From the NCBI GenBank assembly GCA_031178065.1, contig JAPSJS010000002.1, positions 1-64,000 of the forward strand: a DNA stretch of 64,000 bases. The letters are read 5' to 3'. The notes under the pieces are model-generated. The model was not told where the DNA came from and did no database searches. It saw only the letters and a list, made by a program, of their open reading frames with translations. The DNA is from Altererythrobacter sp. Its GTDB lineage: Bacteria > Pseudomonadota > Alphaproteobacteria > Sphingomonadales > Sphingomonadaceae. Position 1 is the first letter of the stretch. The number at the start of each line of letters is the position of its first letter. The translations under genes and the position numbers were made by a program. Shown here in pieces: positions 1 through 64,000 of the stretch.

Positions 1-642
1 GTCGACGACACGCTCGCGCTCGCCGACCGCGTCGCGCGGGTTCAGCGGATCGTCCTGCTCGCGCGAATGCCGCGGCACGATCGCGCGGCGGTTGGACGTG
101 ACCGCGAGCCGCACGTTGGCCGGCCGCGCTTCGACGCCGCCTTCGAGCCAGCTCCGCAAGTGACGCGGCCCGGCCGAGTCCTCCTCGCCGAAACCGAGAT
201 CGTCGATATAGACGAGGAAATTGCGCCCGGCCCCGCGGAGCTGCGCAAACAGGCGCGGGAGCGACGGCAGGGCATCCGCCGCGACCTGCACCAGCGCCAG
301 TCCGCCGGGCACTGCGGCCTGCGCCGCGACGACCGAGGCCCGCACCAGCGCCGATTTGCCCATGCCGCGCGCGCCCCACAGCAGCATGTCGTGGGCGGCG
401 TGGCCCCGGGCGATCCGTGCGACATTGGCCGCGACGGTGTCGCGCTGGGCGTCGATGCCCCGGAGCAGCGCGAGCGGCGGGGCGTCGATCGCGCCGACGG
501 GGCGCGCCGCGTGTCCGTCCCACACATAGGCCGGCGCTGCCTGCCAGTCGGTTGCCGGTGCGGCGTCCCCCGCGAGCCTTTCCAGCGCGTCGGCGATGCG
601 CGCCAGAGGATCGCCTTGATCGGGCGAAGTCCCGCGCGTCAT
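1..642 (-). CDS. DUF815-family AAA+ ATP-binding protein, C-terminus cut by the window edge
   Basis: An open frame runs from an ATG at 642 off the left edge, giving 214 residues without a stop. It shows a P-loop (WGARGMGKSA, about residues 75-84), a Walker B stretch (FLVYIDDLGF, about residues 140-149) and the family's late NPRD motif near the edge. DUF815 proteins are single-domain AAA+ ATPases of unknown substrate that usually total about 280 residues, so roughly 60-70 residues lie outside. The start overlaps the stop of the upstream acyl-CoA dehydrogenase by four bases, so the two are probably co-transcribed. Family assignment is firm; function is not known. Confidence 0.85.
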   Translation of the reverse strand, partial: MTRGTSPDQGDPLARIADALERLAGDAAPATDWQAAPAYVWDGHAARPVGAIDAPPLALLRGIDAQRDTVAANVARIARGHAAHDMLLWGARGMGKSALVRASVVAAQAAVPGGLALVQVAADALPSLPRLFAQLRGAGRNFLVYIDDLGFGEEDSAGPRHLRSWLEGGVEARPANVRLAVTSNRRAIVPRHSREQDDPLNPRDAVGERERVVD

Positions 643-2381
643 CCCGCGAGTTGCTCGCTCGTGAGCGCGTAGAGCGGCTCTGCGCCCGCCGTTGCCGACG
701 CATTCAGGCCCGCGGCCTCGGGCACGACCCGGTCCAGGAAAAAGCGCACGCTCGCGCGCTTGGCAGCGGCGACGCCCGGCGCTTCGCCACTCTCGACGGC
801 GCGGAGCTGCCGCAGCAACTGCCACCCGGCGACTGCGACGGCGGCCATCGTGCAGAAAGGCACGCTGCCGGCGAGCCGGTCGTCCAGCGAAGCGGTGTCG
901 CGCATCCATTCGCCGATCGCGGTGCAGTCGCTCGCGAGCGCGGCGAGGGCCGGCTCGCCGCCCGCCGCATCGCGCGCGATATCCGCCATCAATGCGGCGA
1001 AGACCGCGCCGTTCTCGAGCCCCAGCTTGCGCGTCACCAGGTCGGCGGCCTGAATGCCGTTGGTGCCTTCGTAGATCGGGGCGATGCGCGCGTCGCGGTA
1101 ATGCTGCGCCGCGCCCGTCTCCTCGATGAAGCCCATGCCGCCGTGGATCTGTACGCCGAGGCTGGCCGCTTCGACGCCCACGTCGGTTCCCCAGGCCTTG
1201 ATCAGCGGCACGAGAACGTCGCCGCGCCGGTCGGCGGCTTCGTCGCCCAGCGTGCCGCGGTCGACCTGCCCCGCGGTGTAGTAGAGGAGTGCGCGCGCGC
1301 CTTCGGTCAGCGCCTTCATCCGCAGCAGCATACGGCGCACGTCGGGATGCTCGACGATCGCGACCGGCGTCCTGTCGGGCGATCCGGCGCGCGCCGATTG
1401 CACGCGTTCGCGCGCATAGGCGAGCGCGGCCTGCGTCGCCCGCTCGCCGATCTGCACGCCCTGGTTGCCGACGTTGATCCGCGCGTTGTTCATCATCGTG
1501 AACATCGCCATCAGCCCGCGGTTCTCCGCGCCGACGAGTTCGCCGATGCATTCCCCGTTGTCGCCGTAGCTCATCACGCATGTGGGCGAGGCATTGATGC
1601 CGAGCTTGTGCTCGAGGCTGACGCACCGCACGTCGTTCTTCGGACCGAGCGAGCCGTCGTCGTTCACGTGATACTTGGGCACAAGGAACAGCGAGATTCC
1701 GCGGCTGCCCTCGGGCGCGTCGGGCAGGCGCGCGAGAACGAGGTGGACGATGTTCTCGGCCAGATCGTGCTCGCCGAAGGTGATGAAGATCTTCTGCCCG
1801 GCGATGCGGTACTTGCCGGCGCGCTCTCCGCTCTCGATCGGGGTCGCGGTCGTGCGCAGCGCGCCGAGGTCGCTGCCCGCCTGCGGCTCGGTGAGGTTCA
1901 TCGTGCCCGACCACTGGCCGCTGACCAGCTTCGGCAGGTAGATCGCCTTCTGCGCCTCGCTGCCGTGATGATCGAGCGCCTCGATCGCGCCGACCGAGAG
2001 CATCGGCAGCAGGCTGAACGCCATATTCGCGGTGCCGAGGTTCTCGAGCACGTTGCAGGCGAGCGTGAAGGGGAGGCCCTGGCCGCCGAACTCCGCCGGG
2101 CCGGCAATCGCGTTCCAGCCCTGCGCGACATAGTCGGCATAGGCCTCGGCGAACCCGTCCGGCAGGCGCACCACGCCGTTCTCGAGCGTCGCGCCTTCCA
2201 GGTCGCCCGCGCGGTTCAGCGGCGCCCATTCGCCCGCCGCGAAAGCGCCGATGCCTTCGACGATCGCCTCGACCATGTCGGGTTCGGCCGCGGCAAAGCG
2301 TTCGGACGCGGCGAGGTCGGCGATTCCCGCATTGACGCGGATGGCGAGCAGCTGGTCCTGGGTGGCGGGCGAATAGGTCAC
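639..2381 (-). CDS. Acyl-CoA dehydrogenase, long DmdC-like form
   Basis: A 580-residue FAD flavoenzyme that would introduce a trans-2,3 double bond into an acyl-CoA thioester. The N-terminal, middle (LTEPQAGSDLGAL, KIFITFGEHD) and C-terminal dehydrogenase domains are in order. The likely catalytic base is Glu438 in PIYEGTNGIQ, followed by an extra C-terminal helical domain of about 130 residues. Length and domain plan match the group often annotated 3-methylmercaptopropionyl-CoA dehydrogenase, but the substrate cannot be read from sequence. The start is GTG at 2381 behind AAGGGGAA. It is divergent from sua5 and its stop overlaps the DUF815 gene. Confidence 0.88.
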   Translation of the reverse strand: MTYSPATQDQLLAIRVNAGIADLAASERFAAAEPDMVEAIVEGIGAFAAGEWAPLNRAGDLEGATLENGVVRLPDGFAEAYADYVAQGWNAIAGPAEFGGQGLPFTLACNVLENLGTANMAFSLLPMLSVGAIEALDHHGSEAQKAIYLPKLVSGQWSGTMNLTEPQAGSDLGALRTTATPIESGERAGKYRIAGQKIFITFGEHDLAENIVHLVLARLPDAPEGSRGISLFLVPKYHVNDDGSLGPKNDVRCVSLEHKLGINASPTCVMSYGDNGECIGELVGAENRGLMAMFTMMNNARINVGNQGVQIGERATQAALAYARERVQSARAGSPDRTPVAIVEHPDVRRMLLRMKALTEGARALLYYTAGQVDRGTLGDEAADRRGDVLVPLIKAWGTDVGVEAASLGVQIHGGMGFIEETGAAQHYRDARIAPIYEGTNGIQAADLVTRKLGLENGAVFAALMADIARDAAGGEPALAALASDCTAIGEWMRDTASLDDRLAGSVPFCTMAAVAVAGWQLLRQLRAVESGEAPGVAAAKRASVRFFLDRVVPEAAGLNASATAGAEPLYALTSEQLAG

Positions 2382-2431
2382 GTCGTGCGGTTCCCCTTGG
2401 CTTTGCGCCGATGCGCATATAGCGCGCGCGT

Positions 2432-3385
2432 ATGGGCGGCAAGAACACGACCGAAACAGTTTTTGCAGATGCGAAAGGAATTGCTCGCGCAGCGAGAATT
2501 CTCGCCGGCGGCGGACTGGTCGCCGTGCCGACGGAGACCGTCTACGGCCTCGCCGCGCGGGCCGACAGCGACGAGGCCGTGGCGCGCATCTACCAGGCCA
2601 AGGGCCGGCCGAGCTTCAATCCGCTGATCGTGCACGTCCGCGATGCCGCGCAGGCCGCGCAGTACGCGCGGCTGGAGGGCGATGCGGACCGTCTCGCCCG
2701 GTCCGTCTGGCCGGGGCCGCTGACACTGGTCCTGCCCCGGCGCGAGGACGCGGGCCTTGCGGCGGCGGTCACTGCCGGCTTGCCGACGGTGGCCCTGCGC
2801 GCGCCCGCGCATCCGGCGATGCGGGCATTGCTCGCCGCCTGCGATCTCCCGCTCGCGGCGCCCTCGGCGAACCGCAGCGGCTTCATCAGCCCGACGCGGG
2901 CGGAGCACGTCTCCGCTTCGCTCGACGGGCGGATCGACCTCATTCTCGATGCGGGTCCGTGCGAGGAGGGGGTCGAATCGACGATTCTCGCCATACGCGA
3001 GGATGGGCGCTGGGACGAGCTGCGCCCCGGACCGGTGGATCTCGACGCGCTCCACTGGCGGCTGTTCGACGGGCCGCGCGAGAGCGGCGGTGCGGGCGAC
3101 GCGATCGAGGCGCCGGGCCAGCTCGCAAGCCATTACGCCCCGGGAAAGCCGGTTCGCCTCCACGCCGCCGCCGCCGAAGCGGACGAGTTCATGATCGGTT
3201 TCGGCGACATTCCGGGTCACTGCACCTTGTCGTCATCGGGCGATCTCGCCCAAGCCGCCGCGCGGCTCTACGCCTGTCTGCACGAGGCGGCGCGATCCGA
3301 TCTGCCGCGCGTCGCGGTCGCGGCGGTGCCGGAAGCGGGTATCGGCGTCGCGATCAACGACCGCTTGCGCCGCGCCGCGGCCTGA
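2432..3385 (+). CDS. sua5: L-threonylcarbamoyladenylate synthase (Sua5 type)
   Basis: Makes threonylcarbamoyl-AMP from threonine, bicarbonate and ATP, the first step of t6A modification at tRNA position 37; cytoplasmic. The 317 residues contain a YrdC domain with the signatures VAVPTETVYGLAARA, KGRPSFNPLIVHV and APSANRSG, followed by a C-terminal Sua5 domain (from about residue 210), so this is the long Sua5 form rather than short TsaC. The ATG at 2432 lies about 50 bp from the divergent acyl-CoA dehydrogenase start; the short gap must hold both promoters. It converges on a lipoprotein gene with only six bases between the stops. Confidence 0.93.
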   Translation: MGGKNTTETVFADAKGIARAARILAGGGLVAVPTETVYGLAARADSDEAVARIYQAKGRPSFNPLIVHVRDAAQAAQYARLEGDADRLARSVWPGPLTLVLPRREDAGLAAAVTAGLPTVALRAPAHPAMRALLAACDLPLAAPSANRSGFISPTRAEHVSASLDGRIDLILDAGPCEEGVESTILAIREDGRWDELRPGPVDLDALHWRLFDGPRESGGAGDAIEAPGQLASHYAPGKPVRLHAAAAEADEFMIGFGDIPGHCTLSSSGDLAQAAARLYACLHEAARSDLPRVAVAAVPEAGIGVAINDRLRRAAA

Positions 3386-3403
3386 GCCGGCCTAGCGCGG
3401 CTC
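3384..3403. terminator. Hairpin spanning the convergent stop codons
   Basis: GAGCCG (3384-3389) pairs with CGGCTC (3398-3403) across an 8-base loop. The hairpin contains the end of the sua5 stop and the whole stop codon of the lipoprotein gene on the other strand. There is no T-run, so it may be a bidirectional end-of-transcript structure rather than a classical terminator. Confidence 0.35.
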
Positions 3404-3727
3404 GGGGGCGGCCGGAACGCTGGGCAGCAGGACCTGAATTTCGCCGTAGGTCTGCCTGGCCTTGTCGCAAGCGCGGCGGTCGCCGTCGCTGCAATCGCGC
3501 ATTTCGTCCGCATAGCGGCGCTCGAGCCGACCGAGCTGCGCCTCGCGCTGACGCAGTTCGCGCCCGCGCTTTTCATCCGCTTCGGATTGGCTCGTGGTGG
3601 CGAGGTCGACCGCTCCGCTGGCGACTCTCACCGGCGCAGTGACCACGCCGACCGCGGCCTTGGCAAGGCAGCCGCCGAGCATGAGCGCACCGGGGAGAAC
3701 GATAGAAGCCAAGACTATGCCGCGCAT
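3392..3727 (-). CDS. Small putative lipoprotein
   Basis: A 111-residue protein whose first 20 residues form a lipoprotein signal with lipobox LGGC, predicting an acylated cysteine at about residue 20. After a short hydrophobic stretch (AVGVVTAPVRVASGAVDLAT) comes a charged, probably helical segment (residues about 50-85) and a short proline-rich tail. The ATG at 3727 sits behind AGGAGG; an upstream extension of the frame is ignored because it would bury the signal peptide. Family not recognised beyond envelope lipoprotein of sphingomonads; function unknown. Confidence 0.75.
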   Translation of the reverse strand: MRGIVLASIVLPGALMLGGCLAKAAVGVVTAPVRVASGAVDLATTSQSEADEKRGRELRQREAQLGRLERRYADEMRDCSDGDRRACDKARQTYGEIQVLLPSVPAAPEPR

Positions 3728-3791
3728 GGGAAACTCCTCCTGCGCGCAGCATAGCCTGTCAAGAGCGTCGCGGCGATGAACGCGTGCGAAT

Positions 3792-4577
3792 TTATCCCGC
3801 TTCGGGCGTCGGGGTCGCCTCTGCCGCGGCATTGCCGCTCGCGCCGGCGGCGGCCGGGGTGCACTTGAGCGTGCCCGAGCCCATCGAGTTGATCGTGCAG
3901 GTGGCCGAGCCGGTCACCGACACGTCGCCCGAACCCATGATCGAAGCTTCGACCGTTCCGTCGGAGGCGAACGCCGCATCGCCCGACCCGGCGATGGTGA
4001 TGTCGGCATTGTCGACCTTGAGCTGTTCCATCTCGGCTTCGCCCGACCCGGCGATGTTGAGCTCGAGCGTCGTCGCCCGCCCGCCCGCGCGATAAGTGCC
4101 CGATCCGGCGATGTTCACTTCGAGCACCTCGGCGTCGACCTGCGCGGTGTGCGCCGATCCGCTGCCGGCAATGGTCACTTCGGCATTTCCGTCGATCACG
4201 TCCGCCTCGACGGTGCCGGAGCCCGCGACGACCAGCTTCTCCAGCCGGGGCAGGGTGACGCGCACCGTCGCGCGGCCGTCGGTGCTGCTCCAGTTCTCGT
4301 TCTCGCGCATGATGCCCAGCGTTTCGTCGTCGAGCGTGAAGCGCAGCGCGTCGACCGCGTCCCGGTCACCACTGACATCGATGGCGAGGGTCTCGCCGCG
4401 CGTCACGATCACGCTGTCGGGCCCGGCCGCGACCACTTCGGTCGGGCTCTTGCCAGTCAGATCGAGTTCCGAGAGCGGAACGCCGTCGGAGCCGTTGATG
4501 TTGATGCTTCCGTTACAGCCAGTGGCCATCATCAGCGCGACAACCGGGGCTACCCCCTTGAGAATCTTCTGCAGCAT
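3792..4577 (-). CDS. GIN-domain (DUF2807) lipoprotein with repeated IAGSG turns
   Basis: A 261-residue envelope protein. It begins with a lipoprotein signal ending ATGC (about residue 21), then a linker, then a right-handed beta-helix-like head GIN domain (DUF2807, about residues 50-240). IAGSG, VAGSG or MGSG recurs about every 15-25 residues, at the turns of a predicted parallel beta solenoid. The C-terminus is Ala/Pro rich. The start is ATG at 4577 behind AAGGG, chosen because it places the signal peptide first. Function unknown; family members are predicted envelope adhesins or structural proteins. Confidence 0.8.
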   Translation of the reverse strand: MLQKILKGVAPVVALMMATGCNGSININGSDGVPLSELDLTGKSPTEVVAAGPDSVIVTRGETLAIDVSGDRDAVDALRFTLDDETLGIMRENENWSSTDGRATVRVTLPRLEKLVVAGSGTVEADVIDGNAEVTIAGSGSAHTAQVDAEVLEVNIAGSGTYRAGGRATTLELNIAGSGEAEMEQLKVDNADITIAGSGDAAFASDGTVEASIMGSGDVSVTGSATCTINSMGSGTLKCTPAAAGASGNAAAEATPTPEAG

Positions 4578-4659
4578 GTGAACCCTTCCTCGTGCCGAAA
4601 TGAACCCAGCCCGTGTTGCCGACATAATACAGCAGCATCGTGCGTTCAACCGGGATACG

Positions 4660-4686
4660 AAAAAGGCCGCCCAACGGGCGGCCTTT
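4660..4686 (-). terminator. Rho-independent terminator of carD
   Basis: A perfect 8-bp GC-rich stem (4665-4672 with 4676-4683), loop of three, extended by A/T pairs, followed on the minus strand by TTTTT. It lies 30 bp beyond the carD stop and before the DUF2807 lipoprotein, so that gene is likely transcribed separately. Confidence 0.85.
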
Positions 4687-4715
4687 CGTCGGTCGGACAC
4701 GACGCTTGGTCGAAA

Positions 4716-5249
4716 TCAGGCCTCTTCGGCGTTCTCGTAGTACTGCGGCGCATGTTCGCGCAGGACATTGAGGATCTTCTCGAGCGCAGCCGGCTCGTCG
4801 GTCTTCTCCATGGCCGCCAGCTCGCGCGCCAGGCGGCTCGAGGCGGCCTCGAAGATCTGCCGTTCGGAATAGGACTGCTCGGGCTGATCCTCCGGGCGGA
4901 ACAGGTCGCGCGTCACTTCGGCGATCGAGACGAGGTCGCCCGAGTTGATCTTCGCTTCGTATTCCTGCGCGCGGCGGCTCCACATCGTGCGCTTGACCTT
5001 CGGCTTGCCCTTGAGCGTCTCCATCGCTTCCTTCAGCGTCTTGTCGCTCGACAGCTTGCGCATGCCGATCGCCTCGACCTTGTTGGTGGGAACGCGGAGC
5101 GTCATCCGCTCCTTCTCGAAGCGGAGCACGTAGAGTTCGAGCTGCATCCCGGCGATTTCTTCGTTCTGCAGCTCAATGACACGGCCGACGCCGTGCTTGG
5201 GATAGACGACGTAGTCGCCGACATCGAAGGCGGGAGCCTTGCTAGCCAT
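4716..5249 (-). CDS. carD: CarD-family transcriptional regulator
   Basis: A 177-residue CarD/CdnL protein that binds the RNA polymerase beta subunit and stabilises open promoter complexes, notably at rRNA promoters in studied bacteria. The N-terminal RNA-polymerase-interacting domain (residues 5-65, FDVGDYVVYPKHGVGRV) is Tudor-like; the helical C-terminal half contains the basic region KGKPKVKRTMWSRRAQEYE and a tryptophan expected to act at the upstream edge of the bubble. The gene is followed by a strong terminator and preceded by a 246-bp leader with a TATAAT-centred dyad. The order helicase, S4 protein, fdxA, carD is recurrent in alphaproteobacteria. Confidence 0.95.
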   Translation of the reverse strand: MASKAPAFDVGDYVVYPKHGVGRVIELQNEEIAGMQLELYVLRFEKERMTLRVPTNKVEAIGMRKLSSDKTLKEAMETLKGKPKVKRTMWSRRAQEYEAKINSGDLVSIAEVTRDLFRPEDQPEQSYSERQIFEAASSRLARELAAMEKTDEPAALEKILNVLREHAPQYYENAEEA

Positions 5250-5401
5250 GCAAAAGTCCTTTCTGCGGTCGGGCCCCGGGAGGCAGAGTCAAATCGCCTT
5301 CGCGCCGCGCCGCATGGGCGCGGTCGAAAGGTCGATTGTCCTGTCGCGAGTGGTCCGGACCTTTCTGCTGTCACGCCTGCGACCGGCCACGACCGGTGCA
5401 G

Positions 5402-5431
5402 TTGTTGCATTATATAGCATAACAGCAACAA
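5402..5431 (-). promoter_or_regulatory. Candidate carD promoter with flanking dyad
   Basis: On the minus strand a perfect TATAAT (5409-5414) lies about 155 bases upstream of carD in an AT-rich patch. It sits inside a 7-bp inverted repeat, TTGTTGC (5402-5408) and GCAACAA (5425-5431). No good -35 is present at 17 bp, as expected for an activator- or CarD-dependent promoter. The dyad could be an operator. Pattern seen directly; role inferred. Confidence 0.35.
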
Positions 5432-5495
5432 AATTGCGAGTCCGCAGTGCAGGTGTCCGAATCGGGCCGCCGGGCGCCGCTTTCGGACCGGCTTG

Positions 5496-5834
5496 TCAGT
5501 CGCCTTCGCCGGGCTCCGGCGTGAAGTACTTCTCGAACTTGCCGTCCTCGCCCTTGTGCTCGTCGGCGTCGGCGGGCGGCTCCTTCTGGCTCGTGATGTT
5601 CGGCCATTCGGCGGAGTACTTGGTGTTGAGCTCGAGCCACTGTTCGAGGCCGTTCTCGGTGTCGGGCAGGATCGCTTCGGCCGGGCACTCGGGCTCGCAC
5701 ACGCCGCAGTCGATGCATTCGCTGGGGTTGATGACCAGCATGTTCTCGCCCTCGTAGAAACAATCGACCGGGCAGACCTCGACGCAATCGGTGTACTTGC
5801 ACTTGATGCAGGCGTCGGTGACGACATAGGTCAT
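5496..5834 (-). CDS. fdxA: Ferredoxin FdxA, [3Fe-4S]/[4Fe-4S] seven-iron type
   Basis: A 112-residue soluble electron carrier. The N-terminal cluster ligands are visible as [18 protein letters not shown] and [12 protein letters not shown], the arrangement of seven-iron ferredoxins in which an interrupted first motif binds a 3Fe cluster. The acidic C-terminal half (about residues 60-112) is the extension typical of Azotobacter-type FdxA. The ATG at 5834 follows AAGGAAG. It lies between carD and the S4-domain gene on the same strand. Confidence 0.95.
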
Positions 5835-5868
5835 TGGGAAGCGCTTCCTTTGCGGGCTCGGCCCTGGT

Positions 5869-6153
5869 TCACGGTTTAGCCGCTGCTATGGCGGTTTGCC
5901 CCTCCGGGTCAAGCGCGCGATAGCAGGCCTGCGCTTCGGACGCGGGGCCGCGGCGCGTGGGCAGTTCCAGCAGTTCGATCACGCGCACCGCCTTTCCGAT
6001 CGGAAAGGTGAGCACGTCGCCGGGGGCGACCGGCTGGCTCGCGCGCATGACCCGCTGGCCGTTGCGCCGCACGTGCCCTGCCTCGACCAGCGTCTGTGCC
6101 CGCGCGCGCGTCTTCACGAAGCGCAAGTGGCACAGAAGCCGGTCGATCCGCAT
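5869..6153 (-). CDS. S4-domain RNA-binding protein (Hsp15-like)
   Basis: A 94-residue protein made almost entirely of one S4 fold: [18 protein letters not shown], then [13 protein letters not shown], then a beta segment GDVLTFPIG. Relatives (Hsp15/HslR) bind stalled 50S subunits carrying peptidyl-tRNA, but the role here is inferred. The ATG at 6153 shares one base with the helicase stop (TGATG), pointing to translational coupling; a GTG one codon earlier is also possible. Confidence 0.85.
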
Positions 6154-8642
6154 CACCGAACGAGGTCCGCCAATGCGGCGAAGGCCCCGTTCGCGGGCGG
6201 CTTCCTGTCGGGCTCACGCTCCGCCGGTCGCCGGCGCGAGGGCCGCCATTCCCACTGGTCCGGCGCGGCCGGGCCGAACGCGCCTTCGGCCAGCTTGCGC
6301 GCGGGGAAACGGCGGAAGCCCGCGGCGCCGAGCAGCCGGTGCCAGTTCTCGGGCGCCAGGCCGGTGGAGACCGCCAGTGCCTGATCGAGCACGAAGCGCC
6401 GCGCCTTCACCTCGCCGCGTGTCTGATGGGCGGCGCGCAGAATCTTCTCGGCCATGTCGACGCGCACTGCCTGCCGGCCCGCCGGGCGGTAGCCGGCGGG
6501 GAGCGCCTTTCCGCCGTCGATGACCGGCTGCATCGCTTCCTGCAGCGGCCGCCGGTCGTAATCGAGCGCATGCAGCAGCGCACGGGGCGCGGGCTTGAGC
6601 AGGGCAGGAGCGAAGACGTCGAGCGCGCCGAACGTGACGCCGAGGCGGCGCAGGAACGGGCGCATGTCCTTCGGCAGGTGCTCGATCCCGGCTTTCTCGC
6701 GGGCGACGAACCCGTGTCCGCCGATCAGACCCAGCAGCAGCGCGCGGGCCTGCGACCCCGCCTCGGGGTTCTTGGCCGCTTCCTCCAGCCGGGCGAGCGG
6801 CTCGAGCGGCGCCAGCGCCGCGGCGAGCCAGGCCGCGAGGGCCTGAACCAGCCGCTCGCGCGCGGCCTCGGGCAGGGCGTGGAGCTCGCGCGCGGGCACG
6901 ACGCGCGGGTGGACGGCGTCCGGGCCCGGCTCCAGCCGCGCCAGCTCCTGCCCCTGCCAGCGGATCGCGCCGCCCATCAACTCCGCGCCTTCCATCTGCG
7001 AGGCGATCAGCGCTTCGGCGCGGTCCGACAGGATGCGCGGCAGGGCCTTCTCACCAGCGGCCAGCAGCATCTTGCGATCGCCGTGGCTGGCCGTGTGGTC
7101 GACCTTGAAGCGGAAGCCCTCGACATGGCCGATCGGCTCGTCCTCCACCAGCAGCGCGCCGTCTTTCGCCAGGGTGACGGGCAACAGCGCAGGATCGGTG
7201 CCCAGGCTCTTCATCAGGATCGTGGTCCTCCGGTTGACGAAACGTTCGGTCAGCCGTGCGTGTAGCGCATCCGACAGCCTTGCTTCCACTGCTCTTGCGC
7301 GCGCGGCCATCTCGTCGCGCGCCAGGACCCAGTCGGGCCGCTGGCAGATATAGGCCCAGCTGCGGATCGCCGCGATCCGTCCCTGCAGCGTGTCGATGTC
7401 GCCCTGCACCCGGTCGAGCTCCGCGATGCGCGCGGCGACATAGTCGGCGCCGAGGTGCCCTTGCGCCAGATCCTGCCACAGCCGTGCGACGAAGCGCGCG
7501 TGGACGTCGGGGCCGAGTTGGCGGAAGTCGGGCAGCGAGCAGGCTTCCCAGAACCGCCGCACCAGCCCCGCACCCTTGACGTCACCGGCGATCGGCTCGT
7601 CCGCCAGCCGCTTGAGAACCGCGAGATCGATCGCCTCGGGCGCGGACACGAGCTCAGACTCGGCCGGCGAGGCCTCGAGATCGCCGATGAGCGTGCGAAG
7701 GCTGTCGAAGCGCGGTTCGGCCTCGCGCCAGAACAGCTTGGTCAGCGGCGCGAAGCGATGCTCCTCGATCGCATAGACCTCTTCGTCGGTAAACTCGGGG
7801 ACCGGACCCTTGCCGGCGGCGAGTGTGCCGAAGGTCCCGTCCTTCTGGTGCCGTCCGGCGCGTCCGGCGATCTGCGCCATCTCCGCGGGTGCCAGCCGCC
7901 GCTGGCGCACGCCGTCGAACTTGGTCAGCGACGCAAAGGCGACATGGGTGACGTCAAGGTTCAGGCCCATGCCGATCGCGTCGGTCGCGACGATGTAGTC
8001 GACCTCGCCCGACTGGAACATCGCAACCTGCTTGTTGCGCGTCTCGGGGCTCAGCGCGCCCATGACCACCGCCGCTCCGCCGCGGAAGCGCCGCAGCATT
8101 TCGGCGACGGCGTAGACCTGCTCCACCGAAAAGGCGACGATTGCGCTTCGCGGAGGCAGGCGCGAGAGCTTGCGCGCGCCGGCATGGGTCAGCGTGGAGA
8201 AGCGCGGGCGTTCGATGATCTCGGCGCGCGGGATCAGCGAACGGACGACCGGTTCCAGCGTCGCAGCGCCGAGCAGCATGGTCTCCTCCCGTCCGCGGGC
8301 ATGGAGGAGGCGATCGGTGAAGACGTGCCCGCGCTCGCGGTCGGCGGAAAGCTGCGCCTCGTCGAGCGCGACGAACGCATGGCCGCCGCCGGTCCGCGGC
8401 ATGGCCTCGGCAGTGCAGCAGAAATAGCGCGCGCTTGCCGGCTCGACCCGTTCCTCGCCGGTGATCAGGGCGACCTGGCTCTCCCCCTTGATCGCGACCA
8501 CCCGGTCGTAGACCTCGCGCGCGAGCAGGCGGAGGGGAAAGCCGATCGCGCCCGACGAATGGGCGCACATCCGCTCGATCGCCAGATGGGTCTTGCCGGT
8601 GTTGGTGGGTCCGAGGACCGCCTTGATGGTACCATCGGTCAC
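6153..8642 (-). CDS. SUV3/MgpS-like DExH RNA helicase
   Basis: About 829 residues. The start of the helicase core is plain: AVLGPTNTGKTH (motif I, about residues 8-19), DEAQ (motif II, about residue 90) and, in the second RecA lobe, ATDAIGMGLNLDV and QIAGRAGRHQ (motifs V and VI). A long C-terminal region of more than 400 residues follows, as in alphaproteobacterial members related to mitochondrial SUV3. A role in RNA turnover is inferred. I chose GTG at 8642 because it places motif I near the N-terminus as in relatives; the frame continues open to 8849, but that sequence is unlike any known extension and overlaps the divergent promoter region. Confidence 0.88.
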   Translation of the reverse strand: MTDGTIKAVLGPTNTGKTHLAIERMCAHSSGAIGFPLRLLAREVYDRVVAIKGESQVALITGEERVEPASARYFCCTAEAMPRTGGGHAFVALDEAQLSADRERGHVFTDRLLHARGREETMLLGAATLEPVVRSLIPRAEIIERPRFSTLTHAGARKLSRLPPRSAIVAFSVEQVYAVAEMLRRFRGGAAVVMGALSPETRNKQVAMFQSGEVDYIVATDAIGMGLNLDVTHVAFASLTKFDGVRQRRLAPAEMAQIAGRAGRHQKDGTFGTLAAGKGPVPEFTDEEVYAIEEHRFAPLTKLFWREAEPRFDSLRTLIGDLEASPAESELVSAPEAIDLAVLKRLADEPIAGDVKGAGLVRRFWEACSLPDFRQLGPDVHARFVARLWQDLAQGHLGADYVAARIAELDRVQGDIDTLQGRIAAIRSWAYICQRPDWVLARDEMAARARAVEARLSDALHARLTERFVNRRTTILMKSLGTDPALLPVTLAKDGALLVEDEPIGHVEGFRFKVDHTASHGDRKMLLAAGEKALPRILSDRAEALIASQMEGAELMGGAIRWQGQELARLEPGPDAVHPRVVPARELHALPEAARERLVQALAAWLAAALAPLEPLARLEEAAKNPEAGSQARALLLGLIGGHGFVAREKAGIEHLPKDMRPFLRRLGVTFGALDVFAPALLKPAPRALLHALDYDRRPLQEAMQPVIDGGKALPAGYRPAGRQAVRVDMAEKILRAAHQTRGEVKARRFVLDQALAVSTGLAPENWHRLLGAAGFRRFPARKLAEGAFGPAAPDQWEWRPSRRRPAEREPDRKPPANGAFAALADLVR

Positions 8643-8841
8643 CTCGTGAATGTGGCACCGGGGAGGGCGCGCGGCAAGCCGCACCGGCGCCGCGCGGCCG
8701 AGTTCCCGCAGGCTGCCGCGCGAACGACTCGGTCCGCCGCAGCTTAATGCGGTCTTTACTTTAATCGGGCAGGGATTGCGGCATAGAGCACGCTCGGGTC
8801 GGGTCGCGAGACCATGCATCGCGACCTGTGGAGGAGGCGCG

Positions 8842-10467
8842 GTGTACAAGCAGGGTTTCGGCGACGGTCACGTCACCGCCGAGTCGGGCGGCGACCTCTG
8901 GCGCCCGGCCACGCTTTCGCACTCCCAGATCGTTGCCGATCCGCAGCCGCATGTGATCCAGCGCGCCCGGCGCTTTCCCGAGCGATTCGACGCCTGGCGC
9001 GCGGGCGTGTCCGAAGCTTTCGGGAGGATGGATCTCGCGCCGGACCTGGCCGAGGCGATCGGCAGCCGCCGCTGGTTCCGCGGGCTCGGCACCCTGATCG
9101 GCCTCTCCGCGCTCGCGCTCACGATGTGGCCCGATTTCGCGCCGGTGGAGGCCGCGCCCGTGATGCGGCTGGACGATCCGGCGCGCGACGAATTCCGCAG
9201 CCAGATGATCATGCCGCTCGCGCTCGGGTCCGATAGTGGGCGGCGCATGGGCGCGACGGCGGTGGTCGTACCGCTCAAGTCGGCGCCCGAACGCCCCCGG
9301 ATCGCATTGCTCGCCACTCTGGCGCGGGGCGACAGCTTCGAGCGCATGCTGCGCCGCGCCGGGGTCGGCACGGCCGATGCGGAGAGAGTCGCCGAGCTCG
9401 TCTCCGGTTCGGTTCCGCTGGAGGCGATCGAGCCCGGAACGCAGGTCGACATCACGCTCGGCCGCCGCCCGCAGCCCGGGGAGGCGCGTCCGCTCGACGC
9501 GCTCGAGTTCCGCGCCCGCTTCGATCTCGCGCTGGCCGTCACCCGCGATGGCGCCGGCCATCTGTCGCTCACGCGCAAGCCGATCCGCGTCGACGAGACG
9601 CCGCTGCGTATCCGCGGCACCGTCGGCAGCAGCCTCTACCGCTCGATGCGCGCCGCGGGCGCGCCGGCCAGCTCGGTGCAGCAGTACCTGAAGGCGCTCA
9701 ACGAGCAGGTCGATCTCGACCGTGCGGTGCGCTCGAACGACACGTTCGACATGATCGTGCAGTACCGCCGCGCCGCCACCGGCGAGCGCCAGGCCGGGCA
9801 ACTGCTCTACGCCGGGATCGAGCGCGGCGGGGAGCCGCAGACCCAGCTCATGCGGTGGGGCGAGGAGGGCCGGTTCTACGAAGCGTCGGGCGTGGGCGAA
9901 CAGCGCAGCGGCCTCGTCGCGCCGGTGCCCGGGCGGATCTCCTCCAGTTTCGGCATGCGCCGCCATCCGATCCTCGGCTACAAGCGCATGCATGCCGGCA
10001 TGGATTTCCGCGCCAGCTACGGCACGCCGATCGTCGCGGTGACCGACGGCCGCGTCGCCAGCGCCGGGCGCGCGGGCGGCTGCGGCAAGGCGGTGAAGCT
10101 CAGCCACGGCGGCGGGCTCTCCACGCGCTATTGCCACATGAGCCGCATCGCCGTGCGCAGCGGCCAGAGCGTGCGCCGCGGCCAGGTGATCGGCTATGTC
10201 GGGTCGACCGGCCTATCGACCGGTCCGCACCTGCACTACGAGATGTATCGCGGCGGCCGCGCGGTGAACCCCGCCTCGGTCGACTTCGTCACCCGTGCGC
10301 AGCTTTCGGGTGCCGAGCTGCGCCGTTTCCGTGCCGCGCTGGCCACGCTCAAGACGGTCGAGGCCGGCACCGCGCTGGAGGACCTCGCCCCCACCGCAAC
10401 CGAAGCCGCCGCCGCGGAGCCGGTGCGCGAGATCGACAGGCTCGAGACGCCCAAGCGCGTGGGGTGA
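8842..10467 (+). CDS. M23-family peptidoglycan endopeptidase, membrane anchored
   Basis: A 541-residue LytM-type zinc peptidase predicted to cut peptide cross-links in the periplasm. Residues about 70-100 hold a single hydrophobic anchor (GLGTLIGLSALALTMW), followed by a LysM/opacity-like region. The C-terminal M23 domain has the zinc-site motifs HAGMDF and HLHYE, and the loop GSTGLSTGPH. The GTG at 8842 is strongly supported by GGAGGAGG at 8830-8837. The 199-bp space to the helicase start holds both divergent promoters. It is one of three M23-fold proteins in the window. Confidence 0.9.
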   Translation: MYKQGFGDGHVTAESGGDLWRPATLSHSQIVADPQPHVIQRARRFPERFDAWRAGVSEAFGRMDLAPDLAEAIGSRRWFRGLGTLIGLSALALTMWPDFAPVEAAPVMRLDDPARDEFRSQMIMPLALGSDSGRRMGATAVVVPLKSAPERPRIALLATLARGDSFERMLRRAGVGTADAERVAELVSGSVPLEAIEPGTQVDITLGRRPQPGEARPLDALEFRARFDLALAVTRDGAGHLSLTRKPIRVDETPLRIRGTVGSSLYRSMRAAGAPASSVQQYLKALNEQVDLDRAVRSNDTFDMIVQYRRAATGERQAGQLLYAGIERGGEPQTQLMRWGEEGRFYEASGVGEQRSGLVAPVPGRISSSFGMRRHPILGYKRMHAGMDFRASYGTPIVAVTDGRVASAGRAGGCGKAVKLSHGGGLSTRYCHMSRIAVRSGQSVRRGQVIGYVGSTGLSTGPHLHYEMYRGGRAVNPASVDFVTRAQLSGAELRRFRAALATLKTVEAGTALEDLAPTATEAAAAEPVREIDRLETPKRVG

Positions 10468-10477
10468 GGCAGTCTGA

Positions 10478-10551
10478 ATCCCCGCGCAGGCGGGGATCTC
10501 AGGCTGTTTGCGTCGCGCCAGTGGCATGAGGTCCCCGCCTGCGCGGGGACT
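10478..10551. repeat. REP-like inverted pair of GC-rich palindromes
   Basis: Two palindromic units with arms CCCCGC and GCGGGG (10478-10497 and 10531-10551) lie in opposite orientation; the reverse complement of the second reproduces the first over about 18 bases. They fill the space between the M23 gene and hemB. The arrangement is that of REP doublets, and it could also end transcription in both directions. Confidence 0.75.
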
Positions 10552-10594
10552 CGGGTAGATTGCACCCCCTCCACAATTCCGGCAACAGGCGCGG

Positions 10595-11590
<996 letters not shown>

Positions 11591-11592
11591 AC

Positions 11593-12153
11593 ATGACTGA
11601 ATTCCGGCACGAAACCGATCGGCTCATCCTGCGCGACTGGCGCGAGGAGGACTGGGCCGAGTTCTTCCGCCACACCAACACGCCCGCGGTCATGCGCTGG
11701 CTCGGCGGCGAGCTCGACGAGGCGGGCATGGCCGCGCAGCGCGAGCGGGTCGAAGGCAGCGCCCGGCGCAACGGGTTTTGCTTCTGGGCGGTCGAGCGCA
11801 AGGCCGATGGGGCGCTGCTCGGCTTCTGCGGGCTGAAGCGCGCCGACGCGCCAGGATCGACGGTGGCCGGAGCGGTCGAGATCGGCTGGCGCCTGCGCGA
11901 GGACGCCTGGGGGCAGGGCTATGCCAGGGAAGCCGCGACCGCCGCGCTCGACCTCGCCTTCGGCCGCTTCGGTGCCGAGGAGGTCGTCGCGCTCACGGTC
12001 GATGGCAACGCGGGGAGCTGGGGCCTGATGCGCCGCCTCGGCATGCGCCGGCGCGAGGAACTCGACTATCCCGACGAACGCTACGACCCGCCGTGGCGCG
12101 ACACGATCGTCTATTCGATCGATCGCGCCGCATGGGACGGCCGCAATGGCTGA
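11593..12153 (+). CDS. GNAT-family N-acetyltransferase (RimJ/RimL-like), first of two
   Basis: A 186-residue single-domain acetyltransferase using acetyl-CoA; the acceptor is unknown. N-terminal ETDRLILRDWREED is typical of the RimJ/RimL branch, and the acetyl-CoA loop follows as WGQGYAREAATAAL with the late motif GSWGLMRRLGM. It starts two bases after the hemB stop and overlaps the next gene by eight bases, so both are likely in the hemB operon. Clearly related to its neighbour. Confidence 0.88.
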   Translation: MTEFRHETDRLILRDWREEDWAEFFRHTNTPAVMRWLGGELDEAGMAAQRERVEGSARRNGFCFWAVERKADGALLGFCGLKRADAPGSTVAGAVEIGWRLREDAWGQGYAREAATAALDLAFGRFGAEEVVALTVDGNAGSWGLMRRLGMRRREELDYPDERYDPPWRDTIVYSIDRAAWDGRNG

Positions 12154-12706
12154 CATCGTCGCCGAGACCGAGCGGCTGGTCCTGCGCACGATCGAGGAGG
12201 GCGATGCCGCGCTCCAATATCGCCTGCTCAACACGCCTACGGTCATGGCGCGGCTCGGCGGCGTCAAGGAACTGCACGAGATCGAGGCGAAGCACGCCAA
12301 GAGCATGGCGCTCTACGCGCAGGAGGGCTTCAGCTTCCTGTTCATGATCGAGAAGGCGACCGGCGAGATGGTCGGCCATTGCGGCATCAAGCGGGTCGAC
12401 AACCCGCTGGCGAGGAATCTCGGCGACCACGAGGTGGGCTGGCTCGTGCGCGAGGATCGCTGGCGGCGCGGCTATGCGGAGGAAGCGATGCACGCCGTGC
12501 TCGACTGGGCTTTCGGCCGGGTCGGGGCGCCGCATGTCGTTGCGCTGACGAGCGAGGCCAACGTCGGTAGCTGGAGCCTGATGGAAAAGCTGAGCATGGT
12601 CCGCCGGCGCGACCTCGATTTCGACGATCCCGCCTATCCGCCGGAGGATCGGCGGACGATCCTCTACAGTCTCACCGCCGAGCAATGGCAGGAGCACAAG
12701 GCATGA
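12146..12706 (+). CDS. GNAT-family N-acetyltransferase, second of two
   Basis: Also 186 residues with the same plan: ETERLVLRTIEEGD, acetyl-CoA loop RRGYAEEAMHAVLDWAF and GSWSLMEKLSM. Together with the preceding gene it looks like an old tandem duplication: equal length and shared positions, but diverged over most of the sequence. The acceptor is unknown. Its stop overlaps the carbonic-anhydrase-like start (ATGA). Confidence 0.88.
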   Translation: MADIVAETERLVLRTIEEGDAALQYRLLNTPTVMARLGGVKELHEIEAKHAKSMALYAQEGFSFLFMIEKATGEMVGHCGIKRVDNPLARNLGDHEVGWLVREDRWRRGYAEEAMHAVLDWAFGRVGAPHVVALTSEANVGSWSLMEKLSMVRRRDLDFDDPAYPPEDRRTILYSLTAEQWQEHKA

Positions 12707-13275
12707 GCGCAGCCCGTCCCGGAGTCCGGATCATCCCGATCCACGGCCGCAGGCCGAAGATCCACGACAGCGCCTTCGTCGCGCCCGGCTGCGTGCTGAT
12801 CGGCGACGTCGAGATCGGGGCCGACAGCTCGGTCTGGTACAACTGCGTGCTGCGTGCCGATGTCAGCCGCATCGTCATCGGGCAGCGCTCCAACGTGCAG
12901 GACGGGAGCGTGCTGCACTGCGACCCGGAGCGCCCGGGCGATCCCGAAGGCTCGCCGCTGATCGTGGGCGACGACGCGCTGATCGGACACATGGCGATGG
13001 TCCACGGCTGCACGATCGAGGACCGCGGCTTCGTCGGTCTCGGCGCGATCGCGATGAACAAGGCGGTGATCGGCACCGATGCCATGCTCGCCGCGGGCGC
13101 CATGCTCACCGAAGGCAAGATCATGGGCGCGCGCGAGCTCTGGGGCGGGCGCCCGGCGCGCAAGATGCGTGATCTCGACGATGCCGCGATCGCGGGAATG
13201 CGCGCCGGCGTCGCCCACTATGTCCAGAACGCCAAGGCGCACGCAGCGGCGCTCGATGGCACGCCCGAAGGCTGA
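12703..13275 (+). CDS. Gamma-class carbonic anhydrase-like hexapeptide protein
   Basis: A 190-residue left-handed beta-helix protein. Hexapeptide turns run from about residue 20 to 150, with the likely metal ligands among VLHCD, LIGHMAMVHGC. This group (YrdA/PaaY/CaiE-like) includes gamma carbonic anhydrases and uncharacterised acyltransferase relatives; activity is inferred. ATG at 12703 is preceded by GGAG at eight bases and overlaps the GNAT stop; an upstream in-frame start is less likely. Confidence 0.85.
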   Translation: MSAARPGVRIIPIHGRRPKIHDSAFVAPGCVLIGDVEIGADSSVWYNCVLRADVSRIVIGQRSNVQDGSVLHCDPERPGDPEGSPLIVGDDALIGHMAMVHGCTIEDRGFVGLGAIAMNKAVIGTDAMLAAGAMLTEGKIMGARELWGGRPARKMRDLDDAAIAGMRAGVAHYVQNAKAHAAALDGTPEG

Positions 13276-13549
13276 CTTCCTGCCGGCGCCGGCGATCCGC
13301 GCGCTCGCTGATGCAGAAGGCCGGCTGGCGCTGCGGGTCACACCCGGCGCGCGGAGCGAGAGCGTCACGATCGAGAATGGCCGCGTGCAGGTGAAAGTGC
13401 GCGCGAAACCCACCGATGGCGCGGCCAACGCCGCGGTGCTTGCGCTGCTCGGCAAGGCCCTGGGGATCGGCGCCTCGCGGCTGCAACTGTTGCGCGGCGC
13501 AACTTCGCGGGAGAAGCTGATCCAGCTCCCGGACGCGCACCGACCTTAG
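13256..13549 (+). CDS. DUF167 (YggU-like) protein
   Basis: A 97-residue protein of the DUF167/YggU family. Conserved core: LRVTPGARSE, then VKVRAKPTDGAANAAVLALL, then SRLQLLRGATSREK. Members are small alpha/beta proteins of unknown role. The ATG at 13256 lies inside the end of the carbonic-anhydrase-like gene (20-base overlap), and the last bases overlap the convergent DUF1275 gene. Confidence 0.85.
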   Translation: MARPKADFLPAPAIRALADAEGRLALRVTPGARSESVTIENGRVQVKVRAKPTDGAANAAVLALLGKALGIGASRLQLLRGATSREKLIQLPDAHRP

Positions 13550-14184
13550 GTACGGGCGCGTTCGATCTGGCTGGCCGCAAGGCACAGGCCTGCCACCCAC
13601 GCCAGCGGTATCCACGGCGCAAGGGCTGGCAATGCGATCGTGACCCAGGCGCCCAATACAGCGCCGGCGGCAAGGCTCGCCCAGAGCAGGAGATGCGCCA
13701 GGGTGCCCGGGGCCGGCCTGCCCATGAGCCTCGCCGCCAGACCCTGGCCGAAGCGCACGAGGGCGCCCGTCATGTAGGTCACGCCGATGGCAACTTCGCC
13801 TTCGCGGCGAAACGCGTTGTTGATTGCGCCCATAGCCAGCGCCGAGGCGCCCACGAACAGCGCGATCAGCCCCAGCGCATGGCTGACCGCGCCCGCGGCG
13901 ATCAGGATGGTCGAGAGCGTGAGGACTGCCCGCTTCGGCGCCCCGCTGCGCTCCGCCACCACTGCGCCGGCCACGACGCCGCTCACGAAGCACACGATCA
14001 GCAGGATCGGCACCAATGCTGCCGGGGATCGGGCCGCAGCTTCGACGCCGAGTCGGGTGGTGTTCCCCGACATGAACGACACGAAGTAGCCGCTGGCTGC
14101 GAGAAAGCCCGCCGCGTCTACGAACCCGGCCAGTCCCGCTATGCCATAGGCGAGCGCGCGGCGCGGAAGGTCGTAGCGGTGCAT
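13546..14184 (-). CDS. DUF1275 (YoaK-like) membrane protein
   Basis: A 212-residue integral membrane protein with about six hydrophobic segments. The family signature GFVDAAGFL and FVSFMSGNTTRLG appears at residues about 19-50. Function unknown; family proteins are predicted inner-membrane transporters. ATG at 14184 is the start used. Its stop overlaps the DUF167 stop tail to tail by four bases. It lies downstream of the DNA ligase on the same strand. Confidence 0.85.
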   Translation of the reverse strand: MHRYDLPRRALAYGIAGLAGFVDAAGFLAASGYFVSFMSGNTTRLGVEAAARSPAALVPILLIVCFVSGVVAGAVVAERSGAPKRAVLTLSTILIAAGAVSHALGLIALFVGASALAMGAINNAFRREGEVAIGVTYMTGALVRFGQGLAARLMGRPAPGTLAHLLLWASLAAGAVLGAWVTIALPALAPWIPLAWVAGLCLAASQIERART

Positions 14185-14218
14185 GGCCAATCGGCCTTGC
14201 AGGGGGACCGGCGAGATT

Positions 14219-15820
14219 TCAATCCCGCACCAGCGCGCGCAAGGCGTCGATGCGGTCGGCTTCGTGGGCGGGCTTGTCCCAGCGGATGCGGTGGATGCGG
14301 GGGAAGCGCATGGCGAGGCCGGACTTGTGGCGCTTGCTCGCGTGGACCGAGTCGAAGGCGACTTCGAACACCAGGCTCCTGTCCGTCTCGCGTACGGGGC
14401 CGAAGCGGTTGACCGTGTGATTGCGGACGTAGCGGTCGATCTTGCGCAGTTCCTCGTCGGTGAAGCCGAAGTAGGCCTTGCCCACGGGCAGCAGATCGGC
14501 GCCCGCGTCGGGATCGCCGTCCCAGCAGCCGAAGGTGTAGTCCGAATAGAAGCTGGACCGTTTGCCGCTGCCGCGCTGGGCATACATCAGCACGCAGTCG
14601 ACCAGCAAAGGATCGCGCTTCCACTTGTACCACAGCCCCGTCTTGCGTCCGGCGATATAGGGGCTGTCCTTGCGCTTGAGCATCAGCCCCTCGATCGCAT
14701 CCTCGCGCGCGCCCGCACGGATCTCGGTGAGGTGGTCGAAGTGCTCGGCATCGACCACGGGGCTGAGGTCGAAACGATCGTCGGGCAGCCGCCGCATGAG
14801 CGCCTCGAGGCGGGCGCGGCGCTGCGTCCACGGCAAGTCGCGCAGATCGTCGTCTTCGAGGATCATGACGTCATAGAGCCGGATGAAGGCGGGGAACTCC
14901 GCGAGCATCGCCCTGGACACGGTCTTGCGGCCGAGCCGCTGCTGCAGCGCGTTGAAGCTCGCCGCGCCGCCTCTCTCTCCGCCCTGATGAACGCCGCGCA
15001 CGAGCAGCTCGCCGTCGAGCACCGCGTCCATGGGCAGGGCGTCGAGGAATTCGGGGAACGTGCCGGAGATATCATCGCCCGAGCGCGAGTAGAGGCGCGT
15101 TTCCCCTTGCTCGCCGCCGACGCGCACGAGCTGGACCCGGATGCCATCCCACTTCCATTCGGCCACGTAGTCCTCGAGATCGACGATGGTGTCGTCCAGC
15201 GGGTGGGCGAGCATGAACGGGCGGAACAGCGGCAGGCTGCCGGTATCCGGCGGCGGCGCTCCTTCGGCAGCCCAGGCGAAGAGCGCGCGGTAGGGCGGGG
15301 CGAGGCCGTGCCAGTACTCCTCGACCTCCTCCACGCCGACATCGAAAGCCTGGGCGAACGCGATCTTGGCGAGCCGGGCCGAAATCCCGATCCGCATCGC
15401 GCCGGTGGCGAGCTTCAGCAGTGCGAAACGGCCGGAGGCGTCGAGACGATCGAGCAGGGCCGGCAGTTCGGCGAGGACGCTCCTGCGGGTCATCGCGGTG
15501 AGCGCCTCGACCGCTTCCGAGACGCTTGGCGGATCGGGTGGCGATTCGCCGGCCGGCCAGAGCAGGCTTGCGGTCTCGGCGGTATCGCCCACGAAATCGC
15601 GGCTCAGGGTCCAGAGGACGGGGTCAACCCGTTCGTGCATCAGGTTGCGGATCGTGCTCGCCTTGACTGCCGGGAAGTCGAGCCCGCCGGTCAAGGCGGC
15701 GAGCGCCCACCCGCGGTCGGGATCGGGCGTTGCCTGCAGATAGTCGGCGATCAACTGCAGCTTCTCGTTGCGGCTGCGCGTGTAGACCAGCGCGTCGATC
15801 AGGGCGGCGAACGCCTCCAT
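14219..15820 (-). CDS. ATP-dependent DNA ligase (exonuclease-associated type)
   Basis: A 533-residue ligase that would seal nicks with ATP. An N-terminal helical DNA-binding domain (residues 1-200) precedes the nucleotidyltransferase domain with the AMP-accepting lysine in EWKWDGIRVQ (KxDG), then DGELLVRG and, near the end of the adenylation domain, GLMLKRKDSPY and WYKWKRDP; an OB-fold ends the protein. It follows the ligase-associated exonuclease by 15 bases, a pairing known from many bacteria and linked to DNA repair. ATG 15820 is preferred over the TTG one codon earlier. Confidence 0.93.
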   Translation of the reverse strand: MEAFAALIDALVYTRSRNEKLQLIADYLQATPDPDRGWALAALTGGLDFPAVKASTIRNLMHERVDPVLWTLSRDFVGDTAETASLLWPAGESPPDPPSVSEAVEALTAMTRRSVLAELPALLDRLDASGRFALLKLATGAMRIGISARLAKIAFAQAFDVGVEEVEEYWHGLAPPYRALFAWAAEGAPPPDTGSLPLFRPFMLAHPLDDTIVDLEDYVAEWKWDGIRVQLVRVGGEQGETRLYSRSGDDISGTFPEFLDALPMDAVLDGELLVRGVHQGGERGGAASFNALQQRLGRKTVSRAMLAEFPAFIRLYDVMILEDDDLRDLPWTQRRARLEALMRRLPDDRFDLSPVVDAEHFDHLTEIRAGAREDAIEGLMLKRKDSPYIAGRKTGLWYKWKRDPLLVDCVLMYAQRGSGKRSSFYSDYTFGCWDGDPDAGADLLPVGKAYFGFTDEELRKIDRYVRNHTVNRFGPVRETDRSLVFEVAFDSVHASKRHKSGLAMRFPRIHRIRWDKPAHEADRIDALRALVRD

Positions 15821-15835
15821 CAATCCTGGCGCCCC

Positions 15836-16840
15836 TCAGTCATCCTCGTCCTCGTACCCGACCAGCGCCAGCGCGCGGGCGCGGCGTTGGTGGAGCTGGT
15901 GCCAGCGCAGCAGCGCCTTCTCGCGGCCGTGGGTGATCCAGGTCTCGTGCGGGTCGACCTCCTCGACCGTGCGGGTGAGCTCGCCCCAGTCGGCGTGGTC
16001 GGAAATGATCAGCGGCAGCTCGACGTTGCGCTGGCGGGCGCGCTGGCGCACGCGCATCCAGCCTGACGCCATGGCGGTAACGGGCGAGGGCAGGCGGCGG
16101 CTCCAGCGGTCGTTGAGCGCGGCCGGCGGGCAGACGACGACGTGCCCGCGCATGTCCTCCTTCGTCGCGTCGCTGACCAGGCGCAGCTCGCCCAGATCGA
16201 CGCCCCAGTCCTCGTAGAGCCGGCACATTCGTTCCAGCGCGCCATGGATGTAGATCGGCTGGCTATGGCCGGCGCGGCGCAGCTCCGCGATGACCCGCTG
16301 CGCCTTGCCCAGAGCATAGGCGCCGACCAGCACGCAGCGCTCGGGGTGTGCGGCGAGGCGGTCCAGCAGCTTGCCAATCTCGACTTCGATGGGTGGATGG
16401 CAAAACACCGGCAGGCCGAAGGTCGCCTCGGTGATGAAGACGTCGCAGGGGGTCACTTCAAAGGGCGGGCAGGTCGGATCGGGGCAGCGCTTGTAGTCGC
16501 CGGTGACCACCACCCGCTCGCCCGCATGCTCGAGCAGGATCTGCGCGCTCCCGAGCACGTGCCCGGCGGGAACGAACGTCGCGTCAACGCCGCCCGGCAG
16601 GCGGATCGTCTCGCCGTAGCCCACCGGCAGGGCGCCATCGGAAGTCGCGTAGCGCAACTTCATGATCGCGAGCGTCTCGGGCGTGGCGACCGTCCGCCCA
16701 TGCCCGCCGCGCGCGTGATCCGCATGGCCGTGCGTCACCAAGGCGTGGCCCACGGGCTCCGAGGGATCGATCCAGCAATCGGCGGGAACGACATGGATGC
16801 CGCGCGGCTCGGGCCGGATCCATGCGAAGTCTTGCGCCAT
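15836..16840 (-). CDS. Ligase-associated metallo-beta-lactamase-fold exonuclease
   Basis: A 334-residue MBL-fold nuclease of the CPSF/Artemis-like branch. The metal motif THGHADHARGG (HxHxDH) is near residue 45, followed by PAGHVLGSAQ, TGDYK and a beta-CASP-like middle region; a late ISDHADW carries another metal histidine. Start ATG at 16840, chosen because MAQDF begins the conserved N-terminus. Forms a two-gene unit with the downstream DNA ligase, so trimming of ends before ligation is the inferred job. Confidence 0.9.
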   Translation of the reverse strand: MAQDFAWIRPEPRGIHVVPADCWIDPSEPVGHALVTHGHADHARGGHGRTVATPETLAIMKLRYATSDGALPVGYGETIRLPGGVDATFVPAGHVLGSAQILLEHAGERVVVTGDYKRCPDPTCPPFEVTPCDVFITEATFGLPVFCHPPIEVEIGKLLDRLAAHPERCVLVGAYALGKAQRVIAELRRAGHSQPIYIHGALERMCRLYEDWGVDLGELRLVSDATKEDMRGHVVVCPPAALNDRWSRRLPSPVTAMASGWMRVRQRARQRNVELPLIISDHADWGELTRTVEEVDPHETWITHGREKALLRWHQLHQRRARALALVGYEDEDD

Positions 16841-16975
16841 GCGACTCAGAATGACGGGCGATGCCGGGCGGTTCCAGAGGCCTGGTGCGGACGGAGGCGC
16901 AGTGAGCCTCCGCCCGTTACCGCGGTCCGCCATTGGATCGCAGGTGGTGAAGAGTCTCCGCGGTTCTGCGCGAGC

Positions 16976-19345
16976 TTACTCTTCGCCTCTGTCCACGCCC
17001 TCGCTGGCGTCGGCTTCCGGCGTCGGGGCGTCCTTCGTCACCGGCGCTTTCTTCGCCTTCCGCTTCGGCTTGGCCTTGGGCGCTGCAGGCGTGAGTTCGA
17101 AGGCGGGCTTGCCGTCCTTCACGCTCACGTGGACCTCGCCGCCGTCCGCAAGCTTGCCGAACAGCAGTTCCTCCGCCAGCGGTTGCTTGATCTTCTCCTG
17201 GATCAGGCGGCCCATCGGCCGTGCGCCGTAGAGCTTGTCGTAGCCCTCCTCGGCCAGCCAGCCACGCGCATCCTTGTCGAACTGGATGTGCACGTTTTGC
17301 TCGGCGAGCTGGAGCTCGAGCTGGAGGATGAACTTGTCGACCACCCGCGCGACGGTCGCCTTGCCGAGATAGGCGAAGGGGACGATCGCATCGAGCCGGT
17401 TGCGGAACTCGGGCGTGAACATGCGCTTCACCGCCTCTTCTCCCGCGTCTTCCTTGCTGACGTTGCCGAAGCCGATGCCCTGGCTTGCCATGTCCGCCGC
17501 ACCGGCATTGGTCGTCATGATCAGCACGACGTTGCGGAAGTCGACCGTCTTGCCATGGTGATCGGTCAGGCGGCCGTTGTCCATCACCTGCAGCAGGATG
17601 TTGAACAAGTCGGGATGCGCCTTCTCGATCTCGTCGAGCAGCAGCACGCAGTGCGGATTCTGGTCGACCGCATCGGTCAGCAGGCCGCCCTGATCGTAGC
17701 CGACATAACCCGGGGGCGCGCCGATCAGGCGGCTGACCGAGTGGCGCTCCATGTATTCGGACATGTCGAAGCGCTTGAGTTCGATCCCCATGATGCTGGC
17801 GAGTTGGCGCGCGACCTCGGTCTTGCCGACGCCGGTCGGCCCGGTGAACAGGAAGCTGCCGATCGGCTTGTCCGGATCGCGCAAGCCAGCGCGGCTGAGC
17901 TTCATCGCGGTCGAAAGGCGCTTGATCGCCCCGTCCTGTCCGAAGACGACGTGCTTGAGGTCCCGCTCGAGGTTCTCGAGTGCCTTCTTGTCGTCGCTCG
18001 AGACCGTCTTGGGCGGGATCCGCGCCATCGTCGCGATCACCGCCTCGATCTCACGCGCGGTGATCTTCTTCTTACGGCGGCTCGGCGGCACAAGCATCTG
18101 CATCGCGCCGACCTCATCGATCACGTCGATCGCCTTGTCGGGCAATTTCCGGTCGTTGATGTAGCGCGCCGAGAGCTCGACGGCGGTCTTGAGCGCATCG
18201 GGCGTGTACTTGACGTTGTGATGGTCCTCGAACGCGGTCCTGAGGCCGCGCAGGATCTTCACCGTATCCTCGATCGTCGGTTCGTTGACGTCGATCTTCT
18301 GGAACCTGCGCAGCAGCGCGCGATCCTTCTCGAAGTGGTTGCGGAATTCCTTATAGGTGGTCGAGCCGATGCAGCGGATCGCACCGCTCGACAGCGCCGG
18401 CTTGAGCAGGTTGGAGGCGTCCATCGCTCCGCCGCTGGTCGCGCCGGCACCGATCACGGTGTGAATCTCGTCGATGAACAGAACCGCGTCGGGCATGCCT
18501 TCGAGCTCGTTGACGACCTGCTTCAGCCGCTCCTCGAAGTCGCCGCGATAGCGTGTGCCGGCCAGCAGCGCGCCCATGTCGAGCGAATAGATCACCGCGT
18601 CCTTGAGCACTTCGGGCACTTCGCCCTCGACGATCTTGCGCGCGAGGCCTTCGGCGATCGCCGTCTTCCCGACGCCTGGATCGCCCACGTAGAGCGGGTT
18701 GTTCTTGCTCCGGCGGCAAAGGATCTGGATCGTCCGGTCGACTTCGGGCCCGCGGCCGATCAGCGGGTCGATCTTGCCGGCCTCGGCCCGGGCGTTGAGG
18801 TTGACGGTGAACTGGTCGAGCGCCGTCTCCTTCTTGTTGTCGGCCTTCTCTTCCGCCTTGCCGGCCTCGTCGGCGCCTTGCGGCGCGCGGCTTTCGAGCT
18901 GCTTGCCGCCCTTGCCGATGCCGTGGCTGATGAAGCTGACCGCATCCAGCCGGCTCATGTCCTGCTGCTGCAGGAAGTAGACCGCGTAGCTGTCGCGCTC
19001 GGAAAACAGCGCGACGAGCACGTTGGCGCCGGTCACCGTATCCTTGCCGCTCGACTGCACGTGGAGGATTGCGCGCTGGATCACGCGCTGGAAACCGGCG
19101 GTCGGCTGCGGATCGCCGTCATCCTCGGTCTTGAGTGACTGATATTCCTGATCGAGATACTGGCGCACGGCTTCGCCGAGCTCGTCGAGATCGACGCCGC
19201 ACGCGTTCATCACCTGCGCCGCGTCCTCGTCCTCGACCAGCGCGAGCAGCAAGTGTTCGAGCGTGGCATATTCGTGCCGCCGCTCGCTCGCGCTGGCGAG
19301 CGCGGCGTGGAGGGTCTTCTCGAGGGTCTGGGCGAAGCTGGGCAT
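16976..19345 (-). CDS. clpA: ATP-dependent Clp protease ATPase subunit ClpA
   Basis: A 789-residue double-AAA+ unfoldase that feeds proteins to ClpP. Order: Clp N-domain repeats (residues 1-145), linker, AAA1 with GDPGVGKTAIAEG, AAA2 with GPTGVGKTEVARQ and LLLDEIEKAHPD, then the D2 small domain. A GIGFG element (about residue 625) fits the ClpP-docking loop. The C-terminus has an extra Lys/Ala and acidic tail. No clpS gene sits beside it here; ClpS is normally the adaptor. The gene stands alone with 135 bp on its downstream side. Confidence 0.95.
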   Translation of the reverse strand: MPSFAQTLEKTLHAALASASERRHEYATLEHLLLALVEDEDAAQVMNACGVDLDELGEAVRQYLDQEYQSLKTEDDGDPQPTAGFQRVIQRAILHVQSSGKDTVTGANVLVALFSERDSYAVYFLQQQDMSRLDAVSFISHGIGKGGKQLESRAPQGADEAGKAEEKADNKKETALDQFTVNLNARAEAGKIDPLIGRGPEVDRTIQILCRRSKNNPLYVGDPGVGKTAIAEGLARKIVEGEVPEVLKDAVIYSLDMGALLAGTRYRGDFEERLKQVVNELEGMPDAVLFIDEIHTVIGAGATSGGAMDASNLLKPALSSGAIRCIGSTTYKEFRNHFEKDRALLRRFQKIDVNEPTIEDTVKILRGLRTAFEDHHNVKYTPDALKTAVELSARYINDRKLPDKAIDVIDEVGAMQMLVPPSRRKKKITAREIEAVIATMARIPPKTVSSDDKKALENLERDLKHVVFGQDGAIKRLSTAMKLSRAGLRDPDKPIGSFLFTGPTGVGKTEVARQLASIMGIELKRFDMSEYMERHSVSRLIGAPPGYVGYDQGGLLTDAVDQNPHCVLLLDEIEKAHPDLFNILLQVMDNGRLTDHHGKTVDFRNVVLIMTTNAGAADMASQGIGFGNVSKEDAGEEAVKRMFTPEFRNRLDAIVPFAYLGKATVARVVDKFILQLELQLAEQNVHIQFDKDARGWLAEEGYDKLYGARPMGRLIQEKIKQPLAEELLFGKLADGGEVHVSVKDGKPAFELTPAAPKAKPKRKAKKAPVTKDAPTPEADASEGVDRGEE

Positions 19346-19455
19346 CTAGCGGACTTTCGTGGCGAAAAGCGGGGTTTCCCTACTGTGGGAATGTAACCGG
19401 GCGTTGTTAACCAGGCCTATATGGGAGCGGCACCGCGGATTGAGAACCGGGCGGT

Positions 19456-19659
19456 TCACGAGCCCGGCTTTTGGAACAGCGCGTCGGCCGCATTGCGATG
19501 GGCCGCGGCGCTCAGCCGGTGCTTTTCGACTCGCGCGATCTCGGCTTCGAGCAGGGCGATTCGCTCGGCCAGCTCGTCCTGTGAGTAGGGCGAAAGGTCT
19601 TCGGCGGCGAGCTTGCTCGCAGCGTCACCCCGAGGGCGCGGACGATCGTCCTCATCCAT
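19456..19659 (-). CDS. DUF1192 small protein
   Basis: A 67-residue protein with the DUF1192 core AAEDLSPYSQDELAERI followed by a predicted coiled coil (LLEAEIARVEKHRL) and a short tail. The family is confined largely to alphaproteobacteria; function unknown. ATG at 19659 is used; a TTG three codons upstream keeps the frame. Divergent from the quinone oxidoreductase gene. Confidence 0.8.
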   Translation of the reverse strand: MDEDDRPRPRGDAASKLAAEDLSPYSQDELAERIALLEAEIARVEKHRLSAAAHRNAADALFQKPGS

Positions 19660-19751
19660 CGGCTGCAATGTCGCAAGGCGGCGCGCTTGCTGTCAATGGG
19701 GCAGCGCGTTAGGTGCGCATGCGTGACGGCACGGCCACAGGGGGAAGGCGA

Positions 19752-20762
19752 ATGACGGCGCACCTGCCACGCGAGATGACCGCGATCGGATACGACGCGC
19801 CGGGGAAGCCGGACGTGCTTCGGCCGGAGACGGTCCCGGTTCCGCAGCCGGGGGAGGGCGAGGTGCTGATTCGCGTCGCTTATGCCGGAGTAAACCGGCC
19901 CGACGTGATCCAGCGCCAGGGCAACTATCCGCCGCCGCCCGGCGCTTCGCCGATACCCGGGCTCGAGATTTCCGGCACGATCGCCGCGGTCGGGCCGGGC
20001 GTGCCCGAGGACTACGTGGGCGAGAAGGTTTGCGCACTCGTTTCCGGCGGGGGCTACGCCGAATATTGCCTCGCCCATATCGGCCATTGCCTGCCCGTGC
20101 CCCACAGCATGCCGCTGGCCGAAGCTGCAGCGATTCCGGAGACGCTGTTCACCGTCTGGCATAACGTGTTCGAGCGCGGCTGGGCGCGCGAGGGCGAGAC
20201 GCTGCTCGTCCACGGCGGCACCAGCGGAATCGGCACGATGGCAACGATGCTCGGCAAGGCTTTCGGACTGACCGTGATCGTCACCTGCGGCGACGAGGCG
20301 AAGTGCGCCGCCGCCCGCGAGCTCGGCGCGGATCTCGCGATCAACTACCACGCGCAGGACTTCGTCGAGGAGGTGAAGGCCTTCACCGGCGGCAAAGGCG
20401 TCGAACTGGTGCTCGACATGGTCTCGGGCGACTACGTGCCGCGCAACCTCAAATGCCTCGCGGAAGACGGGCGGCACGTGACGATCGCGGTGCTCGGCGG
20501 GCCCAAGGCGGAGCTCAACATGGCCGTGGTCATGAGCCGCCGCCTCACGCTCACCGGCTCGACCCTGCGCCCCCGCTCCGACGTGTTCAAGACGCTTCTC
20601 GCGGGCGAAATCGAGAAGAACGCCTGGCCCCTCTTCGAAGAGGGCAAGCTGCGCCCGGTGATGGACCGGACCTTTGCCCTCGACGAAGCCGCGGCCGCCC
20701 ACGCGCGGATGGAAGCGGGCGACCACATCGGCAAGATCGTGCTTGAGGTCGCTGGCAGCTGA
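19752..20762 (+). CDS. NAD(P)H-quinone oxidoreductase (medium-chain, PIG3/QOR type)
   Basis: A 336-residue zinc-free medium-chain dehydrogenase, expected to reduce quinones with NADPH. GroES-like N-terminal domain (VNRPDVIQRQGNYPPPPGAS), then a Rossmann domain with HGGTSGIGTMA (about residue 147) and TCGDEAKCAAARELGAD. The cysteine/histidine structural zinc lobe is absent, as in this subfamily. Start ATG 19752 behind GGGGAAGG; an in-frame upstream start has no ribosome site. Confidence 0.9.
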   Translation: MTAHLPREMTAIGYDAPGKPDVLRPETVPVPQPGEGEVLIRVAYAGVNRPDVIQRQGNYPPPPGASPIPGLEISGTIAAVGPGVPEDYVGEKVCALVSGGGYAEYCLAHIGHCLPVPHSMPLAEAAAIPETLFTVWHNVFERGWAREGETLLVHGGTSGIGTMATMLGKAFGLTVIVTCGDEAKCAAARELGADLAINYHAQDFVEEVKAFTGGKGVELVLDMVSGDYVPRNLKCLAEDGRHVTIAVLGGPKAELNMAVVMSRRLTLTGSTLRPRSDVFKTLLAGEIEKNAWPLFEEGKLRPVMDRTFALDEAAAAHARMEAGDHIGKIVLEVAGS

Positions 20763-20785
20763 TCTCTCGAAACCTTGCGTTCTAT

Positions 20786-20811
20786 CGGCATCGATGCCGC
20801 GGCAATGCCGC
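20786..20811. repeat. Perfect 14-bp palindrome with a second overlapping dyad
   Basis: CGGCATCGATGCCG (20786-20799) is a perfect palindrome; GCGGCA / TGCCGC (20799-20811) forms an overlapping hairpin. They lie between the convergent oxidoreductase and sigma-factor genes, and have no T-run. A terminator or protein-binding role is possible. Confidence 0.4.
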
Positions 20812-20828
20812 GCGGATAGTACATCTCC

Positions 20829-21236
20829 TCAGCTTGGCACGCCGGCCTTGCGGCACCGAGCGCGCGCGCGCATCATGTGATATTCGACCGCTTTGTTGCC
20901 GATGCCGAGCTGCTCTGCGATCTCTTTGTAGGTCAGACATCGCAGGCGGCTCATTAGGAAGATGCGCCGAGTTCTGCGGGGCATGGCGCGCAGAACCCGG
21001 CGATAGCTACGCTGCAAATCCATGGCTTCGAGCCGCAAGGTTTGCTCGGGCGCCACGGGAGACTCGAATTCCTCGTCGAACGGAAAGATGACTGCTCGCT
21101 CGCGCATCTTTCCCCGTGCGCGTTCGGCTAGCAGGTTATGGGTGGTGCGGCTCAGGTATGCGGGGAGCGATCCTTCTGCTCCCGATTGTCCTGCCCGTTG
21201 CGCTACAAGTCGACGCATTTCACGATCAAAAAGCAC
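20829..21236 (-). CDS. Sigma-70-like factor lacking most of region 2 (probably truncated)
   Basis: The C-terminal half is a clear sigma region 4: RRVLRAMPRRTRRIF, then LTYKEIAEQLGIGNKAVEYHM helix-turn-helix. Before it, AYLSRTTHNLLAERARGK resembles region 2.4 of small FecI-like sigma factors. The core-binding region 2.1-2.2, usually with DAEDxVQE, is missing: LVAQRAG runs directly into the segment before AYLSR. Start is uncertain (GTG 21236 or ATG 21218; neither has a good ribosome site). Adjacent sequence contains an exact sequencing-adapter match, so the 5' part may be misassembled. Could also be a pseudogene. Confidence 0.6.
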   Translation of the reverse strand: MLFDREMRRLVAQRAGQSGAEGSLPAYLSRTTHNLLAERARGKMRERAVIFPFDEEFESPVAPEQTLRLEAMDLQRSYRRVLRAMPRRTRRIFLMSRLRCLTYKEIAEQLGIGNKAVEYHMMRARARCRKAGVPS

Positions 21237-21285
21237 ACCCGATTTGATGCCCGACGGCCACTCAACTCGTTGCGGGGCCGAGCTC

Positions 21286-21298
21286 AGATCGGAAGAGC
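21286..21298. other. Exact 13-nt match to common Illumina adapter
   Basis: AGATCGGAAGAGC occurs here, the 13 bases shared by the standard Illumina read-1 and read-2 adapters. Its flanks do not continue either adapter. It lies just upstream of the sigma-factor remnant, where the reading frame stops resembling any sigma factor. An exact 13-mer is unlikely by chance (about 0.002 expected per window on both strands) but not impossible. Confidence 0.45.
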
Positions 21299-21302
21299 CC
21301 AA

Positions 21303-21627
21303 GAAACCTATCTGATGAATGGGTGCGCGCGCGTTCGGGCATCTTCGACACGGACGCGTATCCCCCAGCGTTTGCTAGAGCTACAATGATCCCGGTCCCG
21401 TTACGTCTGCCAGCACCGCCACAAGCTGGCGAACTTAAGCCAGCACGATCAAATATGTCATAATGTCGTGATGTGAGCGACTGTGTGCTCGGCGATCGTG
21501 ACGGTCATTATGAGCGGCGAGTTGCGAGTTCATTAAGTCCCGGGTTTGGCGCGCCGATTCGGTGTTTTAACGGGATCAGCGTCCCTATCGGGCAGCTTGG
21601 CATCTGCGCTGCACTTCGAACGCCACT
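21303..21627. other. Less GC-rich intergenic stretch, no gene seen
   Basis: 325 bases between the sigma-factor remnant and the pectate-lyase-fold gene, richer in A and T than the flanks. No frame on either strand has a plausible start with family resemblance, and no terminator or RNA gene is evident. Confidence 0.5.
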
Positions 21628-22797
21628 TCACATGCGCCCGAATTCCCTTCTAGCGCCTGATACTTCAGCAGGAGTCTTGTTTAAGTAGTTCTCGCGAACA
21701 ACTCCAGTAGTGATCCCAACGGTATCAGTGATGCGCACCGCTGAAGACGTGTATCCTATGAAGCTATTTCCCTCGATCGTGAAGTTCTTCCCAACATCTA
21801 AAAGAATTGAGGAAGGGGTTGCGAGATCTCCGCCTGGGGCGAAGAAGACGCTGTCACGGATTGAGTTCCCGTAACCTGCGGTCGGGCCTTCGAACGACAC
21901 ATCGTAGGCCCTATTATGTTCGAAGTAGCCACCGTCAATATTGATCCCTCGCGGAGTATTGGTGGCCGTAATGCCCCGGACATTGCCCTCCACGGTATGA
22001 CCCAGCATTGTCAGCCCTGCGACACCCTTTATCCGCCATCCATCAATGCAGGCCTGGACTTCGCCACCAGTGACAGTGAGGGCATTCATTGACGTATTGC
22101 GGCTCTCTCGGTCCAACTCGATCTGGACCCCGACCTTAGAGCGTGTCACGACGATATTATCCATCGTGCCAATCCAGGCGCCTTCGATGTAGATACCCGC
22201 ACCGGCGACACTCACAATATGAAGATCACGGAGAGCCCATCGGGAGAGGCCCACAGAAGTGGCGCCGTCGAGCGAAAGCGCCGCCCCGGCGCTTCCTTGT
22301 CTTTGTATCTTCAGAGCCTCGATCGTCAGTCGCTTTTCGGTGCCCTCCGTGCCCCCCGTGAGGATCAGCCCGGAACTGATGAAGCTTAGGACGCTCCCAA
22401 GTCCTGCGCCCCTCCAGCTAATGCTGCGAGTAGCTGGATAGCTGAGGTCTTGCGTGATGCGATATGTTCCGGGTGGAACGAAAATCGTTGACCCATCCGA
22501 GGCACTTGCAAGCGCCCTTTTGAATGCAGCTGTATCGTCCGTCTCACCATCGCCCTTCGCTCCGAAGCTTTGGACATTGACATAGCCATGAAACAACGAC
22601 TCATTCGGACCACGCGAAGCGCTCCACTGTGCTGCGGAAAGGGCCGTCGAAGAGCCGACTTCTAGATCCGCAGTCAGTACCTCGTGGGAGGCCGCAGGCA
22701 CAGTCAATATCAAGAACGATGCCGACAGCAGTCGGATGATCGCACTGGCCGTTCGTCTAGGGCGTCGATCTTTCACCAATGGCGGCCAAGGTGGCAT
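21628..22797 (-). CDS. Secreted pectate-lyase-superfamily beta-helix protein
   Basis: A 389-residue protein with a signal peptide (RRTASAIIRLLSASFLILTV, cut near residue 33), then the family opening VNVQSFGAKGDGETDDTAAF and FVPPGTYRITQDL, followed by a parallel beta-helix of about 250 residues. This PF12708 fold is shared by polysaccharide lyases, hydrolases and phage tailspikes, so the substrate is open; no catalytic set can be assigned. ATG 22797 follows AAGGAATTC. It sits in a less GC-rich pocket beside a broken sigma factor, which suggests acquisition. It may act on the cell's own polysaccharide. Confidence 0.75.
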   Translation of the reverse strand: MPPWPPLVKDRRPRRTASAIIRLLSASFLILTVPAASHEVLTADLEVGSSTALSAAQWSASRGPNESLFHGYVNVQSFGAKGDGETDDTAAFKRALASASDGSTIFVPPGTYRITQDLSYPATRSISWRGAGLGSVLSFISSGLILTGGTEGTEKRLTIEALKIQRQGSAGAALSLDGATSVGLSRWALRDLHIVSVAGAGIYIEGAWIGTMDNIVVTRSKVGVQIELDRESRNTSMNALTVTGGEVQACIDGWRIKGVAGLTMLGHTVEGNVRGITATNTPRGINIDGGYFEHNRAYDVSFEGPTAGYGNSIRDSVFFAPGGDLATPSSILLDVGKNFTIEGNSFIGYTSSAVRITDTVGITTGVVRENYLNKTPAEVSGARREFGRM

Positions 22798-23221
22798 GCT
22801 GAATTCCTTGTATTGATGCACTGGGCGCCTGATCCTTGTTCCACATCGGTACTGTTGGGGGCGGTAGGCTGAACCGCACCTTAGGATTGCAATCTTCTTT
22901 GGTGCAATGATTACGGTTCGGGCGCTGCAAGCCCGCCCCCGGACGATCTCTGGGACATTAGAACTTGCGGGGCCGACCGTGCGGACGGGGAGAATGCCAA
23001 GCGAGGTGCCGGGTACGTAGTCGCCTAGAACCGGCTTGTTTACTATAGTCTTTGATAGGTGTTCCATGTGGCGAGAGAGATTTAGCCGTGCTCAGAGAGT
23101 ACGGCCGTTATGTCTCCGCGCTGTCACGCTTTCGCCGAACGGTCACCGAACCGTGAATCGCCTGTAACAATTGCCTGTCATGTGCCTGACGTGAAATGCA
23201 TTCGCTAGCGGAGTGCGGGCG
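22798..23221. other. 424-bp divergent intergenic region
   Basis: Separates the pectate-lyase-fold gene from the LpxH-like gene, so it should contain two promoters. The lyase frame stays open to 23067 on the minus strand, but that part does not look like protein and precedes the signal peptide. No RNA gene or clear promoter hexamers were found. Confidence 0.45.
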
Positions 23222-24121
23222 ATGGGCGAAGAACGGATCAAAGGGCTTCCAGGCGGACTGGCCGAACTGGCGACGGTGGCGAGTCTGCCGCCCGTGAGGA
23301 GCGCGATTCCCGAACCGGTCGACGGCAAGCGGCGCAAGTTCCGCACGATCTGGATCAGCGACATCCATCTCGGGACCAAGGGCTGCAACGCCGCGATGTT
23401 GATCGACTTTCTCGACAGCACCGACAGCGAGACGATGTACCTCGTCGGCGACATCATCGATGGCTGGCGGCTGAAGAAGAAGGTTTACTGGCCGGCGGAG
23501 CACAACGACGTCGTCTGGCGCATCCTCAAGCGCGCCAAGCGCGGAACGCGGATCGTCTACATACCGGGCAACCACGACGAGATGCTGCGCCCGTTCTCGG
23601 GCATGAACTTCGGCGGGGTCGAGATACACCGCGCAGCCTTCCACGAGACGGCCGACGGGCGCCGGCTGATTGTGCTCCACGGCGACGAGTTCGACGCCAT
23701 CATGCTCGCGCACCGCTGGCTCGCGGTGGTCGGGGACGTGCTCTATCACTTGCTCATGGGCCTGAACCGCTGGGTCAATCTCGTGCGCAAGGCGTTCGGG
23801 CTACCCTACTGGTCGCTGTCGAAGGTCGCCAAGCACAAGGTCAAGAACGCGGTCGAGTTCATCGGCCGCTACGAGGAGATCGTTGCCCGCGCCGCCGCCG
23901 AGCGGGGCGTCGACGGGGTCGTGTGCGGCCACATCCACACGGCGGAGATCCGCAATTTCGAGGGGATCGAGTACTACAACGACGGCGACTGGGTCGAAGG
24001 CTGCACCGCGCTGGTCGAACACTTCGACGGGCGCATGGAGCTCCTCCACTGGCCCGAGGAGATGGCGCGCCGCGCGCGGTATGACGTCGTGGCCTCGGCC
24101 GCACGCAAGGCGGCGGCATGA
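23222..24121 (+). CDS. Metallophosphoesterase, UDP-2,3-diacylglucosamine diphosphatase-like
   Basis: A 299-residue calcineurin-fold enzyme. The metal-site motifs are in order: SDIHLGTKG (about 48), GDIIDGW (about 79), GNHDE (about 119), HGDEFD (about 152) and CGHIHTAE (about 235). The family includes LpxH, which makes lipid X in lipid A synthesis, but this longer alphaproteobacterial form may act on another membrane-lipid or nucleotide substrate. ATG 23222 lies eight bases after GGAG. Its last bases overlap the next glycosyltransferase (ATGA), so the two likely work in one lipid pathway. Confidence 0.85.
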   Translation: MGEERIKGLPGGLAELATVASLPPVRSAIPEPVDGKRRKFRTIWISDIHLGTKGCNAAMLIDFLDSTDSETMYLVGDIIDGWRLKKKVYWPAEHNDVVWRILKRAKRGTRIVYIPGNHDEMLRPFSGMNFGGVEIHRAAFHETADGRRLIVLHGDEFDAIMLAHRWLAVVGDVLYHLLMGLNRWVNLVRKAFGLPYWSLSKVAKHKVKNAVEFIGRYEEIVARAAAERGVDGVVCGHIHTAEIRNFEGIEYYNDGDWVEGCTALVEHFDGRMELLHWPEEMARRARYDVVASAARKAAA

Positions 24122-25194
24122 GCCGGATGGAGGCAGTCGTGGCCGAAGCGGACACCGTGCGGCCCTATCCGCACCGGATCGCCATCGTCACCGATGCGTG
24201 GGCGCCGCAGATGAACGGCGTGGTCCGCACCCTGGCGGCGACCTGCGATATCCTCCGCTCGCGCGGGCACGAGGTGGAGGTGATCTCGCCCGAGGGCTAC
24301 CGCTCGCTGCCTTGCCCGACTTATCCCGACATTCGCCTGGCCATGCCGCTGCCCGGCGCGGTCGGGCGGCGGCTCACGGCATTGGCACCCGATGCGATCC
24401 ATGTCTCGACCGAAGGGCCGCTTGGCCTGGCGGCACGACGGTTCTGCACTGTGCGCGGCATTCCCTTCACCACGGCCTATCACACGCAATTTCCCGAATA
24501 CGTCGCGCGGCGCACCGGCCTCTCGCCGGCGTTGTTCTGGCGCTACATTCGCTGGTTCCATGCGCCCTCACGCCAGGTGCTGGTCGCAACCGAGAGCATT
24601 CGCGAGGAGCTGCGGGGGCAGGGACTGCGCCGCCTCCATCCCTGGAGCCGCGGAGTCGATCTGACCTGCTTCAATCGAGACGCCCCGCCGCCGCCAGAGT
24701 TCGAAGGTCTCCCGCGTCCGATCCAGCTCTACGTCGGCCGCGTCGCTGTGGAGAAGAATCTCGAGGCGTTCCTCACCGGCAGCTATCCGGGGAGCAAGGT
24801 GATCGTCGGCGACGGTCCGGCCTTCGCCGAACTCAGCGCTAAGTTCCCCGACGCCCATTTCCTCGGGCGCCGAAGCGGCCGCGCATTGGCCGGGTGCTAT
24901 GCCCATGCCGACGTGTTCGTCTTCCCGAGCCGGACCGATACCTTCGGCCTGGTCATGATCGAAGCGCTCGCTTGCGGAACGCCGGTCGCGGCGTTCCCGG
25001 TGCCGGGGCCGCGCGATATCGTCACCCACCGGGTCGGTGCGCTGTCCGAAGATCTCGATCGCGCGATTGCGGGCGCCCTGTTCAGCGACCGTGCCGATTG
25101 CGCGGAAATGGGCAGGCGCTATTCGTGGGATGCGGCGACCGATCAGTTTCTCGCGGGCCTCGCCGCGCTCGATGCGGAGCCGCTCGCCGCCTGA
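24118..25194 (+). CDS. Family 4 glycosyltransferase (lipid-glycosylation type)
   Basis: A 358-residue GT-B enzyme. The N-terminal lobe starts at ITDAWAPQMNGVVRT-like sequence (about residues 25-37), with TAYHTQFPEY; the C-terminal donor lobe has YVGRVAVEKNLEAF, VGDGPA and the EX7E-type motif FPSRTDTFGLVMIEALACG. The sequence resembles bacterial glycolipid transferases (SqdX/mannosyltransferase group). Coupled by an ATGA overlap to the LpxH-like gene, hence a membrane glycolipid acceptor is inferred. Confidence 0.88.
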   Translation: MSRMEAVVAEADTVRPYPHRIAIVTDAWAPQMNGVVRTLAATCDILRSRGHEVEVISPEGYRSLPCPTYPDIRLAMPLPGAVGRRLTALAPDAIHVSTEGPLGLAARRFCTVRGIPFTTAYHTQFPEYVARRTGLSPALFWRYIRWFHAPSRQVLVATESIREELRGQGLRRLHPWSRGVDLTCFNRDAPPPPEFEGLPRPIQLYVGRVAVEKNLEAFLTGSYPGSKVIVGDGPAFAELSAKFPDAHFLGRRSGRALAGCYAHADVFVFPSRTDTFGLVMIEALACGTPVAAFPVPGPRDIVTHRVGALSEDLDRAIAGALFSDRADCAEMGRRYSWDAATDQFLAGLAALDAEPLAA

Positions 25195-25205
25195 GCTTCC
25201 GGAGG

Positions 25206-25231
25206 GCGAGGGCTGAAAAGCTTGCCCTCGC
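25206..25231 (+). other. Stem-loop after the glycosyltransferase
   Basis: A perfect 8-bp stem GCGAGGGC (25206-25213) with GCCCTCGC (25224-25231) around a 10-base loop, no T-run. It is the first of two hairpins between the glycosyltransferase and trcR. Confidence 0.4.
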
Positions 25232-25261
25232 ATGACGCATCGCCTAAATCGCCTGTGCAAC

Positions 25262-25294
25262 GGCCGCTCCGCGAGGGGCGGCCCTTATATTTTC
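25262..25294 (+). terminator. Terminator or leader hairpin upstream of trcR
   Basis: GGCCGCTCC (25262-25270) pairs over nine positions (one G-T) with GGGGCGGCC-type sequence (25275-25283), loop GCGA, followed by CTTATATTTT. It can end the lpxH-like / glycosyltransferase transcript or fold in the trcR leader, 26 bases before the trcR start. Confidence 0.5.
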
Positions 25295-25309
25295 AGGACA
25301 GTTTCGATC

Positions 25310-26020
25310 ATGGCGCAACCCTCCCCGCTGATGCCGCATGCGACCGCCACCTGGCTGGTCGACAACACCTCGCTCAGCTTCACGCAGATCGCCGACTTCT
25401 GCGGCCTGCACATCCTCGAAGTTCAGGCGATGGCCGATGATCTTGCAGGCAGCAAGTACACCGGCCGCGACCCGATCCACTCGGGGGAACTGACGCAGGA
25501 GGAGATCGAGCGCGGGCAGGCCGATCCGGGCTATGCGCTCAAGATGCAGCGCGCGCCGGTCGAGGTCACGCGGACCAAGGGCCCGCGCTACACCCCGGTG
25601 TCGAAGCGGCAGGACAAGCCCGACGGGATCGCGTGGATCCTGCGCAACCATCCGGAGATTTCGGACGCGCAGATCTCCAAGCTGATCGGCACCACGCGCA
25701 ACACGATCACGGCGATTCGCGAGCGCAGCCACTGGAACATCCAGAACATCCAGGCGAAGGATCCGGTGACGCTCGGCCTCTGCTCGCAGCGCGAGCTCGA
25801 CGCGGTCGTCGCCAAGGCGGCGAAGAAGGCCGGCTCCGACGGTGAAGCACCTGCGCCGGTGGTCGATTCGGGCACGGACCGTGAGAAGCTGATCGCCGAA
25901 CTGCGCGCCGAGCGCGACGCGAACGAGAAGGCTGCTGCCGAAGCCGCCCAGGAAGCCGAAGCCGCCGCCTGGCTCGAAGCCCGCCGCGCCGCCGAGAACG
26001 AGGGCGACGAACAGCTCTGA
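25310..26020 (+). CDS. trcR: Cell-cycle transcriptional regulator TrcR (DUF1013)
   Basis: A 236-residue protein of family PF06242, restricted to alphaproteobacteria. The conserved block runs from LVDNTSLSFTQIADFCG through KYTGRDPIHSGELTQEEI to a helix-turn-helix-like segment HPEISDAQISKLIGTTRNTI. The last 55 residues are a charged Ala/Glu coiled coil. ATG 25310 matches the start of relatives; frame upstream is leader. Annotated as a cell-cycle regulator acting with RNA polymerase; target genes here unknown. Confidence 0.9.
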   Translation: MAQPSPLMPHATATWLVDNTSLSFTQIADFCGLHILEVQAMADDLAGSKYTGRDPIHSGELTQEEIERGQADPGYALKMQRAPVEVTRTKGPRYTPVSKRQDKPDGIAWILRNHPEISDAQISKLIGTTRNTITAIRERSHWNIQNIQAKDPVTLGLCSQRELDAVVAKAAKKAGSDGEAPAPVVDSGTDREKLIAELRAERDANEKAAAEAAQEAEAAAWLEARRAAENEGDEQL

Positions 26021-26068
26021 GGATGCCGGGCACACCGCTGACGCGGCGCCTCTTCTGCTTCTCCTGCT

Positions 26069-26140
26069 ATCCCGGCCAAAGCTGGGATCGCTAACCACTC
26101 TTGGTCTGGCCCGAGAGCGATCCCAGCTTTCGCTGGGATG
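26069..26140. repeat. Inverted pair of CCCAGC/GCTGGG intergenic repeats
   Basis: Unit two (26120-26139) is a perfect 8-bp hairpin, ATCCCAGC-TTTC-GCTGGGAT. Unit one (26069-26091) is its reverse complement with two mismatches over 23 bases. They lie between trcR and the acyl-CoA ligase. This form of short mobile-type palindrome (REP-like) is dispersed in many alphaproteobacterial genomes. Confidence 0.75.
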
Positions 26141-26225
26141 ACGGAGTGCGCGCGTCGTCCTTGTGGTCGAGACCGCCTTCAGAAAGTCCTTGCCCTCGCG
26201 CACGCTCTCGCGCATCCATGTTGAC

Positions 26226-27941
26226 ATGGATGTCAGTAAGGCGCCTTATCAGCATGCCGCCCCGTGGGACACGCCGTTCGAACCGGTGGCGCTCCCCGAC
26301 CTCTTTGCGCGAACGACGGAGCGGCGGCCCGATGCACCGCTGGTCGACTTCCTCGGGCGGGTCTATTCCTACCGAGCGCTCCATCAGGAAGCGCGGCGCT
26401 TTGCGGCGGGCCTGCAGGAACTCGGCATTGCGCGCGGAGACCGGGTAGGGCTGTTCCTGCCCAATGTGCCGATCTACGTCTCCGCCTACTACGGCGCGAT
26501 GATGGCCGGTGCGGTGGCCGTCAACTTTTCGCCGCTCTACACGGTCGAGGAGCTCAAGCAGCAGGTCGAGGATTCGGGTACCCGTCTGCTGGTCACGATC
26601 GATGCCGCGAGCCTGCTGCCGACCGCGCTGGAGGTGCTCGACCGCTCACCGCTTGAAACGCTCGTCGTCGGCCGCCTGGGGGCGATGCTGACGCCGCTGA
26701 AGCGGGCCGCGCTCAAACTGCTCGGCCGTAAGAGCATTACAGCCATCCCGGCGAGGGCTGATATCCTAGAGTGGGCCGGCATGCTGCCCAAGCGTGAGCC
26801 TGCGCCCGTCGCGCTCTCGCCCGCCGATCTCGCGCTGCTGCAGTACACCGGCGGCACGACCGGGCGGCCCAAGGGCGCCATGCTCACGCATGCCAACCTG
26901 GCGATCAACGCGATGCAGGTCGATGCGATCGACCCGTTCGATCGCGACGAGCCCGACGTAATCATGGGTGCGCTGCCGCTGTTCCACGTCTTCGCGAACA
27001 CCTGCGTGCTCAACCGCACGGTTGCGAAAGGCGCCTGCATCGCGATGGTGCCGCGGTTCGACCCGAAGCAGGTGCTGCAGACGATCGAGCGCACCCGCGT
27101 CACCGCCTTTCCCGGCGTGCCGACGATGTTCCAGGCGCTGCTCGACCATCCGCGGATCGGCAGGACCGACTTCTCCTCGCTCAAGGTGGCGATCTCGGGC
27201 GGCGCACCGCTGCCCGCACCGGTGCGCGAAAAGTTCGAGGCGGCGAGCGGCGCACGGCTGGTCGAAGGCTACGGATTGACTGAGAGCTCGGGCGTGGTCT
27301 CGACCAATCCCTACACCGGGCTGCGCAAGCCGGGCACGATCGGGCAGGTCATCCCGCAGACCCGCGTGATGCTGCTCGACAAGGAAGATCCCACGAAACC
27401 CGCACCCGACGGCGAGCCGGGGGAGCTGGTCATCGCAGGACCGCAGATCATGCAAGGGTACTGGAACCACCCGGACGCGGCGAAAAACGCCTTCGCCGAT
27501 CTGGGCGGCACGCGGTGGCTGCGCACGGGGGACGTCGCCGAGATCGATGAGGACGGCTTCATCGCCATCGTCGACCGGATCAAGGACATGATCGCCGTCG
27601 GCGGGTTCAAGGTCTTCCCGAGCCAGGTCGAAGCGGTGCTGCTCGAGCACGCGGCGGTCAAGGAAGCGCTCGTGATCGGCGTTCCCGACGCCTATCGCGG
27701 AGAGACGCCCCGGGTCTACGTGACGCTGGCTGGGGACGCCGAAGCGACCGCTGCGGAGCTCCAGACCTGGCTCAACGCCCGCGTCGGGAAGCACGAGCGC
27801 GTTTCCGGCGTCGTCATCCGCGCGGAACTGCCCAAGACGATGATCGGTAAGCTCGACCGCAAGGCCCTGCGCGCCGAAGTGCTGGAGGTCGCGGCCGGCG
27901 ATGACCCCGGCGACGTCGCCCCTGCAACAGGGGCTGGCTGA
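26226..27941 (+). CDS. Long-chain fatty acid-CoA ligase (FadD type)
   Basis: A 571-residue AMP-forming acyl-CoA synthetase: activates a fatty acid via acyl-AMP to acyl-CoA. Motifs: YTGGTTGRPKGAMLTH (P-loop, about 215), VEGYGLTESSG, LRTGDVAEIDEDGF, and the catalytic lysine in LPKTMIGKLDRKALR near the C-terminus. FadD-like rather than acetyl-CoA synthetase by length and the DRIKDMIAVGGFKVFP linker. ATG 26226 is used; an in-frame start at 26163 would add 21 residues without resemblance. Confidence 0.92.
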   Translation: MDVSKAPYQHAAPWDTPFEPVALPDLFARTTERRPDAPLVDFLGRVYSYRALHQEARRFAAGLQELGIARGDRVGLFLPNVPIYVSAYYGAMMAGAVAVNFSPLYTVEELKQQVEDSGTRLLVTIDAASLLPTALEVLDRSPLETLVVGRLGAMLTPLKRAALKLLGRKSITAIPARADILEWAGMLPKREPAPVALSPADLALLQYTGGTTGRPKGAMLTHANLAINAMQVDAIDPFDRDEPDVIMGALPLFHVFANTCVLNRTVAKGACIAMVPRFDPKQVLQTIERTRVTAFPGVPTMFQALLDHPRIGRTDFSSLKVAISGGAPLPAPVREKFEAASGARLVEGYGLTESSGVVSTNPYTGLRKPGTIGQVIPQTRVMLLDKEDPTKPAPDGEPGELVIAGPQIMQGYWNHPDAAKNAFADLGGTRWLRTGDVAEIDEDGFIAIVDRIKDMIAVGGFKVFPSQVEAVLLEHAAVKEALVIGVPDAYRGETPRVYVTLAGDAEATAAELQTWLNARVGKHERVSGVVIRAELPKTMIGKLDRKALRAEVLEVAAGDDPGDVAPATGAG

Positions 27942-28075
27942 CCGCACCCGAAGACGCTCGGTCCGTGGTGACGGCGCCGCCCCGGCAAAGCGCGGCCTTC
28001 ACTTTCGCCAATGTTTGGTCGGGACTCTGCCTTAGCGGGGGCGACGGGGAATAGTTGTCGTCGTCGGCTTGAGCC

Positions 28076-28534
28076 TCAGGTCGCCAGCGTCAGCTTCGGT
28101 TCGCCGTCGTCGCTCGAAACGGGCGACACCGGCTTCTCCGCTCCGCGCTGGTTGGGCGCGCGGTGGGCGAAGCGGCCTTCGACTTGCGCGCCCTGCTCGA
28201 TGGTCAGGGCGTCGTAGTTCACGTCGCCTTCGACCCGGGCCGATTTCAGCACGACGAGATGGCGCGCCGTGATCGAGCCGGAAATCCGGCCGGCCAGACG
28301 TGCGGTCTCGGCACTGATCGCGCCTTCGATCACGCTCGTCTCGCCCTGCACCAGCGATTCGCAGGCGATGTCGCCTTCGATGCGGCCGTCGACGTGAAGC
28401 TCGGTGGAGGCGGACACGTCGCCCTTGATGGTGACGTCGGCGCCGATCACGGAGAACGTCGAGCTGGAAGGGGCGGAAGGTCTAGCCATCGGAATCGCTC
28501 CCGCCGACTCGGGCTCTGGCTTCTTTGAGAACAT
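28076..28534 (-). CDS. Bactofilin (polymer-forming cytoskeletal protein)
   Basis: A 152-residue bactofilin: a central beta-helix of repeated short strands (FSVIGADVTIKGDV, LHVDGRIEGDI, SVIEGAI, GSITARHLVVL, ARVEGDVNYDAL) flanked by disordered Pro/Ser-rich tails. Bactofilins self-assemble without nucleotide at the membrane and position cell-wall enzymes. The start (ATG 28534) lies inside the upstream M23 peptidase gene, with a 53-base overlap, a known functional pairing. Confidence 0.93.
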   Translation of the reverse strand: MFSKKPEPESAGAIPMARPSAPSSSTFSVIGADVTIKGDVSASTELHVDGRIEGDIACESLVQGETSVIEGAISAETARLAGRISGSITARHLVVLKSARVEGDVNYDALTIEQGAQVEGRFAHRAPNQRGAEKPVSPVSSDDGEPKLTLAT

Positions 28535-29639
28535 CGGGCGCTGTCTCCAGGAAGGGCCGCGGATTGACCGCGCGGCCGTTGATGCGGACTTCGAAGTGGA
28601 GGTGCGGGCCGGTCGAGCGGCCGGTGCTGCCGATCGCACCGATCACGTCGCCGGTGTCGACCTGTTGGCCGACCTTGGCGGAAAACTTCGACATGTGGGC
28701 GTACCGGGTGGTCAGACCGTTGCCGTGGGTGATCTCGACCACTTTGCCGTAGCCCGACTTGCGCCCGACGAAGCTGACGCGGCCTTCCGCCGCGGCGAAG
28801 ATCGGGGCGCCGACGGGGCCGCGGAAGTCGAGGCCCTTGTGCATTGCGCCGTGGCCCGTGAACGGATCGCGGCGATAGCCAAAGCCCGACGAGATGTACT
28901 TGAGATTGGCGGGCTCGAATTGCGGAATGCCATCGAGGCCCTGCTCAAGGGCGGCCATCTGCGCGAGGCTGAGGCCGAGGCGCTCGAAACGCGGATCGAC
29001 TTTGCCGTCGGCACCGGTCGCAAGCAGTTCGAGCGGACCACCCATCGCGTCCCGATGAGCCGAGCGCAGGATCGCCGAAGGATCGAGCCCGAGCGTGCGC
29101 ATCGCCTCTGCGGCGCGTTCGGCGCGATGGTCGGCGAAGCGGGTCATCTTCTCGACCAGCGCGAGCTGGCGGGCTTCGATCTGAGCCAGCGACCGCGCTT
29201 CGGGGAAGACCGCGCTGACCTTGGCGACGGTTTCTGCCGCCTCTCCGGTTGAATCGCTGACCGGCGCCTGCCCCTTGATGTCGTCGGGCAGCATTTCGGC
29301 CATTTCCTCGAGCACCGTCTGGCGCTGTTCGAGATCCTTGGCGACGGCGGTGAGATCGTCACCGTAGGTGTCGAGCCGCTCTTCGGAAGTCGCGACTCTC
29401 GCCTCTCGCTCGAGCAGTGACATGCGGTCCGCTTCCGCGCGGAACTGGTTCCAGCCCATGATCGCGAGGCTGACCATCCATGCGACGAACGCCGCCGAGG
29501 CGATCGCCGCGGCGGTCATCTGGACGCGCGATGAAATTCGGATGAAACGGACCTGTCCCTGGGATCGCATGAAGAATTCGCGATCCGGGAACCAAGCCCG
29601 AAGGCGGTCCACCCATCCGCCTACGGTTGAGCTAGTCAC
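28482..29639 (-). CDS. M23-family metallopeptidase partnered with bactofilin
   Basis: A 385-residue periplasmic LytM-type endopeptidase. One membrane anchor at about residues 42-64, a coiled-coil region (ERLDTYGDDLTAVAKDLEQ) and the C-terminal peptidase with YRRDPFTGHGAMHKGLDFRG and STGPHLHFEVR (zinc ligands H, D and H). Its neighbour is bactofilin; the pair likely remodels peptidoglycan at a localised site in cell-shape control. GTG 29639 is used, though TTG at 29642 is equally possible. Confidence 0.9.
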   Translation of the reverse strand: MTSSTVGGWVDRLRAWFPDREFFMRSQGQVRFIRISSRVQMTAAAIASAAFVAWMVSLAIMGWNQFRAEADRMSLLEREARVATSEERLDTYGDDLTAVAKDLEQRQTVLEEMAEMLPDDIKGQAPVSDSTGEAAETVAKVSAVFPEARSLAQIEARQLALVEKMTRFADHRAERAAEAMRTLGLDPSAILRSAHRDAMGGPLELLATGADGKVDPRFERLGLSLAQMAALEQGLDGIPQFEPANLKYISSGFGYRRDPFTGHGAMHKGLDFRGPVGAPIFAAAEGRVSFVGRKSGYGKVVEITHGNGLTTRYAHMSKFSAKVGQQVDTGDVIGAIGSTGRSTGPHLHFEVRINGRAVNPRPFLETAPDVLKEARARVGGSDSDG

Positions 29640-29905
29640 CAATTACGACCCCTATGCCGTCCTTTTATCCCGGCGGGGCCGCTACCACGCGAGCCGCCGC
29701 GGGTCGAATCGTGAGACAAGGCAAAAGGGCGAATCGAACGACTCGCGGGCTGAATCGTTTCCAGGTTACGAAATTAACCCGAGTTCTTCACAAATGGGCT
29801 CAACTCCCGGCGGACGAATCCGCGCCTGACAGGCCCTGCCACCGCTGCTAGGCCATGCGCCATGGGCTCGATTGCAAGCGGCCGTTCCAGGCCGATCTCC
29901 CCCTG

Positions 29906-30574
29906 ATGCGCGCCCGCCGAATCGGTCTGCTCGGCGGCAGCTTCAACCCCGCCCATGGCGGGCACCGCCGGATATCGCTCTTTGCCGCCGAGATGCTCGG
30001 GTTGGACGAAGTCTGGTGGCTCGTCTCGCCCGGCAATCCGCTCAAGCCCCGGGCCGGAATGGCTCCGCTGCCCGCGCGGGTGAAGTCGGCAATTCGCCAG
30101 GCGCGCCGCGCGCCGATTCGCGTCACCGCAATCGAGCGCGAACTCGGCACCCGGTACACTGTCGAGACGCTGCGGGCGCTGATCCGGCGCTATCCGGACC
30201 GCCAGTTCATATGGCTCATGGGGGCGGACAATCTCGCGCAGTTCCACCAGTGGAAGGATTGGCGCGGCATAGCGCGTGCGATGCCGATTGCGGTGATTGC
30301 CCGGCCCGGCTATGATGGCGAGGCTTTCGCAAGCCCCGCGATGGCATGGTTGCGTCGACATCGGGTCGAAGCTGCCGATTTCAGGAACAGGGGCGACTGG
30401 AGTGCGCCGAGCCTGGTGACATTGCGTTTCGATCCGGATCCCCGATCGGCCACGGCCATCCGCCGTGCCGACCCCGAGTGGGCCGGGCGTTACTCGCAGG
30501 TTCCGCCGCGCGATCAGCTTACATTTCGCCGAATAGTCCCCACATCCCGCGGGGAGCGCGCGCAGGCGCCATGA
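29906..30574 (+). CDS. nadD: Nicotinate-nucleotide adenylyltransferase
   Basis: A 222-residue enzyme that adenylates nicotinate mononucleotide to deamido-NAD in NAD synthesis. ATP-binding GLLGGSFNPAHGGHRRIS near the N-terminus, WLMGADNLAQFHQWKDW in the middle and the SATAIR motif near the end. ATG 29906 places the P-loop-like motif at residue 7, as in relatives; an ATG at 29855 would add 17 residues. First gene of a run nadD-rsfS-rlmH-envC-like-ctpA-dsbB-coq7. Confidence 0.93.
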   Translation: MRARRIGLLGGSFNPAHGGHRRISLFAAEMLGLDEVWWLVSPGNPLKPRAGMAPLPARVKSAIRQARRAPIRVTAIERELGTRYTVETLRALIRRYPDRQFIWLMGADNLAQFHQWKDWRGIARAMPIAVIARPGYDGEAFASPAMAWLRRHRVEAADFRNRGDWSAPSLVTLRFDPDPRSATAIRRADPEWAGRYSQVPPRDQLTFRRIVPTSRGERAQAP

Positions 30575-30631
30575 TGCGCATCGCCGCCCTCGCATTTTCT
30601 CTCGCAACCGTCAGGAGCGCAATATCCGCCT

Positions 30632-31045
30632 ATGAACCAGGCGCAAACATCCATGCCCGAGCACGATTCGCGGCATCCGCCGGTGATTGAAGCCGAGCCG
30701 GGCTCGCTTCACGCGCTCGTCCTCACGCAACTGGAGGACGACCAGGCGCAGGACGTCGTGTCGATTCCGCTCACCGGCAAGTCGAGCATTGCCGATCACA
30801 TGGTCATCGCTTCGGGCCGTTCGACCCGCCAGGTGGCCGCGATCGCGCAGAAGCTCGCCGAAAAGGTCAAGCAGGAAGGCCATGGGCCCGTGCGGCTCGA
30901 GGGCCTGCCACAGGCCGACTGGGTGCTGATCGACGCGGGCGACGTGGTCGTCCACCTGTTCCGCCCGGAAGTGCGCAGCTTCTACAACCTGGAACGCATG
31001 TGGGCCTTCGGCGACGCCCCGCCCGTGGCGGCCGGAACCGCCTGA
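30632..31045 (+). CDS. rsfS: Ribosome silencing factor RsfS
   Basis: A 137-residue RsfS/DUF143 protein that binds uL14 on the large subunit and blocks subunit joining in starvation. The core domain (residues about 25-125) has SSIADHMVIASGRSTRQV and DWVLIDAGDVVVHLF, ending RSFYNLERMW. Standard neighbour of nadD and rlmH. ATG 30632 is used; the ribosome site is distant, and Met8 is an alternative. Confidence 0.95.
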   Translation: MNQAQTSMPEHDSRHPPVIEAEPGSLHALVLTQLEDDQAQDVVSIPLTGKSSIADHMVIASGRSTRQVAAIAQKLAEKVKQEGHGPVRLEGLPQADWVLIDAGDVVVHLFRPEVRSFYNLERMWAFGDAPPVAAGTA

Positions 31046-31073
31046 CACACAGCATGACCTCGCGTGCTGCTTC

Positions 31074-31200
31074 TCCGGCTCCGGCCCGAAGGGCCGCAAG
31101 GCCGGAATCGAAGCCGAAGGTGCAGATGGCCAGAGGCCACCTGCAGGGCTACCCGCAGCACCCGCAGGGTGCGAGGAAAGCCAAGGCGGCGCATGCCGCC
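31074..31200. repeat. Chain of four hairpins between rsfS and rlmH
   Basis: Four stem-loops follow each other: a nested one at 31074-31106 (GGCCC-GAA-GGGCC inside TCCGGC/GCCGGA), an 11-base arm pair with one mismatch at 31121-31145, a bulged stem at 31154-31173 and GGCGGC-GCAT-GCCGCC at 31185-31200. A short 52-codon frame (from ATG 31054) crosses them but has no ribosome site. May be a composite repeat element or a structured leader of rlmH. Confidence 0.55.
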
Positions 31201-31224
31201 GCCGGCGCTTGAGGCCCACGAAGG

Positions 31225-31647
31225 ATGCTCCTGCATGTCGTGGCGCGCGGCAAGATCGGGCGATCGCCCGAAGCCGAACTGGTCGCGCGCTACGAGAAGC
31301 GGCTGACCTGGCCTTTCAGATCCACCGAACTGCCTGAGACCGGGGGCAAAGTGCCCGATCCGCAGCCCCCTGTGCGCACCGTTCTGCTCGACGAGCGCGG
31401 CAAGCAGCTCTCCTCAGAAGATTTCGCCGCGTTGCTCGGGCGCTGGCGCGACGAGGGCGTGCGCGAAGCGCGCTTCGTGCTCGGCGCGGCCGACGGTCAT
31501 TCGGCGGAGGAACGCGCCGGGGCTGACCTTCTCCTGGCCTTCGGCAAGGCGACCTGGCCGCACCTGCTGGCACGCGCCATGCTGGTCGAACAGCTCTACC
31601 GCGCCACCGCGATTCTTGCCGGACACCCCTACCATCGGGCAGGGTAG
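31225..31647 (+). CDS. rlmH: 23S rRNA pseudouridine-1915 N3-methyltransferase RlmH
   Basis: A 140-residue SPOUT methyltransferase that modifies helix 69 of 23S rRNA using S-adenosylmethionine. The knot motifs FVLGAADGHS (about residue 84) and the C-terminal RAMLVEQLYRATAILAGHPYHR are conserved; length is slightly short of the usual 155. ATG at 31225. Followed four bases later by the EnvC-like gene. Confidence 0.94.
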   Translation: MLLHVVARGKIGRSPEAELVARYEKRLTWPFRSTELPETGGKVPDPQPPVRTVLLDERGKQLSSEDFAALLGRWRDEGVREARFVLGAADGHSAEERAGADLLLAFGKATWPHLLARAMLVEQLYRATAILAGHPYHRAG

Positions 31648-31651
31648 CGCG

Positions 31652-32875
31652 ATGCCGCGTCGCGTGACGATCCTCGTCCTGATTATGACTGCCGCCGCCG
31701 GTGCGATCGGCGGTATTGCTGCCGCGCAGCGGGCCGACGGCTTCTTCGAGCCCGACGATGCGCGTGCCGCACTCCGCGAGGCGCAGGAGGAGGCGCGGGC
31801 CGCCGAACTGCGCGGGGCGCGGCTCGAAGCCGAAGCGCGCGCCGCGACCGAGGCGGCGGAGAAGACGGCGCGAGAGGCAGCCGCGCTCGCCGCGCGTATC
31901 CAGCAGGCGGAAGCCGACATCGCCGCTGCGGAGGCGCGGATCGCGCTGATCGACGGTCAGCGGCGGCAGCTCGACATGCGTCTGGCCGAGCGGCGCGAGC
32001 CGCTGCTGCGCCTCACCGCCGCGTTGCAGAAGTTCGCGCGCCGGCCGCTCGCGCTCTCGGCCCTGCGCCCGGGATCGCTGCGCGAGACGGTCTATCTGCG
32101 CGCCCTGCTCGAGACGACCATTCCCGAGGTGCACCAGCGCACCGCTGCCCTCCGCGCGGAGATCGCGCGCGGGCAGCGGCTCGAGACCGAAGCGCAGCAG
32201 GCTCTCGCGGCCTTGCGTCAGAGCGAGGCGCAGCTCGGCACCCGGCGGCAGAGGCTGGTCGGGCTCGAAAGCCGGCAACGGCTCGCGTCGCGTCGCGCAA
32301 CGGGCGTCGCTGCCCGCGAGGCCGATCGGGCGCTCGCTCTGGCGGAGGAGGCGCGCGATCTCGACGCGCTCATCGCAAGGCTTGATGACGTTAGCGTACT
32401 GCGCCGCGAACTTGCCGCGCTTTCGGGGCCTATTATTCGGCCTGCCGATCCCGAATCGGCGCGGATATCCGCTACTGCCCGGCCGACGCCCATCCCGTCG
32501 GCGACGGCGCCGCCGGACGATTTCCAGCTTCCCGTGGTCGGGCAGACCGTGGCCGGCTTCGGCGCAGTGTCGTCGGCAGGCCTGCGCAGCAACGGCCTCT
32601 CGCTGGCGCCGCGCCCCGCCGCGCAGGTCGTCGCGCCCAGCAGCGGCCGGGTCGCCTTCGCCGGCCCTTATCGCGGCTACGGCCGGATCGTCATTATCGA
32701 GCACGAGGGAGGATGGACCAGCCTCGTCACCGGCCTTGCGCGCATCGACGTCGATGCCGGGGAGACGCTCGTCTCCGGCGCCCCGCTCGGCGTGGCGGCG
32801 GTGGAGGCGCCGGTCGTGACACTCGAACTCAGGCGGGACGGAACGCCGATGAACCCGCTCGATTATGTCGGGTAG
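31652..32875 (+). CDS. EnvC-like murein hydrolase activator (degenerate M23 domain)
   Basis: A 407-residue protein: signal peptide or N-terminal anchor (residues 5-28), a long Ala/Arg/Glu coiled coil (about 35-235), and a C-terminal LytM fold (VVAPSSGRVAFAGPYRGYGR). Zinc ligands are missing: the expected HxxxD and HLHFE are replaced, the latter by VVTLELRR. Such inactive LytM proteins activate septal amidases, so this is probably an EnvC equivalent. ATG 31652 follows AGGG. Confidence 0.88.
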   Translation: MPRRVTILVLIMTAAAGAIGGIAAAQRADGFFEPDDARAALREAQEEARAAELRGARLEAEARAATEAAEKTAREAAALAARIQQAEADIAAAEARIALIDGQRRQLDMRLAERREPLLRLTAALQKFARRPLALSALRPGSLRETVYLRALLETTIPEVHQRTAALRAEIARGQRLETEAQQALAALRQSEAQLGTRRQRLVGLESRQRLASRRATGVAAREADRALALAEEARDLDALIARLDDVSVLRRELAALSGPIIRPADPESARISATARPTPIPSATAPPDDFQLPVVGQTVAGFGAVSSAGLRSNGLSLAPRPAAQVVAPSSGRVAFAGPYRGYGRIVIIEHEGGWTSLVTGLARIDVDAGETLVSGAPLGVAAVEAPVVTLELRRDGTPMNPLDYVG

Positions 32876-32954
32876 GGCGATTGGAGCCGGACCGTATCCT
32901 CATCTGGCATTAAGCCCGCGCGCGCGATAAAAGCGTTCTCGTAAAGGAGGCTTT

Positions 32955-34298
32955 ATGGCCATCAAATTCGCCGATCTCGCCCGATCGGCTGCGCTTGTCA
33001 CCGCGGTGGCGCTCATTCCGGCAACGACCGCGGGCGTCGCGCAGGTGGATGGCCGTGCCGGCTCCGAATTCGCGCGCCTGTTCGCGACGTACGAGCGGAT
33101 CAAGGCCAGCTACGTCGAGCCGGTCGACGACGAGACGCTGATCCGCGGCGCGATCGATGGCATGCTCGCCAGCCTCGATCCGCATTCTGCCTATCTCGAC
33201 GGGTCGGACCTGCAGCGGCTCGAAACGATGATCGACGGCAATTACACCGGCCTCGGGCTTTCCGTGCAGATGGACGACGGCGCAGTGAAGATCATCTCAC
33301 CGTTCCGCGGCAGTCCGGCGATGGAGGCCGGGCTCAAGGCCGGCGACTACATCACCCATCTCGACGGCGAACTGATCTACGGGGGCGATCTCGACGAGGC
33401 GGTCACCCGTATGCGCGGACCCGCCGGCACCTCGATCCGCCTGACGATCTTCCGCCCCGGGCGCGACGAACCGTTCGACGTCACGGTCACGCGCGGGCTG
33501 ATCGAGCTCGAGCCGGTCACGCACGAGCTCAAGCCCGGCAATATCGGTGTGATAATGGTCAACGAGTTCTCGCGCGACGTGGGGGCCGATGTCTTCTCCG
33601 CCTGGGAGGCGCTTTCCAAGGAAGCGCCCGGGGGCCTCAGCGGCCTCGTGCTGGACTTGCGCACCAACCCCGGCGGCTCGCTCGATGAAGCCGTCGCGTT
33701 GAGCGACCTCTTCCTCGAGGAAGGGCGCATCGTCTCGCAGCGCGGCCGTGCTGCGGGTGAGACTTACGTCTACAACGCCGAAACGGTCTATCGCGGGCAG
33801 ATCGCCAAGGACGTGCCGATGGTGGTGCTGATCGATGCCGGCTCGGCTTCCGCCAGCGAAATCGTCGCGGGCGCTCTGCAGGATCATCGCCGCGCCGTGG
33901 TCATGGGCCAGCGCAGCTTCGGCAAGGGCAGCGTGCAGACGCTTCTGCCGCTCGGGCCCGACGCCGCGCTCAAGCTCACCACCGCGCGCTACTACACGCC
34001 GGCGGGCCATTCGGTGCAGGAAGGCGGGATCGATCCCGACATCGCGGTGCCGCAGCTTTCGGATCCGGACCTGGCCAAGCGGGCGAAGTTCATCCTGCGC
34101 GAATCGGACCTGCGTGGGCACCTCGTCAACGAAGCCGCGCTCAAGGACGAAGAGCTCGAGCGTGACCTGCGCGAGGATCCGCGCTTCACGATGACTGCGG
34201 ACGAGCTGAAGGAGCAGGGGATCGAGGATTACCAGCTCCACTACGCGCTCGAAACGCTGCGCCGCACCGCACCGACCGCTCTCGTGCGCCGGAGGTAG
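32955..34298 (+). CDS. ctpA: Carboxy-terminal processing protease (S41)
   Basis: A 447-residue periplasmic serine protease. Signal peptide (residues 1-29), an N-terminal helical lobe, a PDZ domain (about 85-170, GLGLSVQMDD to GTSIRLTIFRP) and the S41 core with nucleophile Ser in GSASASEIVAG and Lys base in SFGKGSVQT. Strong ribosome site AAAGGAGG before ATG 32955. Typical substrates are lipoproteins and cell-wall hydrolases. It stands after the EnvC-like gene in a probable operon. Confidence 0.95.
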   Translation: MAIKFADLARSAALVTAVALIPATTAGVAQVDGRAGSEFARLFATYERIKASYVEPVDDETLIRGAIDGMLASLDPHSAYLDGSDLQRLETMIDGNYTGLGLSVQMDDGAVKIISPFRGSPAMEAGLKAGDYITHLDGELIYGGDLDEAVTRMRGPAGTSIRLTIFRPGRDEPFDVTVTRGLIELEPVTHELKPGNIGVIMVNEFSRDVGADVFSAWEALSKEAPGGLSGLVLDLRTNPGGSLDEAVALSDLFLEEGRIVSQRGRAAGETYVYNAETVYRGQIAKDVPMVVLIDAGSASASEIVAGALQDHRRAVVMGQRSFGKGSVQTLLPLGPDAALKLTTARYYTPAGHSVQEGGIDPDIAVPQLSDPDLAKRAKFILRESDLRGHLVNEAALKDEELERDLREDPRFTMTADELKEQGIEDYQLHYALETLRRTAPTALVRRR

Positions 34299-34302
34299 GC
34301 GT

Positions 34303-34788
34303 GTGCCGATGATCGAAACGCCCCATGGCCGGCTGGCCCAACGGCTTGCCCTGGGCGTGCCCGCACTGCTGCTCGCCGGCGCGTATCTCTCGCAGTACGG
34401 CTTCGGCCTCTATCCGTGCGAGATGTGCTGGTGGCAGCGCTGGCCGCATTTCGCCGCGCTCGCACTCGCGCTGCTCTCGACCATCGCGGCGCCCCGGCGG
34501 CTGTGGATCGCGCTGGCAGCGCTCGCCATCCTCGCCTCCGGCGCAATCGGTGCATTTCATGCCGGCGTCGAATACGGCTGGTGGGAAGGCGTGACGGCCT
34601 GTGCGGTCACCTCGGAGGCCGGCACCGGCGACCCGCTGCAAGCGATCATGAACGCGCCGATGGTCCGCTGCGATCAGGCACCCTGGACGCTGGCGGGCAT
34701 TTCGCTGGCAGGATGGAACTTCCTCCTCTCGGGTGCCGGCGGCGTCGCGATCCTCTGGTTGCTGGCGAAGGAGCGGAGCAGGTCATGA
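34303..34788 (+). CDS. dsbB: Disulfide bond formation protein DsbB
   Basis: A 161-residue four-helix inner-membrane protein that reoxidises DsbA using quinone. The two cysteine pairs are PCEMC (about residue 38) and a later pair in the second periplasmic loop (CAVTSEAG ... MVRC). GTG 34303 is preferred because GGAGG, which overlaps the ctpA stop codon, lies seven bases before it; ATG 34309 is the alternative. Overlaps coq7 by four bases. Confidence 0.9.
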   Translation: MPMIETPHGRLAQRLALGVPALLLAGAYLSQYGFGLYPCEMCWWQRWPHFAALALALLSTIAAPRRLWIALAALAILASGAIGAFHAGVEYGWWEGVTACAVTSEAGTGDPLQAIMNAPMVRCDQAPWTLAGISLAGWNFLLSGAGGVAILWLLAKERSRS

Positions 34789-35306
34789 CGAAGCAGGATA
34801 TCGCGCGGATGATCCGCGTCGACCAGGCGGGCGAGTTCGGCGCCACGCGCATCTACCAGGGGCAGCTCGACGTCATCGGGGACCGCGGCCCGCATGCGGC
34901 CGAGATCGCCGAAATGGCCGAGCAGGAGAAAGGGCACCGGGCAAAGTTCGACGCTCTAATGGCGCGGCGCGGTGTGCGTCCGACTGCGCTACAGCCGTTC
35001 TGGTCGGCGGCGGGGTACGCGCTTGGTGCGGGCACGGCGCTGATCGGGCCCGAGGCGGCAATGGCCTGCACCGCCGCGGTCGAGGAAGAGATCGACCGGC
35101 ACTATTCGCAGCAGCTCGACCAGCTTGCCGAAAGCGGCGCCGATCCCGAACTTACGGCGATGATCGACGAGTTCCGCGAGGACGAGCGCGCACACCGCGA
35201 CGCCGCGCTCGCCGCAGGGGCAGAACGGGCGCCGGCTTATCCGCTGCTCACCGGCGCCATCCGCCTCGGCTGCCGCGTTGCGATCAAGCTCGCGGAACGG
35301 GTCTGA
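34785..35306 (+). CDS. coq7: Demethoxyubiquinone hydroxylase Coq7
   Basis: A 173-residue di-iron monooxygenase performing the penultimate step of ubiquinone synthesis. The carboxylate/histidine ligands are in QAGEFGATRIYQG, EMAEQEKGHRAKF, EEEIDRHY and FREDERAHRDAAL. Length is normal for bacterial Coq7. The ATGA overlap with dsbB suggests coupling; both gene products depend on ubiquinone. Confidence 0.95.
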   Translation: MTKQDIARMIRVDQAGEFGATRIYQGQLDVIGDRGPHAAEIAEMAEQEKGHRAKFDALMARRGVRPTALQPFWSAAGYALGAGTALIGPEAAMACTAAVEEEIDRHYSQQLDQLAESGADPELTAMIDEFREDERAHRDAALAAGAERAPAYPLLTGAIRLGCRVAIKLAERV

Positions 35307-35410
35307 CGGGGCCGCAGGCGGGAACCGCTTTCGCCCTCCGCACGCTTCATATAGAGTTCACGGCCTGCGCCCGAGGGGTGATGGGCCACGTAGATTAGGA
35401 TAGCCATCGC

Positions 35411-36025
35411 ATGAAGTCGCTTCTCGCTGCATTCGCGCTTTCCGGCGCCGCACTACTCGCCAGTCCGCTCGCGGCACAGGCGACGGCGGAGGACGTTCCT
35501 GACGATGTACGCATGTCGGTCGTCTATGGCGAAGATGCCGCGCCGCCGTGCCCCGAAGGGGAAATCTGCGTCGTTGCCCGTCTGCCCGAATCAGAGCGTT
35601 TCCGTATCCCGGAAACACTACGCTCCAGCGACGACCCCGCGAACACAGCCTGGACCCGGCGCGTCGAATCGCTCGAGATGATCGGCGACTTCGGTACGCT
35701 CTCCTGCTCCACCGCTGGCGCAGGCGGTTTCACCGGCTGTACCCAGGACCTGATCCGCCGCGCCTATGGCGAGCAGGCGACGAGCGCGAGCGTCCGCTTC
35801 AGCGAACTCATCGCCGCCGCTCGCGCGGAACGCCTGTCCACCATCGACGAATCGGCCGCTGCCGAGCAGGAACGCGTCGAGCAGATCGAACGCGAATACA
35901 TGGAACGCCTCGAACGCGAGCGCGAAGCCGAACTGCCCGACGAGCAGAACCCCGAAATCCTGCCCAGCGAAGACGCCGAGCCGATCATGGACGCTCCTGA
36001 ACCGCAGGAAACGCCGCAAAGCTGA
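35411..36025 (+). CDS. Secreted acidic hypothetical protein
   Basis: A 204-residue protein with a signal peptide (MKSLLAAFALSGAALLASPLA, cut after about residue 22). The mature part has a four-cysteine globular section (CPEGEIC at about residue 48 and CSTAG/GCTQD at about 98-110) and a long Glu/Arg coiled coil (about residues 140-185), then a very acidic tail. Not assigned to a family; probably restricted to sphingomonads. Function unknown. Confidence 0.7.
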   Translation: MKSLLAAFALSGAALLASPLAAQATAEDVPDDVRMSVVYGEDAAPPCPEGEICVVARLPESERFRIPETLRSSDDPANTAWTRRVESLEMIGDFGTLSCSTAGAGGFTGCTQDLIRRAYGEQATSASVRFSELIAAARAERLSTIDESAAAEQERVEQIEREYMERLEREREAELPDEQNPEILPSEDAEPIMDAPEPQETPQS

Positions 36026-36042
36026 GGTGGCGATTACTCAAG

Positions 36043-36086
36043 TCCGCTAGCAGCTGGTAGCGGATCTACGGTCTCAGACGCCGTAG
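36043..36086. terminator. Double hairpin between convergent genes
   Basis: TCCGCTA (36043-36049) pairs perfectly with TAGCGGA (36058-36064), and CTACGG (36066-36071) with CCGTAG (36081-36086), the second reaching into the epimerase gene end. No long T-run on either strand. Likely a two-way transcript end marking the left edge of the polysaccharide locus. Confidence 0.4.
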
Positions 36087-37087
36087 TAGTCACGATACCA
36101 GCCGACGAACTGGCGGATGCCTTCCTTCACGTCAGTCTGGGGGCGATAACCGGAAAGTTCCTGCAGCAGCGTCGCATCCGCCCAGGTGGCGGGCACGTCG
36201 CCCTTCTGCATGTCCATGAAGTTCGTCACCGCTTCACGCCCGCATTCGGCTTCAATCGCCTCGACGAAGTCCATCAGGCGGACCTTGTCGCTATTGCCGA
36301 TATTGACCACGCGGAACGGCGCTGCGGGCGAGAGGCTGTCGTACTCCGCGATGTCCGCGGCACTCTCCGGGCGCTCCGGCACGGCGTCGATCAGCAGGCG
36401 GATGCCGCGCACCAGGTCGGTCACGTAGGTAAAGTCGCGGTACATCTCACCGTGGTTGTAGATGTCGATCGGCGTGCCTTCGAGAATGCCCTTGGTGAAC
36501 TTGAACAGCGCCATGTCCGGCCGGCCCCACGGGCCGTAAACCGTGAAGAAGCGAAACATTGTCGTCGGCAGGTCCCACAGATGCGCGTAGCTATGCGCCA
36601 TCGACTCGTTCGCCTTCTTGGTCGCGGCGTAGAGCGTGAGCTGCGTGTCGCACTTCTCGCGCTCGTCGAATGGCATCTCCTCGTTCGCGCCGTAGACCGA
36701 GCTCGTACTGGCCATCAGCAGATGCTCGATCTGGAGTTCGCGCGCGCACTCCATCACATTGAACGTGCCGACGATATTCGCGTCGATGTAAGCACGCGGA
36801 TTCTCCAGCGAATATCGCACCCCGGCCTGCGCCGCGAGATGGACGATCACGTCCGGCCGCTCCGCCATGGCAATAGCGTGGAGCTTGTCGAAATCCTCCA
36901 GCATTCCGACGTTTGCGCTGAAGTGCTCATGCTGCAGCAGCATCTGATGCCGCCGCTCCTTGATCCTGACGTCGTAGTAATCGGTCATCCCGTCGTAGCC
37001 GACGACGGCGAGACCTTCCTCAAGCAGCAGTTTAGACAAGTGGAAGCCGATAAAGCCGGCGCTGCCGGTGACGAGGACCTTGCGCAT
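36074..37087 (-). CDS. Nucleotide-sugar epimerase, UDP-glucuronate 4-epimerase-like
   Basis: A 337-residue extended short-chain dehydrogenase. NAD motif TGSAGFIGFHL (about 8-18), active-site SSVYG and YAATK (YxxxK, about 150). The ADYYDVR-like loop (GMTDYYDVRIKERR) and TVYGPWGRPDMALFKF place it with UDP-glucuronate 4-epimerases making UDP-galacturonate for capsules and lipopolysaccharide. ATG 37087. Last gene of the minus arm of the polysaccharide locus. Confidence 0.9.
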   Translation of the reverse strand: MRKVLVTGSAGFIGFHLSKLLLEEGLAVVGYDGMTDYYDVRIKERRHQMLLQHEHFSANVGMLEDFDKLHAIAMAERPDVIVHLAAQAGVRYSLENPRAYIDANIVGTFNVMECARELQIEHLLMASTSSVYGANEEMPFDEREKCDTQLTLYAATKKANESMAHSYAHLWDLPTTMFRFFTVYGPWGRPDMALFKFTKGILEGTPIDIYNHGEMYRDFTYVTDLVRGIRLLIDAVPERPESAADIAEYDSLSPAAPFRVVNIGNSDKVRLMDFVEAIEAECGREAVTNFMDMQKGDVPATWADATLLQELSGYRPQTDVKEGIRQFVGWYRDYYGV

Positions 37088-37159
37088 TGCTCTCACTTTA
37101 CCTGTCTCAAGCGCCCCTGCTCGAGGCTGCCGATGCAATCGCCTGAGGAGGAAGGCCCT

Positions 37160-38347
37160 TCATTCGCTGGTGGCGATGGTGAGTGGCGCAATGCTGCCGG
37201 TGATCCGTTGGCCATACGACCACGCCCGGCCCGATAGCGAAATCTCGACGAAGTCGCAGTCGGCCGGCAGAATGGCATTGAGCGTTATCTTACCCCCAGC
37301 GAGGTTTTCCTGCGCAATCGGGGAGTCGCCACCAACACACGCGACGGCGATCTCCAGCCTGTCTGCCTGCTGCTGCGGCCTCAGATCATGTCGCCCGCTG
37401 ATGCTGAGCGCTCGCGAGGCTGCTGGCAGGATCCGCTTCGCGAATACGCCGCCCTTGCCACGTGCAATCGTCAGCTGAAGCTCTTCCTCCCCGCCGACGA
37501 CCTGCGCCCGCAAGCCGGGCTGGTCCGCCAAAGTCCAGTCGAACGGCGGGATTTCAGAGCTCCAGCCGTCGCCCTCATCGGTACGCTGCGTCGACAGGTC
37601 TGCGTAGAGATCGTAAGCGAGGTCGAGCTCCCCCGAGCTTGCGAAGGCGTGCACGAGCCTTCGGTCGGTGTTCGGATCGACAACGTCGTCGGGTAGTCGT
37701 TGCCGGACGAGGCCGAGATTTCCAAGTGCGTCCTTGTCGCGTGCCGCCGTAACGAGGAAGCCGTTGGCCCAATCGGGCCCTGTCCCGAGAATGTCTACGA
37801 ACGTTTCCACTGAACGTGGGTCGCGAAGTGCCTGTGTCAGTGCCACATAGGCAGCCGGCCGCTGCTCGACGCGAACTTGAAGAATCTGATTGAGAACCCG
37901 GATGGCACTGTCGAGATCGTCCGCTCGTAGGTGGAAGTTGAGGAGCATGCCTTGGAGCAGGGTGTCGCGGCGGCTGATCTTGGCCGCTGCGCCCCAAAAT
38001 GCCGCGCTCCCGTTATCGGGCTGCGCAGCGCCAATTACCGCGAGCGCACCGGGCACCAGCGGCTGGCGCTGATAGGCATCGAGAGCGAGATCCACGATCC
38101 ATTCGGCCGGCGGCGCGGCTTCCGCAGGATCTTGGGCGAGCTGTCCCTGGTACGCGGCTTTCGCGAAGTGAGCCCGTGCCGAACCATCCCAAGGTGCAAT
38201 TGCCGCCGCCTTGTCGGGCTGACCGTCCTCGCCCAAGATAGCCAGTGTCTGCGCGACGGAAAGAACCGCAAGAACGGGAAATACCAGGACCACCAGCGCT
38301 AGACGCAGGCGGCTCGGCCGTGTCTCAGGTGCGTGCGGCATTCGCAT
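37160..38347 (-). CDS. Unassigned membrane-anchored protein of the polysaccharide locus
   Basis: A 395-residue protein with one N-terminal membrane segment (about residues 14-37) and an otherwise periplasmic, helical body rich in Ala/Leu repeats that resembles a tetratricopeptide-like array (residues about 50-260), then a beta-rich C-terminal part. No family recognised. It overlaps the BY-kinase gene by 23 bases, so it is probably translated with it and takes part in chain-length control or assembly of the exporter; that role is inference. Confidence 0.65.
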   Translation of the reverse strand: MRMPHAPETRPSRLRLALVVLVFPVLAVLSVAQTLAILGEDGQPDKAAAIAPWDGSARAHFAKAAYQGQLAQDPAEAAPPAEWIVDLALDAYQRQPLVPGALAVIGAAQPDNGSAAFWGAAAKISRRDTLLQGMLLNFHLRADDLDSAIRVLNQILQVRVEQRPAAYVALTQALRDPRSVETFVDILGTGPDWANGFLVTAARDKDALGNLGLVRQRLPDDVVDPNTDRRLVHAFASSGELDLAYDLYADLSTQRTDEGDGWSSEIPPFDWTLADQPGLRAQVVGGEEELQLTIARGKGGVFAKRILPAASRALSISGRHDLRPQQQADRLEIAVACVGGDSPIAQENLAGGKITLNAILPADCDFVEISLSGRAWSYGQRITGSIAPLTIATSE

Positions 38348-40475
38348 CGTTTACGGTTTCGCCATAGCCGTATCCATATCCGTATCCATAGCCATATCCG
38401 TAGGCCGAGTTGCGGTCATCGAGCTTGGTCACAATCGCGCCATAGACCTTCGCATTGGCGGCGCGCAGGCGGCGCAGCGCATTGTCGATGGCGCGGATCT
38501 TTACGTCGTTAGACTCGATGACGTAGACCACGCCTTGAACCGCGGTGGAGATTTCCAGCGCATCGGCGAGGCCGAGAACCGGTGGGCCGTCCACCAGGAT
38601 GAAATCGTAACTCTGCTCGAGCTTTGCGATCAACTGAGCAAGCCCATCGGTCGCCAGAAGGTCGGCGGGATTCGGCGGCATCATCCCGCTGGGGATTAGG
38701 TCGAACCCATGCTCCTCTATCGGAATGGTGACCGTTTGGGGATCCCTTTCGCCGACGAGAAGACTGCTCAAGCCGGCATCCTTCGAAGCCTGCTTGCCGA
38801 GGAAATCGACGAGCGCCGTGTTGCGAAGGTCGGCATCGATAAGCAGCGTCCGCTTGCCGAGCTGGGCGAAGCTGCGGCAGATCGCGACCGATGTCAGCGA
38901 CTTCCCCTCGTTGGGACGGGTGCTGGTGAGCATCAGCGATTTCGGCGCACCCTGGGGCGTCAGGAAGGAGATGTTCGAACGCGCTGCCACATAAGCCTCG
39001 GATAGCTCCGAACTGCGCCGGCGAAGCTCATCGAGCAGATCGTCCTGCTCCACCCTCGGGATTAGGCCGAGTGTCGGCAGACCGAACAGGCGCTGAACGT
39101 CGTTGGGATCTCTGATAGTTCTATCCATCGTTTCGCGGAGGAAGACAACCGCTGCAGCGACAGCGGCGGCGACGAGCAGTGCCAGTGCCAGGTTCAAGAC
39201 CAGCGAAGGCTTGTAGGGCTTCTCCGCCGGAAGCGCAGGTTGGACTAGTGTCATATTGTTTTTGCCAGCGCCGGCGGCCTCAAGCTCCTTTGAACGCTGC
39301 AGGAGCGCGTCGTAGAGTTGCCGATTGGTATCCACTTCACGCTTCAGGATTCCGTACTGAATTCCGCCGCCTTGCTGTGAAAGAAAACGATCTTGGACGG
39401 CCTGCACTTGCGCCTGTAGCTCCGCCTCTTCGCTACGTGCTTGGCGATATGCCGCCTCCAGGCCCGAAATATCGCGACCCTGCGAAGAGGCGATAGACTC
39501 GCGGATCGCCTCCACCTCGGATTGAGCCGCTTGAACCTCCGGATAGGCGGGGCCGAAATTTGCGCTCAGGCTGGCTAGCTTCGCCTCCGCCGCGGCCAGC
39601 ATGCTCCGGAGCTGACTTGATGCTGCACGGGTTTCGGCCGTGGTGGCCTTAGCTCTCAGCGCGCTTTCAGCGGCTATCCTTTCTGCGGTCGCTTGTGCCA
39701 AGGCCTGGTTGAGAGTCGTTAGAGTATCCCCAATCAGGGATCGTGCGGCGCTGCTGCTATCGTCGTCGTTTACTCCGGTATCGACAATGACGATCTGGTT
39801 TGCGTTTGCGTAATCGACCAGTTCCTTCTCCGACTGAGCAAGCCGTTCGCGCAGCTCCGCGATCTGGTCACGCAAGTAACGTCGCGCATCTATATTGGCG
39901 CCGAAGCGCTTTTCGTAATTCGCCGCAAGAAACTGCTCGGCCCAGATATTCGCGATCTCTGCGGAGAGGCTACGGTTGGGACTGGAGAAGTGCACGTTCA
40001 CCAGATTGGAGAGTCGTACGGGATCGATGCTGATATGCTCAAGAAGGATCTCGACCGCCTCACGTCGTTCTAGCGGAGCCTCTGGATCGTCAGCAAATGC
40101 ATCGCGAAATGCCTCTGACGCTGTCAGATTGGCCGCATCTACCACTGCTTCGGCAAGAAAGCGCGATCCAAGCAATTCATACTGTGTTTGGAAATACTGC
40201 TCGTCGGCTTGCAGTTCCTCAATCTCGGTTTGATCTATATTCGTCACGTTCGCGGTTGCGCGGCTGATCTCTATGACTGCCGTGCTACGGTATTGCGGCA
40301 TCGAGAGCAGCGTTACGAGGAGCCCGAGCACGAGCCCCCCCGCAAGTATTCCTGCGATCAGAAGGCGTGAATTGATAGCTTGGCGCCAATATTGCTCGAA
40401 TGCAAGAATTCCTGAATTCTCGTCCGCCCCTTCGGCCCTCGCCGGCTGCGCGGAATATGTGACTGCGTCTGCCAT
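38325..40475 (-). CDS. Polysaccharide co-polymerase with BY-kinase domain (Wzc-like)
   Basis: A 716-residue inner-membrane protein that controls polymer length. Two membrane segments (about 36-57 and 415-440) enclose a large coiled-coil periplasmic region with the Wzz signature. The cytoplasmic tyrosine kinase has RPNEGKSLTSVA (Walker A), LLIDADLR (A-prime) and FILVDGPPVLGLAD (Walker B). The C-terminus carries seven Tyr-Gly repeats, the autophosphorylation cluster. Regulated by its own phosphorylation, presumably with a cognate phosphatase not in this window. Confidence 0.95.
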   Translation of the reverse strand: MADAVTYSAQPARAEGADENSGILAFEQYWRQAINSRLLIAGILAGGLVLGLLVTLLSMPQYRSTAVIEISRATANVTNIDQTEIEELQADEQYFQTQYELLGSRFLAEAVVDAANLTASEAFRDAFADDPEAPLERREAVEILLEHISIDPVRLSNLVNVHFSSPNRSLSAEIANIWAEQFLAANYEKRFGANIDARRYLRDQIAELRERLAQSEKELVDYANANQIVIVDTGVNDDDSSSAARSLIGDTLTTLNQALAQATAERIAAESALRAKATTAETRAASSQLRSMLAAAEAKLASLSANFGPAYPEVQAAQSEVEAIRESIASSQGRDISGLEAAYRQARSEEAELQAQVQAVQDRFLSQQGGGIQYGILKREVDTNRQLYDALLQRSKELEAAGAGKNNMTLVQPALPAEKPYKPSLVLNLALALLVAAAVAAAVVFLRETMDRTIRDPNDVQRLFGLPTLGLIPRVEQDDLLDELRRRSSELSEAYVAARSNISFLTPQGAPKSLMLTSTRPNEGKSLTSVAICRSFAQLGKRTLLIDADLRNTALVDFLGKQASKDAGLSSLLVGERDPQTVTIPIEEHGFDLIPSGMMPPNPADLLATDGLAQLIAKLEQSYDFILVDGPPVLGLADALEISTAVQGVVYVIESNDVKIRAIDNALRRLRAANAKVYGAIVTKLDDRNSAYGYGYGYGYGYGYGETVNDANAART
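38361..38402 (-). repeat. Hexanucleotide array encoding (Tyr-Gly)7
   Basis: Seven 6-bp units (TAY-GGM on the minus strand) give seven Tyr-Gly pairs at the BY-kinase tail. Unit changes would keep the frame because each is six bases, so copy number could vary among strains without inactivating the protein. Confidence 0.85.
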
Positions 40476-40493
40476 TGATTTCTTCTCGACCGA

Positions 40494-41204
40494 TTAGTTG
40501 CCAATGCGATCGATCAAGATCGCGCTCGATGTCAGCAGGGGCACGAACTGCAGAATGGTTTCCAGACGTCGGCGTGCTGGAGAATCGCCAACGGTGACGA
40601 TATCGTCGGCGTAGATCCGGGGATCCGGATAGTTGCCGCGCTGGATCGCCTCGATGTTGTAGACACCGATGTAGGTTGTGTCGCCGACGGTGCGCATCAC
40701 CACGACGTCGTCGGTCTTGGCGTACTCCGCGAGGCCGCCGGCATTGTTGATCGTCCGCGCAAGTGTCCGGGAAAGTCGTGCCGGATACGCACCCGGTTTT
40801 TTGACCTCTCCGCCGACGGACACCGTCGGCTGCGACAACTCAGCAGGAATCACGCTGACGCTTGGATCGCGAAGAAATCTGCCCGCCAGTCTCTGGGCGA
40901 TCTTCTCGCCCACCCCGGTTGCGGATTCACCCTCCACGTTGATAGCGCCGATCAACGGGAAATCCAGATTTCCCCCGTCATCCACGATATAGGTACCGCT
41001 CAACGGCTCGGAGTTCAGAACAGTGATTTCAAGCTGATCACCCGGTTGCACTCGGGTGACATAGCCGCCCTCCGGCGGTGGGAGGCTATCGAGGTCAGTT
41101 AATTCAATACCAGGCGCCATTGCCACGGAACGATCCTTGCCGGCGCACCCGGCAAGCAGGCCGGCCGCCGCAAGGCAGACGAGGAAATACCTGATTGTTG
41201 ACAT
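40494..41204 (-). CDS. Polysaccharide export lipoprotein (Wza/BexD family)
   Basis: A 236-residue outer-membrane or periplasmic export protein. Lipoprotein signal ending LLAGC (about residue 20), a PES domain (VTRVQPGDQLEITV to about residue 130) and one SLBB domain (TVSVGGEVKKPGAYP). Shorter than E. coli Wza (379 residues), so it has fewer SLBB domains. ATG 41204 is preferred; ATGs at 41225 and 41231 are alternatives. Situated between the BY-kinase and the Wzy-like gene. Confidence 0.9.
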   Translation of the reverse strand: MSTIRYFLVCLAAAGLLAGCAGKDRSVAMAPGIELTDLDSLPPPEGGYVTRVQPGDQLEITVLNSEPLSGTYIVDDGGNLDFPLIGAINVEGESATGVGEKIAQRLAGRFLRDPSVSVIPAELSQPTVSVGGEVKKPGAYPARLSRTLARTINNAGGLAEYAKTDDVVVMRTVGDTTYIGVYNIEAIQRGNYPDPRIYADDIVTVGDSPARRRLETILQFVPLLTSSAILIDRIGN

Positions 41205-41280
41205 TCTCTTCGTCCAATTTCGCATCTGCATCGAGCACTTACCGGAGCGCTTTCGATAAGCAACCCGGGTCTTCGTAAAT

Positions 41281-42792
41281 TTAGGAGCTTTGTTCGGAGC
41301 GTTGCCTCGTCTTTGTACCGCGCGGACCGTGTTCCCTTGGAGGGGCATCCGTAACGTATGATCCTTTGCTAGCCCAGATCGCGAGCAGAACTGCATAGCT
41401 CGCCAATGCCGGGACACGCAGGGGATAGTCGATGAGCGATGCGATGAACAGGATCGCCAGTGCGATCAGCGCTGCAGCCGGCCCGATGTTAGCGCGAATC
41501 TCGGCTTTCCGTTCGCGCCATATCGCCCACCCGCGAGCGGTGAAAAGCATAATGCCGAAGAGCAGGATCAGAGCTCCCAATAGACCGCCGGTCATCAGCA
41601 CTTCCAGTAAATCGTTGTGCGCGTGGTTCACATATTCCGGCCTGAGAAGCGCATCAGATTCGTGCATACGATAGACATCGTCGAACGAGCCAATCCCTGT
41701 CCCCCATGGGAACGCGTCGACGGCGATTCGCCAGGTTGCCGGCAATAGATCGGCGCGCGTGTCCGCGATCGGGTCTGAGCCGATGAGCCGTTCAAAAGCT
41801 CGATCGCGCCCGAGACCGATGGTGACAAGGCCGAGCCCCGCCACAACCACCGCAGCAACCGCTGCAGGAGCAATGCGCGCCAATGCGGAAGATCGGCGTG
41901 TACGCCGTCTGGCACCCGCAGATGTGATCGCGGTGATAAGCACGGCAGTGACGCATACCGAAAGGACGAGCGTCAGCAACCCAGCGCGTGATCCCGTTAT
42001 CAGAATCAACGGAATGAGCAGCAGCATGCCACCAGTAGCCATTGCGCTGCGCTTGCCTTTGGTGGTTCCTATGTCTTTCCACGACCCCTGCGCGAGTTGC
42101 ACCCAACAGTACATCATCGGGATCAGACTGGCGAGGAAAACGGCTTGATGATTGCGATTGGCGAACAGCCCCACTGGCGAGCCATAACTCGTCAGGCTGT
42201 AGAGGTACAGCGGCCCGCGCGGATTGCCCATAAGTTGCAATAAGCCCCAGAGAGCCGTCAACACACCCAGCCCCAGAATGAAGGTCAACAATCTCTCGCG
42301 CTGCCGCGCGTCAAGCTGGATGGCGAGGATCAGAACAGCACAAGGGGCGGCCAACGCAAACAGAGCATTGCGAGTTGTCTGAGGATCCAGAGTCAGCGGC
42401 CGCCACTGATCATTCAGCCCCAGCAATGCATCTAAATCCGCGACGACCTCCCGTCCTGGGAACGACTGCCAAACCCCGGGCGGCAGGGGGATGAGATGAA
42501 CCGTGGTCAGGACCACGGTAGTCCCTGCTATCGTGACGAGGGGCCAGTAACGGCGAATATGCTCCCGTGAGAGTGTGAGCAGCCCGTATCCTAGAGCAAG
42601 CAACGAGACGGGGCGCAGCAGGATCAGCGATTGCATGTCGGCCCGCGAACTGCCGCCGGTCAGAAAAATGACGATCAGGAATGCGCAAAGTACCCCTAGT
42701 CGGGCCCGTGAAGACAGGGCCCTCTCCAGAAAGCGCGCGCGAGCTCGCGCGCGCTTCGGTCGGTTCGAAGAAGCGTGTGCCGTCTCCATCAT
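41281..42792 (-). CDS. Wzy/O-antigen-ligase-family membrane protein (first copy)
   Basis: A 503-residue protein with about 11-12 membrane segments. The Wzy_C-type motif YVNHAHNDLLEVLMTGG lies near the C-terminus (about residue 395), with an arginine-rich cytoplasmic N-terminus. Such proteins polymerise repeat units or ligate glycans to lipid A or protein. The arrangement beside Wza and Wzc favours the polymerase role, but a second Wzy-like protein is encoded at 48894. ATG 42792 or 42789. Divergent from the CapD gene. Confidence 0.85.
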   Translation of the reverse strand: MMETAHASSNRPKRARARARFLERALSSRARLGVLCAFLIVIFLTGGSSRADMQSLILLRPVSLLALGYGLLTLSREHIRRYWPLVTIAGTTVVLTTVHLIPLPPGVWQSFPGREVVADLDALLGLNDQWRPLTLDPQTTRNALFALAAPCAVLILAIQLDARQRERLLTFILGLGVLTALWGLLQLMGNPRGPLYLYSLTSYGSPVGLFANRNHQAVFLASLIPMMYCWVQLAQGSWKDIGTTKGKRSAMATGGMLLLIPLILITGSRAGLLTLVLSVCVTAVLITAITSAGARRRTRRSSALARIAPAAVAAVVVAGLGLVTIGLGRDRAFERLIGSDPIADTRADLLPATWRIAVDAFPWGTGIGSFDDVYRMHESDALLRPEYVNHAHNDLLEVLMTGGLLGALILLFGIMLFTARGWAIWRERKAEIRANIGPAAALIALAILFIASLIDYPLRVPALASYAVLLAIWASKGSYVTDAPPREHGPRGTKTRQRSEQSS

Positions 42793-43128
42793 CCAATTTT
42801 ATGGTCAGCCGGCGCGCGCCCGCGGACGCCGAATTGGCGGGCGGACAGGCGGCGGCGCAAGATCGTCGCGAACATTGCCGTTCTCTCGCAGCCGCACTTA
42901 TCGAGGTCAAGACGCGCCTCGGCCTCGCTGGCGCTTCGCGGACCTGACGTTGTCTTCCACTGGACGCGCGCGCGACACGCGCCATCGTGCCGGCGGTGAC
43001 GAGGGTTTGCCAGAACCTTCAAGTCACCTATTGCGCCTTGATCATTGTGGAACAGGCGCCCTCCTCGAAGTTTTTTGGGGTGCAGCCTGTCACGGCAGGT
43101 GTCTAGAGACGAAGAGGTCGGCTCCGGG
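42793..43128. other. 336-bp divergent control region of the polysaccharide locus
   Basis: Separates the minus arm (wzy, wza, wzc) from the plus arm (capD onward). No coding frame with family resemblance is seen. It must carry promoters for both arms. A TTTTTTGGGG stretch lies at about 43070-43080. Operator sites could not be identified. Confidence 0.5.
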
Positions 43129-45114
43129 ATGAAACTGGACCTGTTTTCAGAGAGAACATCGATGCTGCAGCGGGTTCTCGGCAATATGATCGTTTCATCG
43201 GTCGGATGGCTCGGCGCGCTGCCACGGAGGACGCGGCAATTCGTCGTTGCCGCGATCGACGGCGTGTTGTGCTCGATCGCAGTTTGGATGGCCTTCTCGC
43301 TGCGGCTGGGTGAGTTCTATCGTGTGGAAACCAACATTCTGCTGGTTACGGCCGCGGCGCTGGTCTTATGGTATCCTATCGCGAGCTGGCGCGGGGTCTA
43401 CCGCTCCATCATCCGCTTCTCGGGCGCTCGTGCGATGTTCGGTCTGGGAATGGCGGTCGTCATCTACACGACACCAATGACAGTCCTTTTCTTGGCCAAT
43501 GGGTTCGCCGGGATTCCCCGCACGATCGCGTTGATTCAACCCATTATATTCCTTGCGCTGATGGCCATAAGCCGCCTGACGATCCGGTTCGTGCTGATCG
43601 ACATCGTCAACGGGCATTACGCGGACACCGCTCGCAGGGTGGTGGCCATCTATGGTGCAGGCAGTGCCGGTCAGCAGCTCGCCCTCTCGTTGCGACACGA
43701 GCCGCAGGTGCGGCTCGCAGCGTTCATCGACGATGACGTGCGCCTCGCCGGCCAGCAGCTCGACGGAGTAACGGTGCATCCGTCGACGAAGCTCGACTCC
43801 CTTTTGGATAGCAACGACATTGATGAAGTTCTGCTCGCGCTTCCTAGTGCGAGCAGAGCTCGCCGCAAGGCGATCATCCAGGCGTTACAAAAGCATCCTG
43901 TGGCGGTGCGGTCACTACCGAGTGTCGGCAATCTCATCGACGGGAAGGTGTCCGTCAGCGATCTGCGGGACGTTTCAATAGATGATCTTCTCGGACGCGA
44001 TCCCGTGCGCCCGAACGAATTGCTCATCGGGAAAACTGTGACCGGAAAACATGTCATGGTGACAGGGGCCGGCGGATCGATCGGCAGCGAACTTTGTCGC
44101 CAAATACTGCGATCCCGTCCTGCCGAGCTGATCCTGCTTGAGCGCTCGGAATACGCCCTTTACGCGATCGGGGTCGAACTGGAAGCGCTCGCGGAGTCCC
44201 TTGACGTGAGCGTACCCATAATGCCCGTCCTTGGAGACGTTGGGGATCGTGATGCTGTACGGCGGATTTTCGAGAAATGTCAGCCTGAAACGGTATTTCA
44301 CGCGGCAGCCTACAAGCATGTGCCTTTGGTTGAAAGCAATCCGGTCGCGGGCTTGCGCAACAACATATTTGGTACGTTGAATGCCTGCCTTGCGGCCGAG
44401 GAATGCGGCGTGCGCAACTTCGTCCTGATCAGCACGGACAAGGCCGTCCGACCGACGAATGTGATGGGCGCATCCAAGCGTGTGTGCGAACTGATCCTCC
44501 AGGCCCGTGCTCAGTTGCACGGGTTAAAGCGCGATCGGACGATCTTCACCATGGTGCGGTTTGGTAATGTGCTGGGATCGAGCGGCTCTGTCGTGCCGCG
44601 CTTCCAGCGTCAGATCAGGGAAGGCGGCCCCGTCACGCTCACTCACAGGGACGTCACGCGATACTTCATGACGATACCTGAAGCGGCACAGCTCGTCATC
44701 CAGGCGGGTGCGATGGCGAAGGGCGGAGAGGTCTTCGTCCTCGACATGGGTGAGCCAGTGCGCATCCTCGATCTTGCCCGAAGCATGATTCACCTGTCCG
44801 GCATGACCGTTCGTGACGAGCTGAATCCCGAAGGCGACATCGAGATATGCGAGATCGGCCTTCGTCCGGGCGAAAAGCTCTACGAGGAACTGCTCATCGG
44901 CGATAACCCCGAACCCACTGTCCATGAGCGAATTCGACGAGCGAATGAGGTTATGATTTCGTGGGGATCGCTTCAGACCACGCTCGACAGTATGAGCTTG
45001 CTCTTGAGCTGCGGCGATAGCGCTGGAGCCACTCTGCTGCTTCAGGAGTTGGTGCCCGAATATCAATCAGCCGCCGAGGGTGAGCCACTGCGCGTATCCG
45101 AAAAGGCAAGCTAA
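43129..45114 (+). CDS. CapD/FlaA1-type nucleotide-sugar 4,6-dehydratase
   Basis: A 661-residue protein with four N-terminal membrane helices, a CoA-binding-like domain (ARRVVAIYGAGSAGQQL) and a C-terminal SDR domain: TGAGGSIGSELCR (about 310), AAAYKHVPLVE, STDKAVRPTNVMGASKR. This long form (PglF/WbpM-like) converts UDP-GlcNAc to the 4-keto-6-deoxy sugar. With the PglC/D/E-like genes at 55222-57675 it would start a bacillosamine-type pathway. ATG 43129 preceded by GAGG. Confidence 0.93.
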   Translation: MKLDLFSERTSMLQRVLGNMIVSSVGWLGALPRRTRQFVVAAIDGVLCSIAVWMAFSLRLGEFYRVETNILLVTAAALVLWYPIASWRGVYRSIIRFSGARAMFGLGMAVVIYTTPMTVLFLANGFAGIPRTIALIQPIIFLALMAISRLTIRFVLIDIVNGHYADTARRVVAIYGAGSAGQQLALSLRHEPQVRLAAFIDDDVRLAGQQLDGVTVHPSTKLDSLLDSNDIDEVLLALPSASRARRKAIIQALQKHPVAVRSLPSVGNLIDGKVSVSDLRDVSIDDLLGRDPVRPNELLIGKTVTGKHVMVTGAGGSIGSELCRQILRSRPAELILLERSEYALYAIGVELEALAESLDVSVPIMPVLGDVGDRDAVRRIFEKCQPETVFHAAAYKHVPLVESNPVAGLRNNIFGTLNACLAAEECGVRNFVLISTDKAVRPTNVMGASKRVCELILQARAQLHGLKRDRTIFTMVRFGNVLGSSGSVVPRFQRQIREGGPVTLTHRDVTRYFMTIPEAAQLVIQAGAMAKGGEVFVLDMGEPVRILDLARSMIHLSGMTVRDELNPEGDIEICEIGLRPGEKLYEELLIGDNPEPTVHERIRRANEVMISWGSLQTTLDSMSLLLSCGDSAGATLLLQELVPEYQSAAEGEPLRVSEKAS

Positions 45115-45297
45115 AAGGGCCGCTGCCGACCTAGCCACCGCTTGACATGAGGGCGCGCGGGAATAAGCCGACGTTGCTATCCACGTCGCGATCTTCCCGA
45201 ACAGGAAATCCGTCAACTCGTTAGAAGCGCTTCCATCTTTTCTTGCCGCAAACGCGCTGAACCTCTGCAGGCAGTTTGAGAATGAGTACCCGGCCTT

Positions 45298-46458
45298 ATG
45301 AACGGCAATATCAAGATACTCACCATCTTCGGAACTCGGCCCGAAGCGATTAAGATGGCGCCGGTTGTCCGGGTGCTAGCCGAATCCGATGGCATCATTG
45401 CACGGGTTTGTGTGACTGCGCAGCATCGGCAGATGCTCGATCAAGTACTCGCCTTGTTCGGGATTGCGCCGGACTATGATCTAGACCTTATGAAACCGGG
45501 GCAAGATCTTACCGACATCACTTGCAATGTTCTGGCCGGTCTGCGTCCGGTATTAGGTGAGTTTCAACCCGACTTGGTCTTGGTTCATGGAGATACATCG
45601 ACCACCCTCGCGGCATCTCTGGCCGCATATTACCAGCGCATTCCGGTGGGGCACGTCGAGGCCGGTCTCAGGACGGGCGACATTCTGTCCCCGTGGCCGG
45701 AAGAGGTGAACCGTAAAGTGGCAGGTGCAATCACCCGCCTGCACTTCACTCCCACCGAACGATCACAGCGGAATCTGATAGCGGAAAACGTCAGCCGCGA
45801 ACATATCCATGTCACCGGCAACACCGTGGTCGACGCCCTACAAGATGTTGTCGTGCGGATCGAAAGTGATCGCGCGCTGGAATCGGATCTTGCCGCTCGC
45901 TTCGGCCTGAATCCGCAGAAGCGGCTGGTCCTCGTCACCGGACATCGCCGCGAAAGCTTCGGAGGTGGTTTCGAGCGAATTTGCGCGGCCCTTGCGCAGC
46001 TTGCGGAGCGCCCGGACGTGGAGATCGTCTATCCGGTCCATTTGAACCCCAACGTCAAGGGCCCGGTAGAGCGGCTGCTCTCGGGCTTGTCGAACGTACG
46101 GCTGATCGAACCTCAAGATTATCTCCCTTTCGTCTATCTGATGAACCGCGCATCCATCATTCTGACAGATTCTGGCGGCATCCAGGAAGAAGCTCCGTCG
46201 CTTGGCAAGCCAGTTCTCGTGATGCGCGATACGACCGAAAGGCCCGAAGCCGTTGACGCGGGTACCGTGCGACTGGTGGGCACCGACACCGCGCTCATAG
46301 TCGACGGCGTTTCGCGGCTGCTTGATGACCAGGAGGCATATGAAGAGATGAGTTTCGCCCACAATCCTTATGGTGACGGACAGGCGTCGAGACGGATTGT
46401 GTCTGCAATCCGGCAATGGGCTGATGCGCGCCCGGTGAAAGTAGCTGCTGCCGTATGA
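45298..46458 (+). CDS. wecB: UDP-N-acetylglucosamine 2-epimerase
   Basis: A 386-residue non-hydrolysing epimerase that makes UDP-ManNAc. [12 protein letters not shown] (about 10), [14 protein letters not shown], and [15 protein letters not shown] (about 285) are conserved. Its end overlaps wecC by four bases, so the two enzymes act in sequence toward UDP-ManNAcA. Confidence 0.96.
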
Positions 46459-47723
46459 CCGCGCGTTTCGAAACCATATCGGTCGTGGGTCTGGGCTACA
46501 TCGGGCTTCCGACCGCCGCGATGTTCGCCTCGCGAAAGACCAAGGTAATCGGCGTGGACGTGAACGCGCGCGCTGTCGATACCATCAATCGGGGCGAGAT
46601 CCACATTGTGGAGCCCGATCTCGACATTGCGGTGCACTCCGCCGTCACGGAAGGCTACTTGCGCGCATCCACTCAGGCTGAAGTGGCCGATGCCTTCCTG
46701 ATAGCAGTTCCTACGCCCTTTCGGGGCAACGATCACGAGCCCGATCTCAGTTATATCGAGGCTGCGGCGCGCGCGATTGCGCCGGTGTTAAGTCCCGGCA
46801 ACCTGGTGGTGCTCGAGTCCACTTCACCGGTAGGCGCGACCGAACAGCTGGCGGGCTGGCTAGCAGAGGCACGGCCGGACCTCAGCTTTCCGCAGGCCGC
46901 GGGCGATGCCTCCGATATTCGGATTGCCTATTGTCCAGAGCGTGTGCTGCCAGGCAAGGTCATGCAGGAGCTGATCCACAACGACCGGGTGATCGGCGGC
47001 ATGACACCACGGTGCTCGGACGCCGCGGTCGCGCTCTATAAGCTGTTTGTCGAGGGCGATTGCGTGGTCACCAACGCGCGAACGGCGGAGATGGCGAAGC
47101 TGACTGAGAACAGCTTTCGCGACGTCAACATCGCGTTCGCCAACGAGCTATCGGTCATATGCGACAAGCTCGATATCAACGTGTGGGAGCTCATTGCGCT
47201 CGCCAACCGTCATCCGCGGGTCAATATATTGCAGCCGGGGCCCGGCGTCGGCGGTCACTGCATCGCGGTGGACCCTTGGTTTATCGTCTCGAGAACACCG
47301 GATGAGGCGCAGCTTATCCGTGCAGCGCGCGAAGTGAACGATGCAAAGCCTCAATGGGTGCTTCGCAAGGTGCAGGAGGCGGTTGCTCACCTTCTGGAGG
47401 GGAATCCAGGCAAAAGCCCCGCTGATGTCACGGTTGCTTGTTACGGGTTGTCCTTTAAACCGGATATCGATGATCTGCGAGAGAGCCCGGCACTGGCGAT
47501 TGCGCAGGCACTTGCCGGGGCGCATGCTGGTCGGGTGCTGGTCGTCGAGCCCAACGTTGTCGCGCTTCCGGCGACGTTAGAGAGGCTTGAGCTGGTAAGC
47601 ATACAAGACGCGGCAACTGCCGACATACAGCTACTACTCGTTGATCATCGGGAGTTTCGCGCGACGACGCAGCCATCTGGGCAGATCATTGACTGTCGCG
47701 GAATCTGGGTTGGCGGCCAGTAG
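46455..47723 (+). CDS. wecC: UDP-N-acetyl-D-mannosamine dehydrogenase
   Basis: A 422-residue four-electron NAD-dependent dehydrogenase giving UDP-ManNAcA. Nucleotide motif [23 protein letters not shown], and catalytic cysteine in [14 protein letters not shown] (about residue 270). Overlaps wecB. WecC enzymes oxidise UDP-ManNAc rather than UDP-glucose; neighbouring wecB supports that substrate. Confidence 0.95.
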
Positions 47724-47766
47724 GGCTTTGTCCGATAGGTCTCTCCTGCACGGTGCGTCTGCCCTG

Positions 47767-48897
47767 ATGCGCAGAATTGTCTCTAGAAAATCGGTGGTGG
47801 GCTACCAAGCGTTGGCCGCGCTCAACGGATTTGCGTTGCCCGTGGCCGTTCCCTTGATATTCTCTCCCCAGGCGTCAGCGTCTGTCTTTCAGATGTACGC
47901 TATTGCTGTACTGTTGGCGACCATTGTCGATTGTACTGCAAATTCTATGAATGCCTCTGGGAACTCTTCAGTGCCGCTCCTGAGGTGGTCCTACGCCTTA
48001 TGCATAGCTTGGATTTTCTTCAGTCCGTTTTTAGTGATCTTTCCCGCGATCAATTTGGCCCTATCTTTGTCTATCCTCTATATTATCAATAACATGGTCG
48101 CCACTCCTGGATTAAGTCATCTGTATCCGCTCCCACCTGGGTTGCAGGCTACCTCTACTGTCGTCGTTATTATATATGCGCGTGTGACTCAATCTGATGA
48201 AGTAGCTGCATTTATCGCCATGTTATCTATATGCTTCTTTACGTCCGCAATAATTTTAATAACTATCGCCAGCAGATCTACTCATGTGAAATCTCGTCTT
48301 CCACAAAGCGGTCGAACTCTTCCGACATTCAAAGTTATATTTGAAGGAATTGCATCTAGATCCATTATACTAATTACCCAGAACCTGCTAATAGCAATTG
48401 CGCCCCTTTATTTACCTCCGTCCGACGTCGTGCTGGGGCGCGTGGCTCTTTCGGTTCAGAATATGAGTAGATATTTTAACCTTTCGCCGCTCTCCAAATT
48501 TGCGTCGGAGGTGGCTGAGTCCGGGCGCTCGTTCCGCCAAGCCCTAAGGATCGTGGCAATTTCTACACCACTAATGATTCCTGCTGCTTTCGCGCTCACC
48601 GTCTACGCGGATCTCGCGCGAATGCCGCCGACTTCCCCTTGGTGGCTGGCTGCCGGACTTGCGTTGAGCGTTTTTGTACCCTTCACTCCGCACCTCATTC
48701 TTAGTCTTCGCATTAAACGGCCGATTGCCTTGTTATTCGGGCTATCTTTCGTGGGTGGAGGGTGCCTTTTCGTGCTCCTCAATTATGCGAGAGATTTGCA
48801 GTTCATGGGGGTGTATGTGGCGATATCGTGGGCGCTGGCGATGCTTGTTTTAGGATTCGCCTATGTTGATCGACGTGACCCACGGCGAAAACCATGA
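47767..48897 (+). CDS. Wzx-like polytopic membrane protein (possible flippase)
   Basis: A 376-residue protein with about 10-12 hydrophobic segments and few charged loops; no closer family recognised. Position between sugar synthesis and a Wzy-like gene suggests the flippase for lipid-linked repeat units. It is somewhat short for Wzx. AT-richer than its surroundings, as is common for serotype-specific genes. ATG 47767 follows the wecC stop by 43 bases; ribosome site is weak. Confidence 0.6.
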   Translation: MRRIVSRKSVVGYQALAALNGFALPVAVPLIFSPQASASVFQMYAIAVLLATIVDCTANSMNASGNSSVPLLRWSYALCIAWIFFSPFLVIFPAINLALSLSILYIINNMVATPGLSHLYPLPPGLQATSTVVVIIYARVTQSDEVAAFIAMLSICFFTSAIILITIASRSTHVKSRLPQSGRTLPTFKVIFEGIASRSIILITQNLLIAIAPLYLPPSDVVLGRVALSVQNMSRYFNLSPLSKFASEVAESGRSFRQALRIVAISTPLMIPAAFALTVYADLARMPPTSPWWLAAGLALSVFVPFTPHLILSLRIKRPIALLFGLSFVGGGCLFVLLNYARDLQFMGVYVAISWALAMLVLGFAYVDRRDPRRKP

Positions 48898-50036
48898 GCC
48901 TTAAGACCGCACTTTTGTCCATTTGCGTGGCCAGCCTCGCCCTTGGCGTTGACGGGCAGAACATCGACTATGCATATATAGGTTTGGCATTTGGTTGCAT
49001 TGTATGGTTTGGGCTTATTGCGGTTTCAGGTCCGCGGAGGGGTCATTTCTCGGACGATCTGCAGATAACCAGTTTCTTGATGGCTTTATATATACTGTCA
49101 TCGTCTCTGTGGATTTTCGTACAGAAGCTTGATTATTTATCTTTGATGTCTACGGCTCCCCTTATACTGCTTCCGCTATCTTTTATATTTTTTCATGCAA
49201 TTCGTTTATCTAATTCCGAGTGGGAGGAGGTCGATGCGGATAAGGTTTGTGTGTTTGCGGCATTAATCTTTTGCTCGGTTCTGATATTCAATCATACAGC
49301 TGACTATCTGAGTGCCATAGTCACCCCAGCCCGCTTTACGTGGTTCGAGTTCCGCGCGGTGAACCCCCTTCCAATACTGGCGTCAACATTGATCGTGTGG
49401 CGACACGGAATAAGGGCGATCTGGCGCATAGATTTCGTTTTCCTAGCAGTATTTATATACGCAACTAAGTATGTAAATTGGGCCGGCCTCCTCGGAATTT
49501 CCTTCATACTTAGAGGCCTTTTTAGAGCTATGCCTAATGTGTGGTGGTCTGCAGCTCTAATGGGGGTCATTCTTGTCATCAATACGTTTGTCGCGATCTA
49601 CTGGCGGGACATCGCTGGCTTCGCGCCCGGTGAGTTCGAGCGGATCTACGAGATACAGTTTGCATATCATCAGCTCTTCGAAAATCCGGTGTTTGGTGAA
49701 GGCTTTGGCGGTTCATTTGCCAACGCAAGCCTAGAGGACAAATACAGTATGCATAACTTACTTGCATACGTTGTCGCATTCGGGGGACTGGTTGGTGTTG
49801 TTATATTCGCTTATGCGATGACCCGTTATTCACGAGCTAATCCTGGGAAGTCAGAATATTTAGTTGTAGTTTATCTCATTTTGACAGCCACTGCAGCAAG
49901 CTTTAAATTACCGTCGGTTCAACTGTATTTGGGTTTTGCCATTGCCGTCGCAGCTGCCTCGCGCCAGCAGGGTGTTCGCGTTGCGGTGTGCATAGAGCGT
50001 GACCACCCAGCGGGCGCTGCTGATCATGCGAGATGA
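48894..50036 (+). CDS. Wzy-like polymerase (second copy)
   Basis: A 380-residue integral membrane protein with about ten helices. The segment FGEGFGGSF and YSMHNLLAYVVAFGGL near residues 270-305 resembles the Wzy/O-antigen ligase loop with its HN motif. Overlaps the Wzx-like gene by four bases and the following oxidoreductase gene is about 25 bases on. AT-rich composition like its neighbour. Together they may be a transferred polymerase-flippase pair. Confidence 0.7.
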   Translation: MSLKTALLSICVASLALGVDGQNIDYAYIGLAFGCIVWFGLIAVSGPRRGHFSDDLQITSFLMALYILSSSLWIFVQKLDYLSLMSTAPLILLPLSFIFFHAIRLSNSEWEEVDADKVCVFAALIFCSVLIFNHTADYLSAIVTPARFTWFEFRAVNPLPILASTLIVWRHGIRAIWRIDFVFLAVFIYATKYVNWAGLLGISFILRGLFRAMPNVWWSAALMGVILVINTFVAIYWRDIAGFAPGEFERIYEIQFAYHQLFENPVFGEGFGGSFANASLEDKYSMHNLLAYVVAFGGLVGVVIFAYAMTRYSRANPGKSEYLVVVYLILTATAASFKLPSVQLYLGFAIAVAAASRQQGVRVAVCIERDHPAGAADHAR

Positions 50037-50059
50037 TGAATGCCATCCATGGAGATACT

Positions 50060-52183
50060 GTGAAACAAATCCTCCAAGACCTATCAACCGGAACGACTGA
50101 ATTGGTTGAATCGCCCGCTCCCATCGCGCGTCGCGGACAACTGCTGATCGACACCGCCGTTTCCCTGATCTCGGCGGGGACGGAGCGGATGCTTGTCGAC
50201 TTCGGTCGCGCCGGTCTGGTGGCCAAGGCGCGGCAACAGCCCGAGAAAGTCGCGCAGGTTCTCGACAAGGTCCGCACCGATGGCCTGCTTACGACCATCG
50301 ATGCGGTCCGCTCCAAGCTGGGGCAGCCGATACCCCTCGGCTATTGCAACGTAGGGGTTGTGCGGGAGGCGGGACGGGATGCAGACGGCTTTCGTCCCGG
50401 TGATCGGGTGGTCTCGAACGGTCCCCATGCGGACGTGGTGTCCGTGCCCAAGAACCTCTGCGCTCGCATACCGGACGGAGTAAGCGACGAGGCCGCGGCT
50501 TTCACCGTGGTCGGCGCGATCGGGCTCCAGGGTGTGCGTCTCGCACAGCCCACGCTGGGGGAGGCTTTCGTCGTGACCGGCGCCGGCCTCATTGGCCTGC
50601 TCACGGTGCAATTGCTGCGTGCGAACGGCTGCCGCGTTCTCGCCATAGATTTCGACGAGGCGAAGCTCGCTATCGCGCGGAGATACGGCGCCGAGACTTG
50701 CAACCCCGCAAAGGGAGAAGACCCCGTGGCCGCCGGTATTGCCTTCAGCCGCGGCGCCGGCGTAGATAGCGTCATCATCACCGCATCGACCAAGTCGTCG
50801 GATCCAGTGACCCAAGCGGCGCGCATGTGCCGCAAGCGGGGGCGGATCATTCTGGTCGGTGTCACCGGACTCGAGCTCAATCGTGCTGATTTCTACGAGA
50901 AGGAACTCGTCTTTCAGGTTTCCTGCTCATACGGCCCGGGGCGTTACGATTCCGACTATGAGAACAAAGGCCGGGACTATCCCTTGGCCTTTGTCCGTTG
51001 GACCGAACAGCGCAACTTCGAAGCGGTGTTGGATCTCATGGCGGCTGGCCAACTCGACGTGGAACCGCTCATCTCGCATCGCTTTCCCTTCGACCATGCG
51101 CCTGCCGCCTACGACGTGCTCGCAAGCGAGAAGAACGCGCTCGGTATCATTCTGTCCTACGGACACGCTGTCGAGGAACGGCACCATAAGGCAGTGGAAC
51201 TGACGCCAGCCCCCACCGCCACGTCTCAGCCGGTGCTCGGCGTCATCGGGGCGGGCAACTATGCCTCGCGAATGCTCATCCCCGCGTTCAAACGCGGCGG
51301 GGCGGCGCTGCACAGCATTGCGGCCCCGAGCGGCGTCAGCGGCGTCATCCATGGGCGCCGTGCTGGCTTCGCTCGAGCAATGTCCGACGCTTCGGAGCTG
51401 ATCGCCGATCCCGCGATCAATACCGTTGCAATCGCCACCCGGCACGATAGTCACGCAAGCCTCACCGCGGCGGCGCTGACTGCCGGAAAGCACGTCTTCG
51501 TGGAGAAGCCGCTTGCGCTTACGCACGACGAGTTGGCCGAAGTGCGGGCTGCCTACGCTACCGCTGGACGCCAGCTCATGGTTGGCTTCAACCGTCGTTT
51601 CGCCCCGCATGTTCAGAAGATGAAGCGGCTATTGGCGGGGGTCTCCGAACCCAAGGCGATTCTCATGGTGATGAACGCCGGAGCCATCCCTCCCGAGCAT
51701 TGGACGCAGGACCCTGCGGTGGGCGGCGGCCGTATCATCGGCGAGGCGTGTCACCATATCGACCTCATGCGCTTTCTGGTCGGGGCGCCGATCACCGCAT
51801 TCAGCGGCCGCCGAATGGGTGACAACGATGCAGTCCCGACAACGGAGGACAAGGCGAGCATCACTCTAGGATTTGCCGACGGCTCGTTCGGCGCGATCCA
51901 TTATCTCGCGAATGGAGGGGCCTCTTTCCCCAAAGAGCGTGTCGAGGTGTTCGCTGCCGGCCGGACGCTGCAGCTCGACAATTTCGTGGGATTGAAGGGA
52001 TTCAACTGGCCGGGTTTCCGGAAGCAGAGCGTCTGGCGGCAAGACAAGGGGCAGGATAATTGTGCCGCCGCCTTCTTGCGCGCCGTTGAAGGAGGGGGCG
52101 AAGCACCGATTCCGCCAGAGGAACTCTTCGAGGTAGCCGAGGTGACGATCCGGATCGCTGAGCAGCTCCGGCAGCAGGGCTGA
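50060..52183 (+). CDS. Two-domain oxidoreductase (zinc-dehydrogenase fold plus Gfo/Idh/MocA)
   Basis: A 707-residue fusion. Residues about 1-375 form a medium-chain dehydrogenase (AGTERMLVDFGRAGL, VTGAGLIGLLTVQLL); about 395-707 form a Gfo/Idh/MocA oxidoreductase (VLGVIGAGNYASRML, FVEKPLALTHDEL, GEACHHIDLMRFL). Fusions of this kind are found in polysaccharide loci next to heparinase genes. Substrate unknown; oxidation or epimerisation of a sugar is inferred. GTG 50060 matches the start of relatives; ATG 50033 is the alternative. Confidence 0.88.
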   Translation: MKQILQDLSTGTTELVESPAPIARRGQLLIDTAVSLISAGTERMLVDFGRAGLVAKARQQPEKVAQVLDKVRTDGLLTTIDAVRSKLGQPIPLGYCNVGVVREAGRDADGFRPGDRVVSNGPHADVVSVPKNLCARIPDGVSDEAAAFTVVGAIGLQGVRLAQPTLGEAFVVTGAGLIGLLTVQLLRANGCRVLAIDFDEAKLAIARRYGAETCNPAKGEDPVAAGIAFSRGAGVDSVIITASTKSSDPVTQAARMCRKRGRIILVGVTGLELNRADFYEKELVFQVSCSYGPGRYDSDYENKGRDYPLAFVRWTEQRNFEAVLDLMAAGQLDVEPLISHRFPFDHAPAAYDVLASEKNALGIILSYGHAVEERHHKAVELTPAPTATSQPVLGVIGAGNYASRMLIPAFKRGGAALHSIAAPSGVSGVIHGRRAGFARAMSDASELIADPAINTVAIATRHDSHASLTAAALTAGKHVFVEKPLALTHDELAEVRAAYATAGRQLMVGFNRRFAPHVQKMKRLLAGVSEPKAILMVMNAGAIPPEHWTQDPAVGGGRIIGEACHHIDLMRFLVGAPITAFSGRRMGDNDAVPTTEDKASITLGFADGSFGAIHYLANGGASFPKERVEVFAAGRTLQLDNFVGLKGFNWPGFRKQSVWRQDKGQDNCAAAFLRAVEGGGEAPIPPEELFEVAEVTIRIAEQLRQQG

Positions 52184-54003
52184 TGCCCGTCCCCACGAAG
52201 CTTCGAACCTATCTCGCGCTTGGCCCGTCCAATCTGGCGCGGGTCGCGGGCTATCGCGCGGCGTTGCGGCTGCGCATCCATCCGGTGCTTCGCGTACGTT
52301 CGGAATCGCCCACGGGCCTGTTCTTCGCCCGCGCGAAGAGTGCCGATTCGCAGCTGGTGCCCCGCCAAACGTGGCTCGGCGAAGCGCTATATTTTGGCTA
52401 TCACCGCGTCCCCTGCGAAGATGCGCCCGATTGGCATGCAAACCCGTTCCGCCCGGTCGCGCGGGCGGACCCACATGTCCACTGGTCTGCCCTTGCGGAT
52501 TTCGATTCCGCCGTAGGTGACATCAAGACGGTGTGGGAAGCTTCGCGGTTCGACTGGCTGATCGCCATGGCGCAGCGTGCGGCGCTCGGCGACGAGGCGG
52601 AGCTCGAGAGACTGAACGTCTGGCTCGCCGATTGGGTGGAGCATAATCCCCCTTACCGCGGGGCCAACTGGAAGTGTGGACAGGAAGCGTCGATCCGGGT
52701 GATGCATCTCGCGCTCGCGGCCCTGTTGCTAGGCCAGGCCGATTCGCCGCAGCCTTCGCTTTTGCTTTTCATCCAAATGCACCTGGCGCGGATCGCACCG
52801 ACCATAAGCTATGCTATCGGTCAGCAGAACAACCATGGTACGTCGGAGGCGGCCGCGTTGTTCATCGGCGGTAGTTGGCTCGCAGCGCACGGAGACCGGG
52901 AGGGGCATCGATGGGCGGCAACGGGACGCAAGTGGCTGGAGGAGCGGGCCCGCGCGCTAATCATGGCCGATGGCACGTTCAGCCAGTATTCCGTCGTCTA
53001 TCATCGATTGATGCTCGATACCTATTGCTTCGCCGAAACGTGGCGGTCGTTACAGCAGTTGGAGAAGTTCTCGAGCGCATTGTACGAACGCCTACGGGGA
53101 GCGACTAGTTGGCTGCGACAGCTAACGGCCCCGGCGAACGGTGACGCACCCAATCTCGGATCGAACGATGGCGCCCGAATTCTGGCGCTGACCGACGCCG
53201 ATTACCGCGACTTCCGCCCGTCCCTTCAATGGGCTTCCGCTCTATTTCACGGGCGGCGATCGTTGGGAGCCGGGCCTTGGGACCAACAGCTACTTTGGCT
53301 TGGGCTCTCGCCGCCGTCCAAAGCTCTGCCTGAGCTGGCGAGCGAGTCGTTCGATGACGGCGGATTACACGTCCTGCGCCATGGCCGCGCTCGGGCATAC
53401 CTTCGCTATCCTCGCTTTCGATTTCGTCCGAGCCAATGCGACGCGCTTCACGTCGATCTATGGTTGGATGAGAGCAATGTCCTGCGCGACGGTGGCACCT
53501 TCAGCTATAACAGCGGCTGGAAGGATCTGACGTACTTCAGCGGCGTGGCCTCGCATAATACGGCGCAGTTCGACGAACGGGAGCAAATGCCCCGCTTGAG
53601 CCGATTTCTGTTCGGTGCATGGCCTAAGGCTGAGAAGGTTCGGTTGGCCTCGTCTTCGAACAATGGTGCTGGCGCGGCAGCGGGCTATCGGGACTATTGC
53701 GGCGCGGAGCACGTCCGCGCCATCGAACTGAACGAGCGGCAACTGCTCTGCCGGGACCAGCTGGGCGGCCTTGCCGAGAGAGCGGTGATACGCTGGCGCC
53801 TGGAACCCGGTGACTGGCAACTGAGCGACAATCGGATCGGCAATGGAGCATATGAGATCGTGGTTGAGAGCAATGCTCCTTCGGCGGAGCTACGCGTCGT
53901 AAAAGGCAGCGAATCCCGGTACTATCTGCAAAGGAGTGAATTGCCGGTTCTAGAAATTCATTTGCCCGTACCCGCCGTCGTCGAGACGCGTGTGAGCTTC
54001 TGA
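52183..54003 (+). CDS. Heparinase II/III-family polysaccharide lyase-like protein
   Basis: A 606-residue protein. N-terminal alpha/alpha toroid with IGQQNNHGTSEAAALF (about 205) and QYSVVYHRLMLD (about 270), where Asn/His/Tyr catalytic residues lie in the family; then a beta-sandwich with GVASHNTAQFD (about 450). Family enzymes cleave uronic-acid polymers by beta-elimination. No signal peptide is visible, so export or a cytoplasmic role is unclear. It shares one base with the oxidoreductase gene. Confidence 0.85.
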   Translation: MPVPTKLRTYLALGPSNLARVAGYRAALRLRIHPVLRVRSESPTGLFFARAKSADSQLVPRQTWLGEALYFGYHRVPCEDAPDWHANPFRPVARADPHVHWSALADFDSAVGDIKTVWEASRFDWLIAMAQRAALGDEAELERLNVWLADWVEHNPPYRGANWKCGQEASIRVMHLALAALLLGQADSPQPSLLLFIQMHLARIAPTISYAIGQQNNHGTSEAAALFIGGSWLAAHGDREGHRWAATGRKWLEERARALIMADGTFSQYSVVYHRLMLDTYCFAETWRSLQQLEKFSSALYERLRGATSWLRQLTAPANGDAPNLGSNDGARILALTDADYRDFRPSLQWASALFHGRRSLGAGPWDQQLLWLGLSPPSKALPELASESFDDGGLHVLRHGRARAYLRYPRFRFRPSQCDALHVDLWLDESNVLRDGGTFSYNSGWKDLTYFSGVASHNTAQFDEREQMPRLSRFLFGAWPKAEKVRLASSSNNGAGAAAGYRDYCGAEHVRAIELNERQLLCRDQLGGLAERAVIRWRLEPGDWQLSDNRIGNGAYEIVVESNAPSAELRVVKGSESRYYLQRSELPVLEIHLPVPAVVETRVSF

Positions 54004-54004
54004 C

Positions 54005-55225
54005 ATGCACATCCTCTACTTCCACCAGCATTTCTCTACGCCCCGGGGGGCCATCGGCATCCGATCTTACGAGATGGCGCGGCGGCTGCTGCATCACGGA
54101 CATCGGGTGACCATGATCTGCGGCAGCTACGGCGGCGGAAAAACCGGGCTAGAGGGTCCGTTTAACGACGGTGTTCGACGGGGGCGCGTCGATGGCATCG
54201 ACGTGATCGAGTTTGACCTCTCCTACTCCAACAGCGATGGCTTTCTAAAGCGCAGCGGCACCTTCTTGAAGTACGCCTGGGGCAGTCTCAAGATCGCGCT
54301 GAGCGAGCGGTACGATCTTGCTTTTGCTACCACCACGCCATTGACCGCCGGCATTCCCGCCATCGCGGCGCGCTGGTTACGCGGGAAGCCGTTCGTGTTC
54401 GAGGTTCGCGATCTCTGGCCGGAGCTGCCCAAGGCGATGGGCGTGATTACCAATCCGCTGGTCCTGAGCGCGATGTCGGTACTCGAATGGGTGTCCTATC
54501 GAAGCGCCGAGCGCTGTGTCGCGCTCGCGCCGGGAATCGCTGAAGGCATCGCACGACGAGGAGTGAATTCGTCGGCGATCGCCATCGTTCCGAACGGCTG
54601 CGACATTGAAATATTCCGTTCGTCGTCTTCATCTTGGCGCCCTGAGGGGGTGGGCGAGGACGATCTTCTCGCGATCTTCACAGGCACCCACGGCACCGCC
54701 AACGGTCTTGACGCGGTCCTCGATGCCGCCGGTGTGCTGCAGTGGCGTGGGAGAGACGACATCAAGCTTGCGCTCGTTGGCGATGGGCGCTTGAAATCCA
54801 CATTGCAGGAGCGTGCCGAGCGCGAGGGGCTGCGCAACGTGATTTTCCACCCGCCGGTCGACAAACGGCGCTTGGCGGGCTTGATGGCAGCAGCCGACTT
54901 GGGAATGCAGGTTCTCGCGAATGTTCCAGCGTTCTATTATGGGACCTCGCCCAACAAGTTTTTCGATTATATCGCGGCGGGATTGCCGGTCCTGAACAAC
55001 TACCCGGGGTGGCTGGCGGAGATGATCGAGGCAGAAGGATGCGGCCTGGTCGTATTGCCCGATAATGCGTCGGCATTTGCCGATGCATTGGAACGTGCGG
55101 CGGATAATCGTAGCATGCTGAAGACGATGGCGGACCGCGCCGCGAACTTGGCCGAGCGGGAGTTCCAGCGTCAAAAGCTTGCCGATCGCTGGGTAGCTTG
55201 GGTCGCGCAGGGGCGGACGCCATGA
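54005..55225 (+). CDS. WbuB-like family 4 glycosyltransferase
   Basis: A 406-residue GT-B enzyme. MHILYFHQHFSTPRGAIG and SYEMARRLL at the N-terminus and VFEVRDLWPELP are typical of the WbuB group, which transfers deoxy-amino sugars such as FucNAc. Donor lobe: FTGTHGTANGLD, PNKFFDYIAAGLPVL. It is the only family glycosyltransferase in the plus arm besides the initiating enzyme, so it probably adds the second residue. Overlaps the next gene. Confidence 0.9.
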   Translation: MHILYFHQHFSTPRGAIGIRSYEMARRLLHHGHRVTMICGSYGGGKTGLEGPFNDGVRRGRVDGIDVIEFDLSYSNSDGFLKRSGTFLKYAWGSLKIALSERYDLAFATTTPLTAGIPAIAARWLRGKPFVFEVRDLWPELPKAMGVITNPLVLSAMSVLEWVSYRSAERCVALAPGIAEGIARRGVNSSAIAIVPNGCDIEIFRSSSSSWRPEGVGEDDLLAIFTGTHGTANGLDAVLDAAGVLQWRGRDDIKLALVGDGRLKSTLQERAEREGLRNVIFHPPVDKRRLAGLMAAADLGMQVLANVPAFYYGTSPNKFFDYIAAGLPVLNNYPGWLAEMIEAEGCGLVVLPDNASAFADALERAADNRSMLKTMADRAANLAEREFQRQKLADRWVAWVAQGRTP

Positions 55226-55815
55226 AGCGTCTGATGGACATTGCATTGGCGACGGTCGCGCTCCTGTTGCTACTTCCTTTACTTGTTGTTCTCTCGCTGC
55301 TGGTCCGGTCCAAGATGGGTTCGCCGGTGATCTTTCGACAGGTTCGCCCCGGCCGCGGCGGTGCGCCCTTCGAGATGTTGAAGTTCCGCACGATGCGCGA
55401 CGCCGTAGATGCCGATGGTGTGCCACTGCCAGATGCAGATCGCCTTACGCCCTTCGGCCGTTTTCTTCGCTCTACGAGTCTCGACGAATTACCGGAGCTG
55501 TGGAACGTGCTGAGGGGCGATATGAGCCTCGTCGGCCCTCGGCCCCTCTTAATGGAATACCTTCCGCTTTACAGTACCGAACAGGCTCGGCGGCATGAGG
55601 TGTGCCCGGGCCTCACCGGCTGGGCGCAAATCAACGGACGGAACGCGCTCAGCTGGGACGAGAAATTCGCCCTGGATGTATGGTACGTCGACAACCGGAG
55701 CATGAGGCTGGACCTGCGGATACTTTGGTTGACCGTCCTGAAGGTCCTTCAGCGTGACGGTATTAGCGCAGACGGGGAGGCTACCATGCCCCGGTTTCAA
55801 GGGAGAGCAGAATGA
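55222..55815 (+). CDS. Initiating phosphoglycosyltransferase (PglC-like)
   Basis: A 197-residue enzyme with one N-terminal membrane segment (about residues 5-27), transferring a sugar phosphate to undecaprenyl phosphate. Core: KFRTMRD, RSTSLDELPELWNVLRGDMS (Asp-Glu active pair), GPRPLLMEYLPLY, PGLTGWAQINGRN. The motif string is very close to Campylobacter PglC, whose substrate is UDP-diNAcBac. ATG 55222 overlaps the preceding stop. Confidence 0.92.
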   Translation: MKRLMDIALATVALLLLLPLLVVLSLLVRSKMGSPVIFRQVRPGRGGAPFEMLKFRTMRDAVDADGVPLPDADRLTPFGRFLRSTSLDELPELWNVLRGDMSLVGPRPLLMEYLPLYSTEQARRHEVCPGLTGWAQINGRNALSWDEKFALDVWYVDNRSMRLDLRILWLTVLKVLQRDGISADGEATMPRFQGRAE

Positions 55816-56459
55816 CTCGGTTAATCGGCATCTATGGCGCGAGCGGATTTGGCCGTGAGGTCATGTCGATCGCGCGCGAGCAGTATTCGGGCGAAAGGAC
55901 AGAGTTCGTATTCATCGACGACGCCGGAGGTGAGTCAACCAGTAACGGACACGCCGTGGTCAATTGGTCTAGGTTTCTCTCTAGGCCAGCCCAGGATCGC
56001 TGCGTCGCTATTGCCATTGCTGACTCACGTATTCGCGAGGTGTTGACCGATCGCTGCGTTGAAGCGGGGGTCCCCATCCGCAGTATCCAAGCAGGAAACG
56101 TCTGGTTGGGCGACGCGATATCGCACGGAGAGGGCGCGATATTACAGCCATTTGTGTCCTTGACTGCCAATGTACGGATCGGACGCAGCTTTCACGCAAA
56201 TATTTACAGCTATGTCGCTCATGATTGCGTGATCGGCGACTACGTCACTTTCGCTCCGAGAGTCATGTGCAACGGGAACGTGCGTATCGAGGATCGAGCT
56301 TACATCGGGACCGGTGCAATACTTCGCCAGGGAACACCCGACAAACCGCTTGTCATCGGCGCCGGCGCCACCGTCGGAATGGGCGCTGTCGTGACGAAGG
56401 ACGTACCGCCCGGCGTCACCGTCATCGGCAACCCTGCCCGGATCATGGAAAAGAGATGA
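55812..56459 (+). CDS. PglD-like sugar acetyltransferase (NeuD family)
   Basis: A 215-residue protein with an N-terminal Rossmann-like domain (GIYGASGFGREVMSIA, residues 5-20) and a left-handed beta-helix (about 100-205). The likely catalytic His is in YVAHDCVIGD (about 137), as in PglD, which acetylates UDP-4-amino sugars. Overlaps the phosphoglycosyltransferase gene. Acetylates the product of the next gene's aminotransferase, if the bacillosamine pathway assignment is right. Confidence 0.9.
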   Translation: MTRLIGIYGASGFGREVMSIAREQYSGERTEFVFIDDAGGESTSNGHAVVNWSRFLSRPAQDRCVAIAIADSRIREVLTDRCVEAGVPIRSIQAGNVWLGDAISHGEGAILQPFVSLTANVRIGRSFHANIYSYVAHDCVIGDYVTFAPRVMCNGNVRIEDRAYIGTGAILRQGTPDKPLVIGAGATVGMGAVVTKDVPPGVTVIGNPARIMEKR

Positions 56460-56460
56460 A

Positions 56461-57675
56461 ATGCTGAACACCGCCTTTGCCCCTTGGCCCAGCTTCACCG
56501 AGGAGGAGGTGAACGCGGTTTCCGCGGTCTTGCGCTCCAATCGCGTCAACTACTGGACGGGCGAGGAATGTCGTCAGTTTGAGCGCGAGTTCGCAGAGTG
56601 GTCGGAATGCACGCATGCCATCGCGCTGGCCAACGGGACGGTCGCGCTGGACCTCGCGCTGCACGGGTTGGGCATTGGCGCGGCGAACGGCGGTTCGCCC
56701 ACCGATGAGGTCATCGTTACCCCACGGACTTTCCTTGCCTCGGTCAGCTGCGTCGTCAACGCAGGCGCCGTTCCGGTGTTTGCCGACGTCGAGCGCGACA
56801 GCGGGAATATCTCCGCGGCGACGATCGCGCCGCACCTGACCGACCGCACCCGTGCAATTATCGTCGTTCATCTCGCCGGCTGGCCGGCGGACATGGATCC
56901 GATCATGGCGCTTGCCGAACCGCGCGGCATCAAGGTGATCGAGGACTGCGCGCAGGCACACGGCGCGCGCTACAAGGGGCGCAGCGTCGGATCGATCGGG
57001 CACGTCGGCGCGTGGTCCTTCTGTCAGGACAAGATCATGACCACGGGCGGCGAGGGGGGCATGGTCACGACCAACGATCCCGACATGTGGTCGCGCATGT
57101 GGTCGTTCAAGGACCACGGGAAGAGCTGGGATGCGGTATACGAACGTTCGCACCCGCCCGGCTTCCGCTGGGTGCACGAGAGCTTCGGCACGAACTGGCG
57201 AATGATCGAGATTCAGGCCGCGATCGGCCGTATCCAGCTCCGGAGAATGGCCGACTGGACGGCGGCGAGAACGCGGAATACCGATGTCCTCTACCAAGCG
57301 CTTGCGCCGCATTCCGGCGCGGAAGGCATTGTTCGGACCCCCGTGATCGGGGACCCGGAGAGCGTACACGCGCAGTACAAGTTCTATGCCTATGTCCAGC
57401 CGAACCGCCTGGCCCCCGGCTGGGACAGAGACCGGATCGTCGCCGAGATCGTGGCCGGCGGCGTGCCGTGCTTCCAGGGCAGTTGCTCCGAAGTCTATCT
57501 CGAGAAAGCCTTCGATGGCACCGATCTGCGGCCGCCCGAGCGGCTCCCGGTCGCTCGCGAGCTGGGAGAGACGAGCATTATGTGGCTGGTCCACCCGACA
57601 CTGACCGAAGACGAGATTCGCAAGACGACCGAAGTCAGCGCGGCGGTTCTGGAACGCGCCACCAGGCAGGAGTAA
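56461..57675 (+). CDS. DegT/DnrJ/EryC1-family PLP aminotransferase (PglE-like)
   Basis: A 404-residue sugar aminotransferase. PLP lysine in SFCQDKIMTTGGEGGM (about residue 190), with EDCAQAHGARYKGR before and GTNWRMIEIQAAIGR after it. It would add an amino group at C4 of the UDP-4-keto sugar made by the CapD-type enzyme. Direct neighbour of the PglD-like and PglC-like genes; last gene of the plus arm. Confidence 0.92.
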   Translation: MLNTAFAPWPSFTEEEVNAVSAVLRSNRVNYWTGEECRQFEREFAEWSECTHAIALANGTVALDLALHGLGIGAANGGSPTDEVIVTPRTFLASVSCVVNAGAVPVFADVERDSGNISAATIAPHLTDRTRAIIVVHLAGWPADMDPIMALAEPRGIKVIEDCAQAHGARYKGRSVGSIGHVGAWSFCQDKIMTTGGEGGMVTTNDPDMWSRMWSFKDHGKSWDAVYERSHPPGFRWVHESFGTNWRMIEIQAAIGRIQLRRMADWTAARTRNTDVLYQALAPHSGAEGIVRTPVIGDPESVHAQYKFYAYVQPNRLAPGWDRDRIVAEIVAGGVPCFQGSCSEVYLEKAFDGTDLRPPERLPVARELGETSIMWLVHPTLTEDEIRKTTEVSAAVLERATRQE

Positions 57676-57751
57676 CCGATCGTCGGCCGCCGATAGCGGA
57701 TTGACCCGGCATTCCCCGAACCCTCGGTTGCCACCCCACCAGCCGCACCCT

Positions 57752-58189
57752 ATGTCGCCGCCGATGGAAATCGGCTCGTTCTTCATGGCGCTCGCGGCAC
57801 AGGCCGATCCGTGGATCGTGCGTATCGCGGCCGAGTGGATCGGGTGGAAGGCGTGGCTCTCCAACTGGACCGGCGTCAGCCACCCCATCCTGCACGCCTA
57901 TTTCGGGCTACTGCTGCAGATCCTCGCCGCCGCCTTCGCGCGTCGCGGGTTGGCGAGTGCGTGGCCGTGGCTGTTCGTGTTCGTGCTCGAGATCGGCAAC
58001 GAGCTGCTCGATTGGTCGCGGGCGCTGACCTATGGCACGGCTGGCGACGCGCTGGTGCGCGAGACGATCTCGGACATCCTGTTCACCATGGCGCTGCCCA
58101 CCGTCCTGCTCGTCCTCGCCCGCAGCTTTCCGCGGCTCGGCCTCGGCGAGCGGACCATGCCAGTCGCCGAGGCCTGCGAGAGCGACTGA
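57752..58189 (+). CDS. Small membrane protein of unknown function
   Basis: About 145 residues with three or four hydrophobic segments (for example ILHAYFGLLLQILAAAFA and ISDILFTMALPTVLLVLA) and a conserved-looking ELLDWSRALTYG stretch. Resembles VanZ-type short membrane proteins in layout, but this is not assigned. Start uncertain (ATG 57752 or 57764; no good ribosome site). Converges with fabI. Confidence 0.55.
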   Translation: MSPPMEIGSFFMALAAQADPWIVRIAAEWIGWKAWLSNWTGVSHPILHAYFGLLLQILAAAFARRGLASAWPWLFVFVLEIGNELLDWSRALTYGTAGDALVRETISDILFTMALPTVLLVLARSFPRLGLGERTMPVAEACESD

Positions 58190-58192
58190 GCC

Positions 58193-58999
58193 CTACCGAT
58201 CCAGCGCGATATCCGGTGCGTCTTCCTGCTTCATGCCGACCACGTGGTAGCCCGCGTCGACGTGGTGCACCTCGCCGGTGACGCCCGAGGACAGGTCGGA
58301 CAGGAAATAGAGCCCCGATCCGCCGACATCCTCGATCGTGACGTTGCGGCGCAGCGGCGAGTTCAGTTCGTTCCACTTCAGGATGTAGCGGAAGTCGCCG
58401 ATCCCGCTCGCGGCCAGGGTCTTGATCGGGCCGGCGCTGATCGCGTTCACGCGAATGTTGTCCGGCCCGAGATCGTTGGCGAGATACTGCACGCTGGTCT
58501 CGAGCGCGGCCTTGGCGACGCCCATGACGTTGTAATGCGGGATGACCTTCTCCGCGCCGTAGTAGGTCAGCGTCAGGATGCTGCCACCGTTGGGCATCAT
58601 CTGCGCGGCACGCCGGGTCACCGCGACGAGACTGTAAGCGGAAATATTCATCGTCATCAGGAAATTGTCGAGGCTGGTGTCGACGTACTTTCCGCGCAGC
58701 TCGTTCTTGTCGGAGAAGCCGATCGCGTGGACGACGAAGTCGATCGTCTCCCAGCGGCTCTTCAGCGTCTCGAACGCTGCGTCGAGCGCGGCCATGTCGG
58801 ACACATCGCACTCGAAGGTGAAATCCGAGCCGAGCTGCTCGGCGAGCGGCTTCACGCGCTTCGCCAGCGCCTCGCCCTGATAGGTGAACGCCAGTTCCGC
58901 GCCGTGTTCGCGCAGCCTCTGCGCGATGCCCCAGGCTAGCGACTTGTCGTTCGCGAGACCCATGATCAGCCCGCGCTTGCCAGCCATCAACCCGCTCAT
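58193..58999 (-). CDS. fabI: Enoyl-ACP reductase FabI
   Basis: A 268-residue NADH-dependent reductase in fatty-acid elongation, the triclosan target in many bacteria. GLANDKSLAWGIAQ near the N-terminus, catalytic pair in YNVMGVAKAALE (Tyr-x6-Lys), and substrate loop ISAGPIKTLAASGI. ATG 58999 follows GAGGAAAC. Overlaps the YihY gene by four bases. Confidence 0.95.
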   Translation of the reverse strand: MSGLMAGKRGLIMGLANDKSLAWGIAQRLREHGAELAFTYQGEALAKRVKPLAEQLGSDFTFECDVSDMAALDAAFETLKSRWETIDFVVHAIGFSDKNELRGKYVDTSLDNFLMTMNISAYSLVAVTRRAAQMMPNGGSILTLTYYGAEKVIPHYNVMGVAKAALETSVQYLANDLGPDNIRVNAISAGPIKTLAASGIGDFRYILKWNELNSPLRRNVTIEDVGGSGLYFLSDLSSGVTGEVHHVDAGYHVVGMKQEDAPDIALDR

Positions 59000-60057
59000 C
59001 TTGTTTCCTCTTTCTGCTCTTCTGCCAAGGCGCGTGCTTTCTCCGCCGCCGCACGGCGCGCGGCCGTCCGTCTGCGATCGTCGGCCTGGCCGATGCGATT
59101 CTCCTCTTCCTCGGGAGTCTCGGCCATGGCGGCGTTGAGTTCGGCGCCGATAACCATCCCTAGGCCGACGAGATAGAAAAAGAAAAGCGCGATCATGATG
59201 CCGGCCAGGCTGCCGTAGGTAAGATCGTAGCTGAAGAAGCTGCGGATCGCCGGCGGCAGCGCCACCGTTACCGCGACCCACCAGATCGTCGTCGTGAGCG
59301 CCCCGGGCCACTTGGGATACCGCCGATCGCGGTAGGCGCTGGGAGCGAGCGTCAGGAACAGCAGATAGAGCGATCCGAACAGGCCGAAGGCGGGGATCAG
59401 CCGGGAAAGCTGCAACTGCGAGATCACGTGCGACAGCCACGGGAGATAGGCGTCGATCACTTCCTGCGCGGCGCCGATCACCACCTGTGCGATCAGCGAG
59501 AGCATCAGCAGGATCACCGCCGCCACGATCACCCCGGCGGAGAGCAGGCGGTACTTCCAGAACGCCTCAGTCGCCGCGGTGCCGTAGGCCCGGCGCAGGA
59601 TGTCCCGGATCGTCTCGATCAGGCTCGACACGGTCCACAGCGCGACCAGCCCGCCGGCCCAGAGCAGCCAGCCGCTGCGCGCCTCGACCACCCGCCGCGC
59701 GACCGGTTCGATCACGTTGCCGACCATCGGGGGCAGGGCGTAGAGCACGGCATCGATCGTAGCCGCGCGCTCGCTTTCCTCGCCGACGAACGAGAAGATC
59801 GCCGCGCCGAGGATGAAGAAGGGGAAGATCGCCAGCATGGCCATGTAGGCGAGGTTGCCGGCGTGAATGAAACCATCGTTGTAAGTGCCGACGAGCACGC
59901 GCTTGGCGATTTCGAACGCACGCGTGCCCGGGCCGACATGCTGGGCCACGCGCTGGCGCAGGCCCAGGCTGGCCTCGATCGCTTCCTTGCGCCGTTCCTC
60001 GGGCGAAAGCGTGTGGATCACGCGTTCCTGAGGTTGGGGAAGGTCTTTCTCGCTCAT
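58996..60057 (-). CDS. YihY/BrkB-family inner-membrane protein
   Basis: A 353-residue protein with about six membrane segments, including LAYMAMLAIFPFFILGAAIF (about 70-90), a long cytoplasmic N-terminus and a charged C-terminal tail (RRRTAARRAAAEKARALAEE). Function unknown; no support for the old ribonuclease BN name. Immediately precedes fabI with an overlap. Confidence 0.9.
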   Translation of the reverse strand: MSEKDLPQPQERVIHTLSPEERRKEAIEASLGLRQRVAQHVGPGTRAFEIAKRVLVGTYNDGFIHAGNLAYMAMLAIFPFFILGAAIFSFVGEESERAATIDAVLYALPPMVGNVIEPVARRVVEARSGWLLWAGGLVALWTVSSLIETIRDILRRAYGTAATEAFWKYRLLSAGVIVAAVILLMLSLIAQVVIGAAQEVIDAYLPWLSHVISQLQLSRLIPAFGLFGSLYLLFLTLAPSAYRDRRYPKWPGALTTTIWWVAVTVALPPAIRSFFSYDLTYGSLAGIMIALFFFYLVGLGMVIGAELNAAMAETPEEEENRIGQADDRRRTAARRAAAEKARALAEEQKEETR

Positions 60058-60085
60058 CGGCCCGTTCGGTTGGAGGGGGCCCGGG

Positions 60086-61048
60086 TCAGAGTCCCAGGTC
60101 GGCGCGCGGGTTGCCGCCGTCCTGCCAGCCTTCCAGCCGCTTGGCCAGTTCCGATACGTCGGCTGGCAGCGCGATTTCGAGCCGCACGAGCTGGTCGCCG
60201 CGTTGGCCCGACTTGGCCGAGAAACCCTTGCCCTTGAGCCGCATCGTGGTGCCGCCGCTGGTGCCGGGCTTGATCGTCAGCATGACCGGGCCGTCGACCG
60301 TGGGGCAGCGGACCTTGGCGCCGTTCACCGCCTCGTCCAGCGTGATCGGCAGGTCCATGCGCACGTCGTCTCCGTCGCGGCGGAAGACCTTGTGACGGTC
60401 GATCGAAATCGTGACGATCCCGTCGCCGGCGCCGCCCGGTCCCTGCTCGCCCTTGCCCTTGAGGCGCATCTGCGTGCCGTCCTCGAGCCCTGCGGGCAGC
60501 TTGAGGTCGATCGTCTTGCCGTCGGCGAGCGTGATGCGCTGATCCTTGCGCGCCGCGGCGTCGACGAAGGGCACGCGAAGGCGGTAGGCGATGTCCGCAC
60601 CCTTGCGCGGCGGGGGCGGGCGCCGCTGCTGGCCGAAGCCGCCGCCCATGCCGGAGCGGCGCGCCCCGCCCATACCGCCGCCGCCGAACAGCCCTTCGAA
60701 GATGTCGCCGAGGTCAACCCCTTCGTCAGCGAATCCCTGGAAGTCCTCCGCACGAAAGCCGCGCTGGCCGCGGCCTGCTCCGCCGGCGAATCCGCCGCCG
60801 CCCATGCCGGCGAAGGGATTTGCCGGATTGCCGTCCGCGTCGATTTCGCCGCGGTCGAAGCGGGCGCGCTTGTCTTTGTCGCTGAGCAGGTCGTAGGCCT
60901 GGGTCACTTGCGAGAAGCGCTCGGCGGCCTTCGGGTTATCCGCGTTACGATCCGGGTGCAGCTCCTTGGCGAGCCTACGGTAGGCGCTCTTGATGTCCTT
61001 CTCGGTCGCGCTGCGCGAAACGCCGAGCGTTGTGTAGGGATCGGCCAT
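60086..61048 (-). CDS. DnaJ-class co-chaperone, CbpA type
   Basis: A 320-residue J-protein. The J domain has HPD in LAKELHPDRNADN (about residue 33), followed by a Gly/Phe-rich linker (about 75-130) and a C-terminal substrate-binding region with VDGPVMLTIKPGT. The zinc-finger cysteines of DnaJ are absent, so it is CbpA-like. Stimulates Hsp70 ATPase in family members. Divergent from pdxH. Confidence 0.93.
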   Translation of the reverse strand: MADPYTTLGVSRSATEKDIKSAYRRLAKELHPDRNADNPKAAERFSQVTQAYDLLSDKDKRARFDRGEIDADGNPANPFAGMGGGGFAGGAGRGQRGFRAEDFQGFADEGVDLGDIFEGLFGGGGMGGARRSGMGGGFGQQRRPPPPRKGADIAYRLRVPFVDAAARKDQRITLADGKTIDLKLPAGLEDGTQMRLKGKGEQGPGGAGDGIVTISIDRHKVFRRDGDDVRMDLPITLDEAVNGAKVRCPTVDGPVMLTIKPGTSGGTTMRLKGKGFSAKSGQRGDQLVRLEIALPADVSELAKRLEGWQDGGNPRADLGL

Positions 61049-61175
61049 GGCGTGTTAGCTAGGTGCAACAGTCTCGCCGCGCAAGCGGCGTAGCGGTGGA
61101 GAGAGGCTTTCCTCCACGCATCCCGCGCGATAGGGCGTGGGTAATATCGGTGGGGACCGCGACACGGCCTCTTCG

Positions 61176-61202
61176 GAAAGGTCACGGTCACGTGTGACTT
61201 TC
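61176..61202. promoter_or_regulatory. Dyad in the cbpA-like / pdxH divergent region
   Basis: GAAAG-G-TCAC (61176-61185) matches GTGA-CTTTC (61194-61202) as a nine-base stem with one bulge, centred in the roughly 210-bp divergent gap. Within it GTCACGTGTGAC is nearly palindromic. Candidate operator; no regulator identified. Confidence 0.3.
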
Positions 61203-61259
61203 GTGCCGGAAGGCGGCGAAGCGCGTCACAGGTGTCAACACTTAGTCAGGAAAAGCCCG

Positions 61260-61865
61260 GTGGAAGCTGAACAGACTGCCCTTCCCGACAGCGACCCGCT
61301 GGCCCTGTTCGATGCCTGGCTGGCCGAAGCGCGCGAGACAGAGCCGAACGACGCCAACGCCATGGCGCTCGCCACCGCCACGCCGGACGGCGCGCCCTCG
61401 GTTCGCATGGTCCTGCTCAAGGGGCACGGGGCGGGCGGCTTCACCTTCTTCACCAACGCGCGGAGCCGCAAGGGGCAGGAGATCCGCGCCAATGCCCAGG
61501 CCGCGCTGCTGTTCCACTGGAAGACCCTGCGGCGCCAGATCCGTATCGAAGGTCCCTTGATGGAAGTGAGCGCGGCCGAGGCGGACGCCTACTTCCGCTC
61601 GCGCCCGTTCGTCAGCCAACTCGGTTCCGCCGCGAGCGATCAGTCGCGCCCGCTCGACAGCCGCGCGACTTACGTCGCTCGGGTCGAAGCGCTGGAAGAA
61701 GCGTGCAAGACTACCGGCGAGGTGCCGCGCCCGCCGCACTGGACGGGCTTCACCCTGCGGCCGCAGCAGATCGAGTTCTGGCTCGACCGCCCGAACCGTC
61801 TCCACGACCGCCGCGTCTTCACCCGCGAGGGTGAGGGGTGGTCGAGCACGTTGCTCTACCCGTGA
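61260..61865 (+). CDS. pdxH: Pyridoxamine 5'-phosphate oxidase
   Basis: A 201-residue FMN enzyme that makes pyridoxal 5'-phosphate. FMN-binding [10 protein letters not shown] and [13 protein letters not shown], then [10 protein letters not shown], and the C-terminal [11 protein letters not shown] with LYP end. GTG 61260 follows AGGAAAA with eight-base spacing; earlier in-frame starts lack support. Overlaps the CDF transporter start (GTGA). Confidence 0.95.
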
Positions 61866-62809
61866 CCGCAGCTGCCGCCGAGCGCGCCGCGCTAACCCGC
61901 AGTGCCGCCTATGCATCGATCGCGACGGCGTTGTTCCTTGCCCTGCTCAAGGGCTGGGCGACGTGGCGTACCGGCTCCAGCGCCATGCTCGGCAGCCTCG
62001 CCGACACCGCGCTCGACCTCGTCGCCAGCCTCGGCACGCTGGCCGGCGTGTGGATCGCGGCGCAGCCGGCGGACGAGGAGCACCGTTTCGGACACGGCAA
62101 GGCCGAGGCGCTGGCGGCGGTGTTCCAGGTCATGCTGATCGCGCTCTCCGCCTCGGGCATCGCCTTCCGGGCGATCTCGCACCTGATCGAAGGCGGCGAG
62201 ACCGCGGCGGCGGAGGAGGGGATCGCGGTCTCGCTGCTGGCGATCCTTGCGACCTTCGCCCTGCTCGCCTGGCAGCGCCACGTGATCCGCCGCACCGGCA
62301 GCCTCGCGGTCCGGACCGACAACGTCCACTACCAGTCGGACCTGCTGCTCAACCTGGCGGTGATCGCCGCGCTCGTGCTCGACCAGTATCTCGGCTTCTC
62401 GCGCGCGGACCCGCTGTTCGGGCTCGCCATCGCGGCCTGGCTTCTGTGGGGCGCTTGGCGGGCGGGAAGCGAGGCGATCGACCAGATCATGGACCGCGAG
62501 TGGCCGGACGAGAAGCGCCAGCGCTTCGTGGAACTCGCCGCCCGCCACCCCGAGCTGAGCAATCTCCACGATCTGCGCACGCGCACCAGCGGCACGCGCG
62601 ACTTCGTGCAGTTTCATGTCGACCTGCCGGGCGGCATGAGCGTCGCCCAGGCGCACGAGATCATCGAACGGGTCGAAGCCGATCTGTGCCGCCACTTTCC
62701 CGAGATGGAGCTGCTGATCCACATCGATCCGCAGGGCCACGTCGACGAGCCGGACAATCCGCTCGCCGAAACCGATGAATTCGAGAAGCTGGACAAGGAC
62801 GCGCCATGA
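61862..62809 (+). CDS. Cation diffusion facilitator transporter (FieF-like)
   Basis: A 315-residue divalent metal/proton antiporter. Six membrane segments; metal-site aspartates in LADTALDLV (second helix) and His/Asp in [10 protein letters not shown] (fifth helix), with [13 protein letters not shown] between. A cytoplasmic C-terminal dimer domain follows ([13 protein letters not shown]). GTG 61862 overlaps the pdxH stop. Metal (zinc, iron or manganese) cannot be decided from sequence. Confidence 0.92.
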
Positions 62810-63600
62810 AATTGCCCTACTGGCATGTCGATGCCTTCGCCGACCGGCCCTTTGCCGGCAATCAGGCCGCGGTCATGCCGCTCGACGAATGGCTGCCCGA
62901 TCATGTGCTCCAGGCGATCGGGGAGGAGAACAACTTTGCTGAAACCGCCTTCGTGGTGCCCGACGAAAGCGGCGTAGCGGACTGGGAATTGCGCTGGTTC
63001 ACCCCCGCCTGTGAGATCCGCCTCTGCGGCCATGCCACGCTTGCCAGCGGCCACGTGTTGCTCGGACGCGACGGCGGCGAGCGGGTGACGTTCCGCACCC
63101 GCAAGGCAGGCCTGCTGGAAGTGCGGCGTAGCGACGCGGGCTACGAGCTTGCGCTGCCCGCGATCCCGACCGAGCGCTCCGATTGGCGCGAGGCGGCCGA
63201 GCTGCTTGGCACGCAGCCGCAGGAAATCTGGCGCAATCCTGACCGCTACGGGATCTATCTGTTCGGCAGCGAGGACGAGGTTCGCGCGCTGGCGCCCGAC
63301 CTGCGCGGTCTCGGCGCGCTGGGGGACGATCAGTTCATCTGCACCGCGCCGGGCCGGGACGTCGACGTGGTGAGCCGCGTCTTCGTGCCGGGCGGCGGGG
63401 TCGACGAGGACAGCGTCACCGGTTCCGCCCACGCGGCCCTCACCCCGTTCTGGGCGGCCCGGCGGGGGCGGGAAAGCTTCACCGCGCACCAGGCCTCCCG
63501 CCGCGGCGGGGATCTCACCTGCCGTCTCGAAGGCGACCGCGCCTGGCTCGGCGGCCCCTGTGTGACGGTGGTGGAGGGGACGTTCCACCTGAAGGACTGA
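62806..63600 (+). CDS. PhzF-family isomerase
   Basis: A 264-residue protein of the PhzF/diaminopimelate-epimerase fold. Acid residue in EENNFAETAFV (about 47), ACEIRLCGHATLASGHV, and DEDSVTGSAHAAL (about 205). Phenazine genes are absent nearby, so this is one of many stand-alone members with unknown substrate. Its ATG overlaps the CDF gene by four bases. Confidence 0.9.
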   Translation: MKLPYWHVDAFADRPFAGNQAAVMPLDEWLPDHVLQAIGEENNFAETAFVVPDESGVADWELRWFTPACEIRLCGHATLASGHVLLGRDGGERVTFRTRKAGLLEVRRSDAGYELALPAIPTERSDWREAAELLGTQPQEIWRNPDRYGIYLFGSEDEVRALAPDLRGLGALGDDQFICTAPGRDVDVVSRVFVPGGGVDEDSVTGSAHAALTPFWAARRGRESFTAHQASRRGGDLTCRLEGDRAWLGGPCVTVVEGTFHLKD

Positions 63601-63613
63601 GTGCCGCGCCGGC

Positions 63614-64000
63614 TCAGGTCGCCGGATAGAGCTCCACGATATCGGCGAGCTCCTGCAGCATCGCCTTGCGCTCCTCGGCATCCGAATGGCCGAGGCGGAC
63701 CACGGTCAGCCTCTGCTCGGGCGAGACGAGGACGTATTGCCCCATGTGGCCGATCGCGGCGAACATCGTTTCGGGCGCGCGGTCGGGAAACAGGGGGTGG
63801 TTCTTGCTCCCGCTCTCGCCCTCCAGCGGGCGGTTGAGCCAGATCTGCATGCCGTAGTGCGGGCTGCGCTGGCTCGGCGTCGTCATCGCCTCGATCCATT
63901 TGCGCGGGACGAGCTGGACACCGCGGTAGGAGCCCTTGTTGCGCAGGAAATCGCCGAACCGCGCCCAATCCCGCGCACTACCGTGAATCAGGCTGCCGCC
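63614..64000 (-). CDS. Serine hydrolase (beta-lactamase family), start outside the window
   Basis: Open from the right edge to a stop at 63614, giving 129 residues of the C-terminal part. The sequence HGSARDWARFGDFLRNKG and MFAAIGHMGQYVLVSPEQR is characteristic of class C-like serine hydrolases and esterases; the nucleophile motif SxxK lies outside. Convergent with the phzF-like gene. Confidence 0.8.
   Translation of the reverse strand, partial: GGSLIHGSARDWARFGDFLRNKGSYRGVQLVPRKWIEAMTTPSQRSPHYGMQIWLNRPLEGESGSKNHPLFPDRAPETMFAAIGHMGQYVLVSPEQRLTVVRLGHSDAEERKAMLQELADIVELYPAT

Follow-up and report, generated by a model that had tools for sequence, protein, structure and literature searches.

An oxidoreductase and a heparinase-fold protein, here called OXR and HEP, are encoded as a conserved pair in the polysaccharide locus of the window, the 64,000-nucleotide stretch of an Altererythrobacter sp. 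contig that was analyzed. The reading that we favor, to which we give about an even chance, is that this pair remodels the product of WecB and WecC to an L-HexNAcA, which is joined to diNAcBac to form what is probably a disaccharide repeat. More tentatively, and short of even odds, OXR-HEP may be a widespread cytoplasmic two-enzyme route from D-ManNAcA to L-GulNAcA or L-GalNAcA, composed of a heparinase-fold C5 epimerase and a redox C3 epimerase formed by one polypeptide. The pair would then be the missing L-GalNAcA route of Pseudomonas aeruginosa PA14, and HepP of that strain an O-antigen enzyme.

The six enzymes named by the original prediction are intact open reading frames on the plus strand between 43129 and 57675. 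These are a PglF/WbpM-type membrane UDP-GlcNAc 4,6-dehydratase (43129..45114; Polysacc_synt_2, 405 bits), the UDP-GlcNAc 2-epimerase WecB (45298..46458; Epimerase_2, 403 bits), the UDP-ManNAc 6-dehydrogenase WecC (46455..47723; UDPG_MGDP_dh_N, 182 bits), a PglC-like monotopic phosphoglycosyltransferase (PGT) for diNAcBac-1-P (55222..55815; Bac_transf, 217 bits), a PglD/WeeI-like UDP-4-amino-sugar N-acetyltransferase (55812..56459; Hexapep and PglD_N) and a Pcryo_0638-like UDP-4-keto-sugar aminotransferase (56461..57675; DegT, 295 bits). That only one further glycosyltransferase is present was borne out by a domain scan of the 18 proteins between 37160 and 60057, where GT4 (54005..55225, plus strand) was alone besides the PGT and WecB gave a glycosyltransferase-like match below threshold.

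Several genes of the locus were absent from that prediction. Wzx-like (47767..48897, 9 predicted transmembrane segments) and Wzy-like (48894..50036, 8 segments) genes lie at 47767-50036 on the plus strand, in the same operon as the sugar enzymes. Both are assigned by position and topology, with no family match, and an ORF 41% identical to the Wzy-like protein sits between WecC and OXR in a Sphingobium plasmid locus (L002). OXR (50033..52183) and HEP (52183..54003), also on the plus strand, are placed between Wzy and GT4. The minus strand carries a Wzy_C/O-antigen ligase-like membrane protein (41281..42792; PF04932, 65 bits, 9 predicted transmembrane segments), a Wza/OPX outer-membrane export protein with an uncertain start codon (40494..41417; Poly_export and SLBB) and a Wzc-type polysaccharide co-polymerase/tyrosine autokinase (38325..40475; Wzz, GNVR and AAA_31, with TIGR01007 above cut-off). 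The last gene of this arm, h395 (37160..38347), encodes a protein with one N-terminal transmembrane segment and no family match in Pfam or NCBIfam; weak homologues (20-24%) are found at the corresponding place next to Wzc in L002, L033, L050 and L075. The set for a Wzx/Wzy-dependent pathway is present: PGT, Wzc and Wza are recognized by family, and the flippase Wzx and polymerase Wzy by topology and location. The best explanation combines a capsule or exopolysaccharide locus of the Wzx/Wzy type with uronate remodeling by OXR-HEP, and this combination could equally well stand or fall.

The proposal that the locus holds the complete set for starting a glycan on UDP-diNAcBac is well supported by homology, because for each of the four enzymes the closest solved structure belongs to a diNAcBac pathway. 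The dehydratase, confirmed as such, had been called CapD-type, but it is closer to WlaL (301 bits), which we take to be a synonym of PglF, than to CapD (168 bits), and its combination of transmembrane segments with CoA_binding_3 and Polysacc_synt_2 domains is of the PglF type. The aminotransferase matches 7l7x (Pcryo_0638) with 583 bits against 171 for the second-best structure, which suggests a 4-aminotransferase with a D-gluco product. The acetyltransferase is nearest to 4m9c (278 bits), presumably Acinetobacter WeeI, and 7l7y (253 bits), as expected by homology for a 4-N-acetyltransferase, and the PGT is nearest to the diNAcBac-1-P transferase 8g1n (216 bits, versus 124 for WbaP), which points to the PglC type.

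UDP-ManNAcA is very probably made, given that WecB (TIGR00236, 510 bits) and WecC (NF008286, 721 bits) exceed the NCBIfam equivalog cut-offs of 210 and 459. This does not establish the prediction that ManNAcA itself is a residue of the polymer, since OXR and HEP are encoded in the same operon and their apparent match in PA14 goes with an L-GalNAcA O antigen. The suggestion of a short repeat, possibly of two sugars, is supported by the single PGT and single GT4 of this locus and of the plasmid copies L002 and L033.

OXR is a bi-domain protein that joins an MDR half to a Gfo/Idh/MocA half. In the N-terminal half, the His-Glu of sorbitol dehydrogenase, which we take to be zinc ligands of that enzyme, aligns with Y104-C105; Y104 is found in 21/21 sequences and no Cys precedes residue 105. 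The catalytic Cys, His and Glu ligands of zinc-dependent MDR enzymes are absent, and a zinc-dependent dehydrogenase was rejected for this reason. In the Gfo half, E491-K492-P493 and H574 are conserved in all 21 sequences, presumably the EKP lysine and second-domain histidine that mark the Gfo/Idh/MocA family. The ADH and Gfo folds are uninformative on the substrate of OXR. At blastn sensitivity, two OXR queries gave no DNA-level match in Escherichia coli genomes.

The predicted model of HEP (pLDDT 93) has the toroid plus beta-sandwich fold of heparinase III and the PL12 family, aligning with HepC (4mmh) at Z 24.8 (rmsd 6.3, 476 residues). It is also similar to human dermatan sulfate epimerase 1 (6hzn; Z 18.8, rmsd 3.8, 487 residues), a match that is not diagnostic because lyases share that fold. 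N217 and Y273 align with the Asn and Tyr that we take to be the catalytic pair of HepC and are invariant in 29/29 sequences. H458, which lies outside the HepC alignment, is kept in at least 90% of these, and in another set all three residues are kept in 33/33, so that HEP has the catalytic Asn, Tyr and His of PL12. The fold of the model and these residues do not separate a lyase from an epimerase. Heparinase III and the PL12 lyases are secreted with a signal peptide. None was seen in HEP, judged by hydropathy only, the window protein having no hydrophobic N-terminus.

HEP could instead be a genuine lyase with a quality-control function, removing polymer or lipid-linked repeat that is stray or misplaced; the polymer would then contain plain ManNAcA, as originally predicted. 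Lyases share its fold and catalytic residues, and HepP of PA14 cleared heparin on a plate. The authors of a study of Vibrio vulnificus VV0358 suggest such a role for that protein; its mutants, however, lose the capsule, which speaks against the lyase by analogy, on the assumption that VV0358 and HEP are kin. This explanation, which we consider rather unlikely, would also leave OXR without a role, and the O antigen of PA14 contains L-GalNAcA, not ManNAcA. Moreover, Wzy polymer is assembled in the periplasm, whereas no signal peptide is seen in the HEP family.

The association of OXR with HEP and WecC was followed through 246 genomes of the order, which contain 23 OXR genes. A heparinase-fold neighbor stands beside 22 of these, and WecC lies within 25 kb of 14, compared with 3 of 147 control PGT places (p = 4e-12, genomes treated as independent). 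GT4 and HEP have 9 of 10 genomes each in common in this survey, and GT4 accompanies the window type of HEP in all 36 loci compared. Exceptions were found: OXR is absent from the fetched stretch in 6 of the 36 loci, and in a draw across the phylum 5 of 18 OXR places lack a heparinase-fold ORF within 3 kb. Close relatives of WecB and WecC are absent from 9 of the 36 loci, of which 7 have another UDP-sugar dehydrogenase nearby. In L011, TviB and a TviC-like epimerase take their place, a UDP-GalNAcA route; L007 has a TviC-like epimerase, and L062 has TviB beside a close WecB. No UDP-sugar dehydrogenase occurs within 100 kb in L066 or on the contig of L004. The idea that every HEP is accompanied by a D-manno uronate is weakened by these loci. 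A ManNAc3NAcA (WbpA/B/I) route in the exceptions was a first guess that was not borne out, although for the L007 epimerase the closest PDB entries after 4neq are WbpI-like.

The loci in which OXR, close WecB/WecC or any nearby dehydrogenase is missing would be explained if OXR and HEP had no connection to the uronate and instead acted on another residue or made some other nucleotide sugar. Such a separation is improbable in our view: the linkage of OXR to WecC is far above the control, most loci lacking close WecB/WecC relatives have a different UDP-sugar dehydrogenase in the vicinity, and known heparinase-fold enzymes act on uronates.

In the pathway that we propose, UDP-GlcNAc would be converted to UDP-diNAcBac by the dehydratase, aminotransferase and acetyltransferase, and the PglC-like enzyme would load diNAcBac-1-P onto undecaprenyl phosphate, while WecB and WecC would make UDP-ManNAcA in parallel. 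HEP, a putative cytoplasmic enzyme that has the heparinase/dermatan-epimerase fold and retains the full Asn-Tyr-His set, would invert C5 of the 2-acetamido-hexuronate. OXR would invert C3, one of its domains oxidizing and the other reducing, or may aid C5 inversion by transient oxidation. The outcome for the uronate would be L-GulNAcA or L-GalNAcA. GT4 would join the uronate to diNAcBac, with HEP acting either before it, at the UDP level, or after it, at the lipid-linked level. The disaccharide would then be flipped, polymerized and exported by Wzx, Wzy, Wzc and Wza.

If this holds, one conserved enzyme pair accounts for rare L-amino-uronic acids in many bacteria, and a cytoplasmic member joins a fold whose other known members are secreted lyases and polymer epimerases. 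The "virulence heparinase" of P. aeruginosa would be reread as a sugar-biosynthesis enzyme. Polymers would become more predictable from genomes, since WecB/WecC with OXR-HEP next to them would cease to indicate ManNAcA.

Among the closest known systems is zbdP-hepP of PA14 (PA14_23420-PA14_23430), an operon like that of OXR-HEP in the O-antigen cluster PA14R38, which presumably also contains wecB and wecC. Judged from primers and an amplicon, it appears to be the same pair. Of four zbdP primers, three carry OXR motifs at matching places; the 219-bp amplicon coincides with residues 201-273 of OXR, and ZbdP has the domain layout of OXR. Four of the five hepP primers encode motifs of the HEP-B subfamily, matching 5-6 of 6 residues; the fourth zbdP primer (3/6 residues) and hepP-For2 (4/6) found no match in the right family, and against the window HEP itself none of the hepP primers beats shuffles. 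HepP, with a 1653-bp gene, looks like HEP-B, whereas the window protein (606 aa) is of a different subfamily, HEP-A. hepP-For2 matches one HEP-A sequence at 6/6, which is taken for chance. Like the window HEP, HepP has no export signal (PSORTb).

The PA14 O antigen contains alpha-L-GalNAcA, intact and 4-linked. L-GalNAcA differs from D-ManNAcA at C3 and C5 only. This residue bears on a further alternative, that HEP dehydrates unsubstituted terminal ManNAcA by beta-elimination of the C4 hydroxyl to a 4,5-unsaturated uronate, which OXR then modifies to a deoxy- or otherwise altered uronate. The same C5 proton abstraction would be used and a cytoplasmic lyase-type enzyme beside an oxidoreductase would be explained, but the intact 4-linked L-GalNAcA makes this very improbable. 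HepP has been published as a virulence heparinase, in contrast to the sugar enzyme proposed here, and clearing of heparin by the recombinant protein in a plate assay, which fits a lyase, is the only activity known for the pair. A zbdP transposon mutant forms a well-developed biofilm and is largely virulent, and the hepP mutant neither, so that the two are perhaps not steps of a single obligatory path. In the available part of Lee 2006, both genes are filed under O-antigen biosynthesis with no reaction given. The open-licence literature that was searched yielded no link of HepP to sugar biosynthesis and no OXR-HEP pair in a capsule. The second sugar of the PA14 repeat is QuiNAc, and that of the window is predicted to be diNAcBac.

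Other known systems share parts of the locus. Human dermatan sulfate epimerase 1 and heparinase III have the HEP fold (Z 18.8 and 24.8) and act on long polymers outside the cytoplasm, whereas HEP has no apparent signal peptide. Vibrio cholerae VPS contains L-GulNAcA, likewise an L-HexNAcA; in the accessible portion of that work the authors suggest C5 inversion of D-ManNAcA as its source and name no C5 epimerase. Psychrobacter cryohalolentis Pcryo_0638/0637, whose function in the diNAcBac pathway has been tested, Acinetobacter WeeI and Campylobacter jejuni PglF/E/D/C are likewise enzymes for UDP-2,4-diacetamido-2,4,6-trideoxy-D-glucose, in systems whose polymers differ from that of the window. 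The L002 locus, on plasmid pl3 of Sphingobium sp. AntQ-1, differs in lying on a plasmid typed as conjugative, with all genes in one direction and glmS at its start, but has the gene set and order of the window from dehydratase to aminotransferase, together with the Wzy/ligase-like, Wza and Wzc genes.

Every named gene of the polysaccharide operon on the plus arm of the window (43129-57675) was found to be an intact ORF with a good match to its family, as the original prediction had described, and the operon is more than chance. From wecB to the aminotransferase gene, neighboring genes overlap or lie at most 44 bp apart, and the spacing between the dehydratase gene and wecB is 183 bp. The minus arm (37160-42792), which encodes h395, Wzc, Wza, and a Wzy/ligase-like protein, is probably part of the same locus, because in plasmid copies of the locus (L002 and L033) the aminotransferase gene is followed by this same gene set. 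The nearest locus found is that of Sphingopyxis (L003). The G+C content of the Wzx-like and Wzy-like genes (47767-50036) is 0.48 to 0.49, that of the remaining plus arm 0.58 to 0.65, and that of the flanks approximately 0.65 to 0.70. A small membrane ORF that follows the aminotransferase gene (57755-58189) has a flank-like G+C content of 0.68, gave no match in family searches, and probably lies outside the locus.

The nearest solved structures for all four steps of diNAcBac synthesis and transfer are enzymes of the diNAcBac pathway, which bears out the bacillosamine module proposed from the sequence. These are WlaL/PglF for the dehydratase, Pcryo_0638 for the aminotransferase (583 bits, with the next structure at 171), 4m9c (WeeI) and Pcryo_0637 for the acetyltransferase, and a diNAcBac-1-P transferase for the PglC-like phosphoglycosyltransferase (PGT). 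In work on the synthesis of UDP-2,4-diacetamido-2,4,6-trideoxy-D-glucose, Pcryo_0638 and Pcryo_0637 were assayed as the aminotransferase and the acetyltransferase, respectively (PMC8040287).

This kind of locus, Wzx/Wzy type and initiated with diNAcBac, is already known, and what is added here is a conserved pair of genes and a precise, testable prediction. The pair, overlooked in the original prediction and made up of a bi-domain oxidoreductase (OXR, 50033-52183) and a heparinase-fold protein (HEP, 52183-54003), overlaps by one base and sits between the genes for Wzy and the glycosyltransferase GT4 (54005-55225). OXR comprises an MDR half, from which the zinc ligands are absent, and a Gfo/Idh/MocA half, each a complete fold in the predicted model (mean pLDDT 85.4). 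HEP comprises the N and C domains of heparinase II/III, and its model (mean pLDDT 93.2) resembles HepC (Z 24.8, rmsd 6.3), PL17 alginate lyases (Z 21.6 to 23.2), and human dermatan sulfate epimerase 1 (Z 18.8, rmsd 3.8). Hydropathy revealed no signal peptide in the HEP of the window, and among 29 aligned HEPs an N-terminal 15-residue stretch with a Kyte-Doolittle value above 2 occurs only in that of L012, for which the start codon is uncertain.

The conservation of the pair was explored in 36 distinct loci with window-type HEP (L002 to L021, L033, L044 to L052, and L060 to L066), with L064 dropped as a duplicate of L020 and the nine farther loci L022 to L030 and those of the diverged subfamily HEP-B left out. 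GT4 (at least 54% identity) is near HEP in all 36, counting a fragment at a contig end in L051 and an assignment by place in L052. OXR is present in the fetched stretch of 30 loci and absent from that of L012, L016, L021, L033, L065, and L066. Close relatives of WecB/WecC, the UDP-ManNAcA enzymes, are nearby in 25 of the 36, among them L019, where WecC alone is visible, at the edge of the stretch; L062 combines a close WecB with a TviB dehydrogenase, nine loci lack such close relatives (L004, L007, L011, L012, L017, L050, L051, L052, and L066), and the stretch of L008 ends too early to be scored. Since GT4 is 62 to 72% identical where the visible PGT is just 32 to 49% identical (L007, L021, L046, L048, and L060, with 57 to 59% in L051 and L052), GT4 seems to follow HEP and not the first sugar.

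The locus also occurs on plasmids. Sphingobium sp. AntQ-1 carries the entire polysaccharide locus together with glmS on plasmid pl3, typed as conjugative (L002, 3608-27153), and a plasmid of Sphingobium sp. CFD-2 carries the same locus with no OXR between the Wzy gene and HEP (L033, 12402-15800). In several phyla, a distant WecB-family epimerase (32 to 34% identity) is found between OXR and HEP (L007, 8862-10001; L017, 8241-9341; L024; L026; L029).

Window-type HEP is rare: of 246 genomes from the order 10 carry it, and of 398 from the phylum 8 do, with the genome of the window included both times. OXR is found in 23 of the former and 17 of the latter. Within the order, OXR adjoins HEP in all 10 HEP genomes, and 12 of the remaining 13 OXR genes, all except that of L090, adjoin a HEP-B ORF (35 to 105 bits with the profile of HEP-A, the window-type subfamily) and a GT4 (26 to 31% identity), with the OXR/HEP-B order reversed in L079, L080, and L082. 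In the phylum draw, a heparinase-fold ORF lies on the same strand within approximately 3 kb at 13 of 18 OXR places (weakly in L100); none was found within this distance in L094 to L098, with L098 having one at 3.6 kb. GT4 occurs in 10 of the 246 genomes, nine of which are HEP genomes. WecC lies within 25 kb of OXR in 14 of 23 cases versus 3 of 147 control PGT places (among the matches listed, from 99 genomes). Polysaccharide loci where OXR adjoins a heparinase-fold gene annotated as "alginate lyase family" were also observed in Actinomycetota (L034, 7992-12166, Streptomyces sp. KN37 plasmid) and Bacteroidota (L031, 13600-17285, Parabacteroides distasonis).

The comparison of 20 HEP-A and 13 HEP-B sequences revealed that N217, Y273, and H458 are invariant, and that five residues fixed in HEP-A (K164, E222, Q268, R275, and H423) differ in HEP-B, where they are mostly Glu, Asn, Glu, Ala, and Ser, respectively. 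When the comparison is widened to 29 HEP-A-like sequences, no variation appears at N217 or Y273, and H458 is conserved in at least 90%. This pattern of residues fits one chemistry acting on different substrates or linkages.

The L-gulo and D-manno configurations differ solely at C5, and the L-galacto and D-manno configurations solely at C3 and C5; Gfo/Idh enzymes such as WbpB/WlbA oxidize UDP-GlcNAcA at C3. In the mechanism proposed, C2 would be inverted by WecB, C6 oxidized by WecC, C3 inverted by OXR through oxidation and reduction, and C5 inverted by HEP through proton abstraction, as is typical of enzymes with this fold. Inversion at C3 and C5 therefore predicts L-GulNAcA in loci with HEP only and L-GalNAcA in those with both OXR and HEP. 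Of the original prediction, the genes and the bacillosamine module stand, but plain ManNAcA in the polymer is doubtful.

The zbdP-hepP pair of Pseudomonas aeruginosa PA14 is similar to OXR-HEP, being reported as an operon for a bi-domain dehydrogenase and a heparinase in which an export signal was not detected (PMC5732420), and the likeness extends to the published primers. The peptides RVLAID, KRGRIV, and SEDKAS, translated from three of the four zbdP primers, agree with OXR at 201, 268, and 604 in 6, 5, and 5 of 6 residues, and the published 219-bp For1-Rev1 product corresponds exactly to OXR residues 201 to 273; the fourth primer, lying across the end of the gene, has no OXR match. Shuffled zbdP primers reached 5 of 6 against the window OXR in 2 of 248 trials and 6 in none. 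The hepP primers match HEP-B in PLSLRI and LSPMYH (6 of 6), the latter containing the catalytic-Tyr motif, and in DWQADR and EGWEPY (5 of 6), versus 5 of 200 shuffles at 5 and none at 6; one further hepP primer has no HEP-B match, and against the window HEP itself the primers do no better than shuffles. Lee et al. assigned the two genes, located in region PA14R38, to O-antigen biosynthesis (PMC1794565), and by locus number wzz, wbpK, wbpL, and wbpM flank them (PMC2658670). The term O-antigen is absent from the main text of the HepP paper (PMC5732420). The reported PA14 O antigen is 4)-alpha-L-GalNAcA-(1-3)-alpha-D-QuiNAc-(1-3)-alpha-L-Rha (PMC2997053).

Degradation by HEP, instead of inversion at C5, would be consistent with the clearing of heparin on a plate by 28 μg of recombinant HepP, a test described with no mutant protein as control in its section of the paper (PMC5732420). 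Also counting against the proposed mechanism, the capsule of Vibrio vulnificus needs VV0358, heparinase-like by its description, which its authors consider a possible clean-up lyase (PMC6037467), and the PA14 zbdP mutant was described as forming a biofilm that was well developed and as killing 80% of worms (PMC5732420); the zbdP mutant is listed as attenuated by Lee 2006 (PMC1794565) and in follow-up screens. For inversion at C5, a known system to compare is the VPS of Vibrio cholerae, which contains L-GulNAcA, and for which the authors suggest a possible origin from D-ManNAcA via C5 inversion (PMC3901696).
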